Shown here piece after piece: positions 1 through 64,000 of a stretch of DNA of 64,000 nucleotides. A program made the translations under genes and the position numbers. Within the stretch, counting starts at the first letter, position 1. The number at the start of each line of letters is the position of its first letter. Source of the DNA: Chiridota heheva (taxonomy: Eukaryota; Echinodermata; Holothuroidea; Apodida; Chiridotidae); the NCBI GenBank assembly GCA_020152595.1, contig JAIGNY010002217.1, positions 481,001 to 545,000 of the forward strand, read 5' to 3'. The notes under the pieces were generated by a model. That model was not told the origin of the DNA. It did not search any database and was given only the letters and a program-made list of their open reading frames with translations.

Positions 1-2
1 TG

Positions 3-58
3 GAGGGGAATATTACTGAGTACTGTTTAGACCAATTAGAACCAGATACAAAACACAG
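3..58 (+). CDS. FNDC3-like gene, partial exon (end of a fibronectin III domain)
   Basis: The reading frame from base 3 gives EYCLDQLEPDTKHR, the F-strand motif of a fibronectin type III domain (L-x-P-x-T). A GT donor follows at 59-60 (GTATGAG). The exon ends two bases into a codon and joins in phase to the exon at 3343, giving R-I-R-I-Q-A-V-N-S-K-G, the usual next strand of the domain. The 5' boundary of the exon lies outside the window. Identity as FNDC3 rests on the whole downstream chain: two more FN3 domains and then a C-terminal membrane anchor, with no other domain. Confidence 0.8.
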
Positions 59-1097
59 GTATGAGTTCATTTGTGCTATTTTGTGTCAATTTTCACAATA
101 TTGCAAATTACAAAATTTAATTTAAAAAAAAATGTATAAACATCAAAGTGTGTTTTCTTCAGTGTGATTGGACAAGACGGTACACACCCTCACCTTGCAT
201 TGTTTGTACATTAGGCCTAAGAAAAAGAAATTGTTTGTTTGCCCTTTCTTGTGGAAAGATTGTAAGGGCGGGGTAAGGGTAAGGGGGTGGGTGGAAGGGA
301 TCCCAAAGTCTTCATTTTGTGACAGGACGGAATATGAAAGAATCTTCTTATTTTGTTGTAATGTACAAAATCAAATTTGGATTTTAATACATCACAGCAA
401 AACAAGGGACACAGACTTAAATAAAATGCAAGAATACTGAGATTAATTTTCTTTGTAGCCACGGCAACCCAAACATTAATTCATGTAGCAGGACAGAATG
501 ATAAACATAGCTACAATAAAATAGTATAAGAATTGAAACAATTCTACCAAAAATATATGAAGTCTCTCCCCTTTTCACTATGGAAGGAAACTTGACTTAG
601 TTTTAAAACTAACAGTCACAGTACATTAAAGTAATAAACCACTACAAATATTTTATTTGAATTTAGAAGAAAAAATGGAAAGTGCGATAGGACTGAAACT
701 GCGACAGGACGGAATTAGTCCATTGTTTAAAGATTTGAGAAAAGCAATGAAAAAATAAAAAACTTTTAATTCACTTTTAATTGAAATACATTTAGGAAGA
801 ATATAAACACTTGCTGGATTCCTTTGGAGCTACTAGGAGAATCCATTACACATTAACTGAATTCAGCTTGAATAACGTGATTAAATTACACGTTTTAGTC
901 ATAAGCGTACTCATCCAAAAAAGGATTATTTGACCTTGACTTGATGCTACTGAGTCATTGGGTCACGGGTAGTGGTAAGTAACTTCTTATTACACCGCTG
1001 TGGGCCACGGTTCCGCGTAGGGACCATTAGGGCCACAAGGAGCAGCGTCTTAAGAAAGTTACAAGTAAGTTTACCGCTCGCTGTAGAGCCATTAGAT

Positions 1098-1262
1098 TAC
1101 TTTCACGGGTCCATACGGCTCCGTTGAATGGCTTCGTACAGGTCCATACGGCTCCATAGAGCAGGTTTACGGGTCTATGCCACGGCTTTACTGCTCCATA
1201 AGGGTCCTTTGAATGGGTCCATACGGCTCCGGTGAACGGGTGTGTATGGCTCCATAGGGATT
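1098..1262 (+). repeat. Irregular repeats of GGTCCATACGGCTCC
   Basis: The motif GGGTCCATACGGCTCC, or close variants such as GGGTCTATGCCACGGC, recurs about six times between 1098 and 1262 with uneven spacing and a shared spacer ending in TGAA(C/T)GG. It lies just upstream of the DIRS-like remnant and could be part of its 5' terminal region, but no matching terminal repeat was found downstream. Confidence 0.5.
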
Positions 1263-1679
1263 AAACGGGTTATTGTACAACATATGGCAAACTTGGAAGT
1301 GTACCCACTAGTTGTATAGCTATGTGGTAAGGTGATAATAATTCAAACTCTATAGGAAGTGTAGTTTCACGGAAGCTAATTTCTTATTGTATAAGTAGCC
1401 AATATAGCTAGGTAGTTTTACGGCTATGAGAACTACCATAGAGAACTGTTCACGTTTAACGTTTACGTGGAAAACGTAGAAGGTGCCGACGTTACACGTC
1501 CTCCTCGTCTTCTTTTTTCAGGTGGAGGTGGACAAAAAGACATATTAGAAACCCCCTGTAGGATGATTCCTTCTTTGACGCCCTCAAGCAGAAGCTTGAA
1601 ACCTGGGTTTCTCAGGCAGTGGAGCAGAAGCTCTCGCGCCCCCCTGTCCAGCAGCTGCTGCTGCCTAGGTAGGGCAACC

Positions 1680-3170
1680 CTTCCAACCATGCTGTCTCGG
1701 AGGAAGGATGCCCTTGACATCTACCCCTCTGGGGAAGACGTCGACCTCATGGACGACTTGGAGCAACCTGAGGAACCTTCAAATACTCCCAGGGCACTTG
1801 ACTATCCCCCTGAATGGGGGAATTTTTCTGCTGCCCCAATCCAAGTTGCGCCTAGGCTGACGCAGGCTGCACTAGACAGGACCTCGGTACTTTGTAGAGT
1901 ACCAGAGGAAGTCTAGTTTTCACCGCCCCCACCATTAGTGACGTCAGAACAATGACCACACCTTTGCTAGCCAGGTTGTCGGATTTGTTTGACGCGTCTG
2001 TCGATCAACTTGCCCAAGCTTCTACAAAGGTGGTCACGGAGAGGCGTGAGAATGTTCTCCCCCTCCTTGGCCTGTCCTCTCCACCTGCAAGCTGTCCTCT
2101 CCACCTGCAAGCTGTCCTCTCCACCTGCAAGCTGTCCTCTCCACCTGCAAGCTGTCCTCTCCACCTGCAAGCTGTCATCTCCACCTGCAAGCTGTCATCT
2201 CCACCTGCAAGCTGTCCTCTTCACCTGCAAGCTGTCCTCTCCACCTGCAAGCTGTCCTCTCCACCTGCAAGCGGTCCTCTCCACCCGCAAGCTGTCCCCT
2301 CCACCCGCAAGCTGTCCTCTCCACCCCCAAGCTGTCCCCTTCCACCTGCAAGCTGTCCTCTCCACCTGCAAGCTGTCCTCTCCACCTGCAAGCTGTCCTC
2401 TCCACCTGCAAGCTGTCCCCTCCACCCGCAAGCTGTCCTCTCCACCTGCAAGCTGTCCCCTCCACCTGCAAGCTGTCCTCTCCACCTGCAAGCTGTCCTC
2501 TCCACCTGCAAGCTGTCCCCTCCACCTGCAAGATGTCCTCTCCACCTGCAAGCTGTCCTCTCCACCTGCAAGTTGTCCTCTCCACCTGCAAGCTGTCCTC
2601 TCCACCTGGCAAGCTGTTCTCTCCACCTGCACACCGCCAGGCCTTGCTCTCCATGAGGAGTCTAGGCACGGCTGCCAAGCGGCAGGCCTCGCGCCGTCAT
2701 GCGACTGTGCCGAAGCCCAACACAGCTTCTTCCACTCACCTGGACCGAAAGAGTGAATGTGGCAGATAAACGTCAACTCTCCTTCCCCTTTGCACAGAGC
2801 GGGCTCCTCTTTCTCACGCGGGTGGGGAAGAGGCATGGGGAAGCACCTTTGACCTACCCCCAGCACCCCTGCTGATGGGCCGTCAGGTCGGGGGTGTCTG
2901 GGGAAATTCACAGAGGAGTGGGGAATGGTCACCTTTGACAAGTGGGTGCTGAGAATCATTCAGCAGGGCTACCGACTAGAGTTCACGGTCCTCCGCCGCA
3001 GGGAGGGATCTTCCACCCTACCCCACTCCTCGATTGGACAGTCACGCTGAGTTGTTGAGGACAGATATCAGGGAACTGCTGTCGAAAGACGCTATCACCC
3101 CAATCTTGAATCCGCCCAAGGATCTCCTAATGTCCACGTTCTTCCTGGCCCCAAAGAAGAGAAAACAAGG
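1680..3170 (+). mobile_element. Degenerate DIRS-like retrotransposon fragment (ORF1-like region and start of reverse transcriptase)
   Basis: This stretch is GC-richer than its surroundings. Around 2895-3000 one frame reads GKFTEEWGMVTFDKWVL and then IIQQGYRLEF, the block that opens the reverse-transcriptase region of DIRS-type (tyrosine-recombinase) retrotransposons. After a stop and frame change, 3050-3165 reads LRTDIRELLSKDAI and then STFFLAPKKRK, matching the following RT block (finger region, 'FF-x-APKK'). The homology stops near 3170, before the catalytic YxDD, so the copy is truncated. An acidic reading frame at 1690-1915 (DVDLMDDLEQPEEP) could be ORF1 (gag-like), but this is weaker. 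A 20-bp minisatellite has expanded between the two parts. A Gypsy-type RT is the alternative; the KWVL...GY...EF block favours DIRS. Confidence 0.55.
2071..2635 (+). repeat. 20-bp minisatellite, about 28 copies
   Basis: The unit is CTGTCCTCTCCACCTGCAAG. Copies are nearly identical, with single-base changes (CCCTCC, TCATCT, CACCCG) and one-base insertions near 2341 and 2608. Three units make 60 bp, so long open frames appear in several frames on both strands. These are products of periodicity and not genes. The array sits inside the DIRS-like remnant. Confidence 0.95.
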
Positions 3171-3342
3171 GTTAATAAATCGTGGTGGAATTTCATCATG
3201 ACCAGGATATTTATGACTTATCTTAGAAGGATATATATGACTTACCTAAGAAGGATATTTATAACTTTAGGAACTTATAATCTAGATAACCTCATTCTTA
3301 TTAGTACAGGTTAGTTAACCTTCATGATTTTCCCTCTTGCAG

Positions 3343-3558
3343 GATACGTATACAAGCAGTTAATAGTAAAGGAGCAGGTCCATACAGTGCAACCCTCAAG
3401 GCCATCACACAAGCACTTCCCCCACCCCCACCAAGGTTAGAATGCACCCTGAAGGGTCACCAAAGCTTGAAGCTGCGATGGGGGGAGGTACCAAAGATCA
3501 TTTTTATGGACAACAAGAACCTGTCATACACGCTGGAGATGGAGGACAAGAGAGGAAA
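3343..3558 (+). CDS. FNDC3-like gene, exon: end of one FN3 domain and first half of the next
   Basis: The acceptor CTCTTGCAG ends at 3342 and the donor GTGAGTT starts at 3559. The frame set by the upstream exon stays open for the whole 216 bp. It encodes the G strand of one domain (SKGAGPYSATLKAITQALP), a proline-rich linker, and then the A-C strands of the next domain, with the expected core Trp (LKLRWGEVPK) and the C-strand Tyr (LSYTLEMED). The exon ends two bases into a codon and joins in phase to 3829. FNDC3A/B proteins are ER/Golgi-type membrane proteins made of a Pro-rich N-terminus, nine FN3 domains and a C-terminal anchor. By counting back from the anchor this exon covers the end of the third-last domain and the start of the second-last. 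Confidence 0.85.
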
Positions 3559-3828
3559 GTGAGTTGTTTGTTTATTGAACGGTTGAAGGTCGGTGTTGCA
3601 TGGAGTATGATATATTTTAATTTGAATGATTTGATTGGTCAATATTCCAAAAAATATGCATCACTTAAATTAGAAGTTCCTACTGAAAGGTAGGACAGAT
3701 TTTATGGTTCAATTTTGAATGTAAAATCTTACAGCTAGTAAACGGAAACAATTTCTGCCTTTCAAGAGGAATTTCAGCTTTTGTTGGTGTATATGATATC
3801 ATTTCTTTATTTTCTCTCCCCTTTCTAG

Positions 3829-3995
3829 GTTCATTGTAGTGTACTCTGGCATCAACACCAGCCACAAGGTGACCAGACTTACTGAAAATACCATGTACAA
3901 GTTTCGTATATGTGCCAGTAACGATGCGGGACACGGGCAGTTTTCAGAAGAGTACTCATTTTGCACACTTAAGGCTCCACCCCCAGCAATGAAAC
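3829..3995 (+). CDS. FNDC3-like gene, exon: second half of the penultimate FN3 domain
   Basis: The acceptor is CCCCTTTCTAG ending at 3828 and the donor is GTAAGT at 3996. The translation starts KFIVVYSGIN and contains LTENTMYKFRICASNDAG, the classic FN3 F-G motif (L-x-x-x-T-x-Y-x-F-R-(I/V)-x-A-x-N-x-x-G). It ends in the linker TLKAPPPAMK. The exon leaves one base (C) of a codon over. The intron that follows is 13.6 kb long because it contains the 69-bp satellite. Confidence 0.88.
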
Positions 3996-5136
3996 GTAAG
4001 TTGCAGAAAGATTGAAGTCAAGTTTTGTACATTTGTGTAAATTTACCAACATTTGCAGCAAGTTTCTTCTCTTGGAAGTTTCTGTTACAAAGTGTGCAGA
4101 TTCTGCAAGTGCAACTTTCATGTGACAATAATTAGATATCTTTTCTGTGTATTTTTTGGTTGTTTTTCACATATTTTATAATTTTATATTATTGATATAT
4201 TTTAAGTCTATGCTCCTGCTTAAAGGACAATAGATGATTTTAAAAAAAAACCTCTTTTTAACAGAAAAAACTCCTTTGACAGAAAAACTCTTTTCGACAG
4301 AAAAAATTCTTTTTGACAGAAAATACTTCAAATGTTTAATTTTTCGTTAGTTTTCTCTTTCTTTGGTTGCAAAATGAAAGTTAATTGCATTTTAATTAGA
4401 GGCAACATTGTCTATATAGTTTTGTATGTTAATTGGAAGGGATCAACAAAACAAACCTTGCCATCAGAAATGGTTGCAACTGGGAATATCTACAGTTGAA
4501 TATTTTCAACTTTGTTACGCAAACACTAATGTTATTAGTATGAATGGGAGAATCTCGCTATTCTCTTTATGTAAGCTCGTTGTTTGAAATCCTCTCACAC
4601 AATCTTTTGAAGTAGAGCAGCTGAACTAAACCAAGAGTCTTGAATCTGTAGGATACCCTTAATCCACTTGTAGCTGGAGAAGAAAACACTCACCATTTTA
4701 AAATACCGTATGAGACGCCTAGGGCTCTTTTGACTGCCTGTTTTCTTCCTAATAAGTGCCTATGCCCAAGAATTAGCAATCTGCACACTTGTTACATATA
4801 TACCTAAGCAGAGTTGAAATTAATTTAAAAACTTCCCAGGGTTCTGAATAAAGGTGTAGAAAATCTTCTCATAAAAAATTGTGACAGAAATAATATTAAT
4901 GTAGTGAATACATCTTTGTAAGCCTCCCTCTTTCACAATTTAGTGTACTATTTATCGGGAAATTACACGGGGGACGTTTTTAGAGCACATATTTACCACA
5001 TATACCGTTGCTTACTCAAGAAATCTTTAAAAGAAGGAGAGAAACAAATCTTGCTGGGAATTTCCGTTTTTCTTTTGGTAATAACCGCTGGAACAGTGGG
5101 TTTATCCAAATCACGTACAGTTTACTGTTCACAGCA
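3996..5136 (+). other. Intronic DNA upstream of the satellite
   Basis: AT-rich, with no coding potential seen. The one structured stretch is about 4261-4325, where an A-rich unit of the form GACAGAAAAANTCNTTT repeats four times with a 17-19 bp period. Confidence 0.6.
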
Positions 5137-8100
5137 AGCTCTGTATTACAGTTACACCCTTGTAGCTTTATTAGGCTGAACACATCTCCTCAGTTATCTT
5201 AGCTAGCTCTGTATTACAGTTACACCCTTGCAGCCTCATTAAGCTGAACACATCCCCTCAATTTATCTTAGCTAGCTCTGTATTACAGTTACACCCTTGC
5301 AGCTTCATTGGGCTAAACACTTTCCCTCAATTTATCTTAGCTAGCTCTGTATTACAGTTACACCCTTGCAGCTTCATTAGGCTGAACACATCCCCTCAAC
5401 TTATCGTAGCTAGCTCTGTATTACAGTTACACCCTTGCAGCTTCATTATGCTGAACACATTCCCTCAAGTTATCTTAGCTAGCTCTGTATTACAGTTACA
5501 CCCTTGCAGCCTCATTAGGCTGAACACATCCCCTCAATTTATCTTAGCTAGCTCTGTATTACAGTTACACCCTTGCAGCTTCATTATGCTGAACACATTC
5601 CCTCAAGTTATCTTAGCTAGCTCTGTATTACAGTTACACCCTTGCAGCTTCATTAGGCTAAAAACTTTCCCTCAATTTATCTTAGCTAGCTCTGTATTAC
5701 AGTTACACCCTTGCAGCTTCATTAGGCTGAACACATTCCCTCAAGTTATCTTAGCTAGCTCTGTATTACAGTTACACCCTTGCAGCTTCATTAGGCTGAA
5801 CACATTTCCTCAGTTATCTTAGCTAGCTCTATATTACAGTTACACCCTTGCAGCTTCATTAGGCTGAACACATCCCCTCAATTTATCTTAGCTAGCTCTG
5901 TATTACAGTTACACCCTTGCAGCTTCATTGGGCTAAACACTTTCCCTCAATTTATCTTAGCTAGCTCTGTATTACAGTTACACCCTTGCAGCTTCATTAG
6001 GCTGAACACATCCCCTCAACTTATCGTAGCTAGCTCTGTATTACAGTTACACCCTTGCAGCTTCATTATGCTGAACACATTCCCTCAAGTTATCTTAGCT
6101 AGCTCTGTATTACAGTTACACCCTTGCAGCTTCATTATGCTGAACACATTCCCTCAAGTTATCGTAGCTAGCTCTGTATTACAGTTACACCCTTGCAGCT
6201 TCATTATGCTGAACACATCCCCTCAAGTTATCTTAGCTAGCTCTGTATTACAGTTACACCCTTGCAGCTTCATTATGCTGAACACATTCCCTCAAGTTAT
6301 CTTAGCTAGCTCTGTATTACAGTTACACCCTTGCAGCTTCATTATGCTGAACACATTCCCTCAAGTTATCTTAGCTAGCTCTGTATTACAGTTACACCCT
6401 TGCAGCTTCATTAGGCTGAACACATTCCCTCAAGTTATCTTAGCTAGCTCTGTATTACAGTGACATGCTTGCAGCTTCATTAGGCTGAACACATCTCCTC
6501 AAGTTATCTTAGCTAGCTCTGTATTACAGTTACACCCTTGTAGCTTCATTATGCTGAACACATTCCCTCAAGTTATCTTAGCTAGCTCTGTATTACGGTT
6601 ACACCCTTGCAGCTTCATTAGGCTGAACACATCCCCTCAAGTCATCTTAGCTAGCTCTGTATTACAGTTACACCCTTGCAGCCTCATTAGGCTGAACACA
6701 TCCCCTCAAGTTATCTTAGCTAGCTCTGTATTACAGTTACACCCTTGCAGCTTCATTAGGCTGAACACATTCCCTCAAGTTATCTTAGCTAGCTCTGTAT
6801 TACAGTTACACCCTTGCAGCCTCATTAGGCTGAACACATTCCCTCAATTTATCTTAGCTAGCTCTGTATTACAGTTACACCCTTGCAGCTTCATTAGGCT
6901 GAACACATTCCCTCAATTTATCTTAGCTAGCTCTGTATTACAGTTACACCCTTGCAGCTTCATCGGGCTGAACACATCTCCTCAAGTTATCTTAGCTAGC
7001 TCTGTATTACAGTTACACCCTTGCAGCTTCATTATGCTGAACACATTTCCTCAGTTATCTTAGCTAGCTCTATATTACAGTTACACCCTTGCAGCTTTAT
7101 TAGGCTGAACACATCCCCTCAATTTATCTTAGCTAGCTCTGTATTACAGTTACACCCTTGCAGCTTCATCGGGCTGAACACATCCCCTCAAGTTATATTA
7201 GCTAGCTCTGTATTACAGTTACACCCTTGCAGCCTCATTATGCTGAACACATTTCCTCAGTTATCTTAGCTAGCTCTATATTACAGTTACACCCTTGCAG
7301 CTTTATTAGGCTGAACACATCCCCTCAATTTATCTTAGCTAGCTCTGTATTACAGTTACACCCTTGCAGCTTCATCGGGCTGAACACATCCCCTCAAGTT
7401 ATCTTAGCTAGCTCTGTATTACAGTGACATGCTTGCAGCTTCATTATGCTGAACACATCCCCTCAAGTTATCTTAGCTAGCTCTCTATTACAGTTACACC
7501 CTTGCAGCCTCATTAGGCTGAACACATCCCCTCAAGTTATCTTAGCTAGCTCTGTATTACAGTTACACCCTTGCAGCTTCATTATGCTGAACACATTTCC
7601 TCAGTTATCTTAGCTAGCTCTATATTACAGTTACACCCTTGCAGCTTTATTAGGCTGAACACATCCCCTCAATTTATCTTAGCTAGCTCTGTATTACAGT
7701 TACACCCTTGCAGCTTCATTAGGCTGAACACATTCCCTCAACTTATCGTAGCTAGCTCTGTATTACAGTTACACCCTTGCAGCCTCATTAGGCTGAACAC
7801 ATCCCCTCAAGTTATATTAGCTAGCTCTGTATTACAGTTACACCCTTGCAGCTTTATTAGGCTGAACACATCTCCTCAAGTTATCTTAGCTAGCTCTGTA
7901 TTACAGTTACACCCTTGCAACTTCATTATGCTGAACACATTCCCTCAATTTATCTTAGCTAGCTCTGTATTACAGTTACACCCTTGCAGCTTTATTAGGC
8001 TGAACACATCTCCTCAAGTTATCTTAGCTAGCTCTGTATTACAGTTACACCCTTGCAGCTTCATCGGGCTGAACATATTCCCTCAACTTATCGTAGCTAG

Positions 8101-11100
8101 CTCTGTATTACAGTTACACCCTTGCAGCCTCATTAGGCTGAACACATCCCCTCAAGTTATATTAGCTAGCTCTGTATTACAGTTACACCCTTGCAGCTTC
8201 ATTAGGCTGAACACATCTCCTCAAGTTATCTTAGCTAGCTCTGTATTACAGTTACACCCTTGCAGCCTCATTAGGCTGAACACATCCCCTCAAGTTATAT
8301 TAGCTAGCTCTGTATTACAGTTACACCCTTGCAGCTTCATCGGGCTGAACACATCTCCTCAAGTTATCGTAGCTAGCTCTGTATTACAGTTACACCCTTG
8401 CAGCTTCATTAGGCTAAACACATCCCCTCAAGTCATCTTAGCTAGCTCTGTATTACAGTTACACCCTTGCAGCTTCATCGGGCTGAACACATCTCCTCAA
8501 GTTATATTAGTTAGCTCTGTATTACAGTTACACCCTTGCAGCCTCATTAGGCTGAACACATCCCCTCAAGTCATCTTAGCTAGCTCTGTATTACAGTTAC
8601 ACCCTTTGCAGCTTCATCGGGCTGAACACATCTCCTCAAGTTATCGTAGCTAGCTCTGTATTACAGTTACACCCTTGCAGCTTCATTAGGCTAAACACAT
8701 CCCCTCAAGTCATCTTAGCTAGCTCTGTATTACAGTTACACCCTTGCAGCTTCATCGGGCTGAACACATCTCCTCAAGTTATATTAGCTAGCTCTGTATT
8801 ACAGTTACACCCTTGCAGCTTCATTAGGCTGAACACATCTCCTCAAGTTATCTTAGCTAGCTCTGTATTACAGTGACATGCTTGCAGCTTCATTAGGCTG
8901 AACACATCCCCTCAAGTTATCTTAGCTAGCTCTGTATTACAGTTACACCCTTGCAGCCTCATTAGGCTGAACACATTCCCTCAAGTCATCTTAGCTAGCT
9001 CTGTATTACAGTTACACCCTTGCAGCCTCATTAGGCTGAACACATTCCCTCAAGTTATCTTAGCTAGCTCTGTATTACAGTTACACCCTTGCAGCTTCAT
9101 TAGGCTGAACACATCCCCTCAAGTTATCTTAGCTAGCTCTGTATTACAGTTACACCCTTGCAGCTTCATTAGGCTGAACACATCCCCTCAAGTTATCTTA
9201 GCTAGCTCTGTATTACAGTTACACCCTTGCAGCCTCATTAGGCTGAACACATTCCCTCAAGTTATCTTAGCTAGCTCTGTATTACAGTTACACCCTTGCA
9301 GCTTCATTAGGCTGAACACATTCCCTCAAGTTATCTTAGCTAGCTCTGTATTACAGTTACACCCTTGCAGCCTCATTAGGCTGAACACATTCCCTCAAGT
9401 TATCTTAGCTAGCTCTGTATTACATTTACACCCTTGCAGCTTCATTAGGCTGAACACATCCCCTCAAGTTATCTTAGCTAGCTCTGTATTACAGTGACAT
9501 GCTTGCAGCTTCATTATGCTGAACACATCCCCTCAAGTTATCTTAGCTAGCTCTCTATTACAGTTACACCCTTGCAGCCTCATTAGGCTGAACACATCCC
9601 CTCAAGTTATCTTAGCTAGCTCTGTATTACAGTTACACCCTTGCAGCTTCATTATGCTGAACACATTTCCTCAGTTATCTTAGCTAGCTCTATATTACAG
9701 TTACACCCTTGCAGCTTTATTAGGCTGAACACATCCCCTCAATTTATCTTAGCTAGCTCTGTATTACAGTTACACCCTTGCAGCTTCATTAGGCTGAACA
9801 CATTCCCTCAACTTATCGTAGCTAGCTCTGTATTACAGTTACACCCTTGCAGCCTCATTAGGCTGAACACATCCCCTCAAGTTATATTAGCTAGCTCTGT
9901 ATTACAGTTACACCCTTGCAGCTTTATTAGGCTGAACACATCTCCTCAAGTTATCTTAGCTAGCTCTGTATTACAGTTACACCCTTGCAGCTTCATTATG
10001 CTGAACACATTCCCTCAATTTATCTTAGCTAGCTCTGTATTACAGTTACACCCTTGCAGCTTTATTAGGCTGAACACATCTCCTCAAGTTATCTTAGCTA
10101 GCTCTGTATTACAGTTACACCCTTGCAGCTTCATCGGGCTGAACACATTCCCTCAACTTATCGTAGCTAGCTCTGTATTACAGTTACACCCTTGCAGCCT
10201 CATTAGGCTGAACACATCCTCAAGTTATATTAGCTAGCTCTGTATTACAGTTACACCCTTGCAGCTTCATTAGGCTGAACACATCTCCTCAAGTTATCTT
10301 AGCTAGCTCTGTATTACAGTTACACCCTTGCAGCCTCATTAGGCTGAACACATCCCCTCAAGTTATATTAGCTAGCTCTGTATTACAGTTACACCCTTGC
10401 AGCTTCATCGGGCTGAACACATCTCCTCAAGTTATCGTAGCTAGCTCTGTATTACAGTTACACCCTTGCAGCTTCATTAGGCTAAACACATCCCCTCAAG
10501 TCATCTTAGCTAGCTCTGTATTACAGTTACACCCTTGCAGCTTCATCGGGCTGAACACATCTCCTCAAGTTATATTAGCTAGCTCTGTATTACAGTTACA
10601 CCCTTGCAGCCTCATTAGGCTGAACACATCCCCTCAAGTCATCTTAGCTAGCTCTGTATTACAGTTACACCCTTGCAGCTTCATCGGGCTGAACACATCT
10701 CCTCAAGTTATCGTAGCTAGCTCTGTATTACAGTTACACCCTTGCAGCTTCATTAGGCTAAACACATCCCCTCAAGTCATCTTAGCTAGCTCTGTATTAC
10801 AGTTACACCCTTGCAGCTTCATCGGGCTGAACACATCTCCTCAAGTTATATTAGCTAGCTCTGTATTACAGTTACACCCTTGCAGCTTCATTAGGCTGAA
10901 CACATCTCCTCAAGTTATCTTAGCTAGCTCTGTATTACAGTGACATGCTTGCAGCTTCATTAGGCTGAACACATCCCCTCAAGTTATCTTAGCTAGCTCT
11001 GTATTACAGTTACACCCTTGCAGCCTCATTAGGCTGAACACATTCCCTCAAGTTATCTTAGCTAGCTCTGTATTACAGTTACACCCTTGCAGCTTCATTA

Positions 11101-14100
11101 GGCTGAACACATCCCCTCAAGTTATCTTAGCTAGCTCTGTATTACAGTTACACCCTTGCAGCTTCATTAGGCTGAACACATCCCCTCAAGTTATCTTAGC
11201 TAGCTCTGTATTACAGTTACACCCTTGCAGCCTCATTAGGCTGAACACATTCCCTCAAGTTATCTTAGCTAGCTCTGTATTACAGTTACACCCTTGCAGC
11301 TTCATTAGGCTGAACACATTCCTCAAGTTATCTTAGCTAGCTCTGTATTACAGTTACACCCTTGCAGCCTCATTAGGCTGAACACATTCCCTCAAGTTAT
11401 CTTAGCTAGCTCTGTATTACAGTTACACCCTTGCAGCTTCATTAGGCTGAACACATCCCCTCAAGTTATCTTAGCTAGCTCTGTATTACAGTTACACCCT
11501 TGCAGCCTCATTAGGCTGAACACATTCCCTCAAGTCATCTTAGCTAGCTCTGTATTACAGTTACACCCTTGCAGCTTCATTAGGCTGAACACATTCCCTC
11601 AAGTCATCTTAGCTAGCTCTGTATTACAGTTACACCCTTGCAGCTTCATCGGGCTGAACACATCCCCTCAAGTTATCTTAGCTAGCTCTGTATTACAGTT
11701 ACACCCTTGCAGCTTCATCGGGCTGAACACATCCCCTCAAGTTATATTAGCTAGCTCTGTATTACAGTTACACCCTTGCAGCCTCATTATGCTGAACACA
11801 TTTCCTCAGTTATCTTAGCTAGCTCTATATTACAGTTACACCCTTGCAGCTTCATTAGGCTGAACACATCTCCTCAAGTTATCTTAGCTAGCTCTGTATT
11901 ACAGTTACACCCTTGCAGCTTCATTAGGCTGAACACATCCCCTCAAGTTATCTTAGCTAGCTCTGTATTACAGTGACATGCTTGCAGCTTTATTAGACTG
12001 AACACATTCCCTCAAGTTATCTTAGCTAGCTCTGTATTACAGTTACACCCTTGCAGCTTCATTAGGCTGAACACATTCCCTCAAGTTATCTTAGCTAGCT
12101 CTGTATTACAGTTACACCCTTGCAGCCTCATTAGGCTGAACACATTCCCTCAAGTTATCTTAGCTAGCTCTGTATTACAGTTACACCCTTGCAGCTTCAT
12201 TAGGCTGAACACATTCCCTCAAGTTATCTTAGCTAGCTCTGTATTACAGTTACACCCTTGCAGCTTCATTAGGCTGAACACTTTCCCTCAAGTTATCTTA
12301 GCTAGCTCTGTATTACAGTTACACCCTTGCAGCTTCATTAGGCTGAACACATCTCCTCAAGTTATCTTAGCTAGCTCTGTATTACAGTTACACCCTTGCA
12401 GCCTCATTAGGCTGAACACATTCCCTCAAGTTATCTTAGCTAGCTCTGTATTACAGTTACACCCTTGCAGCCTCATTAGGCTGAACACATCTCCTCAAGT
12501 TATCTTAGCTAGCTCTGTATTACAGTTACACCCTTGCAGCCTCATTAGGCTGAACACATTCCCTCAAGTTATCTTAGCTAGCTCTGTATTACAGTTACAC
12601 CCTTGCAGCCTCATTAGGCTGAACACATTCCCTCAAGTTATCTTAGCTAGCTCTGTATTACAGTTACACCCTTGCAGCCTCATTAGGCTGAACACATTCC
12701 TCAAGTCATCTTAGCTAGCTCTGTATTACAGTTACACCCTTGCAGCCTCATTAGGCTGAACACATTCCTCAAGTTATCTTAGCTAGCTCTGTATTACAGT
12801 TACACCCTTGCAGCCTCATTAGGCTGAACACATCCCCTCAAGTCATCTTAGCTAGCTCTGTATTACAGTTACACCCTTGCAGCCTCATTAGGCTGAACAC
12901 ATTCCCTCAAGTTATCTTAGCTAGCTCTGTATTACAGTTACACCCTTGCAGCTTCATCGGGCTGAACACATTCCCTCAAGTTATCTTAGCTAGCTCTGTA
13001 TTACAGTTACACCCTTGCAGCCTCATTAGGCTGAACACATTCCCTCAAGTTATCTTAGCTAGCTCTGTATTACAGTTACACCCTTGCAGCCTCATTAGGC
13101 TGAACACATCTCCTCAAGTTATCTTAGCTAGCTCTGTATTACAGTTACACCCTTGCAGCTTTATTAGGCTGAACACATTCCCTCAAGTTATCTTAGCTAG
13201 CTCTGTATTACAGTTACACCCTTGCAGCCTCATTAGGCTGAACACATTCCCTCAAGTTATCTTAGCTAGCTCTGTATTACAGTTACACCCTTGCAGCCTC
13301 ATTAGGCTGAACACATCTCCTCAAGTTATCTTAGCTAGCTCTGTATTACAGTTACACCCTTGCAGCTTTATTAGGCTGAACACATCTCCTCAAGTTATCT
13401 TAGCTAGCTCTGTATTACAGTGACATGCTTGCAGCCTCATTAGGCTGAACACATCCCCTCAAGTTATCTTAGCTAGCTCTGTATTACAGTTACACCCTTG
13501 CAGCCTCATTAGGCTGAACACATTCCCTCAAGTTATCTTAGCTAGCTCTGTATTACAGTTACACCCTTGCAGCTTCATTAGGCTGAACACATCTCCTCAA
13601 GTTATCTTAGCTAGCTCTGTATTACAGTTACACCCTTGCAGCTTCATTATGCTGAACACATTCCCTCAATTTATCTTAGCTAGCTCTGTATTACAGTTAC
13701 ACCCTTGCAGCTTCATTAGGCTGAACACATTCCCTCAATTTATCTTAGCTAGCTCTGTATTACAGTTACACCCTTGCAGCTTCATTATGCTGAACACATT
13801 CCCTCAATTTATCTTAGCTAGCTCTGTATTACAGTTACACCCTTGCAGCCTCATTAGGCTGAACACATCTCCTCAAGTTATCTTAGCTAGGTCTGTATTA
13901 CAGTTACACCCTTGCAGCTTCATTAGGCTGAACACATTCCCTCAATTTATCTTAGCTAGCTCTGTATTACAGTTACACCCTTGCAGCTTCATTAGGCTGA
14001 ACACATTCCCTCAATTTATCTTAGCTAGCTCTGTATTACAGTTACACCCTTGCAGCCTCATTAGGCTGAACACATTCCCTCAAGTCATCTTAGCTAGCTC

Positions 14101-15878
14101 TGTATTACAGTTACACCCTTGCAGCTTCATTATGCTGAACACATTCCCTCAAGTTATCTTAGCTAGCTCTGTATTACAGTTACACCCTTGCAGCTTCATT
14201 AGGCTGAACACATTCCCTCAAGTCATCTTAGCTAGCTCTGTATTACAGTTACACCCTTGCAGCTTCATTATGCTGAACACATCCCCTCAAGTTATCTTAG
14301 CTAGCTCTGTATTACAGTTACACCCTTGCAGCTTCATTAGGCTGAACACATCCCCTCAAGTTATCTTAGCTAGCTCTGTATTACAGTTACACCCTTGCAG
14401 CTTCATTAGGCTGAACACATTTCCTCAGTTATCTTAGCTAGCTCTATATTACAGTTACACCCTTGCAGCTTTATTAGGCTGAACACATCTCCTCAAGTTA
14501 TATTAGCTAGCTCTGTATTACAGTTACACCCTTGCAGCTTCATTAGGCTGAACACATCCCCTCAAGTTATCTTAGCTAGCTCTGTATTACAGTTACACCC
14601 TTGCAGCTTCATCGGGCTGAACACATCCCCTCAAGTTATCTTAGCTAGCTCTGTATTACAGTGACATGCTTGCAGCCTCATTAGGCTGAACACATCTCCT
14701 CAAGTTATCTTAGCTAGCTCTGTATTACAGTTACACCCTTGCAGCTTCATTAGGCTGAACACATTCCCTCAAGTTATCTTAGCTAGCTCTGTATTACAGT
14801 TACACCCTTGCAGCTTCATTAGGCTGAACACATTCCCTCAAGTTATCTTAGCTAGCTCTATATTACAGTTAAACCCTTGCAGCTTCATTAGGCTGAACAC
14901 ATCTCCTCAATTTATCTTAGCTAGCTCTGTATTACAGTTACACCCTTGCAGCTTCATTAGGCTGAACACATTCCCTCAAGTTATATTAGCTAGCTCTGTA
15001 TTACAGTTACACCCTTGCAGCTTTATTAGGCTGAACACATCCCCTCAAGTTATCTTAGCTAGCTCTGTATTACAGTTACACCCTTGCAGCCTCATTAGGC
15101 TGAACACATTCCCTCAAGTTATCTTAGCTAGCTCTGTATTACAGTTACACCCTTGCAGCCTCATTAGGCTGAACACATCTCCTCAAGTTATCTTAGCTAG
15201 CTCTGTATTACAGTTACACCCTTGCAGCTTCATTAGGCTGAACACATTCCCTCAAGTTATCTTAGCTAGCTCTGTATTACAGTTACACCCTTGCAGCCTC
15301 ATTAGGCTGAACACATCCCCTCAAGTTATCTTAGCTAGCTCTGTATTACGGTTACACCCTTGCAGCTTCATTATGCTGAACACATCCCCTCAAGTTATCT
15401 TAGCTAGCTCTGTATTACAGTTACACCCTTGCAGCTTCATTAGGCTGAACACATCCCCTCAAGTCATCTTAGCTAGCTCTGTATTACAGTTACACCCTTG
15501 CAGCTTCATTATGCTGAACACATCCCCTCAAGTTATCTTAGCTAGCTCTGTATTACAGTTACACCCTTGCAGCTTCATTAGGCTGAACACATCCCCTCAA
15601 GTCATCTTAGCTAGCTCTGTATTACAGTTACACCCTTGCAGCTTCATTAGGCTGAACACATCTCAAGTTATCTTAGCTAGCTCTGTATTACAGTTACACC
15701 CTTGCAGCTTCATTAGGCTAAACACATCCCCTCAAGTCATCTTAGCTAGCTCTGTATTACAGTTACACCCTTGCAGCTTCATTAGGCTGAACACATCTCC
15801 TCAAGTTATCTTAGCTAGCTCTGTATTACAGTTACACCCTTGCAGCTTCATTAGGCTAAACACATCCCCTCAAGTTAT
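5137..15878 (+). repeat. 69-bp satellite array, about 155 copies, inside an FNDC3-like intron
   Basis: The unit contains CTTAGCTAGCTCTGTATTAC, then AGTTACACCCTTGCAGCTTC, then ATTAGGCTGAACACATCCCC and TCAAGTTAT. The period is 69 bp. Copies differ at a few fixed sites: CTTC/CCTC/TTTATT, ATTAGG/ATTATG/ATCGGG, ATCCCC/ATTCCC/ATCTCC, and AAGTTAT/AATTTAT/AACTTAT/AAGTCAT. Some copies are 1-3 bp shorter. A rare variant reads CAGTGACATGCTTGC in place of CAGTTACACCCTTGC. Because 69 is a multiple of three, open frames with a 23-residue period (LASSVLQLHPCSFIRLNTSP...) run for up to 360 codons and break wherever a shorter unit occurs. No start context, splice sites or non-periodic sequence support coding. 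Each unit carries the palindrome AGCTAGCT. Confidence 0.97.
7412..11480 (+). repeat. Higher-order duplication within the satellite (30 units, 2070 bp)
   Basis: Diagnostic variant units recur at a spacing of 2070 bp (30 x 69): CTCTCTATTA at 7481 and 9551, TATATTACAG at 7621 and 9691, CTTCATTATG at 7921 and 9991, and the TGACATGCTTG variant at 7422 and 9492. The spacing falls to 2067 bp by 8871/10938 because of a 2-bp deletion near 10218 in the second copy and a 1-bp insertion near 8605 in the first. The two blocks are adjacent (about 7412-9481 and 9482-11480), so this is a recent tandem duplication of a 30-unit segment. The second block has lost about one unit near its end. Confidence 0.85.
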
Positions 15879-15881
15879 TAA

Positions 15882-16427
15882 AGGAATTTTCCATTGATTT
15901 TCAATTTTTCACATATGATAGAAAAAATTTGTAGGAACAAAGTGGTAAAAAAGAAAAAAACCCAATGGTAATATCTTATTCCGTTTAAAAGTTATAACAA
16001 TTTAGAGAGTAGAACAATGTGCTTAAAAACACCTTGTACAGTATTGTCCTTTAGCTTGGTGATGTCATCAAGGCAATTCCAATTTAGTTATGTATTTCTT
16101 ATCAATTTAATCACACTTTTTTACATTATTGAACAGCATTTTTGATTCATTATAGAGAAAGGATGGAATATATAATTTACAAGAAAACATTTTTTGTTTT
16201 TCTTTGTGTACATCACATTTACAATGAGAATGTAATCCAAATCATTTTTAAATTGTCTCTATGACATCACATATGTTGCCAATAAGTCACTTTTGTCCAA
16301 ATTAAAAAAAACTTCAAAATTTCGTAACTTTTAAACGGAATAAGATATTAACATAGTTTTTTTCACCACTTTGTTTTTAAACTTTTCTCTATCATATGAA
16401 AAAATGAAAATCCATGGAAAAATTTCT
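15882..16427. mobile_element. MITE with long inverted ends, flanked by TTAA (family M1)
   Basis: The element begins AGGAATTTTCCATTGATTTT and ends with the inverse (AATCCATGGAAAAATTTCT), with TTAA on both sides (15878-15881 and 16428-16431). The inverted arms run for about 120 bp each and include ATATCTTATTCCGTTTAAAA and its complement. There is no coding sequence. Its left edge coincides with the right end of the satellite. Related copies lie at 55345-56054 and 56081-56652. TTAA target duplication is typical of the piggyBac superfamily, but these ends do not start with the usual CCC, so the mobilising transposase is not known. Confidence 0.8.
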
Positions 16428-16431
16428 TTAA

Positions 16432-17591
16432 TCACATTCTCATGTATATTTGCTGATGCTAATGTTGTATGCTACTCATACGGCTTACAACAATGAATTA
16501 AAAGAATAGTAGTATAGTATGATAGTAGCAATGCTATCACGAAACGCTAAATCGACCCAGACGAGAACACAGGTAGGGCGTATGGACAGATAAACATCGA
16601 CAACCAAGTCAATGTCCACGGCCTTTGATAACCAGTTGTAGTGCACTGGCGTGTCTACCCAACCCAGGCTTGAACCCAGGGCCTCGTGGTCTGTAGACAG
16701 GTATGATAACCGCTACACCACAGTTAGTAGACTTATAATCATCTCCATTTGTCTGCCCTTTTATGCATCACAAGGTTTGCAGATACAAGAAAATCCTTGA
16801 GACTTTTATTCTCCCTAACGGACTAATTTAAAAACATTACGGTCAAAATTGAATAATGCTCAACTCAGAATTGAATATTCTAGTTAAAAAAGAACCAAAC
16901 AAAATATTTTGTTTGGTGTTTGTAGACAAAAAATGACAATTATTCTCAAATGTTTTGCAGCAGGTTTTAAAGTAGCCTAATATTGTTCTTGTGCGTTTTA
17001 CATTCCATAACAATTATACCTTCAAAACAACTTAACTCTCGAGTCAAATTGCGTAAAGCAGGGGGCGCAATTCCTGCTTTGCTGTGTAAGGTAAATAGAC
17101 AGATAGAGCTTTAAATTCTGATCAGATTAGTCTTTAAATTATGATAGTAGCACCTGGAATTTCCGAATTTTGACTTTAATAGCAAGAAATATTAATGTAT
17201 GCAAAAGTCATGTTTTATGAAAGATAGGACAGCTTGAAATCTTAAATGTGATTCTGTAAAATTCTGTGCTAAATTTCAGTCATTGGAAATCCAAAATCTC
17301 TTGGTCTTATTCACCTGCTCCTGTTTAAAGAGCGCTGCTGGAGAATTGAAAAAACGATAAATTCATAGGTTTTCTGTAATGATGTCATCAAGTTACAATC
17401 AAATTTGTATAATTTATTATAATAAGGCTTTATAATTCAATATCTAACTGATTCCGATACAACCTTTTGTTATTTTCGTTGTTCATAGCCTATTATTCTT
17501 TGAACTCATGTTGTTGCTTTCCCGCCCATTGATCCTGAAGATTATTGTTCTTATGTTTGTGGTATGCTTTTCCATTTTAGCCCCAAAATAG
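16432..17591 (+). other. Intronic DNA between MITE and next FNDC3-like exon
   Basis: Contains a minus-strand tRNA-derived SINE (listed separately). At about 17370-17545 there is a diverged copy of the dispersed repeat that is expanded at 22010-22510; the shared words are TTCATAGCCTATT and ATAATTTATTATAA. No other feature seen. Confidence 0.55.
16530..16737 (-). mobile_element. tRNA-derived SINE (family S1), minus strand
   Basis: On the minus strand the head reads ACTGTGGTGTAGCGGTTATC, which resembles a tRNA-Val-type A box (TGGTGTAGCGG). A B-box-like GGGTTCAAGCC lies about 40 bases on. A shared body follows: ACATTGACTTGGTTGTCGAT and GTGTTCTCGTC. It is the same family as the copies at 41911, 56962 and 57171. 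It lies antisense within the FNDC3-like intron. Confidence 0.75.
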
Positions 17592-17722
17592 TTGAAAAGA
17601 TGGAGACTTCGTGCAGTGTTTCATGGACGAAGCTTCCTCCCATGCAAGATGACCAGCTCCTGTACCAGTGTCAGTGCTTGCGAAGCAGGGACGATGACAA
17701 GCGTGAAGATGACTTAAAGATG
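17592..17722 (+). CDS. FNDC3-like gene, exon: first half of the last FN3 domain
   Basis: The frame encodes EKMETSCSVSWTKLPPMQDD and then LLYQCQCLRSRDDDKREDDL. The core Trp (SVSW) and the C-strand Tyr (LLYQCQ) fit an FN3 A-C half. The donor GTAGGTG starts at 17723 in phase 0. Two acceptors are close together. The TTTTCCATTTTAG ending at 17580 looks better but would shift the frame relative to the exon ending at 3995. The AATAG ending at 17591 keeps the frame (C + TT = Leu) and is used here. If 17580 is the real acceptor, a further small exon must lie between 3995 and 17580. Confidence 0.75.
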
Positions 17723-18403
17723 GTAGGTGCCATTGATAAGTATTAGTCATTGGGACCATGGCTGGTGGACCATGGTTGGTATGTATATTGGCGCTTTTTT
17801 GAAACTTCTTTGGCTGCCAAACATTTTTGATCGAGAAATACAGTAGGTATAAAATAAAGTTTTAGCCAATGTTCGGATGTGATATTTTGCATCTGTAGAA
17901 GTTATTTATTTATTCCCCAGAATTCATAACAACCTTTTTTTGTTTGCTTTTCAGTACATTTGTCCCCTCCTGGAAAAGCCCCTGGATCCGCCAGTCCCTT
18001 TAATATTTTGAATTTTTTTTTACCTTAGTTTCACTTTGACTTAATTTGGCCTAATTTTGGCCAAAATGTTTTGGCATTTAACGCTTTGAGACATTCTACC
18101 AACCCAGGTTGGGACAGGTTTTCTGTGTAAATGTAATAGTAGGAGTGTAAGTGACTCTACAGGTTGAGCGCACAACTGAAATGCTGAAGGATTAAATCCA
18201 TTGAATTGATTGGTGATTTTCCACCAATGTGTAATTTGTAGGTTGCCTAATTCTCACTCCGCCTACAGTAAAGGGTTGGGTGGTGCTCACCATACATCGG
18301 ATATGGACACTTACTGACTGCAGCGATGGGAAGATTTCTCACTTTTTAACTGAACTTTAAACTCATAACTTTCTAAAAGAATTTTTTCCTACTCCTTTTA
18401 CAG

Positions 18404-18727
18404 ATATACAGAGGAGAAGAATCTTCAGCATGTGCAGAAAATTTGGAGTCCAACTGCGAGTATAGATTTAGGGTCTGTGCCATTAGGGTGTCCACTGAGG
18501 AAGGGAATGAGCTTGTGGGTGTTTACTCACCCTGGGGGGAACCCATGCAGATGTCAAGTTTGCAAAACCTGCCACATCTAGTGACTAGCAGTGACGGCAA
18601 GAGGACAGTCTCTGGAAAGAACGAGCAAAAGCCATGGGAGGACCAGCACGTGGCAGCTGTCATAATGGCAATTCTCTTCATCAGTGCAATTGTAATTGCC
18701 TTTGTTTTACAATGGTGGGTTAGTTAA
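18404..18727 (+). CDS. FNDC3-like gene, terminal coding exon with membrane anchor
   Basis: The acceptor TCCTTTTACAG ends at 18403 and joins in phase 0. The exon encodes the end of the last FN3 domain (LESNCEYRFRVCAIR, the F-strand motif, then VYSPWGEPM), a short polar linker rich in Ser and Lys, and a hydrophobic segment of about 22 residues (VAAVIMAILFISAIVIAFVL) followed by QWWVS and TAA at 18725. The order of FN3 domains followed by a C-terminal anchor with almost no cytosolic or luminal tail is the FNDC3A/FNDC3B layout. In that family the FN3 chain is thought to face the cytosol or serve as an adhesion and signalling scaffold; the role here is not shown by the sequence. An AATAAA overlaps the stop codon (18727-18732). 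Confidence 0.88.
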   Translation: MYRGEESSACAENLESNCEYRFRVCAIRVSTEEGNELVGVYSPWGEPMQMSSLQNLPHLVTSSDGKRTVSGKNEQKPWEDQHVAAVIMAILFISAIVIAFVLQWWVS

Positions 18728-19474
18728 ATAAAGGGGTGTGGCTTGAATATTTTTCCAACATTGGAAGGCAATTTTCTCACGAGACTTAAAAAAGAAGTGA
18801 TTTGGTCACCTTGAGAGAGAGAGAGAGAGAGAGTAAACAAGGGCCTTTTAAATCAATGTTTTGTAAGTTTTCTTTGGTGGAAGCAATTGTAAAGGGGCTG
18901 TGTGGAGGTCTTGTGTTGTCAGTGGGATACCGCTGCCACCATGCGTACTCTGGTGTGAGATTATGTCTCTCACTTATTCAGAGAAGAGTGTTGCTTTGAG
19001 GAAGAAGCATGAAGTGGTTGCAGATCGAAGCAGTGCTTAACTCTCGTCGTCTCATTGACTTTTAAGGATTTAACATTGGCAGTTTGTTTTTTGACGTTAT
19101 GATGAAAATTCTGGCTAATTGTATTGTGAAGCATTTTATAGCTGCCCGAAAAATTATAAAATAAATCTTTCTGTGTATGTGCTGCCACCACTAGTTGTCA
19201 TGCTGCCAATAAGAATTTAAAATGAACATTGGCATCATCGCATTAAAGAAAAGGGGTGTGACGGTTTTAATTCGAATAATTTTTCGCTATCAATGCCTTT
19301 GTTGCATTATGGGTAGCTTTTATCAGAATATATTTTCGTTTATCCCATATCAAAGATTATTCAGGAATAGCTGATGTTTTGAGAGTGGAATGAACGACAA
19401 AAATAGAAAGAAAACTCACTACTGTATATGGTCACAAAAGTTCAACTCAGTTCGTAGCTTGTTTTATATATATA

Positions 19475-19540
<66 letters not shown>

Positions 19541-20365
19541 TGTTTTAACATATAGATAGTAAATATTGCTATAAACTTTGTTTAAAATTGCTTTTTGTAA
19601 ACAAAGTAACAATATAAGTTGTTGTTCGACAGTGGTAATGTTTCTCTCTTCTTTCTTGTAGATAAGTTCATGAGGACATGCATTTTTTTCTTAGAAAAAA
19701 TATGCACAATGTTTGCCATATAATCTCTTCATTTGAATGTAGGAAGTATGTCATGAAAAGAAATGACACGAAGGGAAAATGTTGATGTAATTCATTCTAA
19801 AAAGTGTGCTATCTTAATTGAAGTGCCTAGAGTTATCTTAAAAATGTATATTTTATATGCTTATTCTGTGTTGTTAAAAAGATTTATGTTGTTAGATGAT
19901 TTACAGAAACGTATTGCTATGTGAGGTACATGGGAAGAAATGGTCTAGGGAAATGGTGTTTCTTTTCATGAATATGCATCAGTGTTTAATACATTTTCAT
20001 TGGTTTATTGAAGAAGGGTTTTGATGAATTTGAATGGTCAATGGAAAGAATGGTTTTGTTTGTATATTGGGCCCCATTGTGATTGGAGGGTTCTGTTGTT
20101 CTGCTTCCTTAGCATAGGTGTATAACTAATGAAATCATAAATCATTTGTAAATGCTGATTATAAATGTCTCAAATCTTAAGTATTTAGTGTGCTTGCAAA
20201 CCACACTCATATTGTAAATCATAAATGAACATGAAAGCAATGAGTTTTTTAAGCTACATGCTAAAAACCCACATAATTTGCTTGTTACTCTCCAAGCATG
20301 TTTGCTTGCAACTGACACATGGTTTCCTACAAACCTACACGCATTGTTCCATTACAAATCCTCAC
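18728..20365 (+). other. Probable 3' UTR and downstream flank of the FNDC3-like gene
   Basis: AT-rich and without a plausible reading frame. It holds AATAAA at 18727-18732 and again at 19160-19165 (either could be the poly(A) signal), a (GA)n tract at 18812-18833 and a (TA)n tract at about 19470-19537. The true 3' end cannot be fixed from sequence alone. Confidence 0.5.
19470..19537. repeat. (TA)n microsatellite
   Basis: A TA dinucleotide run of about 65 bp, with a few AAAT interruptions at its left edge. Confidence 0.95.
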
Positions 20366-20375
20366 ATACAGTTGT

Positions 20376-20583
20376 ATGCAAACACATATTGTTGCTTGCA
20401 AACACATATTGTTGCTTGCAAACACATATTGTTGCTTGCAAACACATATTGTTGCTTGCAAACACATATTGTTGCTTGCAAACACATATTGTTTCTTGAA
20501 AACACATATGGCTGCTGGCAAACACATACAGTTGCTTGCAAACACATATGGTTGCTTGCAAACACATATGGTTGCTTGCAAAC
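20376..20583. repeat. 20-bp minisatellite, about 10 copies
   Basis: The unit is TTGCTTGCAAACACATATTG. The last four units change to ATGG or ACAG in the variable part. Open frames across it are due to periodicity. A related TTGCAAACC word occurs upstream near 20195, suggesting growth from a local seed. Confidence 0.92.
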
Positions 20584-20627
20584 CCCACAGTTTGTTCATA
20601 AGTCTTACACACTTGGCGTGGAAGTCA

Positions 20628-20700
20628 CTTATGTGACTTAAGCCACTCATATGACTTAAGCCACTCATGTGACTTAAGCCACTCATGTGACTTACGCCAC
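20628..20700. repeat. 18-bp tandem repeat, about 4 copies
   Basis: The unit is CCACTCATGTGACTTAAG. It directly follows the 20-bp array, after a 45-bp spacer. Confidence 0.85.
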
Positions 20701-20864
20701 ACAATCAGTCTCTTAAATCACACCCATGCTTGCAAGCCACACTCAGGTTTGCGAGCCAGAGAAGGCTTGCAGACCACACATTATTTTCATTACTGTAAGA
20801 ACTACTTAGTTTTTACAAGGACTGGTGCATTTTTATCATTATTATAATTGAAAACTTTTTGGTC

Positions 20865-21114
<250 letters not shown>

Positions 21115-21756
21115 ATACATACATACACACTTTTTCTTTTATACAAATAGCCTTTTTCTTTCTGAAAACTGAAATATGACAGTCTGTCTTAGTTACTGGT
21201 ATGCTGGCTTTGATTTATTTTACTTCGGTTGAGTTACACGTCTACAATTTAAAATATTGTCTGTTAATGGATAAGTATGGATCCTATGTATGGGTATAAA
21301 AGCAGATATTCACTTCTTCAATTGTTAGGTTTTGTGACAATTAAAAAATGGCATACTTCATTGAATCTTGATATGATTGTCTTAAACTTGATTCTCTGAA
21401 AGAAAATCTTTGGAGAAGTATCACAAGTGTTCACTGTATATGAATGTGAGTAGTTTTATGTTTCAACAATGAAAATTATATTAACAAGAAAATAGAGAAA
21501 GTGTAGATGGGTGTGATGTAGATGGGTGTGATACTTTTATGCATATCTTTTCCCAAGATTAAGCAGTACATTCTTTACAGATACTTCAGAGCTCACATTT
21601 TACTCAGAAACTTATCTTGGTGTTATTGAGAGGATTAAATGTGTTTGACATAAACTGATGAAAATATAGTAAAAAAGCTGTCGTGTTTTGGCCAAGTGGT
21701 CTCTTAGATTTACAGTTGGACTGATGATATGGGCTGACATACAAACCTTAGGAAAG

Positions 21757-21890
21757 GCTCACAATTCCAACTGCCCAGACATGGCCAGTGATGTCATGCT
21801 TCAGTGCATAAATACTATGCACTTTTTTGTATATATGCACTGAAGCATGACTTTACTGGCCATGTCTGGGCAGTTGGAATTGTGAGCTTT
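21757..21890. repeat. Near-perfect hairpin (inverted repeat, arms about 53 bp)
   Basis: The left arm begins CTCACAATTCCAACTGCCCA at 21758 and runs to TGCTTCAGTGCATA. The right arm is its inverse, from TATGCACTGAAGCATGA to GCAGTTGGAATTGTGAG at 21886. The arms differ at a few positions only (GATGTCAT against ACTTTACT), and the loop is about 20 bases. It could be a small foldback or MITE element or a transcribed stem-loop. It is longer than a typical animal pre-miRNA stem. Confidence 0.85.
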
Positions 21891-22009
21891 TTTTATACTG
21901 GAATAAAAGCTCAGCTGTTATTTTAATGAATAAATTGTCATAACCAAAACATTTTCTCCTGACAAAATCAAGAAAAGAATATACGTAAAGTAATGGACTT
22001 TAAGGTATA

Positions 22010-22510
22010 TGAACGTATATGGACAGGTAAAGAATTGGTATGATGCAGATTCAAAATGTCTTATATCCAACTGCTCCCACTAATATTGATGGAGGATTGT
22101 AACCAATAAGTTAACATAATAACATTTAAGCTTTTCTTGTTGTGATGTCACAAAATTCCAAATAGCATTTGCATAATTTATTATAAGGCCCGAAACATTA
22201 AAATGTTATAAAAATGGTCAATTTTAATCAATTTTGATGAAACAGTTTGAGTGTTTTCATGGTTCATAGCCTATTTTCGTGGTTCATAGCCTATTTTGAT
22301 GGTTCATAGCCTATTTCTGTGGTTTATAGCCGATTTTTGTGGTTGATAGCCTATTTTCATGGTTCATAGCCTATTTTCATGGTTCATAGCCTATTTTCGT
22401 GGTTTATAGCATATTTTCATGGTTCATTGCCTATTTTTATGGTTTATAGCATATTTTCTTCCAATGAAGCTTAAGTTGTTGCTATCGGTCCATAGATCTT
22501 GAAAGTAATA
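22010..22510. mobile_element. Dispersed repeat copy with internal 20-bp VNTR (22256-22458)
   Basis: The ends carry related inverted words: GTATATGGACAGGTAA near 22015 and the inverse of CTATGGACCGATAGCAAC near 22490. The interior matches the unit at about 17370-17545 and, inverted, parts of 40163-40320 (AGATATATGGACAGGTAGCA, TTTGTGACCTCA). In this copy the word TTTTCATGGTTCATAGCCTA is repeated about ten times with a 19-20 bp period; the relative at 17480 has it once. Classed as a MITE-like element; the transposon family is not known. Confidence 0.55.
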
Positions 22511-22823
22511 TTTTTGTTAAGAAATGAAACTTATAAAAAGATTTGGTAGTTAATAGAAAAGTTTTAGATCAGAAACCTGTGAGGTATTAAGTAAATTCAG
22601 CAATTTTGATGCTCAGTATCATTCGCACTTAAAATGTTGTGTAAAAGCTCAGGAGAACACGTTGCCAGTCAAGACTCGACAGAAGACAGAATACAAAGAT
22701 ATTTCTTTTTCCTAAAATACATTTGAATTTTGTGATAAATACTGTAACTGACTCAAGTTATTGTCCATGTTGATATGATTATGAAATTATTTATCAAGAT
22801 TATATATCAAGTTATCCACTCCG

Positions 22824-23400
22824 AAATCAGGGATAATCTAAGTTAAGTTAGTACGAATATGCGTAATGAACACTTTTTCATTGGTACACTGGTGGCAATA
22901 CATATTCACGTATTAAAATATCTGCATACAAATCAAGGATGATCTAAGTTGGTATGAATACACGTAATTAACACCTTTTTTATTGGCCCACTGGTGGCAA
23001 TGCATATCCATATATTAAAATATCCATGCACAAATCAGGGATAATCTAAGTTGGTATAAATATGTGTAATGAACACATTTCAATGTCTTACTGGTTCCAT
23101 GCATATTCATATGTCCACCAAGTTATCTGCGCACAAATCAGGGAAATTTTTAAGTTGGTATAAATATGTGAATGAACACTTTTTATCAACCTGTCATGGA
23201 TATGCATATATCAAGTTGTCCACTTACAAACCAGAGACAATCTGCATCATGAACACTTATTTTGCATTGGCCCACTGGTAAATGCATATTCATATATCCA
23301 CCAAGTATTCACTTACAAATCAGGATAATCAAGTTGGTATAAATATGTGTAATGAACATTTTTTATTGGTCCACTGGTGCCATGCATATTCATATTCACA
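22824..23400. repeat. Degenerate tandem repeat, about 105-bp period, six copies
   Basis: Each unit contains CAAATCAGGGATAATCTAAG, TTGGTATAAATATGTGTAAT, GAACACTTTTTATTGGCCCA, CTGGTGGCAATGCATATTCA and TATATTAAAATATCC-like words. Copies differ by many substitutions and small deletions, so the array is older than the satellite at 5137. Confidence 0.75.
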
Positions 23401-26400
23401 ATAGTTACTGTGAGTGATGTAAATAGATTTGACATTTGTTTTGGTAAGGTATGTATATCTTGTCATGTACACAAACTCTTCAAGTTTAGTTTTAGTATTG
23501 GTAATACTTCATTTTTCTTTCAATTGGTTGCTAATGCAGTAACTTATTCAAAATCTGAATATTTCTTTTATTACATCCCTTCAATTCTCTCTACTTCACT
23601 GCCAAACTTTAGGGGCCAAGTTAATGTTCTGCTTTGTGTTGTAGCATCTATTGGGTGTCCGTCATACAAATACATAAGCTATATATATTTTGAACGAGAA
23701 ATTTAAACATGCATACTTAATGACTAAATTATTTTACAAGAGAGTTGGTCAACTTAAAACTTGAGAAGTTAATAGTTGTTTTTATTTCTTGTCGAAGGTT
23801 AAACATCTGTCACATTTGAACATTGTTTTAGATTTTGGAACACCATTTATTTGTGTTATAATCTTGGAAAAAATGTGATAACATTTCTCCCTATTCATCG
23901 TTGGTGAAATTTTCTGTGAGTTGTCCCCAAGAGATTGTTCACATGGGAGTAGGGTCTTATAATTCAAATGTAAATTATAAAATAAAGATGAAGAAAAAAT
24001 GAAACCTCCCAACAATTTATCCAAGATTATAGGTTGAAGTTATTAAAATAAGTGGTGATTATGTTCCAAGTAATTGGAATTTCCATTCAAGTGTGCGGCG
24101 TGACATTTATTAAAGAGCTACTTAATGTCCTTTATCCATTTTGTTACTACAAGTGGCAAAGAAACACCCACCAGTCAGAATGATTTATACAGTTTTTAAA
24201 TTATCTGAAGTTTGTCAGTGTAGCATCATAACCATACATGTCCTACAACACAGCCGTCAACTACATAGTAGAACAGTGATGCATTTTATGTGCAAAGGAA
24301 TGCAATGCGTTATTTAAACATAAAGAATGATTTATTTTTATTTAAATGGTAATAAAAAGCTGACATAAAGAATGTATTTCATGGTATTGAGGTTGAATAA
24401 ATGAGGTTTAGATCAAATAAATTATACAATTGAATTGAATATTTGTTTGGCGTAATGAAAACGAAGGAATTAGAATTATAGGCGATTATCATCCGGATAG
24501 AAATAATATTTGTAGTTTTTGAAAACTTTCAATCTACTTGTGGTAGGTGCTTTACAGTGATACATTCTGAACCGCATTATAAAAGCTGTGGGGAAATGAC
24601 CAAGTGATTCTTTGTGTCTGATATGCCTTAGATTCAGACAGTGAACCTTCTTTTTGATGATCTTAGTGTATTAACTAAGGTTACTATATTAGAAACATTT
24701 CTTTGTAGTGGGTGAAAATAAAGTGAGATTGTTTTTTCAAGCAGATTTCTGATGAATATCATTTTTGTGCAGAAAATTGGAGAAAAGTTCATTCTAAGTA
24801 TCTGAGTACTTTCATTGAAATTCTATTTCTTTGCTCTAATTGTGAAAGTGATAGTCTGGTTGACCTCTTGGGGCTGTCATCCCGTGGCACTCTCCATTTA
24901 GATGATAGCCAAGGTTAGTAATATGGTATGCAAATGAGAAAGGAAATAAGATGATTTGTGTGTGGTTAGGGTGGATTGATAAACTTAACCTTTACTCTCT
25001 ACCAGGAGTTAAGAAAATGTCAGCCAATTTTTTGTTATTTTTTTAAGGAAAAATTGGACAAATATATGCTTATAAGGCAATATTTTGCTAAAATCAGGTA
25101 ACAACGGGGTGAATCTTTGCACGAGTGTAATTTCTTGGGAATATTGAAAACAGAGATTTGTGTTACATATTTAAATTCCTTTTCGATGATGCTAATCTAT
25201 GACTTTTAACTAGAAGGGAAAGATGAGAAAACACCAAAAATAATCTTAGTCAAATGACCCCTGAAAACCGCAGCAGAAAAATTACAGTGCGGTAGTTTCA
25301 CTGGAGGCTTGAACCTGGTGCGCTTGTGTGCTAGTACATGTTGATAACTGTTACTTCATGTAGTCATTATTTACTCAAAGGTGACAATGAATTCTTATAG
25401 CGTTGGGTTAAGATAGAGGGAGTATGCCTTTATTCATATATCAAATGAAAGGGAATTTCAAGCAGTTTCAAAAGGCAGTTCAACGAAAGATGTACGATGT
25501 ACAGTGTTGGTACACGATTTTTGAAGAAGAAAAAATAAGTGTCAAAAATGGCAAAAATTCATGAAGTTTTTCTTCAAAAAAGAAGATTGCAGATAGGTAT
25601 AATAAGAATTCGACCAGAAATCAATACAATTTTGTCTAAGGACTTGCTTGTTTTATCTTGAAGCAAAAATGTGATCTCTAAGTTTAATAATTTTCAATAT
25701 ATATATATATATATGATATATATATATATATTTTACGTCGATTTTTTTAAGCAATTTTTTTGTAGATTTACCCATTTTCAAGCTACTTTTTCTCAAAAAT
25801 CTTCATCGTAAGTTACATTTTGTGAAAGAAATATTTGAGTACTTTTAGATATTACTAAGATTACTTCTACAGAACTTTGGTAAGGTCCCGATTTTAAGAA
25901 AAAAATGGTTTGAAAATGACGATATTATCGCCGTGTTGTAGAGTAAGGGTTATGGATGTCCTATCCAGCTGCCATGATGTCTGTGGAGGGGTTGTCTAAC
26001 AAGATAAACCCTTCCACTCCTCCAATCATCTTCCTCAAATTAACTTAGGGGGCAGGACTTGAAGGATTAAGTGACAGCTATGCAGGGGGAAGCAAAATAT
26101 AAAAATGTAGTTATTGTCATTGATTAGAAGCAGTGTTTTTAATATTGTACAGATTTAAAAGAATTGGAAAGTGTTGTTAGGTGAAATAAGAATAAGGAAT
26201 GAAGTGAAATATATACCTGTCTATTATTTATCAAATGGTCTTATTGTATTGCCTTAAATTGCTTATAGTATGCAAACTGAATAAGACTGTTCCTATGTAC
26301 TTTATTGATTTTTTTTTAATTTATTCAAATTACAGTATATTACATTCCCATTTAAGGATGTGTGACTAAATCAGTATTTATTGGGACCTGTGTGAATTCG

Positions 26401-29400
26401 TGTCCTTATAGGTAGGTGCATTGTGTAGTTCATATTTAGTGAAGAGCGTAGTTGTTTTTTCTTCTTTAATTCTTTGTGATATCACATGATGCACCATGTG
26501 ACATGATACACTTCACTTGACACACCATGTGACTTACAGAGCGCGTAAGTCAACAGAAAAGCGTCTTTTGATATAGTTTACTTATGATTCTTCTATCCAA
26601 TTGCCGAACATATCTCTTTATTTTTTTCTTTATCTCTTATAAATTTGGTGTATCTTGAATAGTTACTGGTAGGGTCTGGTCAGGTACTGGTAGGGTCTGG
26701 TCAGGTACAAGATGTCCAAGTTGACTACAGTAAGATCCTAGTATTTATTACATGTTTTGTTGCGATGATGAAAAGAACGGAGCTCAATGTATATTTTTAA
26801 AAGAAAACTTGATATCTATTTATTTGGCTATTTTTGCATGTTGTCTTATTAACTCCTGTATACTCAATTTGTTCATTCTTTAATATTTATTAATTCTATC
26901 AAATGTAAATGTGTTTATTTCTCTGAAAATATCATATTAATACAATTTCTCTTTTCACTTTCTTTGAGAACCATTCATATTATATTTTTAGGATATATTT
27001 ACATAATCTCGTTTAAAAAAATAGTACTGACAAAAGGGCTTGCATGTTTGTATTTAAGTTTAAAAGGCATTGGAGTCAGATGTCTAAGTGCATATTGTAA
27101 TTAGATCAATGTCATTTTGTATTATTAAATACTATTATTATTATCAAAATTATTAAAATTAGAGGAAATTATTTTCTTAATTCTTTTCATTATTTAATGT
27201 GACAACTCATACCATTGTAGTGCCAGAAAAAGTAGGTGAGTGGGGAAAAATGCAGAGTATGATATACAATATGTTTATAGTAATCTCAGAAGATTTGATA
27301 TGGAGAAGTAAATGTTCAAAGTCCTTGTGTCTTGTGCTATGAAGATGTTTTTTGTTACCGAAGGAATGGGTTGTGAGTTGTGGGAAAGCTTATCAAATAA
27401 AGAATTATTGGACATACTATATTATAATATAAATATAAAGCTTATGCTGGAATTGTGCATCATAGTATTTTCCCCATTATATGAATAAGCAAAAGGCAAC
27501 TTATTATAGTTTGAGATCCATTCCAGTTGCTAATAGACATTGCCGTATAATTCTTTATTATTTTTTTTGTTTGAGCTATTTTTAGTTGAAAAGATGACCA
27601 AATTTTGTCATCCTCTGTAGATTAGGGGATGAATATAATTTTTGAATGTACCTATGAATTTTAACTGTAGGATTTACCTCACTAAAATTTTTGACCACTA
27701 AAAGGGATGTGATACTTGGAACAGACAAGCGAGACTTAGAGAAAAACAAACCAGATTGATGAATAATTTATTTGAAATTTCAAAAAGAGATTCCTAGGAA
27801 TTGCTACGATCAGGTCATTTTCAGCCTTTGTGAATATCCAGTTGTAATTGCTCAAGAAACTGTTGAAATTTGTGATGTCATGATTAATGCAATGCTACCG
27901 CTGTTGAATTCTCCGACACAACTGTAGCTTGGTAGAGGGAGCTCAAGTTTTTACCTGATTTTTCCATCAATTTATTGCAGAAATTAGATCTCCTAAGGTC
28001 AACGTTCTTCTCACTGAGTGTCATTAGATAACAAAAGTTCAAATAAAAGTTCATGTGGGTACATGGTTGGAAGGCTAAAAAAAAAATGCATTTGTGGAAA
28101 ATACTGCAGAGGTATCTAATCAATAGGTTTGAACATGGGTGAGATTTGCCTTCCGAAAGTGGGGATAAAAAGCAAATGTGGAGGAGGGGGGGGGGGGTGG
28201 CAAAACCACAAAATCATACTTAAATGCAAACAAATCAACATACAGTAGATACAGTATGGAAAAAATGGTGCAAATGTCCCCTTTCCCCCCTTAATACCTG
28301 CCTATGAGTACCAAGATGGGTATTCAATACTGAGGAACTGTTTTTCAACTCTTTGTAAGAAGAATTAGATGTCCGCCTCTTTTAACCTCTGACATAATCT
28401 AATCTCCATGGCACAATTTAATCATTGCTATTGTGATGCCATTAGACCCCAACCAAACAAACAAAACAGCATCAAGTTTTTTTTTTCAAATTGAACATTC
28501 TGCGACGGATTTCGCTCCGTGCCACATTTCTGGAATAGTTCATGTCCTCAAAAGTTGAAAAGTTTCTGATAGAAGAAATAAAAATATACATTTCTTTGAG
28601 TCCTTGTACTTTACTGGAATCTAAATCACAGTCTGCGCATGTTTTCGCAGTGACAATTTGCATATTTTATGCAAATTTTGTGATGTATTACAGGGCGACC
28701 TTGGTATCTTCTTTTGTAAATCCTTAGTTTTGTAAATGTCGCCATCATAAGTTTTTTTGAAGTGGTGCAACAAATTTGGAAAATTCTGACCAAAATGTGA
28801 TACAATTTTTTTTGAAAGGTTATGAAAAAAACTACGAATTCCAGTTAGCTAGGTTTGATATTATTCTTTACTGGGTCACTTCTTAAAGAAATCCCGGGAT
28901 TGAAAGTATTTCCTAATGGTAACTCTAAAAGGGAGAAAAGGCGATAATAGATAAATAAATTGTTTTTGCTCATAAAGTCATTGTCCTTTCTAAAATAATC
29001 TTTTTTTTTAATTGGAAAGTAAGAAATGAACTATTTTTTGGGGGGTCTAAGCACTCCTTAGGTCACATTGCTGAAAATTAAACTTGTGTCTTTTTCCCAT
29101 TATAAAATAGCATCTTTATATTTATGAATATAATCAAAAATTGACCCGGAGATACTGGTATAAACGTAGTATGAACAAGGATTGTATTGTCTTCTTAGGT
29201 TGCAAAAAAAGGTTAGTGAGGAATATGTACATCAAAATGTGTGGGTATGAAGCTTCCAAAGATTAATATTTATTGAAACACAGGAATCGGGACACTGAAC
29301 TTAATTATTGCTGAATAAGAAATCGATATTGTTTAAAAACTAATGATATTTTGATTTTATACTGTCCTCTACATAAGTTATCTTATCAAGTAAATTTTTT

Positions 29401-30184
29401 ATTTTTTTTTGGTTTCTTTTTGAGGACAACTGATTTACTTATGATTTTCTGTTTCATCAATTCAATTCTTACTTTGACCCTCTGTTTTGAAGCAGAAAAG
29501 CTGGTTCTGATATTGAGTTTTGCGATCTAAACTATACCCCCTCACCCCCACCATCACCTCACCCCCCCCACCACCACCATCAGCCTCTAACTGGGACATT
29601 CTCACCATTCAATGACTGCAATAAAGAAAAGTAATAGAATCACCTAAAGATTATCTACCCTTTCTTCCATCACATATTTTTCATGTCAACGTTTATTGGT
29701 GTGCAACGAGACTTGTATGGGTTGCGCGTTATAAGAACGGAAATGATAATAGTAGTATTTAAACAATTAGTGTAGTTTTCTCAACTAAAGTATTAATAAT
29801 AAACATGTGCTATTTAAAAAATTCACATAACCTATTAATTCACTTAATGCAAATGTATGATTGCACAGCTAAAGCTAAAAAGTTTCTCCAGTCTAATTCT
29901 GTTGCCAGCTTGTTATATCATATGCCCCAAACATTAAGATTCGAGAGAAAAAGACATTTTTAAACTTATTTACAAGTCTTAATAAATTATCATATATTAA
30001 AGAGAAATTTCAAAAGAGGTGAACTTATGAGTAGATCCCTTAAAGTATATACTGCTGTGTTATTCTGACAGCTTTTAGTAATTTTGTGTGAAAATTTTTG
30101 TTTGTTTTTTTCTTTTGGGCAATGTTGGCTTCTTGCCACTCTTTTGATACAGGTGAAGGGTTGGACTGAAACGTGAAACACTTT
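23401..30184. other. Intergenic AT-rich DNA, no gene recognised
   Basis: Only short open frames occur, none with recognisable domains or splice structure. Minor features are a TA tract with a central GATATA at 25697-25732, a 21-bp direct duplication (ACTGGTAGGGTCTGGTCAGG) near 26663-26705, a G-run of 11 near 28186, and a C-rich patch with CACCACCACC near 29540-29580. Confidence 0.6.
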
Positions 30185-30690
30185 TGTCATCAAAATATTT
30201 GTGTCACAAAAGCATACTTGTGTCTGAAAAACATTTTGTTTCACAAAAACATGCTTGTGTCGGAAAAACATTTGTGTTACAAAAACATGCTTGTGTCGGA
30301 AAAACATTTGTGTAACAAAAAGATGCTTGTGTCGGAAAAACATTTGTGTTACAAAAACATGCTTGTGTTTGAAAAACATTTGTGTTACAAAAACATGCTT
30401 GTGTTGGAGAAACATCTGTGTTACAAAAACAGTCTTGTGTCAGAAAAACATTTGTGTTACAAAAACATGCTTGTGTTGGAAAAACATGCTTGTGTTAGAA
30501 AAACATTTGTGTTACAAAAACATGCTTGTGTTGGAAAAACATTTTTGTTACAAAAACATGCTTGTGTTGGAAAAAGATTTGTGTTACAAAAACATGCTTG
30601 TGTTATAGAAAATGCTTGTGTTATAGAAAATGCTTGTCTTATAGAAAACATGTGTGTTACAAAAACATGCTTGTGTAATTAAAAACATAA
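30185..30690. repeat. 36-bp minisatellite made of two 18-bp half units
   Basis: The units alternate CATGCTTGTGTCGGAAAAA and CATTTGTGTTACAAAAA, with about 12 full copies. The half units are themselves related (CA-T-x-TGTG). Open frames of up to 169 codons here are periodic and not genes. Confidence 0.9.
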
Positions 30691-30925
30691 CTGTGTGACA
30701 CAAAACATACTTGTGGTCACAAAAAACATACTTTGAAGTTTTGAAGTTGAATTTTGGTGAAACTATAGGCATTCTGTTTAAAATACTGTCAATTGCCCAG
30801 ATTGATTCTGTGTTTGTTGCTGAGAAAAGTATTACTATCATACTGTGTTATGAAAAGGAGGAGGTTATGTTATAGACGTAAATATATAGAAGGGCATTGC
30901 TAGATGTGTGATCTAATTCTGCATG

Positions 30926-31229
<304 letters not shown>

Positions 31230-33042
31230 TATGTGCTTATGGTAAATGCTAGTGTGAATTGCTATTCCACACATGAGAATCATTTAGGAAATGGTTTGTA
31301 CAATAGCCTAGTATCTGTTGAATCTTAGAAAAGGTGTTAATTATACAATTTAGTGACAAATTATTTCAGGAGAAATTGTAGGATTTGACTTAACATTGTA
31401 AATTGTAATTGATTGTAAGAAACAAATTTTGTATTGTTACCTAGATATGTCAAAGGTCACAGGTCAAATCGTAATTAGGAGTGATGTTGTGAACATACCT
31501 GGCCTGTTATAATGCACTCATATGGAAATGGTGTATATGATATGACACATTGTGCAAAATTGTTGAAATAGTACAGATTTGAAGGAATGTGATATTCCCA
31601 GGGACTTATTTATCCAGGGTTGCCATATAAATGATTGGACAAAGATTCTACCAGAAATAAACAAAATATTATTAAAGGAATTAGATTTACATATACTATT
31701 TTATAATTGATGAATGGAAGATTTTTTCCATTGGCGAAATGCCGCTGTTTATTATTCATGAGCTTCAGATGAATTGTATTGGAGAAGTTTTTCCAACCTG
31801 TTGTATTAATATGTAATGAAATTTGAAATGTCAGCTGCGCTCTGTGAAAAGTGTTCAAAAAAATCAACATTTCATAAGGTTTCACAATTATTTGGCTGCC
31901 AAGACTATCTAGAGATTAAACTTTTTAGAATTGTTATTTATGCCTTCGTTGTGTTGAGATGATGTATGTACCATGTTGCTTGCATTTATATGATTCTCCA
32001 CTTGATGAATATCTTTAATGGTGTTATCTTCTTCTGTAAACCTCAAACTTGTATTCATTATACAACATGATGAGCTTGTGGGTTTCAATGTATTTCTGTA
32101 CAGAAAAAAAAAAAAATGCAAACACTCAGTGGTTTTGATCATTTTAAATCGATTAAAAAAAAAGAGGTAAAAATGTGTAAAAAAAACAATGATTTGAGGT
32201 ACTAGAATATAATGGAAATTAGTTAGACATAGGTGCGTCCTTTCTGAGTGTATCAAATAGGAAACTGGAATCAAATTTGGTGAGTGATGTCATAAAATCA
32301 TTTAACAGTTGGTATTTTACCTTGAGCTATGTATTGTACCATATATTGTATCTTTCTTTATTTTCCTAATTAATTAACGAAGTTTCTTGTTTCTATTTTT
32401 CTTTCTTTCTGGATGCTTATTTCTGTGTTGTACATCCTTAGGAATGGTGACATGTGTAACTTTTAGTTGAATGTAAGAAAAAAAGTGGATTATTGTCAGA
32501 AGGAATGGGTTATTGATTAAAAAAAAGATATATATTGATACTCAAATATTATTGCAGTCATTGTATATTCATTTTTGAATTTTTTTTTTCTTTTTCTTTT
32601 TTTCGGTGACGGCACCGACCTTTGTGGAGATGTTGTTGTTGTTTAAGTGATGGCGCTGTTACATTAGTAGGTAATTTGTGCCAAACAAACTCGAAACTAG
32701 ATTAGAATAAATTTTAAAGAAAACATCTCTTAAGAATGGAGGAGATTACATATGGGCATAGTGATGAATCATCTGTTTGTGTCTTTTTTCCAATTTCTTA
32801 CTTTATAGTAGTTTATTTCCTGCTGAATGGGGTGTGGTTCAAAGCCTTTTTCCCAAAGAAAATATATTATATATTTTTTTTTTTTCTCATTGGGGAGTTT
32901 TGGGTTGTTTATGAAGCAACAAAAATTCAGAACAAAAATTGCAATGTTACACAAATTTAGTAAAGATGTTTTTTAAATCTTTCTTATTTCAGAAGGCATC
33001 CGTTTGGACATTTATAGTTTTCCTTCCTTATGCTATCCCCTA
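31230..33042. other. Intergenic AT-rich DNA, no gene recognised
   Basis: Short open frames only. A-runs and T-runs occur at about 32105, 32520, 32580 and 32877. Nothing else could be supported. Confidence 0.55.
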
Positions 33043-34092
33043 TGTCCACCCCGCTCCTATACCTACCCCTCCCCTATACCCACTCCTCCCCCTATGCCCA
33101 CCCCTGCCCATATGACCACCCTCTATTCCCACACCTCCCCTATGTCTACACCTATTACCACCCCTCTATTCCCACACCCCTATGACCACCCCTATGCCCA
33201 CTTCTCCCCTATACCTTCACCTGCCACTATTACCACCCCTATGCCCACTCCTCCCTATGCCAACACCTCCCCTATGCCCACACCTCCCTTATGCCCACAC
33301 CTCCCCTATGCCCCACCCCTATGCCCACACCTCCCCTATGCCCACACCTCCCCTATGCCCACATCTCCCCTATGCCCACACCTCCCCTATGCCCACACCT
33401 TACCCCTATCTTACACCTTTTCCTACGCCCACACCTTCCCCTATGCCCACACCTTTCCCTATGCCCACACCTTCCCCTATGCCCACACCTTCCCCTATGC
33501 CCACACCTTCCCTTATGCCCACCTTCCCTATGCCCACACCTGCCCACCCTTTCCCTATGCCCACCCTTCCCTATGCCCACCCTCCTGCCCCCCTATGCCC
33601 ACCCCCTCCCTATGCCCACCCCCTCCCCTATGCCCACCCCCTTCCCTATGCCCACCCTTCCCCTATGCCCACCCTCCCCTATGCTCACCTCTCACCTATG
33701 CCCACCCCTTCCTATGCCCACCCTCCCCTATGCCCAACCCTCCCTCATGTTCACCCCTCCCCTTATGCTCACCCTTCCCATCCCTATGCACCCCTCCCCT
33801 ATGCCCACCCCTTCACCCCCTCCCCTATGCTCACCCCCCCCACCCCTTTCCCCTATGCTCACCCCTCCCCTATGCCCACCCCTCCCTTATGCTAACCCCT
33901 CCCCTATGCTACCCCTCCCCTCCCCTCCCCCCATGCCCATGCTAACCCCTCCCCTATGCTCACCCCTCCCATATGACTACCCCCTGCTCCCCATCCCATA
34001 TGACTATGCCCACCCCTCCCCTATGCCCACCACTCCCCTATGCCCAACCTCCCCTATGCCCACCCCTCCCCTATGCCCACCCCTCCCTTATG
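33043..34092. repeat. 17-bp C-rich minisatellite, about 60 copies, strongly strand-biased
   Basis: The unit is CCTATGCCCACACCTCC, degenerating to CCTATGCCCACCCTTCC and similar. The + strand has almost no G except in the ATG of each unit, so the array is about 1 kb of C-rich/G-rich strand asymmetry. Long Pro/Pro-Thr-Met open frames are due to the period (51 bp = 3 x 17) and are not supported as genes. Confidence 0.95.
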
Positions 34093-34404
34093 ATTGAAAA
34101 TCGAATCTTGCAGGTATCTCACTCATACTCAACTCAACAATTCTGAATTTACTATAACCAGATCACGCGAGGATAAAACCAGTAATCCATATATATTGAA
34201 AAAAATTGTTCCCAGCTGCGCTAGCGCTGCAGACCTGAGCCTACGCAAACTATGTTCTGAGCAAGTCGGTCCATTATTTTGCAATCTGAGTTTTTTTCTC
34301 GAAACTCATTTTAGTTTTTACCGTATAAAGCTAACACACTGCTCTCACCCTAATGACTGGTCCCACTGCACAGTATACTCACGTGAGAGTATACTCACGT
34401 AACG

Positions 34405-37400
34405 CATAGGCGGCGGAACCGCTCCGACCACTCCGACCTTGGTCGGACCAATAATTTGCCCGATAATGATCGAATGGTCCACATAAAGTTGGACCACATA
34501 AAGTTGTGCTTTTTCTGGTTATAAATAGGATCTTAAATTTGACTGAACTATAGTATTATGTTTGCACATTTATAATAAATATGATCCATTTAAGTGCTGC
34601 CCCTTAATTTCCCCTTTTTGGCAAATCACATAATACTGTAATATCAGTAGTCTGAATTCTGCAGAAATTACACAATTGAGGGGGAAAATATCCCTCTCAA
34701 AAATAGGTTGCAAGTCGTATAAAAACGAGAAGCGCTCTTCTGGGTTTTTAATTGAACTTTAAATTCTATGCCCTGTGAAGTGAATATATTTAGCACTATA
34801 ATCCAAATCATTCTATCATTCTTTAATTTTATCACAAATTGTGATTTAATACTGTTTTATTTCTTTTTATTGCGCGATATATGCACACAAGTTCAATAAT
34901 CAACGATATGACGTATTTAATGACGTTTTATCCGTGGCCCCAGGTAGTCTCAACTTTTACAGCGCGTCAAATCTACCGCGCGTATTAGTGAACTCTGGAA
35001 TGTCGGTAAGACCATGGTTATAATTGGACCGAGCCCAGTAAAAAACTCTGGCTAGCCTAGTATACATACAGAAGACGTACGGATTACGTTCAGTATTAAA
35101 AAGCATTACATTATTGTTCCATTTGCTCTTCTACCGGAAAGGAAAGAATACAGTCATTACAATGTCTATCTTACTGTATCTTAAAAAGTGTCCTCCTGAT
35201 AGGCCCTCGGATTCAGATCAGTCAGACGAAGCAATTTCCGAGTCACACTCGGAGTCTATAACACTAGGCCAAGAATCAAAGGATGAAGTCACGCAGGCAA
35301 GTACACCAAGAACCGATTTCAGGAAAAATCAAGATTCACCAAATCAACCAAGAAATCTGAATTTTCCATACCGACATTTTGGGAGGAAAACTGCATTGAA
35401 ACGCAAGTTCCAGCCGAAATGGTTTGATCGATATCCCTGGCTGCATTGCAATGGATGTGATGATGCTGTTGTGTCATATTTGCAAACATGCATAAATAGA
35501 AAACAAACTTTCCAAAAAAAAACAGACAAAGCCTTCATTGAAAAGGGTTTTACCAACTGAAAAGGAAGCAACTTCTGCTTTTAAAAACCACGAGAAAATC
35601 AAATGTCACAAAGAAGCAGTGGAACGTGTGGTTACTTTACCCAAAGTTACTAAAGATATAGGAGAGTCACTCAGCGAAGATCACTCTAGAGAGAAAACCG
35701 AAAGCAAGAGGATGTTAAGGAAATTATTAAAAATGCTCGTTTCTTGGGTCGCCAGGGCCTTCCATTCCGTGGGCACGATGAAAACTAGAAATTCCATTCA
35801 GCTTCTGAACCTAAGCAGCTAAGAGCATGTGATGATCCTTCAGTAAAATCTTGGAGAGAAGAAAACAAACAAATATGTAAGTCATGATATTCAGAACGAG
35901 ATTCTTAATATTTTGACATCTTAAGTACGACGGGACATAGTGGATGATCTTAAAAACTCCCCATTCTTCTCGTTAATGATTGATGAAGCAACGGACACGT
36001 CAAATAAGGAGCAAGCTGTTATCGTTTTAAGGTGGTTGGATAAAAGTATCCTATTGGTTCACGAGGATGCAATTGGACTATATCAAATTCCTGATATTAC
36101 AGCCGATACTCTCGAGAAAGTAGTAGATGATGTATTTAAGAGACTCAATATTTCCTACTTCAAGTGTAGGGGACAGTGCTATGATGGCGCCAGCAACATG
36201 AGTGGAACGAGGAACGGACTAGCAGTAAGAACTCAGGCCCGCGAACCGCGAGCAATATTGATTCACTGCTACGGACATTCTCTGAATCTTGCTGCAAATG
36301 ACGCTATCAAGGGAGAGAGAATCACAAAGAATGCTCTTGAATACACACATGAAATTTGTACACTCGTCCAATATTCTCCGAGAAAAGGGAAATTTTCTGT
36401 AAAATTAAGAATGAACTTCAGCCAGATGGTCCAGGTCTTCGTGTTCTATGCCCGACTAGGTAGACTGTTCGTGCGGCATCTTTAGGTAGACTGTTCTAAA
36501 CAACTACCAAGTACTTCAAGAGCTTTGGGAAGAAACCGACTATGTGAAAGATACAGAAACCAAAGCAAGGATATCTGGGGTCAGAAGCCAAATGCAAAAA
36601 TGGGATTTCTTATAAGGAGCAAATCTTGCACGCCTAGTGCTCAGACACGCAGATAATCTGAGCAAAACTTTACAGAACCCGAATTGACAGCAGCTTCTGG
36701 CCAGAAATGTGCATCAGACACAGTAAAGACTTTGAAGAACAATAGAAAGGAAAGAGATTTCAATCTTTTCTACGATAGAGCAAACAAGTTGGCTCAGGAA
36801 AAAGACGGCGACGGAAACCTCAAATTGGACGTATCTCAACCAGAATTACCGCGGCATAGGAATGTGCCCCATAGAAACGAGACTGGTAATGCTCCTCCGG
36901 AACATGTACAGACAGCCCGTGATTACTACAGATGCCAGTATTATGCTGTTCTGGACAAAATCATCAATGCGATTGAAAGTCGATTTAATCAACCTGGTTT
37001 CACACAGTATCAGCAAGTACAAGAAATGTTGTTGAAGGCATGCAACAACAAGGACTACCAATCCCAGTTAACTGCGAGAACGACTTTCTATGGATCGGAT
37101 TTTGATAACGAGCAGCTGGAAACACAGCTTCAATGTTTATCGCTTAAATTCGCAAACAAATCACCATCACTACAGGATATAATTGACTTCTTTAAGGACA
37201 TGCTTACAGCTGAACAGTATTTTACTCACAAATCTGCACATTACTGTACCTTGTTTTGGTTCTTCCTGCAACCAAAGAGCTTCTGCAACAAATGCAACCT
37301 CTGAAAGATCATTTTCGGCGCTACGTAGACTCAAGTCATATTTAAGTTCAACGATGAGTCAGAGTAGATTAAATGACCTCATGATTCTACAGATCCACAA

Positions 37401-37741
37401 GGAAAGGACAGATTCTCTGAACCTGACGGATACCTTGAATGAATTTGTGAGACATTTAGATCATCGTTCATCTTGGTTCGGCAAATTTTTATAACCCTCA
37501 CCAGTAAACTGGTAAGTACAAAACATATTTTCTTCTATTGCCACCACCCCCCTCCCCCCTCCCACCCTTACACTATTTTGTATGTCATCCGCACAATTTT
37601 GGCACCCATAAAATACCTAGGTATTTGATTGGCTTCAAGATCATTTAATCGAGAACCAAATTCCCGAGGCTCTCCGAAAAAATTCAGGGGTGTTGGTGCC
37701 TGTCAGGTCGGACCAAAAATTGTGACCTTCCGCCGCCCCTG
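34405..37741 (+). mobile_element. hAT-superfamily DNA transposon, decayed
   Basis: The right end, on the minus strand, begins CAGGGGCGGCGGAAGGTC, a hAT-like terminus. The left end has the related CATAGGCGGCGGAACCG at 34405. Just inside each end are copies of GGTC(C/G)GACC words. The 3.3-kb interval encodes a broken transposase with the hAT order: BED/TTF-like zinc-finger region, catalytic region and C-terminal dimerisation domain. No clean 8-bp target duplication was found, and the left terminus has drifted from CAGGG, so the exact left boundary is uncertain. Confidence 0.75.
35162..37494 (+). pseudogene. Broken hAT transposase (ZMYM1 / P52rIPK-like type)
   Basis: The coding signal is spread over at least three frames. 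Segment 35162-35560 starts MSILLYLKKC, has a Ser/Asp/Glu-rich leader, and then FQPKWFDRYPWLHCNGCDDA with later Cys residues, a TTF-type zinc-finger-like block, and KAFIEKGFTN. A frame change at about 35550 is followed by FKNHEKIKCHKEAVER (35570-35640), the His/Cys end of that block. Segment 35940-36485 has FFSLMIDEATDTSNKEQAVI, with the first catalytic Asp of hAT/DUF4371 proteins, and CRGQCYDGASNMSG with IHCYGHSLNLA. Segment 37270-37494 has ATSERSFSALRRLKSYLSST, the hAT dimerisation signature. Stops and frameshifts at about 35560, 35820, 36480 and 37305 rule out a functional protein. Confidence 0.85.
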
Positions 37742-40389
37742 AACAGTGTGTTGTACATTGCATTATTAAGGCCTTGACCATCAGGTGCACATGTTCAGAG
37801 CTTGGAAAATTCGCCATGTTTAACTGTTGCAATCGATCGCGGAAATTTTAAACTTAAACTTGCAGTTCTACACAGCCCGGCCCTTTCAGCAATTTTCTAG
37901 GCAATTTTGCTGTAACAAAATGAAGATGGAGCTCCATTTTTACCAATTATTATTGACTGAAGGTATTTTTAAAACATTCTGAAAGGTATTTCGTGCTGTC
38001 TGAATCATTGAACTTGGGCCTAGGGCCTAGTGTTAGAACTAGTGTATGGGCCTACATCGTGAATTCAGAGTTAGTTCATCAATGACTAAGTGATAACTAA
38101 CTTGTGTGCTTGCCAAATAATGAATTTTACTATGTTAGAACAGTAAAATAAGTTTTTAGTATGAAATATTAAGAAACGAAAGACAAAAATAAAGACATGA
38201 TTTTTTGACATTTATTCACTTAATTTTTCTGTCATAAAGTAGCCCCTTCTCACATGTGTCATATGTGGTACTTCTTGTATTTTGATCATTCATGTATCTG
38301 CTTATGTATTCATCTTGTATTAAGGTATTTTCGTTTGCTTATTGTTGATGATGGTATTTTGTTTCTTAGCTTAGAATTTATTTATTCAGTATAGCTTTGA
38401 TGGTGGATGGAATTAGCACAGGGCATCAACCTATACTTATTTATTACCCCATTAGTTATTGTGGTTCTCCCTGTACTATTTCAATGTCAGAATTGTTCAC
38501 TTTTGAGATAATTATCCCATTTGTTCTGATTTTGCCTGTAATCACTGGCTGTATCTCCTTTACTGACCACAACCACGGTGTCTCTGTGCTGTGTGGTCTG
38601 TCTCTTACTCCATGAGCAATTTATCATTGTCATGGGCTAAATACGTTGGTTTTGCTACATCTTCCTGACCCTGCCCTTTGTGTAATTAAATCACCTATTT
38701 TGAGGTTTCCTTGAACCTATCTTCTCCTTGGCATTTCAGTTGGAGAAGTCACTTGTGATTGGCAGGCATGATGCTCATTTATCTTCCCTAGTAAATTTAA
38801 CCAAAAGGGGTGGGTCCTGAATAAAGTGTCTGTTGCTGATTGGTTTTAAGTTTAACAAGTATTGATATGTGTGTGTGCCTGATTAGCCTAAAGTTATTAG
38901 GACCTAAAGTTATTAAGGGATGAAGTAATATAGGAGAGAGAGCAGAGAGTTCGTGATGAGAGAGTGATGGCTTAGGTTTTTGAGTGGGAGTAAAATTGGT
39001 ACATCAAACAGAGCAATAGATTAGAGCAATGCAATTTCTCGTGTTTGGAGTTTGATTTTGATTAACGGACAACATGTACTTGATGTCTATCTTGTATTAT
39101 TTTACTTGTTTTTTCATTTATGTATAAATGAATGGTGGCAGCGTACCACAAACTCGTAGGAGTTTGTATGACATTTTCTTTCAAAAAACCGGGAAAGGTT
39201 TTTTCGACAGTTTTTATCACTCCCGGACTTCCCGGTTGCAATTGTAGTTACAAATCCTTATGTTGCCAGGATTTTCATACTTTAAATCAATATTTGTTAC
39301 GAGGGATTTTACTCTTGAAACATGTTTTATGAGCAGAAAACAACTTTTCAAGATGTTGATGCTATGTTTGAAGAAAAAAATAAGTGATATTTGAAAATTC
39401 ACTGCTTTTGCTTAAAATTCACTGCTCCTGCTTAAAAGGCACTGTTCTCGGAACAGCGGGAATTTTGACTCCTATCCTTACATATTTTCTTCAATGGAAT
39501 TAGGTTTGTTAGTGTGCAGTATTGTGATTTTTGTGGTGGTTTTCATTCTCTTGAAGTCATTTCTCCATGTGTAATGAGTATTGATTGAACTCTGGTGGTG
39601 TGCGTTTCCTTTCCAGTACCATTTATTTTCCATGAATTTTCGTCTTGCATTTATCAATTGGGATATAAATTTACCACTATCGTTTCCGCTCGTTGGGTGG
39701 AAGCTCTTTGGTCGGGCTGATGCCAGTCGTGTTAGTATGGCTGCCGCCAGTGATGAATGGTCGTCCGAGGGAACGACAAAAACCTATACCCTACTGTACT
39801 GTTTTAAGCCTTGTGTTATAAAACATAGGAAAATCTCTGTTTAAGATCTTTGGGAAAATGAAACCATTTTACTCGGTTTTTTTCTGCCCACAATGCTTAT
39901 TCATGATGTTTAAAGCCCACCCATGTCTTCAAAAACTGTTTTTTACGTTGATTTTAGTTACTTTTATCGAAGTATCTACTGCCCCCATTTTCCCAAAATG
40001 GAATAGACTTCAAATAAAACTTTAAAAAAACATCATAAAAATATCAGCTATGACAAAAATAAGATAAATAAAAGCAACAAAATCTTCTTGAAATGTTATG
40101 GGTTGAGCTTTAACATCATTGATGTCTAGTTTGGTTTCGTGCTCTCTTGATGGCAAGACAGGTGTTCAAGATATATGGACAGGTAGCAACAGCTATAAAC
40201 CATTAAACAACAATCATCAAAATTGGTTTATAAGTGACTGTTTTACAACATTTTAAATTTTCAGGCTATATAGATGATATGCAAATTTTATTGAAAATTT
40301 GTGACCTCACAATAAGAAAACCTACTGATTTCCTTTTGTTAACTTGTTGTTTTTCAATCCTCCACCAACATTATTTGAATGAGAGCAAT
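37742..40389. other. Intergenic DNA, no gene recognised
   Basis: Short open frames without domains. A small direct repeat, AAAATTCACTGCTTTTGCTT then AAAATTCACTGCTCCTGCTT, lies near 39394-39435. Region 40163-40320 has inverted similarity to the dispersed repeat at 22010-22510. Confidence 0.5.
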
Positions 40390-40728
40390 CAGGGGCGTAG
40401 GAACCGGGGCCAAGGCCCCCTCAATTATTTCATTAGGGAATGGCAAGTATCCCCCTCTTAATAATGAAGGTCTGGCAAATTGATTTGAAGAGTCAGATTC
40501 CATTCATATTTGAAAAATTTCCTTTATTTTCGTGAAATTTCTTTCAATTTTCGGTGTTCCTCAATTGTCCGAATATTTTCTGGAAATGTAGCATAATATT
40601 TTTATGGAATTAAAAATCCCCCCCCTACTCTCCTTTACAAATAGTTTTTGGATATTAGAGACTTGTATACATTTGTTGGGACGAAATCAAATCTGACCCC
40701 CAATGTGAAATATTTTCCTACGCCGCTG
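40390..40728. mobile_element. Non-autonomous element with hAT-like inverted ends
   Basis: The left end is CAGGGGCGTAGGAACC and the right end is TTTTCCTACGCCGCTG, an imperfect inverted pair of about 14 bp beginning with CAG. It is 339 bp long with no coding sequence. No exact 8-bp duplication flanks it. Confidence 0.55.
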
Positions 40729-41187
40729 AAGCAGTTGAATACGGCCAAGAGGTTTTTAATCTCCATCATGATATACCCTCAACCATAGGAAAACAGTTTA
40801 ATGATTTTCAGTGACTAAAAATTTTCAGTGACTGAAATTTCGTAAAAAATAAAGCATTTTGGCTTCACTTCCATACACCACAAAATTACTTTCATGGGGT
40901 ACAGGGCCGTAACTCACAGGGGAACATAGGGGAGTAGAATTGAAGAAAAAATCAGTTAATTTTTTTTTTTGAAAAAAATTGCCTTGTCGTCAAGTTACGC
41001 ATACAAATTTATATCCCCACTCCCACACACACACGCTTTCAAGGTGATAATTACGGCCATGTAGGGTACTGAAATAAGTATGTGTGTATCACTTTTGATG
41101 TATTTGCGGCTACTCAAATTTCTTGGAAAATCTACGCATCCATACTTTCGCATAGCATTATAATACATTTTTAAAATCCCATATACC

Positions 41188-41898
41188 AGTCCGAAAGAAT
41201 GCCTATTAATAGGAACATTTATAACACACGAGAATATTGAAGTCATGCAGCCATATTGTTCAGATGTTGCGATAAAATGTCAGTTTTAGTTTATGTACTT
41301 GAAATATTAAAGGAGCACTAGACCCAAAGTGAGGGCGCTTGTTTTTGTGAATTTTACAGATATATCATCCACAAAAGATTAATAAACGTCATGCATGCAT
41401 AGCCCACAGAAGATGTGGGGCAAAGGTTACTTGAATATTCATATTAACCTGAAATTGGCTATACCGTTTCGTGTTAGATAAGCATTTGATTTTGGCCCAT
41501 AAAAATACGCCCTCACATTTCGGTCTAGTGCTTTAAAATCATTGTGTTGAAAAACATTTGAATTTTCAAAATGGCCGTTTCGCGCCCAAAAGCCTAGCTT
41601 TATTCTGTATTTTTTTTTAATATTTCGAAAACGGCGTGGTGAACATATCAAATGGAAGTGGAAAAGTTGTAGCCATGACAGTAATCAAGGTATTTTCATA
41701 AGCTTTAAATGTTCACTAGCTTGCAAAGATATTTTTCCCAAACGTATTTCAAATTTGAAAATGTAACATTGCATAAGGCTTTAACGTTAGGATAGCAAAG
41801 GATCATGGGAAATATCAAAAATGGCGGCTTCCATGTAGCAAAATGTTCCCATTAATAGGAACATTTATGTTACCATTAATAGGCATGCTACCGGACTG
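41188..41898. mobile_element. MITE family M2, copy 1 (carries a nested insertion)
   Basis: The ends are inverted: CAGTCCGAAAGAATGCCTAT...TAATAGGAACATTTA on the left and the inverse, ending AATAGGCATGCTACCGGACTG, on the right. TATAC flanks both sides and may be the target duplication. The body matches 45473-45951 over its length, apart from a 222-bp insert at 41311-41532. Non-coding. Confidence 0.8.
41311..41532. mobile_element. Nested MITE (family M3) with TTAA duplication
   Basis: It begins AGGAGCACTAGACCCAAAGT and ends CATTTCGGTCTAGTGCT, inverted. TTAA lies on both sides (41307-41310 and 41533-41536). The related element at 45473 lacks it at the matching place (GAAATATAAAATATAATTGT), so the boundaries are supported by an empty site. 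Confidence 0.85.
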
Positions 41899-41910
41899 TA
41901 TACATTGTCT

Positions 41911-42145
41911 ACTAACTGTGGTGTAGCGGTTATCATACATGTCTACAGACCACGAGGCCCTGGGTTTAAGCCTGGATGGTGACATTGACTTGGTTGTCGA
42001 TGTTATGTTAGGTACGTCGTACCTGTGTTCTCGTTCAGGTCGTATTAGGCGTTTCGTGATAACATTGTTACTATCATAACCGAATACGCAGGCGACGACC
42101 CGTCATTTTAAATGTGTGTTCACTCGTCGTTGTCGGCTGTATACA
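41911..42145 (+). mobile_element. tRNA-derived SINE (family S1)
   Basis: An A-box-like GTGGTGTAGCGGTTATC lies at about 41918 and a B-box-like GGGTTTAAGCC at about 41962, followed by the family body (ACATTGACTTGGTTGTCGAT, ACGTCGTACCTGTGTTCTCG). It inserted just outside the right end of the M2 MITE. Confidence 0.75.
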
Positions 42146-42469
42146 TTCCTTTCTCGATTAAGGTACAACGAGGAAACCCAATATCTGTTTCTGTTTTACG
42201 TTTGTTGCTGGTGTGTTACAAAAAGATTATGCATATCATGTGTGGTCTGAAGTCAAAGATATACTTATAGCTGTAGTGTTATATGATACATAAATGCATT
42301 CGATTTCACCAAAATCAACTATTTGCATGTTTGTTTGTTTGTTTGATGAGGGCTTTAACGTCACCACGACAACGACGGTCAAGTTGTGCCTGAGAGTTCA
42401 GATCATTCTAGAGGTAGGAAGGAAAGGAAACGGGGGAGAATGAGATCAATTCAAGAACAAAAGGTCAGA

Positions 42470-43330
42470 AAATTGTGATCGAGAAGGGAGGTGCATGGTT
42501 GAAACAAAAACAAAGTAGAGAGGGGTGGAAGAGGAGAATTAAATATGGTTGTAGAGGAAAGCATGATGAAGAGGAGATAATTTTACCCGGAGGATTTTTC
42601 TGGAAAAACTCAGCAATTGAGTTGTGGGGAGCGAGGGAAGGTCTGGGAAGGCTGTACAGGGGGCAAGCAAGGAGAACGTGATGGATTGTAAGGGTGCAGT
42701 GGCAATTGTTGCAGAGGGGTTGGGGAGTCAATAAGGAAATGGGAGTGAGTAAGGTGGGTGTGACCAATTCTAAGACGGGTGATATGAATGTTGTCGATAC
42801 GAGAGAGGTTGTTGATGGTGGATTTGATCGGAATTGTAGGCTGGATGACATGAAGTTTGTTATCTATTTGGGAGTTCCATGAGGTTTGCCAGCGGTCACG
42901 AACAAGGGAAGCGATAAGCGTTTTGATGTCAGAAAGGGTTTTGGGGGAAAGAGGTAGGGAGGATGTTGAGGGCACGCTTAGCGGCTGCATCAGCCCTGTC
43001 ATCGCCAGGGATGCCAACATGACTGGGTATCCAGAAAAAAAGAACACCTTTTCTCCAGAGGGTGGGAGAAAGGAGTGTCTGGAGGAGGGGGTGGCATGTA
43101 AGGTTATCCCATTTAAGATTAAGTAAAGAAGTAAGAACAGCCTTTGAGTCGGAGAAAATGGCAAAGTGGCTGAGCGGAGAGTAACTCAATAAAGTTGAGG
43201 GCGAGGAGAATGGACTCAGCCTCGGCTGAAAGGATGGATGAGTTAGTCGGGAAGTCTGCTACTGAGGGTGATGTCTTGGATGACGGCAGCAGCAGCTGCC
43301 TGTAACATAAGCAAACATCACGACCATAAT
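42470..43330 (-). mobile_element. Non-LTR retrotransposon remnant (RNase H and C-terminal region, I-type group)
   Basis: Reading on the minus strand from 43330: NSSILSAEAESILLALNFIE, then FAIFSDSKAVLTSLLN with the RNase H DSK motif, then FFWIPSHVGIPGDDRADAAA, the PSHVGIPGN(E/D)RAD signature with its Asp. After a frame change, about 42930-42730 reads the post-RNase H tether (SQIDNKLH, ITRLRIGHTHLTHSH). After a second change comes CNNCHCTLTIHHVLLACPLY, the C-terminal CCHC-like knuckle. This order (RNase H, then a CxxC...H...C end) fits the I/Tad/Ingi-type LINE groups. Reverse transcriptase and endonuclease are absent, so it is a 5'-truncated, frameshifted copy. GC content is higher than the flanks. 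Confidence 0.75.
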
Positions 43331-43711
43331 GAAGAAATGTTGTTATGTTGTATTAAGATGTCTGTGTGCACAGCATTGGCGAATCTAGAAGGGGTATGAC
43401 CAGGCATGTAGCAAGATTTTTCTCAGGTTGTGGGGAAAACTGGCATTTCGAGAGGGGCATTGTAATAGAAGTTCCCTTCATGGGGGGCAAAGTCGCAAAA
43501 TAAAATTTGCTACCAAAGGAAGTGGCGGACATGAAAAAGTTACTCAACGATACAAACATCACCATGTATACAAAAGATGGAAAACCTTGGGGCAATGCCA
43601 CCTTTGCACCCCCCCCCCTCCACCCTACCGCCCACTTAAAAACATATTACTCCTATCATGTCCGTTTCCTCTTTTTTTGCTTGATTTCATGCATACCTTC
43701 GAGTTCTTACT

Positions 43712-43950
43712 AAAGGGTAGGTATCGTCCCATAAAAATTAAAAGTGAACGCCACTGCTGGCAACGTCACTTCCGGTTGCCAAGGTCGTCTATTGATTGCG
43801 AGAAATATGCAATGTTATCGATAACACATCCACCGGACCGAACATAAAGGCATACGTGTGTTATCGATAACATCACAGATTGTTTGCAATCAAAAAGGAA
43901 AATAGAAAACTGGAAGTGACGTTACCATCGAAGGAACGATACCTTTCCTA
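43712..43950. mobile_element. MITE family M4, copy 1
   Basis: Inverted halves: AAAGGGTAGGTATCGTCCCA on the left and GGAACGATACCTTTCCTA on the right. Each half carries AACGTCACTTCCGG or its inverse (a CRE-like TGACGT core) and GTTATCGATAAC near the centre. Copies 2 and 3 lie at 44065-44566 and 57896-58166. Confidence 0.75.
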
Positions 43951-44064
43951 CAGACGTACGCCAAGAGTTATACATATTATTGGAAAGATTTTGTTGGTAC
44001 AATGGTCTTTTAAGTTGAATTTCGATAAAAAGTTTTTCTGTTTCTCAGTTATGACGGATTGAAA

Positions 44065-44566
44065 AAAAGGTATCGTCTCATAAATAAATTCCGAAGTTAA
44101 CGCCACCGTCTGACCGTGCTAGGAACGTCACTTCCGGTTTTCTATTTTCCTTATTGATTGCGATAAATCTATAATGTTATCGATAACAAATGCAGACCCA
44201 TATGTTCGTTCCTGTGGATGTGTGATCGATAACATCGCAGATTCCTCGCCATCAATATGGGAAATTGAAAACCGGAAGTGACGTTACCAATACGGCGGTG
44301 TTCGCTTCTGAAAATTCATTTGGTTGGAAATGTGACCTGAGGTCATCAGACCACATAGCAACCGCGCGCATTCACCTCGCACTGGAGTGAAAACAAAGCG
44401 ATCAGCTGTTTGTTTACAGGCCATACGTACTGCACACAGTAAACGCATACGGACTTGCCCACGTGTATCGCGCAAAGGTTTATTGGCACTCCAGAAAATG
44501 ACGTCATCTCCCAGAAGTGAGGTGTCACCAACCAAGTGAATAGTTATGGGACGTTACCTTTGTTTT
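44065..44566. mobile_element. MITE family M4, copy 2 (with extra sequence in right arm)
   Basis: Left end AAAGGTATCGTCTCATAAAT, right end TTATGGGACGTTACCTTTG. The inner blocks AACGTCACTTCCGG, TGTTATCGATAACA, GATCGATAACATCGCAGA and CCGGAAGTGACGTTACC are kept. Between about 44290 and 44535 there is about 245 bp not found in the other copies, perhaps a nested insertion. Confidence 0.65.
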
Positions 44567-44968
44567 AAGGATTGTGTTAATTAGGGGTATGACAAAGACT
44601 CTAATGGATTGGTCAGATTTTACTGCACCCTTCAAAAAAAAACTAGATTTTACAGCACCCTTTAAAGAAAAACAAAACTTACATAAGAAAATACCATGTC
44701 GTCAACAGGTCAAGAAAATATTTGCACGGGGAGTGGGGATGGGGGTTATATATTATTTTTGATCTACGGGGCTATATATTATTTCCGATCTTTAGGCTTT
44801 TTCCCCCATGAGATGAAGTGCCGTCTCTTTTTCGCAACATTAAAATCATGGCGCCGCCAATGCATGCAAATATTATAAGCTATAGATACAATTCATCTTT
44901 GCGAATTTTTTAAGGGCTGCTATGCTAGAAGCGCCACCACCAATGTATGCATGTGATGATATAAGGAA

Positions 44969-45045
44969 TGTCAAAGGATTCGTGTGTTGAAGGTATATGT
45001 ATAGGTTGTCAAAGGATTCGTGTGTTGAAGGTATATGGATAGGTA
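44969..45045. repeat. 38-bp direct duplication
   Basis: TGTCAAAGGATTCGTGTGTT followed by GAAGGTATATG occurs twice, at 44969 and 45007. Confidence 0.9.
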
Positions 45046-45472
45046 TCAACATGAGCAATGTACTCAAATCCGTGCAAACAATTAAATGCGCGCAATATTT
45101 TGTGACCTCAGAATGGTATGATAAGTAGAAAACTGTTTTTGTTAATTTACTATTTTTCGGTCTTACGGTCCAAATATTTTGAATGGGAAAAATTGGCAAT
45201 AGTGAACGTGAAATTTAATATTATTATAACCTTTACTCAGATTTAGCTCAAGTTGAGAACCTTTGATATTTGAAATTTGGGAAAGAAATTAAAGAATTAC
45301 ATTTACATTAAATAATTTAGCTGCATGTATTCCTGTTCATACATCATCATATTTGACAAACTTATATTTTTTGTTACCTAAAATCTATATGTGGCCATTA
45401 AAAGAATGTTCTAAACAAAAATGCTCTTTCATCTGAATAAAATCTTTACCTGTCTTTTGGAGTTCCGTGCTT

Positions 45473-45951
45473 CAGTCCGGAATCGTGCCTATTAATAGAA
45501 ACATTTACAACACACGAGAATATTGAAGCTAAGCAGCCATGTTGTTTAGATACTGCGATAGAATATTAGTTTCTAATTTATGTACTTGAAATATAAAATA
45601 TAATTGTGTTGAAAAATATTTACATTTTCATAATGTCCGTTTCCCGCCTAAAAGCCTAGCTCTATTGTCTATTATTTCTAATATTTCGAAAACGGCGTGG
45701 TGAACATATTAAATGGAGTAAGAAAGTTTAACCATGACAGCAATGAAGGCATTTTCATGAGTTTCGAGTTTTAAGCAAAGATATTTTTCCCAGAGGTATT
45801 TAAAATTTGAGATATGTAACACTGCATAAAGCTTTAACGTTAGGATAGCAAAGGATCATGGGAAATATTACAAAATGGCGGCTTCCATGTAGCAAAATGT
45901 TCCCATTTTTAGGAACATTTATGTTCCCATTAATAGGCATGCCGCCGGACT
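45473..45951. mobile_element. MITE family M2, copy 2 (empty site for M3)
   Basis: The ends are CAGTCCGGAATCGTGCCTAT and, on the right, AATAGGCATGCCGCCGGACT. Colinear with 41188-41898 (shared words ATATTTCGAAAACGGCGTGG and AGGATCATGGGAAATAT) but without the 222-bp nested element. Confidence 0.8.
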
Positions 45952-47700
45952 AGTGGTTTAAATGAAGGTAAGTTGGCCAAAACATGAATCTGCATGTTTT
46001 TACACAGCAGGGTAATTGGTCAAATCACACAGCGATTGTGCGCTACATGACTGCATGAGATCTGTTTTTACATCAGCGCGAAGCACCGTTGGAGCAGAGG
46101 GATCTATGGGGGCCTATAGATAACAAACACCAAAAATGATATAATGGAAAACAAAAACTTTATTCAATATGAAAAGAATCATGTACAACCTTTACGAGTA
46201 AAAAATGTCCTAACTCTTTCGCATCACTGTATACAAAGAATATTTACATTAATAAACAAATTAGATTTTGACTGAAGATATAATGTACAAAAATGTCTTC
46301 AAATTACTTTTACCTCCCAACCCTTCCAGCAGTGGGGGCGCCAGGATTTTGATGCTGGGGGTAGAGCAAAAGCCTATACAAATCGGACAAAATATGTCAC
46401 TTTACAAACCTTTATGGGGGAAAAGGGGGGGAAAATCGGTCTCCTGAGAGAAAAGACTGAGGGTGTGAAAAAGTCGCAAAAACAAATTAATTTTGTTGAC
46501 ACGTCACCATTTTGTTGTCAAACGAGGAAAGGCACCAAATACATTAGATTCTGGATGAGTATAAACTGATGTGAGCAAATTTTCAGCAAATTAAACTTGA
46601 CCCAGAATTTCCTTCCTTCTCCATAATTTTTGTTTACATAGGTCTAATTCAGGAGGGAAATAATGACAGTCTCACGTTGTTTGCGTTTGCAAAAATGTCT
46701 TTTTGTCAAACTAATCTTAAAGCTATATATGAACAGACCTCTGAAGGCATAGGCAAGGGGTGGCGAAGTTGGTGGCATTTCGCCATTTTTTTCCAAATGT
46801 ATATCTCTTGTATGCTCACGTTTTGGTATCTTGGTGATTCCCGCCACTTTTAGTGGGCAAATTTGTGTTTGCGACTCCCCCCCCTTCCCTCCCACCACCC
46901 TCACACTATCGGTTGCCAAAATCCGCCCATGTCTGAAGTGTACTTGGCCTGACTACGTCCCCTTAAACAATCGTCAGACGGAGGAAATTTGAAATTAATT
47001 TTTGACCTGTTTGGTATAAATGTACAAATTGAATTTTTCCTCCAAGTTGAACTCCGTGGCACATAAGCATGCAAACTGTTTCACATGGAATGGCAACATC
47101 ATTGTTAACCATTTTCAGAGCTTCCTTTGAAAAGTGCTCATGAATTCACCCACAATTCCTTGCTGTCACCGATTTGGCAAGAATTGTTCAAAATAAAAAA
47201 ATACCCGTCATAAATATAAGTAAGGGTGCAAAGAATTACAATACTCTATGTTAGAAGTACCCAGAGTAAAGCTAGGCAACTTATAAGCATGACCATAATC
47301 GATTCCGGTGTCCGCCGTATTCCGCTGTCTTTTAAAAACATGCAGTTTGCGTCGTCGACGGTATCAATGCAAATTTGGTGCAATATGTCTCTGAAAAATA
47401 AGAAAAGTTTTTATTTTGTTTAAAAAAGAGCACAAATTACAGTAATTAAGAAAAACTAAGGGCACAGAAAATGACGTTTAAAATGTGGGTTTTATATGGC
47501 CCTGAGTCTTGGTGGTGCCACTGTCTTCCTGGTCTTGATCTGCCCTTTGGGCGATTGGCCGAATGCCCGAAAGAAAAGAAAAAGAAAAAAAAACCTATCC
47601 GCTGAAGCCGGACGGTGAAGCGCCTTGAAGTAATATAAAAGGCACTGACAGTAACCAAACAGGCCCGTGTACTCTTTAGGGCCATTTTTATATCCAGGAT
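45952..47700. other. Intergenic DNA, no gene recognised
   Basis: Contains C-rich and G-rich patches near 46420 and 46880 and a segment near 47610-47650 (AAGCGCCTTGAAGTAATATA, AAAGGCACT) that resembles the 3' tails of CR1/L2-type LINEs and their SINEs. This last resemblance is weak. Confidence 0.45.
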
Positions 47701-47940
47701 GGGCAATTCCTTTCTGTCCCTCTTGCTATCATGACCGGGCCCTTCAATCATAAGTCTGGCTCAACAAAAAGATAAATAAATGGGCCGTTCCTTTCTGACC
47801 CTTGCTACCATGATGGGGACCCCATCAGTCATATTTCGGGCCCACCAAAAAGATCAATATATTGGCCCTTCCTTTCTGTCTCTTGTTATATTAATAGGCC
47901 CTCCAATCATAAGTTGGGCCCACTAAAAAAATAGATTTAA
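47701..47940. repeat. 81-bp tandem repeat, three diverged copies
   Basis: The units start near 47701, 47782 and 47864. Each has GGGCC(x)TTCCTTTCTG, CTTGCTA-CATGA, ATCA-T-AT/AAG, GGGCCCACCAAAAAGAT. Confidence 0.7.
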
Positions 47941-48025
47941 TAATTAATATTGAGGTTCCGTTCCGATACCCACCAAAATAGGTATCTAAACGGATTCCCA
48001 TTCTCAGCCAGGAAAGCCTGAAAGT

Positions 48026-48438
48026 CAGGGGTGTAGCAAGATTTCAAATCGTGAGGGCACGACCTCTTAGGGGACACTTCTCCAGCCATGTGCCCCATCC
48101 TAATCTGTAGATAGTGAGCCCAACACAACAAAGTAAAGTAAAAGGGCGCTTCATTTTTAATAAATTCCTACTATTGGGACAGTAATAGAGGGACACTTTT
48201 CACTTTCAAAAGGGGTACTTTTCATTTTCAAAAGGCGCATTTTTGTCATTTTCGGAAAAGTAAGGGGGGGGGGGAGGGCTCCCAGTTCCTGCACCTATAC
48301 TGAAAGTGCTGATTTCCGGCATCTAGGCGTTTCAAATATCAAAAATTGCTCATCTCAGCACCAAACATAGTGGGGCTGGGGTTAATATTGACCATTTGAA
48401 TGGCTGTGCCAGGCCCGATGCCCCTTGCTACGTCACTG
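48026..48438. mobile_element. Non-autonomous element with CAGGGGTGTAGCAAG ends
   Basis: The left end CAGGGGTGTAGCAAGATTTC pairs with the inverse of GCCCCTTGCTACGTCACTG at the right. It is non-coding and resembles the ends of hAT-type MITEs. Parts of its interior (GGGGCACTTTTCATTTTCAA) recur at 50540-50680 and 61970-62100. Confidence 0.5.
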
Positions 48439-48511
48439 GCTGCGTGTTTTCTTCCCAGTTGGTTGACTTTTAAAATAAAAAATATGTTCGACGAAATTTG
48501 AGGAAACTCAC

Positions 48512-48533
48512 TCAGCAAATGATGAGGGCCACC
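48512..48533 (-). CDS. ADP-ribosyl cyclase gene, tentative last coding exon
   Basis: On the minus strand the acceptor TTTAACAG (AG at 48535-48534) is followed by G-GTG-GCC-CTC-ATC-ATT-TGC-TGA. In the phase set by the upstream exon this adds R-V-A-L-I-I-C-stop, aligning with the family's segment just before its penultimate cysteine (PRAVLFLLC in Aplysia cyclase). Family members usually continue for about ten residues to one more Cys; here the frame stops at once. The TGA is followed directly by GTGAGT, a consensus 5' splice site. The exon is short, so coincidence cannot be excluded. Confidence 0.45.
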
Positions 48534-48901
48534 CTGTTAAAGGCTAGATATCGTGTTAAGGTGGAGATATGACAGATAAAGCAACTTTCTTGACATGAGA
48601 TTCCCCTTTATCAGAAACATTTCTGATGAGGAGAAACCTTTGATGGAAACAGTAAGTTATCAGAGCACTTTTTTTCGCTTATCAACTTCCCTTCGCCCCG
48701 GATGTTGACCTTTTCTTCAGTAGCGCAACAATAGGTCTAGGGAACCGTGGAGAACTTAGCGTTCGGGCCCTCCTAACAAACATACCGCAGTGTCATTGCT
48801 CGGGGCCCCCAAATCTTGGGGCCTCTGGGATTTATCCACCATTCCCACCCTATTGTTGCGCCAATGCCATTCATGCTTAAAACCCTTTATTCCATCCTCA
48901 C

Positions 48902-48988
48902 CTTGGTTGATCATGGCATCTGTGTTCGATCGATTTTTCTTGCAGGATTTCCTGTAGTTGCAAAATGGAGTCGGATTCACAGGTATCT
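48902..48988 (-). CDS. ADP-ribosyl cyclase gene, exon with C-terminal disulfide region
   Basis: The minus-strand acceptor TATCTCGTAG ends at 48989 and the donor GTGAGG begins at 48901. The 87-bp exon continues the frame from 50148 (TT + A = Leu) and encodes DTCESDSILQLQEILQEKSI and then EHRCHDQP. The two cysteines are spaced as in the family (CD38 Cys254 and Cys275), separated by the helix that precedes the C-terminus. The exon ends two bases into a codon. The plus strand also shows an AG...GT frame around 48955-48981, which is a coincidence on the antisense side. Confidence 0.85.
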
Positions 48989-50147
48989 CTACGAGATAAA
49001 AAAACAATATCAACAAATTTTAGTTGATCGATATATCGGAAACATATTAATAAGGAAAACTTATTAATTAAAAGTTTGTAGTCAGTTGCAACAGATTTTC
49101 ATTCAGCCAACAAAGAGACACTCAAAAGGTTCAGTTAAACGATGCAACAGAAAAGGTGAAATACCCTTTCTGTTTTTCTTTGTATCTATTTTTGTACTAC
49201 TTATTCATTTAATCTAACAGTTACAGTATGATTTTAAGCGGCGTATTCAGCTTTTGCTGTCAACGTTTTTGGGACGGAAAAGCCATCACCAAATGTGGGA
49301 GTAAATGGACAATTAAATGGAACGACCATGGACAGGATTTGTCGAAAGTGGGATGGGAGTTAAAAGTGTGTGTGCACAGATGGTGGAAATTGGGGACAAT
49401 CATTATGTTTACACACATTCCAATTGTGAATACACCTGCAATTGGGGATATCCCTATTTGACAGAAAGCTTTCTCCCAATTTCACAGTTTAATGTCAAAT
49501 GCTACTGTATATTGTGGGTATCAAATATTTAAATTTTAAATCTAAATTATATAGCGCCATCAATAATGTGATGTTGCGGTCGTATGATTTTACACCTTCC
49601 CAATTAGAAATATACACATGGGACTTGAATTTTTACATTGGAAGTGTGGACATATTTATCTATCCCCATTTTGATAGAATGCACTTTTAGTACATATGTA
49701 AAAGTGTGTATCCCCACTTCAGTGTATGGTTTCATAGGCTTTCATACCAAGAAGGAATGGGAATTAACACGAATTCTCGGTGGGTATAGCATCTAAACAT
49801 ATCAAAAATTCTGTCATCTTTTTTTGCCGAAGTCCTTTAATTAAGATTTCCCCAGTTGATAGTTTCGTACGTCCCCAATTCCCACCTCCTACAAGTATGG
49901 GTGTGTGTGTGTGGAAGGAAAGGAAGGGGTGGGGGGGGGGGTGTCAAAATCACAACATCACGCTGAGATACACAAAAGTGAGGAGGAAATTCCCCCATTA
50001 GGTCCCCGAAATCCCGCCTATGACCATGACGACAGGGACGGGGAGGGGTTGGTAATTCTGAGGTATATTATGCCAGGAAAAATACCAGAATCATCAGAAA
50101 GCATTATAGGTAAATTTCAAAATGATGAAGGTAGTGTGCATACTTAC

Positions 50148-50240
50148 AATGGTTCATCATCGGGGAGTGTAATCACATATATATCAGCTCGTTTTATCCG
50201 CGAGCTTTCAAAATTTTCCAGTTCATATTGCGCAAAGAAG
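50148..50240 (-). CDS. ADP-ribosyl cyclase gene, exon with catalytic Glu
   Basis: The acceptor TTATTTCAG ends at 50241 and the donor GTAAGT begins at 50147. The 93-bp exon joins in phase (AG + C = Ser) and encodes SFFAQYELENFESSRIKRAD and then IYVITLPDDEP. FF-x-x-YEL-x-N matches Aplysia cyclase SFFGKYELPN; the Glu of YEL corresponds to the catalytic Glu179 (CD38 Glu226), and the Phe before it to the active-site Phe. This is the diagnostic block of the family. Chemistry in known members is cyclisation of NAD+ to cyclic ADP-ribose, hydrolysis, and base exchange to NAADP. Confidence 0.92.
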
Positions 50241-50859
50241 CTGAAATAATAAATATAAAAAGGAGTCACCTACGACCGAGAAATAGGTCTTTATCAGTGG
50301 TCAGGGCACTGAATAACGTATTTCTTCTACTCTACTTTCTCATGTTCTATCTAAACGGCTGTGACTGAGTCTACGACAGCTTCGCACCCATGACAACATG
50401 ATCTGGCTTACTATCGGATCAAAAGAGGTGCCACTGCAAGGATGTAGTAAGGTTTCTAAAAGTGGTGGGGCACAACCTCTGAGGAGGCCCTTCCCAAGTC
50501 ATATGCGTCTGTCCGCCCCCTGTCTGTATATAACAAAGTAAAGTAAAAGGAGCACTTCATCTTCAGAAAGGGGCACATTTCCAATGGGAACACATTATCC
50601 CGTATATGGGACTGACAAAAGTCGTCAGCTTCCTACTATTGGGTTAAGGGGCATTTCATTCTGAAAGGGGCACTTTGGTACCCCACAAAATTGTAAGTAT
50701 TATTTGCGTGTTTGCAAGCACAATGAATGTGAGCTTGTGTCATCTCATCAGGTTTTTTGCGCATGCAAATTTATTTTTAATTTTGATGACGAAACCCTTT
50801 TTGATTAGTCTGCTTATGACAAATTGGTTCATAGTGATGTACTAAAATTGATAACTTAC

Positions 50860-50939
50860 CTTTCGCTTGGATGGAATGCACCGTCTTCTCTATTGCTGTT
50901 AAAGAATATCTTGACATTATTTGTGGCATTAGTGGAAAA
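50860..50939 (-). CDS. ADP-ribosyl cyclase gene, short exon after the second active-site Trp
   Basis: The acceptor TTTGTTTCAG ends at 50940 and the donor GTAAGTTATC begins at 50859. The 80-bp exon starts in phase 0 after ...ASVY and encodes FSTNATNNVKIFFNSNREDG and then AFHPSE, the strand-loop segment that leads to the SFF-x-x-YEL block (compare VTYMVDGSNPKVPAYRPD in Aplysia). NAT is a possible N-glycosylation site, fitting a secreted or extracellular enzyme. Confidence 0.88.
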
Positions 50940-51776
50940 CTGAAACAAATTAAAAAATGACGGCTTATCAATGGAATCAATTTCTGAAAAATGACGGGCC
51001 CTTTAAGAGTGTGATCCAATTGGTTGTTTACACCCTTTGACTTAAGGCATAGGCCTATTTCCGTGCTGAAACATGAAGACAACACAAGTGAAAAACCATG
51101 TTGATATATCATTTTAAAGAAGAGTTATTCAAGTATAAAGCTGTCAGAGACTTGTGTACAAACGACTCACAAAAGTTTAAGTGTGGCACTCACGTTCCCA
51201 CAAAGCGTGTATGTATTCTAATGAAACACACTGAAAATAAGTGTGAAGAGGTGGGTAAAACATGTTCCTATAAACTATATTTTTCAATCCATCTAAATGA
51301 TTTACAGAAGAAAAAGATATTTCTAAAAGGAAATTAATTTTCAAAGAAACATGCCACAAAGGATGTACGAACACACATCCTTGATGCCACTCAAATTCAA
51401 TATAGGGAACTCCCTTTTTCCAGTTTTCAAGCCAAGGTCATTTTATGCAGGTTTTCGTCTGTGTACGTGGTTCTATATTTCCTTTTCGTACATACCTGCA
51501 TTTTCGATATGATGTACAAACAAATATGAGAAGATTGAATACAAATACCACATTTTGGAAATAAAAAAACCCTAAAACAATTACACGCAAATGTAACGTA
51601 TATCCTTTACCGGCCTGACCTCTTCGTCTTATAGAAGACTTAGATATGACGTCATGGATTCTGATTCCTCGTTAGTCCCACCCACTAATCTTATGATTAT
51701 GCAATGATATTTGTAGTAATACTTACCAGCTTACAAATCCTGGCCGATTTGCAAGATACATATAAACATAGGCGTA

Positions 51777-52134
51777 TGGGCACGTGCTTATATTATTATA
51801 TGAAGGGAGAGGGGGGTGGGGAGGAGGGAACGACTTTTTCCCGAAAAAAGAGCGATTGCTCTAATTTTGGGATGGGCTAAATTGCTCAATTGTTGGATTT
51901 TGTTGAAAATTTTATTACCACTAATCAGCATATCGAATACAACGAGTGAAAATTTTGCCTTTTGAACAACAAAAAAGTATCAGACTGATTTTTTTTCTTT
52001 TTTTTCCTTTTCATTTTTTATCAATTCACCTGTCCGCAAAACGCTGCTGCTGCCTGAAAAAATGTAGATTTATCGAAACTAGGGGGGAAATCCCCCTTGC
52101 CCACCCCCCTGCCTCCCCGTCCCATACGCCTATG
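51777..52134. mobile_element. Non-autonomous element with perfect 14-bp inverted ends
   Basis: CATAGGCGTATGGG at the left and CCCATACGCCTATG at the right are exact inverses, 358 bp apart, with no coding content. It lies in the cyclase intron between 50940 and 53250. No clear target duplication. Confidence 0.6.
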
Positions 52135-52616
52135 CGTATACATATCTTGTGTGATCCAAAGGTGAAAGGAAGTTGAAAAATAACGCTTTGAAAAATTCTA
52201 TCAAATCTCTTCAATCACACCAGCTGACTGTGAAAAGACCCTGCAATCCAGTATGAATTAAGCTTAAACCAGTTAGAGCATGCATGCGTCCAGGGCCAGG
52301 GTGAGACGGATAAGCATTTATGGCGCACGTGGTTCCACATGCTGACATGCAGGCAGCGGTACCGCCAAGAGGGTGGAAAGAGGAAAATTTTCCTGGCCTC
52401 GTAACCCTTCCCCCCCATTTTTGACTACCCCACACACACACACACACACACACTTTCGGAAGGCAAATCTGTCCCATGGGATAAAGTGTCATTCGTATAC
52501 AATTTTGTGAGGTAAATGTTTCGCGCTTGCAAAAATGTATTCCATTCACCTTGTTTCTCCTAAGGATACCTATTTCTGAATCCCTCACGAGCCCGAGCCC
52601 TCGGTGCAATTCTTCC

Positions 52617-52772
52617 AGCACCATGAATGGTGATGGTAATGGGGAAGAATCCAACACCATCTATGGTGATGGTAATTCTTCGAGCACCATGGATGGTGAT
52701 GGTAATTCTTCCAGCACCATGGATGGTGATGGTAATTTTTCCAGCACCATGGATGGTCATGGTAATGGGGAG
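52617..52772. repeat. 30-bp tandem repeat, about five copies
   Basis: The unit is CCAGCACCATGGATGGTGAT plus GGTAATTCTT. It keeps a 10-codon period (SSTMDGDGNS) on the plus strand. A (CA)n run lies nearby at 52432-52452. It lies in an intron of the cyclase gene on the other strand; no gene is supported. Confidence 0.88.
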
Positions 52773-53250
52773 ATGAGGTCCGATAATAAACTTTTTCGGC
52801 AAAATAATGTTCTGGTTATGCTTACCCAAGCCCTCCCACTTGCGGCAGTTTTGCCTCTGTCTATCAGTCTGCATGACGGTCAGGCTAATTTACATGAATT
52901 TGACAAATAATTCAAATAATGTCAAATGGCTGATATTCACGTGTTCATAATTGACCAATCGTTTACTTCGAGAATCTTATCGACCAATTACATTTCTTGA
53001 CTGTCTGCACAATTCACGCGCGGTGCAGGGACCAACCGTAAGAAAACAATGCTTTCAAACGCTCATCATACATAAAGGTAATACGCGCGCTCATCGTTAC
53101 TTACAACTTTCGCTCCAGTACATGCTGCTGATTTCTTAGAAGGCAAAATTCCCTCAGCAGTTGATTCAGTGATTAGTCAAAATAAATACTTAAGTCATCA
53201 CGTTTGACGAAATTCGGGTTTAAAAAAGTTCCATTGATTATGATACTTAC

Positions 53251-53493
53251 ATAGACTGAAGCTCTGGCCCAAAATGAGTCCATAGCCCCTTCACCAAAAC
53301 CACAATCCTTTTCACCCGGACACTTTTGTTTTTCAATCCCGTCAGAACTATTTTCAGAATTATTTATACCACAGAAAATCATTCCATTTACGAGGGCACC
53401 GACGAGAGTGTAATCTAACGGCCACATTCTTTCGCCGTGATTGGAGTACGCCCTGACTGTGCTGTAGATATCCCATCCATCCCAGAAATTGGC
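53251..53493 (-). CDS. ADP-ribosyl cyclase gene, main core exon
   Basis: The acceptor TTGTTTTAG ends at 53494 and the donor GTAAGTATC begins at 53250. The exon is 243 bp (81 codons), phase 0 at both ends. It encodes ANFWDGWDIYSTVRAYSNHG, matching the first active-site Trp block (MFWSGVYDEAHDYANTG in Aplysia). Next is MWPLDYTLVGALVNGMIFCG, at the place of the signature TLEDTL...WCG. Then come two further cysteines (KCPGEKDCG) and MDSFWARASVY, the second active-site Trp (SFWGMAS in Aplysia). Compared with TLEDTL, the Glu (CD38 Glu146) is Asp and the following Asp is Tyr, a change in the residues that set the balance of cyclase and hydrolase in CD38. NNS is a possible glycosylation site. Confidence 0.93.
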
Positions 53494-54344
53494 CTAAAAC
53501 AATGAAAAGGGAGAAAATAGTCAGACTTCATATATTGGGTACCCATGCAGTGTCGTGTTTATGGTGATATTGGGGATTACCCCCCCCCCCTCCCCACCTT
53601 CCCTAAAAAAACGTAAATAAACCGTAAAAAGATCTGCAATTTTGGACCAAACGGCTTCAATTCTGGACCGAACGTTTTCAATTTCGGATCAAAAATCTTC
53701 ATTTGTCGATCAAAAATCCTTAATTTTGGAACGAAGTTTACAATTTAGGGGCAGAAATATCCAAGTTAAAATATGAACCAATATCTACGACTTAGTAGAC
53801 CTCAATATTTTAAGCTAGACACGCCCACCCCCTTCCCCCACCCCCTCTCGTACCATCAATAAAAGAACATGAGAAAATGTAAAAACAAATGAACCTGCAT
53901 GTTCATCGACATACAGAAAATTATCTGAAGTTGAAATCATCAGACGCGGACCACTAGCTTAAACCATTCACATGTGACCAATAGATATTTAGATCATAAG
54001 CGTTCTTTATCCACTTCTTCTTTTCTGGGATTCGCCCTGATCTGCTCATTGTAAACTACGCTCCTGGCTACTCTCAGTGAAAGAACATGAGAAAATGTAA
54101 AACATTACAACCTGATGTCCATAGACACATAGAAAGTTATCTGAAGTTAGATTCACCATCGCACGCTGACAACTAGCTTAAGCCATTCACATGTGACTAA
54201 TAGATTTTTAGAGTTTAAACGTTCTTTACCCATTTCGCGATCTGCTCATTGTATTAGAAAGGAGCCCTCCCCCACCCCCTCCCTCTCCGCCCTCCCTCCA
54301 TTAGCGACGACATGGCTTCAGTTGACTTGAAGTAGATTAATGGA
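53494..54344 (-). other. Cyclase intron DNA next to the core exon
   Basis: A C-run of 10 lies at about 53581. Diverged direct repeats occur near 53860-53960 and 54080-54190; each has AAAGAACATGAGAAAATGTA, AACCTG...ATGTCCAT, TTATCTGAAGTT and TAGCTTAA(A/G)CCATTCACATG. The spacing is about 215 bp. Confidence 0.6.
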
Positions 54345-54927
54345 TTAGTTCAGGGGTCAAACAAGTCTATTTGATATGAAAGAGGACTTCAAAATAAACA
54401 AAATGGTAAAGAAAGCATTCAAAATTCTTATTCCGTTAAAGAGATATTTAAGTTTAGAATCAATTGGGTTAGAAACGATTGAAATCAGACTAGTTGTGAT
54501 GTCATAGCCTCAGATTCCCCAAAGTGTTTATGTATTCTATCATATTTAGTCCTGTGATTTTGTGGCTTAAAAACTATTGAATGTGTCAAGAAAGTAGTAA
54601 AACACAATCTTGTAAGGGTTATTATAATATACCCCCAGAAGAAAAGTTGAGGGCAAAAATTAAACTAGTAAAAAAGTTAAGTAAATTTTATTTGAAATAC
54701 ATTCACAATTTAAGTTTTTGTTAAGAATGTGAGGATTAGGACGCCAACTTTCGATATTAGACTTATGGTACTACACAAGTCACTTCTACACAGATAAGAC
54801 AGAGCTTGAAACTAATCTTGTAAATCTCCTCAACGGAATGAGATTTTGAATGTTTTTTTTCACCATTTTGTTTCCTTTGAAGTCCTCTTTCATATAAAAT
54901 AAAGTTGCTTGACCACTGAACTTATCC
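54345..54927. mobile_element. MITE with long inverted arms (family M5)
   Basis: The left arm TTAGTTCAGGGGTCAAACAA followed by GATATGAAAGAGGACTTC is mirrored at the right by GAAGTCCTCTTTCATAT and TTGACCACTGAACTTA. The arms extend about 100 bp inward and include ATTCTTATTCCGTTAAAGAG, which resembles ATATCTTATTCCGTTTAAAA of family M1. Non-coding. Confidence 0.75.
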
Positions 54928-55344
54928 TTTCTTCAGCTTTCTGTAAATCTATTATTGTCAGTCCGTGAGCGTCCCGATAAAGAGAGTAAAAAAGGCAATG
55001 GTAAATTTCAAAAAGCAACTTTTGAATATTCATATCCTACCAGTAGTCAAAATTTCACAGCAGCCAATGGACGTTCGAACAATCCAGAGCGGAAAATGTT
55101 AACAGCGGCTTTAAAGTGTATGATCGAATGACGTCACGTGACAATTTCTCTTATTTGAAAGTTTTTGGGGTTATTGTCGTCATGCAAGATTGAAATATCT
55201 AAACTATATTCTAATTAGATACTAGGAATACCTGGTGCAGGGATTTGTTATCTAAATAACACACCCGTATATCAGTATATCTGGTGTTTGATTGACAGCT
55301 TTCGGGTTCTGCGTGTGCAAATCATTACAATACGAAGCAGTTAA

Positions 55345-56054
55345 AGGAATATTCCCATAAATTCTTATTTTCATAAAAACAATTATAGAGGACTATTAAA
55401 GGACCGACATCGTGTTTAAAATGTGGCGGCGTACATTTTATTCTCAAACGACAGTAATTGGCCTATCAACGTAAGTGCATTGTGTTTCGACCAATCAAAA
55501 CACACGAATTTAATTCGAATTACCTCGTGCGTTAGAGACGAAAACTGGCCTTTTAAAGAAAAATATTGATAAACATTCATTACCATATATTATTCCGTTT
55601 AAAAGATATTGCATTTTAAAGATTTACCGTGTTTGAAAAAGTGTCAAGTGCAGTGTTATAATTGCAAATTCAAAACAATTGTTTATGCGCGCAGGCTACA
55701 TTCATTGTTTCTTCCTCCAGAGTGTAAGGAACATGTGCAGATGGGTAAACAACGTTCTTGTAAAGTGCATGCTATACCCCATATCAATAATTAAACAAAA
55801 CTTGCTTCCAATACTTGAAACATAAGCAGTTCATTTTCATAAGACTACATCAAAATTGTCGTGGACTGGTGGATTTGCGTTGATAAGCAGAAAACGTCAC
55901 ACTGACACTGTACACTGTGAGGTCACTTGTAAATTTTTGGAAATGTAATAACTCCTAAACGGAATCAAATATCAACATGATTTTTTCAGCAATTTGTTTC
56001 TTTAAGACTTCTCTGTCATACATATGAAACTGAAAATCCACGGGAATATTCCTT
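55345..56054. mobile_element. MITE family M1 relative, flanked by TTAA
   Basis: It begins AGGAATATTCCCATAAATTC after TTAA at 55341 and ends CCACGGGAATATTCCTT before TTAA at 56055. Words of the M1 arms (TAATAACTCCTAAACGGAAT, ATTTGTTTCTTTAA) are present on the right. The interior differs from the other copies and holds another TTAAAGGACCGAC start at about 55396 that may be a further nested element. Confidence 0.7.
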
Positions 56055-56080
56055 TTAAAGAAAGTTTTCCGTGGATTTAA

Positions 56081-56652
56081 GGAATATTCCCATAAATTTT
56101 CATTTTTTCCATACATGATAGAGAATTTTTTAGAAACAAAGTGGGAAAAAAACTATATTAATATCTTATTCCGTTAGAAGTTACGAAATTCCTAAAGTAT
56201 TTTTGATTTTAGACAAAAGTGACTGATTGGCAACATCTGTGATATCATAGATACAATTTCAACAAAACGTCTTTTGTATTTCTTTAAAAGTGATTTTGAT
56301 TTTTTGTTATCATTGTAAATGTTGTGTACATCAAAAAAAAAAAAATTGTAAAATTATATATTCCACCTATCTCTATGACAAACCAAAAATGCTATTTGAT
56401 TATGTAAAAAAATGTGGTGATTAAATTCATAAGAAATACATAAGAACTGTGCTGGAATTGCCTTAATGAGTATGATTGACATCACCAAGCTGAAGGACAT
56501 ATACTGTGCGAGGTGTTTTTAAAAACAGTTTTCTACTCTTAAATTGTTATAACTTCTAAACGGAATAGATATTAACAGTTTTTTTTACCACCTTGTTTCT
56601 TTTAAATTTTCTCTATCATATATACAAAAATGAAAATCCATGGTTATAACCT
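56081..56652. mobile_element. MITE family M1, flanked by TTAA
   Basis: It begins GGAATATTCCCATAAATTTT after TTAA at 56077 and ends near TTAA at 56653. It has about 120-bp inverted arms and is colinear with 15882-16427 (shared AAGTGACTGATTGGCAACAT-like, ATGTTGTGTACATC-like and TTGTTATAACTT words) but in the opposite orientation. Only 19 bp separate it from the previous element. Confidence 0.75.
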
Positions 56653-56961
56653 TTAAAACATACCTTCACGTTAAACCTGATTTGTCGTCTCTCTGCATAT
56701 CATCATGAGGCTTTCTGTTGATAGCTCCTAATATCATGCAGGGCAATGTAATGCCAGCTTATGATTATTACGTAACATTGCGCATTTTATCTCCGCATGC
56801 AGACTATGCTTTGACAACGATTGCCTGACTATTACGAACCATTAGGCTAAAATAAAAAGTCTTTTTCGTAGCTATGATTCAAATGGTTTGATTGGTTGAA
56901 ATTTCAAGCTATTGAAACGATTGTTGGCGCTTATTTTACGATATGAATAAAGGAAAAATAT

Positions 56962-57170
56962 AGTCTACCTACTCCGCCAGTGCGCCACAACTGGTTATCA
57001 AAGGCCGTGGACATTGACTTGGTTGTCGATGTTATATCTGTCCGTACGTCGTACCTGTGTTCTCGTCCAGGTCGTATTAAGCGTTTCGTAATAGCATTGT
57101 TACTATCGTAACCAAATACGCAGGCGACGACCCTGTCATTGTAATTGTGTGTTCACTCGTCGTCGTCGCA
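56962..57170 (+). mobile_element. tRNA-derived SINE (S1), head-deleted copy
   Basis: AGTCTACCTACT at 56963 is followed at once by the body (GCCAGTGCGCCACAACTGGT, ACATTGACTTGGTTGTCGAT, GTGTTCTCGTC), so the part with the A and B boxes is deleted. It is followed in tandem by a fuller copy. Confidence 0.7.
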
Positions 57171-57466
57171 GTCTACCTACTAAGGTGTTGCGGTTATCAT
57201 ACATGTCTACAGACCACGAGGCCCTGGGTTCAATCAAGCCTGGGTTGGGTAGACACGCCAGTGCACCACAACTGGTTATCGAAGGCCGTGGACATTGACT
57301 TGGTTGTCGATGTTACGTCTGTGCGTACGTCGTACCTGTGTTCTCGTCCGGGTCGTATTAAGCGTTTCGTGATAGCATTGTCTGATTGTTACTATTATAA
57401 CTGTATAACCGACGAACCCCGTCATTGTAATTGTGTGTTCACTCGTCGTCAGCGAGTATAGCATAG
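57171..57466 (+). mobile_element. tRNA-derived SINE (S1), fuller copy
   Basis: An A-box-like AAGGTGTTGCGGTTATCATA lies at 57182 and a B-box-like GGGTTCAATCAAGCC at about 57228; then comes the same body as the preceding copy. It ends in TGTGTTCACTCGTCGTC, like the copies at 42125 and 57150. The B box carries a small insertion, so Pol III activity is doubtful. Confidence 0.75.
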
Positions 57467-57499
57467 CTCTTTAAGCATAGTCAGATTTAACGTCCCGAA

Positions 57500-57640
57500 A
57501 GCATCCAATGCCGGACATTATATCAAGACGGCCACGGCCTTTGATAACCAGTTGTGAACTCACTGGTTGCAGACCCACCGAGATACGAGCCCGGGACGTG
57601 CGGGTGAGAGGACAAAGCACTAACCACTACACCACGAAGG
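57500..57640 (-). mobile_element. tRNA-headed SINE, minus strand
   Basis: On the minus strand the head reads CGTGGTGTAGTGGTTAGTGC (A box TGGTGTAGTGG), followed by CCCGGGCTCGTATCTCGG (B-box region) and then the S1 body words ACTGGTTATCAAAGGCCGTG. It is an S1 relative with a different, better kept tRNA-like head. Confidence 0.65.
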
Positions 57641-57895
57641 TCTGTATTTAAAATAAAAGACCTCCATTGTTAACAGGTTAATGACGTATGCTCAGGCGGT
57701 TTGGGCGATAACTTCAAAATTATTTTTCAAATCAAAAGTAATGAGTATTATAAAGACATGACGCAATCTACGATTCTCAGAAAATATTGAGTTTACAGGT
57801 TTAGCTGACATCGAATGTTAGGAAAAAAGACTTTAAAATTCTGAGGGCCTTTAATTTGAAAGGTCTCCGTTACGATGTGAATTCTAACCTGTTAA

Positions 57896-58166
57896 AGGAA
57901 ATGTATCGTCAAATTCAGAACGGAACGTCGCCGTGTTGATAACGTCACTTCCGGTTTTTGATTTTCCTTACTGATTGCGAGAAATTAGTGATTTTATCGA
58001 TAATACACGTAGGCTCCTATGTACACGATACATGTTCTGTCCGGCGAATGGGCGATCAATACCATCGCAGATATCTCGCAATCAAGAAGGAAAATTGAAA
58101 ACCGGGAGGGACGTTTACAGTTCACTTCTGAATTTATTTATGGGACGATATCTTTCCTTCAAAGGT
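57896..58166. mobile_element. MITE family M4, copy 3
   Basis: Starts AGGAAATGTATCGTC after TTAA at 57892 and ends GGGACGATATCTTTCCTTCA. It keeps AACGTCACTTCCGG, TTATCGATAA, ATCTCGCAATCAAGAAGGAA and AAAACCGGGAGGGACGTT. Confidence 0.7.
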
Positions 58167-58515
58167 TAAATGTTCTTGAGAATATTCAAACTTTATATTT
58201 GTGATGTATGAATAAGGAATCAACTACAGATTTTCGTGCAATGATTTGGATTTCATTCCAAAATTTCAGGTATAGTGTAAATAATGACTCTCTTCGAAAT
58301 CGATTGAAACAACGGAAGAAATTTAAAGAATTACATTTTGATTTTGAGCTATCCGTCCCAGTCATACATCACAAATGTTGCACAAAACAACAAAAATCAA
58401 TACAATTTTGATCAGTCATAACACAGAAACTTAGTGATATTTTCAAATTTCAAAAAATATTCTTCTTAACTTTTCATACTCTTCAGCTCTTTTAACTGTT
58501 TAACCAATATATAAA

Positions 58516-58745
58516 TTGGTGCAGTAGCTCAGTGGTTTAGAAGTCATACTCGTATTCGAAAGGTACCGAGTTCGATTCCCATCGTACTTTGCTTGCTTCA
58601 GTCCACTCAACTGTATAATGAGTATGTTAATCTGCGATGGACTGGCATCCCGTCCAGGGGGAGTCATACTCTCATCTGACTGCGCCATTGAAACTAGGGA
58701 TAAGCATCGGCTCTATGAGCCTAATGGCTCGGATGGATTTAGCTT
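58516..58745 (+). mobile_element. tRNA-derived SINE, second family (S2)
   Basis: The A-box-like TAGCTCAGTGG lies at 58525-58535 and the B-box-like AGTTCGATTCC at 58569. The body is GATGGACTGGCATCCCGTCC, AGGGGGAGTCATACTC, GGGATAAGCATCGGCTCTAT and GAGCCTAATGGCTCGGATGG. The GATGGACTGG...CCCGTCCAGGG block is shared by SINE and LINE tails in many animals. The head is better preserved than in S1. Confidence 0.8.
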
Positions 58746-60033
58746 TAGAAATATAGAAATTGCTTTGACTTATGTCCATAGACCTTTAATTTAATCGAAA
58801 TAGGTAGGCATATATGAATAAAACGGTCTCTATACTTCAATTCAGGGCCGTAATTGGGACATGTAACGCCCATTTTTCAGCAACATTTTAAAATTCAATA
58901 CATTTTGGGGCAAATTGTTCTCTTGTCCCCAACTTTATGGATAACAGGCCACCCCAGAATACCCCACCCCCTCCCCTCCCCTTCACACACATACACACTT
59001 TTCAGATCACGGCCGTTTTAATGACATATTTACAGTGCAGAAGAAAAAAAAATGACATTCGTCAATATTTCTTCATGAGATAAATTCAATTTTGAAAATT
59101 TGAAATGACAGTTCCCTGCCCAGATGCTCCAATAAAGGTAAGTCACAATCCACGATTCTCAGAAAATATTGACAGTTGCCGCTGACATTACACGTTAAAC
59201 AACCCTCAAGGGTTTACATTAAAAGGTCTCCGCTAAGATGCGACGCACAAATGATTATTTTCGTTGCATTGGCTGAGATTTCATGTCCCTGGAGAAATAT
59301 ATATATATATATTCACAAATAAAGAGCTATTACTTCCACTGCAGCTTTAAAGCATGACATTCGCGAGACGTAACATGGGGTATGGCGAAAATTAAAATAT
59401 CTTCCACACATCTGCATTCTTTGTTGACACACTTCGTGTTCTTCTTAGATTAACGTGGATGCAGCCGAGTGGCGGAACTACGGGGGTGCATGGGGCATAT
59501 TCCCTGACGATATCGCCCCCCCCCCCCACCCTTTGACATTCCCCTATAAAAGTGACATATTTTGTCCAGTTTATAGGCTTTTTTCACCATGAGACTAAAT
59601 TTCCCCTCTCTTGCCCCCAATGACCAAGATCCTGGCGCCGCCAATGACCAAGATCCTGGCGCCGCCACTGTAGCCAGGGGTAGACGGGATTGTGTGCTCC
59701 AGATAATGTGGTAAAAGGTCCAGAAAATATGCTAAAAGATTTCGAGTCGATGACATGTTCTTCCTGTTCAAAACAACTTAGCCTCCGAATAGTGTAATTG
59801 ACTGCCGCATCTTAAACAAGTTTGAAAGAAAATATATATTTGGCCATATTAGGCGATGTCCCCCCCTTCCTCCCCCACCCCCTTCCCTCTCCAATTCGAA
59901 AGTCTTTCACCGAAAACTTATATACAATTTAAATTGTCAATAACAATATATTTCAGACAGGACTTCCGTTTTTCTTCAATCTCACAGAGAAACGATTTAC
60001 AAGTTATTCCAAGTTCCTACACTCATAAAATAA
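58746..60033. other. Cyclase intron DNA, no gene recognised
   Basis: Contains C-rich runs near 58960 and 59517. A possible element lies between GTGGCGGAACTACGGGGGTG (59470) and GGCGCCGCCAC (59658). There is also an 18-bp direct duplication, CCAATGACCAAGATCCTGGC, near 59619-59658. Confidence 0.5.
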
Positions 60034-61012
60034 ATGGGTAATAAATTAACCAAGCTGGGCAGTTTTTTTTTTTTTTTTAGAGCTTTTTTTTAACTAACCG
60101 TTGGTTCCGTATGCCACCTGATAGCTTTTGGGAAACAAATTATTCAACCAAGGTTGAGTACAGCTTGTATTACCTATATGGGTAAAAAAAAGTAACCAAC
60201 AGCTTTTTACCCAGCACATATGGGTAATTTTACCCAGTATTTAGATGTATATTTACTTCTTAGTTGGGTAAAAAAAATAACCAACACTTGTTCACATTTT
60301 TTACCAAGCAATATATGGGTAATTTACCTAACCACATTTGGGCAATTTTACCCAACATGAAGATTTAATTTAATATAGTAGCCTTTCTCTTTATTTAATT
60401 CTTTTGAAAGTTTTGCAGCTTCAACGGTATACGTATTTGAAATAAGTCTTAGCCTAGGTTGTGCTAGACAATCGCATTTCCATCGTCTTTAGCGTTAGCA
60501 TTTTGCTATTATTGGTGTGATTAAATACTTTTAAATACCCCTGAAGCTATCGGTTTATCTCGGACAGATTCTATCTGTGTAAGGTTCAAATAACAAATTC
60601 ATCTGCCATCTTAATCAGTTGATCAAGAAATTATATCACTTCAGTAATTCAGACGTATTCTGTCTGTTCCCGTGGGTGCAGACCACACATATATAATAAT
60701 AAATATTATTATATATCTGTGGTTATATGTCTGTGTAGTGCAGACACTTTTTGGCGGCATCACTATCAACCACTTGCGCGCTATACAAGTCGACATATAA
60801 CATTTCATATTAATAACCAGCTTAGGCAGAACTTTACAACTGCAATGAGAAAAGTTAGTTTTCTGACCAACTTTTGGGTATTCATTCATCTTTACCCAGC
60901 ATTAAAAATTGCCCATGCATGTAGTAAAGATGCGATAAGGACGTTTACCCAAGCGTCACGAGAGTTTTTAACTTTGAACCAAATTGGTTAATTTCAGTTT
61001 TACCCAGCAAAC
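60034..61012. mobile_element. Element rich in GGGTAA/TTACCC motifs
   Basis: The left part GGGTAATAAATTAACCAAGC and the right part AACCAAATTGGTTAATTTCA with GTTTTACCCAGC are loosely inverted. Between 60034 and 60360 the words TGGGTAATTTTACCCA and TTGGGTAAAAAAA repeat about six times in both directions. A TA-rich palindrome (AATAATAAATATTATTATA) lies at about 60693-60713. The borders are approximate. Confidence 0.45.
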
Positions 61013-61736
61013 AGGCAAATGTTGACCAGCCTAAGAGTGAAGACCTAAACCACCTGGTTTTCAAACATGTATTTGCAAAGGGTGTCTCGATGAGATACCT
61101 TAGGGTGCATCCATTCGGATTGACAATCTGCTGTAGCGTCTTTAACTCTTATAAAAAAATGATGAAATCGAGAAGATCCAATAGTCCTTAATTCTTGATA
61201 AGAAATGATTGTCTTGTTTAAGCAAGGTATGAATTTTACCAGGCATTTTCACATGCTTGATATTATCATCAATCTCTCAAAATTGGATTTTCAAAGAGAT
61301 GAATTTTTAACTCAACGACTTATGATGCCTAAAGCTAACAAATGATCCGACAATCTTGTTATTCTGACAGAATTTATTATTTGTGGTTTTTGCGTACAAC
61401 AGACGGAATGAAACATGATATTAGTATACTCTTTGCAATTAATGTCCTTAAGAATTTGGTTCTTGGTGTTTAACGTGAGGTGTAGATTGTATAGGTATCA
61501 AACATGAGTGAGCAATATTCGACTTAAATTCATTGCTTCCAGATTTTAAAGATCTAGCATTTGCATGAAGCAGATTAGTTTTGAATTTTACAAAATAACT
61601 TTTAGTTTTTGAGATATGGCTAATTAAAACTTGATCAGTTTTTAATTTATGCAAAATTTGTGATGTATAAATGGGCGAGCAAAAACACTTTGAAACTCAA
61701 AGCCGCCAACTCTTTGAAGGACATTTATAAACTCAC

Positions 61737-61866
61737 CATATCTTTCGGAATAGTTATTGCAGCTGCGTCGACAAAGGCATCATAATCAGTAGCGGTCACA
61801 TCGCAAGGCGCTTTACCTACCCAGGCCCCGGAGAAGAGCTCCCACAACTCGGTACAATTTTTGTTG
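61737..61866 (-). CDS. ADP-ribosyl cyclase gene, N-terminal-side exon (first found)
   Basis: The acceptor ATATTTGTTACAG ends at 61867 and the donor GTGAGTTT begins at 61736. The 130-bp exon starts with the third base of a codon and ends in phase 0, joining KDM to ANFWDGW at 53493. It encodes NKNCTELWELFSGAWVGKAP and then CDVTATDYDAFVDAAAITIP, aligning with DCSALWKDFFKAFSFKNPCDL of Aplysia cyclase with both cysteines kept. The upstream exon or exons, which should carry a signal peptide or membrane anchor and the GRC motif with the partner of the first Cys, were not found between 61,867 and 64,000 and probably lie beyond the window. The intron to 53493 is 8.2 kb and full of repeats. Confidence 0.9.
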
Positions 61867-64000
61867 CTGTAACAAATATAAAATATATAAATCAATAATT
61901 GATGAGATTCATATATGTAGGAACGGGGGGAAGAGGGGGGGGGGGGTTACCCCTCCACTTTTTTGAAAATGACAGAGTGCCCCTTTTGAACATGAAAAGT
62001 GCCCCTCAATTACTAAGAGGTGCAATAACTGGTATAATGAGCGCCCACTTAAAAACAAATGTTACAAAAGTGCCCCTTTCAAAATGAATTGATAAGATTT
62101 GAGAAGTACCTCTAAGAGGTCGTGTCCCCCACCCCTTCCCCAAAAAAAAAACACACACACTTTTCGAAAGCTTATAACACCCGTGATGAGATTACAAAAC
62201 CATGCAGGATGACATTTATGCAGTAAACAGATGAAGGGAGAATGCCCTGTTGAACATTATCAGGGGACGAAAATCAGAATAGGGGCATTTTCTCTGACGT
62301 CACTCTAGCAAACATAATGAGAAACATTTCCTCGTTTTTCTCGTGGTGCAGGCGTCTTTTGGTCTGCCGCCCAACTTCCCTCCCACCCCATTACATCCAT
62401 GGAGATGGTCCCTTTGACGTTCAGACAATTCAGATTACTATTCAGAATTGCAGAGAGGAAGAACTAAATAAATGACATTATCTAATTATGTTAGTCTGAA
62501 GTCCATTATAACAAAATCCTGAAAGATGGCCAAGGGATAATACAAGTGTTTTGACCAGTTTGGCTTTTCAAACAGGATGTAGTCCAGATTCCGATTATAT
62601 AACAGACGGTTTTGTTTATATCAGCAACCACGGACTAATGATCTGTTGATAGGAAGTTGTTGATATTTCATGACTTGTAAAAAAAGTATACCACCCTGAC
62701 CACCTTCAGCAGACCTTGTAAAATTGTTATCTGGTTATGACTTTACACCAAAGTTTAGCCAAAATATACCAGTCTGTCATCAATATTCGAGAATTGCCAT
62801 ATATCTTAATCAAAATTTCCAACAAATCTACCAAAACTTCCTTCCATTTTACCAATTTGTTTTCAAGTTTATTCTAATGATTTCTCAATTTTACCTCCCG
62901 ACCGGAGAAGAAGCATGCAACCGAAAGGTGAAATCCTCTCACCGTGGGCGGGGCCGTCCCCACCCTCTTCATACGCCTCTGCACCATGCACGAACCATAG
63001 ACTCAGGAGAGTTATATTATAACTGTATAACTAATACTCGGATCTAAGCAGCCTAATAACGTTCTTCAGCTGCAATCAAATACCAATTTGGCAGCTCAAG
63101 TGTCGATCTTCTATGTCTTCATCATACTTCTGCATGTGCAATTATTTGCATGCCACTTAGTTTAACTTTAAGGGGTTAAGAGATAAGCAAAACTAACATA
63201 TACTTTGAATGTTTATAGTCAATTAACAACAGCAAATAATTGGGTCTAAAGTGATCAGGTGACGTAAATTGGATGTCCGATGGCCAGCCTTTTAACAGGT
63301 GATTTCAAGACAATACAATTTGGAAAGCAAAAGGACAAAATCCATGTCAAATTCGTCTTCATCATGATGCTTTTATATATGTTGAAGAAACTTCAATACT
63401 TCTGTCTAAATTGCATCCATCAGTCCAGGAGCAACCCGAAAAACTGGGTACTTTGAAATACCTCAAAAATTGGGTACTTTTATGTATTACGTCATCGCAT
63501 GAGCCTACACATTTGACTAGCCAACACTAAACATATAGGGTTTCTCATTTTCCGATCCGGATTGTCCAAAATGTTACTGGATATCCTGAAATTTTAGAGA
63601 TGGATAGTAAATAGATATTTAAAGCTTTTTGCCGCTGTTTCTTTTAATTCACGTTCGCTTTTTTGAGAAAAATAGATAAAACAGAATACGAGCAATCTTT
63701 TTTTTTAAAGGCGACAATGAATTTCAAAAAGCAGCAGCATTTATCGATTAACTATCCGTAAGGAGTGGGAGGGGCACGTGCCCCAGTGCCCCCGGTTCCG
63801 CCGCCTATGAGGCCTACTGCATGATTAACAGCTTTAGTTTCTGTCCTCGTTGCATCCCTCTCTTCAAGATTTAACTTGACACAATTTATTATTTGATTGC
63901 ATGCCCCTACAGTCAGAGTGTGGAGCGTTATGAGCCCCAATCCATCAAAAAATCAATCGAAAAAATATACAAGAAGGGTATATGGAGAATCTGACAGTGT
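61867..64000. other. Upstream intron of the cyclase gene, no exon found
   Basis: AT-rich, with G-runs near 61924-61946 and repeat-like ends such as CAGTGCCCCCGGTTCCGCCG near 63785. The missing 5' exon of the cyclase gene was looked for by its GRC...Y motif and was not seen. Confidence 0.5.

Follow-up and report, generated by a model that had tools for sequence, protein, structure and literature searches.

The question raised by this locus, on the minus strand of a 64,000-nucleotide stretch of Chiridota heheva DNA (the window), is whether it encodes a genuine ADP-ribosyl cyclase and, if so, what its altered signature motif would mean for the products of the enzyme. Judged by its sequence, it is a real ADP-ribosyl cyclase gene, and it is apparently intact from the second coding exon onward. 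The preliminary description had joined six exons within 48512..61866. Five of them (61866-61737, 53493-53251, 50939-50860, 50240-50148 and 48988-48902, minus strand) have AG/GT borders and in-phase joins and are retained. The sixth exon, which has no family homology, and the lower boundary are not, and the last coding exon lies beyond that range. The features are as follows.

61737..61866, minus strand: coding exon NCTELWELF...PKDM, 130 nt, identified by AG/GT borders, phase and tblastn against CD157 (E 2.9e-07)
53251..53493, minus strand: coding exon with both active-site Trp residues and PLDYTL, 243 nt, phase 0 to 0
53404..53421, minus strand: PLDYTL motif at the TLEDTL position (Asp 53415-53413, Tyr 53412-53410)
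50860..50939, minus strand: coding exon, 80 nt, phase 0 to 2
50148..50240, minus strand: 93-nt (31-codon) coding exon carrying the catalytic Glu at 50224-50222 within FFAQYE
48902..48988, minus strand: 87-nt coding exon that carries the Cys254/Cys275-type pair and ends within a split Arg codon
48556..48637, minus strand: sixth exon similar to that first described, FLLIRNVSDKG...SPP and stop, in phase, without family homology
47246..47390, minus strand: corrected last coding exon, 145 nt, with split Arg codon (AG/A), DILHQICIDTVDDANC, GPI-type hydrophobic tail and stop

Enzymes of the CD38/CD157 family use NAD to produce messengers that release calcium. Membership of the CD38/Aplysia-type cyclase family, as first proposed, is borne out by profile and solved-structure matches alike. 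The corrected protein, a spliced product of 258 aa, scores 170.0 bits against PF02267 (cut-off 25) over positions 26-241 of 241, and the first 25 profile positions would fall within a missing first exon. The best solved-structure match is human CD157/BST1 (PDB 1isf; 7.5e-31, 29.8% identity), followed by Aplysia ADP-ribosyl cyclase (PDB 1lbe; 3.4e-27, 29.4%) and human CD38 (PDB 1yh3; about 1e-20, 26.9%). The active-site Trp residues (NFWDGW, SFWARAS) and the catalytic Glu (FFAQYE) were found as described. The 1.1-Gb genome encodes at least four cyclases, the window gene and three paralogues (C3654, C2073 and C1171), and W125, W189 and E226 (CD38 columns) are kept in 4/4. Ten conserved Cys are reported for Aplysia cyclase and sea-urchin SpARC1-3 (PMC1949048); nine are present in the corrected protein, together with four N-glycosylation sequons, and the tenth Cys would fall in the missing first exon. 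The gene looks like an added member of a known family and not a new kind of enzyme. A seven-sequence tree gave no settled branching (bootstraps 47-58), and searches for relatives in viral and prokaryote collections returned 6, 47 and 40 pattern matches, 0 of them confirmed.

At its 5' end the window gene appears to be truncated by the window edge. From the exon sizes, we take exon 61737..61866 to be the equivalent of CD38 exon 2. No first coding exon, where the N-terminal signal peptide of a GPI-anchored cyclase would be expected, was detected by pattern scans of the window and of unmasked sequence in the 20 kb upstream of it, nor by tblastn in that upstream sequence. This is a weak negative, because the scan missed the first exon of two paralogues as well. 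Intron positions and phases are conserved: the catalytic exon has 31 codons, and the last junction splits an Arg codon. Both features are described for snake CD38, whose exon 6 has 31 residues including the catalytic Glu (PMC6368836). The exon 6-7 junction has Leu in the window gene versus the split Arg reported for snake CD38 in the same source. The paralogues have the same intron phases and, in all three, both Trp residues within a single phase-0 exon, whereas exon lengths vary (93, 93, 102 and 105 nt for the catalytic exon); the split codon of the last junction encodes Asp and Gln in two paralogues versus Arg in the window gene.

The choice of last exon determines the C-terminus of the protein. 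A model ending in exon 48637-48556 matches PF02267 with E 6.8e-48 and stops at profile position 230/241. Replacement by exon 47390-47246 raises the score from 163.6 to 170.0 bits, extends the match to 241/241 (E 7.3e-50), restores a Cys-x8-Cys pair and supplies a hydrophobic GPI-type end. Exon 48637-48556 was rejected as the main terminal exon, giving no gain in family match and lacking the last Cys pair; the loss of the last disulfide is an artefact of that exon. Of the 4054 minus-strand AG sites, only 47390 passes a fixed acceptor rule (phase, Cys-x8-Cys, hydrophobic end), with a background of 3/3628 on the plus strand. An earlier, looser scan, which turned up the 47390 exon, had given two candidates within the window gene. 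The spacing of the last exon, 11 residues before the last Cys pair and 8 inside it, is the same in the window gene and two paralogues, each of which also has a hydrophobic C-terminal tail. The last Cys-x8-Cys pair of CD38 has the same spacing as that of the window protein. By inspection, the C-terminus, KDSGIRRTPES-IMVMLISCLALLWVLLT-stop, consists of a hydrophobic tail after a small-residue site. Both terminal exons could be used if alternative splicing produced two C-termini, GPI-anchored from the 47390 exon and soluble from the 48637 exon. The acceptor at 48637 keeps the frame, completes an Arg codon as well and opens 26 more codons, and its pyrimidine content equals that of 47390 (12/16 each); however, the 48637 exon has no family homology, no Cys pair and the lower Pfam score, and we regard such a splicing switch as very unlikely.

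When the protein is aligned with CD38, CD157 and Aplysia cyclase, PLDYTL falls in the TLEDTL columns, with Glu146 as Asp, in agreement with the original reading, and Asp147 as Tyr. TLEDTL is named as a signature motif of the cyclase family (PMC3329556) and is described as invariant in CD38 (PMC6368836). We do not take its absence from the window protein as disqualifying, nor the motif as defining, because CD157 (PLSDVL) and 3/3 paralogues (TMEDTF, SVERTL and TVEMTR in C3654, C2073 and C1171) also lack it. One genome with four divergent cyclase genes has therefore kept TLEDTL in none (0/4), against its invariance in CD38, and an altered TLEDTL is not unusual as such. In the order window gene, C3654, C2073 and C1171, site 146 is D/E/E/E, site 147 Y/D/R/M, site 155 N/N/N/D and site 221 F/F/T/F. 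The emphasis that had been placed on Tyr147 is not sustained, since a position occupied by Y, D, R and M in four paralogues tolerates change, and Tyr at 147 is probably neutral variation. Site 147 varies freely, while 146 is acidic in 4/4 genes; of the two changes singled out at first, only Glu146 to Asp is unique to the window gene (1/4), CD157 having Ser. A six-frame search of the window with a loose TLEDTL-type pattern gave 3 matches; two are on the plus strand, and PLDYTL is the sole minus-strand match. Neither tblastn nor a motif scan detected a second TLEDTL exon or a tandem copy in the window.

Other active-site positions in the window protein resemble Aplysia cyclase: Lys129 and Asp155 of CD38 are replaced by Tyr and Asn, and Thr221 by Phe. 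The Cys119-Cys201 pair is missing, and the His partner of Glu146 (CD38 133) is Arg. Assignment of Tyr129 and Arg133 hinges on a two-residue insertion after FWDG, on which phmmer (against Aplysia cyclase) and MAFFT concur. With CD38 the window protein shares W125, W189, E226 and Cys 82/99/160/173/180/254/275, but Cys119, Cys201, Lys129, His133, Glu146, Asp147, Asp155 and Thr221 are all replaced. Aplysia cyclase, a soluble secreted enzyme, is alike in Tyr129, Asn155, Phe221, Lys119 and the absence of a Cys119-Cys201 pair, and differs in its intact TLEDTL and His133 (PLDYTL and Arg133 in the window protein). CD157 is alike in family fold by sequence, the W/W/E catalytic set, Pro 144 and Phe 221, and differs in PLSDVL and Asp155 (PLDYTL and Asn155 in the window protein). 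It is GPI-anchored (PMC5698419), and the window protein has a GPI-type tail.

Our preferred reading, to which we assign a probability of roughly 0.6, is that an apparently intact gene encodes a disulfide-bonded, N-glycosylated, GPI-anchored, cyclase-leaning ecto- or luminal enzyme; expression, glycosylation, GPI anchoring and product balance are what we infer from sequence. The catalytic Glu (CD38 Glu226) would act on the nicotinamide ribose of NAD held between the two Trp residues, and nicotinamide would depart to leave an ADP-ribosyl intermediate, which would then cyclise to cADPR, be hydrolysed or react with another base. The window enzyme would favour making cADPR and hydrolyse it only weakly, because Asp146, Phe221, Tyr129/Asn155 as in Aplysia cyclase and the lack of Cys119-Cys201 all point that way. 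Replacement of CD38 Glu146 by six residues including Asp is reported to raise cyclase activity as much as 9-fold over wild type, a figure covering the six substitutions jointly and not Asp separately (Graeff 2001, cited in PMC6368836). CD38 E146A and T221F are reported to raise cADPR (PMC7734206), and Phe174 of Aplysia cyclase, equivalent to Thr221, directs cyclisation (PMC3686795). Against this, Aplysia cyclase keeps TLEDTL, so that cyclase behaviour does not require Asp146, and Arg133 is not covered by the mutants considered here.

A shifted product choice is plausible, but the evidence from the CD38 Glu146 and T221F mutants, and from Phe221 here, favours cADPR synthesis and not the base exchange (NAADP) suggested in the preliminary description. 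According to Graeff 2006 (cited in PMC5555186), CD38 repels nicotinic acid at neutral pH through its acidic residues 146 and 155; site 155 is a neutral Asn in the window protein. However, Asn155 is not peculiar to the window gene, because it is found in Aplysia cyclase and 2/3 paralogues, and an acidic residue is retained at 146; a shift to base exchange is improbable.

The activity might also be low. Glu138 and Asp147 of bovine CD38 (human 146 and 155) hold nicotinamide (PMC3329556), and therefore the changes in the window protein could lower turnover; CD157, with departures of its own at 133, 144 and 146, is described as a far less powerful catalyst (PMC5698419). Drift to a receptor-like protein of CD157 style would leave the nicotinamide subsite (133, 146, 147, 155) without its hydrogen-bond network and mainly a role in ligand or partner binding. 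The window protein departs from CD38 at 129, 133, 144, 146, 147 and 155, and CD157 does so at 129, 133, 144 and 146. Yet both Trp residues and the catalytic Glu are retained, site 146 is still acidic where CD157 has Ser, and 129, 155 and 221 are as in Aplysia cyclase, which had the top specific activity in a comparison of three enzymes, about 50 U/mg (PMC8844822). We consider this drift rather unlikely. The more specific form of the cyclase-leaning reading, a natural cyclase-specialised GPI-anchored enzyme in which 146 is not Glu, 221 is Phe and an Arg-Asp pair replaces the His-Glu 133-146 contact, is a tentative proposal that may well prove too strong. If true, it would provide a natural test of how site 146 sets product choice, and its product balance, if measured, would test the published claim, based on CD38 mutants, that the balance of cyclase and hydrolase output is set by residue 146.

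Sea-urchin SpARC1-3 likewise form a multi-gene cyclase family, with GPI anchoring predicted for SpARC2 and SpARC3 (PMC1949048). The present genome, with its at least four divergent cyclase genes, adds to the family record. SpARC4 reportedly has a noncanonical site in which Tyr142 is functional.

The ADP-ribosyl cyclase gene of the window (positions 481001-545000 of C2199, one of 3744 contigs in a 1.10 Gb genome) was described preliminarily as six minus-strand exons joining in phase. Five of these stand, with AG/GT boundaries and in-phase joins. The sixth, apparently an exon from 48637, was rejected as terminal because the match to PF02267 then ends at position 230 of 241. Even with an end of that kind, the product matches PF02267 with an E value of 6.8e-48, which bears out the family assignment, and among solved structures it is closest to CD157 (7.5e-31), then to Aplysia cyclase (3.4e-27), with human CD38 at about 1e-20.

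Coding features of the window cyclase gene (exons assigned on AG/GT boundaries and phase, except as stated)
61866-61737, minus strand, coding exon
53493-53251, minus strand, coding exon
53421-53404, minus strand, PLDYTL motif
50939-50860, minus strand, coding exon
50240-50148, minus strand, coding exon
48988-48902, minus strand, coding exon
47390-47246, minus strand, corrected last coding exon; in-phase acceptor, Cys pair, completes a split Arg codon (AG/A)

The corrected end was found by looking for acceptors that keep the phase and lead into a Cys pair; two candidates within the gene came up. The exon at 47390-47246 encodes DILHQICIDTVDDANC, ending in a hydrophobic stretch of the GPI-signal type, and with it PF02267 is matched to its last position, the score rising from 163.6 to 170.0 bits. 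Eight residues lie inside the last Cys pair and 11 between the preceding Cys and that pair, spacings that are identical in two paralogues and that also occur at the CD38 C terminus. Under a fixed terminal-exon rule, 47390 is the sole pass among 4054 minus-strand AG sites; on the plus strand 3 of 3628 pass. The assembled protein has 258 residues and lacks the first coding exon; scans of the window, and of all but 7.5 kb of the 20 kb upstream, did not reveal it. The same scan returned none for two paralogues, and so may be insensitive.

A family search of the genome itself gave at least six matching stretches at no fewer than four loci, lower bounds because only the best candidates were scored. 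Three further cyclase genes were assembled from DNA, on contigs C3654, C2073 and C1171, the last with three exons only. Last exons of the GPI type were found in two of the three, chosen by family likeness among three candidates for C3654 and four for C2073; the chosen exons bring PF02267 to 241/241 in both. Pairwise identity among the four genes is 28.7-35.1%, save 19.1% between the window gene and C1171, and their identity to CD38, CD157 and Aplysia cyclase is 25.2-36.5%; a tree of these seven gave no resolution. All four genes retain W125, W189 and E226 (human CD38 numbering) and lack Cys201, and Cys119 is missing in all three that are readable. In each, a single phase-0 exon holds both active-site Trp, which we take, from CD38 exon sizes, to be CD38 exons 3 and 4 joined. 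The genes of Aplysia kurodai and CD38 are given eight exons in a passage of PMC6368836.

The altered signature reported preliminarily is confirmed. By phmmer and MAFFT, PLDYTL aligns with PLSDVL of CD157 and with the TLEDTL that Aplysia cyclase and CD38 share. The minus strand of the window holds no other TLEDTL-type hexamer, and the preliminary description therefore passes its own refuting condition, that the TLEDTL residues lie elsewhere in the protein. Pro144 is common to the window protein and CD157; Asp146 and Tyr147 are absent from these three references. The paralogues read TMEDTF (C3654), SVERTL (C2073) and TVEMTR (C1171). Site 147 is thus Y, D, R and M across the four genes, and Tyr147 is not notable; site 146 is Asp in the window gene and Glu in the other three, and Asp146 is mildly notable.

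Excerpts of PMC3329556 on bovine CD38 state that the residue equivalent to Glu146 hydrogen-bonds the first Trp and a His, that with the Asp155 equivalent it holds the nicotinamide amide, and that a Lys pairs with this Asp155 equivalent. By our alignment the His and Lys are human 133 and 129. In the window protein Arg-Asp replaces His-Glu (133/146) and Tyr-Asn replaces Lys-Asp (129/155), Tyr-Asn also occurring in Aplysia cyclase and C3654. The Tyr129 and Arg133 calls depend on where two inserted residues following FWDG are placed; the phmmer alignment to Aplysia and the MAFFT alignment put them at the same point. In C1171 one inserted residue makes the calls at 129 and 133 uncertain. Site 221 is Phe, like Aplysia Phe174, which steers substrate to cyclise, according to part of PMC3686795. 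For CD38 mutants at 146, Asp among them, PMC6368836, citing Graeff 2001, puts cyclase activity at as much as nine times that of the wild type, a figure that covers the set; a passage of PMC7734206 has E146A and T221F increasing cADPR. These residues and published mutants point to an enzyme that would lean toward cyclisation. Against this reading, TLEDTL is intact in Aplysia cyclase, and CD157, which like the window protein departs from CD38 at 133 and 146, catalyses weakly (PMC5698419, in part). Base exchange, the shift suggested preliminarily, is possible, inasmuch as acidic residues at 146 and 155 are said in part of PMC5555186 to repel nicotinic acid, but Asn155 is common to other family members and an acid is still present at 146.

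A fourth sea-urchin cyclase, with a functional Tyr142, was reportedly described by Ramakrishnan in 2010; a full-text literature search returned nothing relevant to it. Sea urchin has a multi-gene cyclase family, three of them cloned (passages of PMC1949048 and PMC2581485), and a starfish transcriptome holds three cyclase transcripts (PMC5584759, in part). The window gene is a new member of an already known family.

Elsewhere in the window, a tandem array of about 156 copies of a 69-bp unit (94% match) occupies 10.7 kb at 5133-15878; its long open frames follow from a unit length divisible by 3 and are not gene evidence. An open frame at 18377-18727 with a hydrophobic tail at its end has no Pfam match and is similar to FNDC3 proteins at their C terminus. 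Remains of a hAT-type DNA transposon lie at 35925-37494 (DUF4371, E 2.9e-17; hAT dimerisation domain, E 3.7e-05), and a minus-strand RNase H match at 42929-43258, weak at 20.2 bits where the cut-off is 25.8, is possibly a retrotransposon remnant. A second array, at 33036-34092, has about 62 copies of the 17-bp unit TCCCCTATGCCCACACC (72% match).
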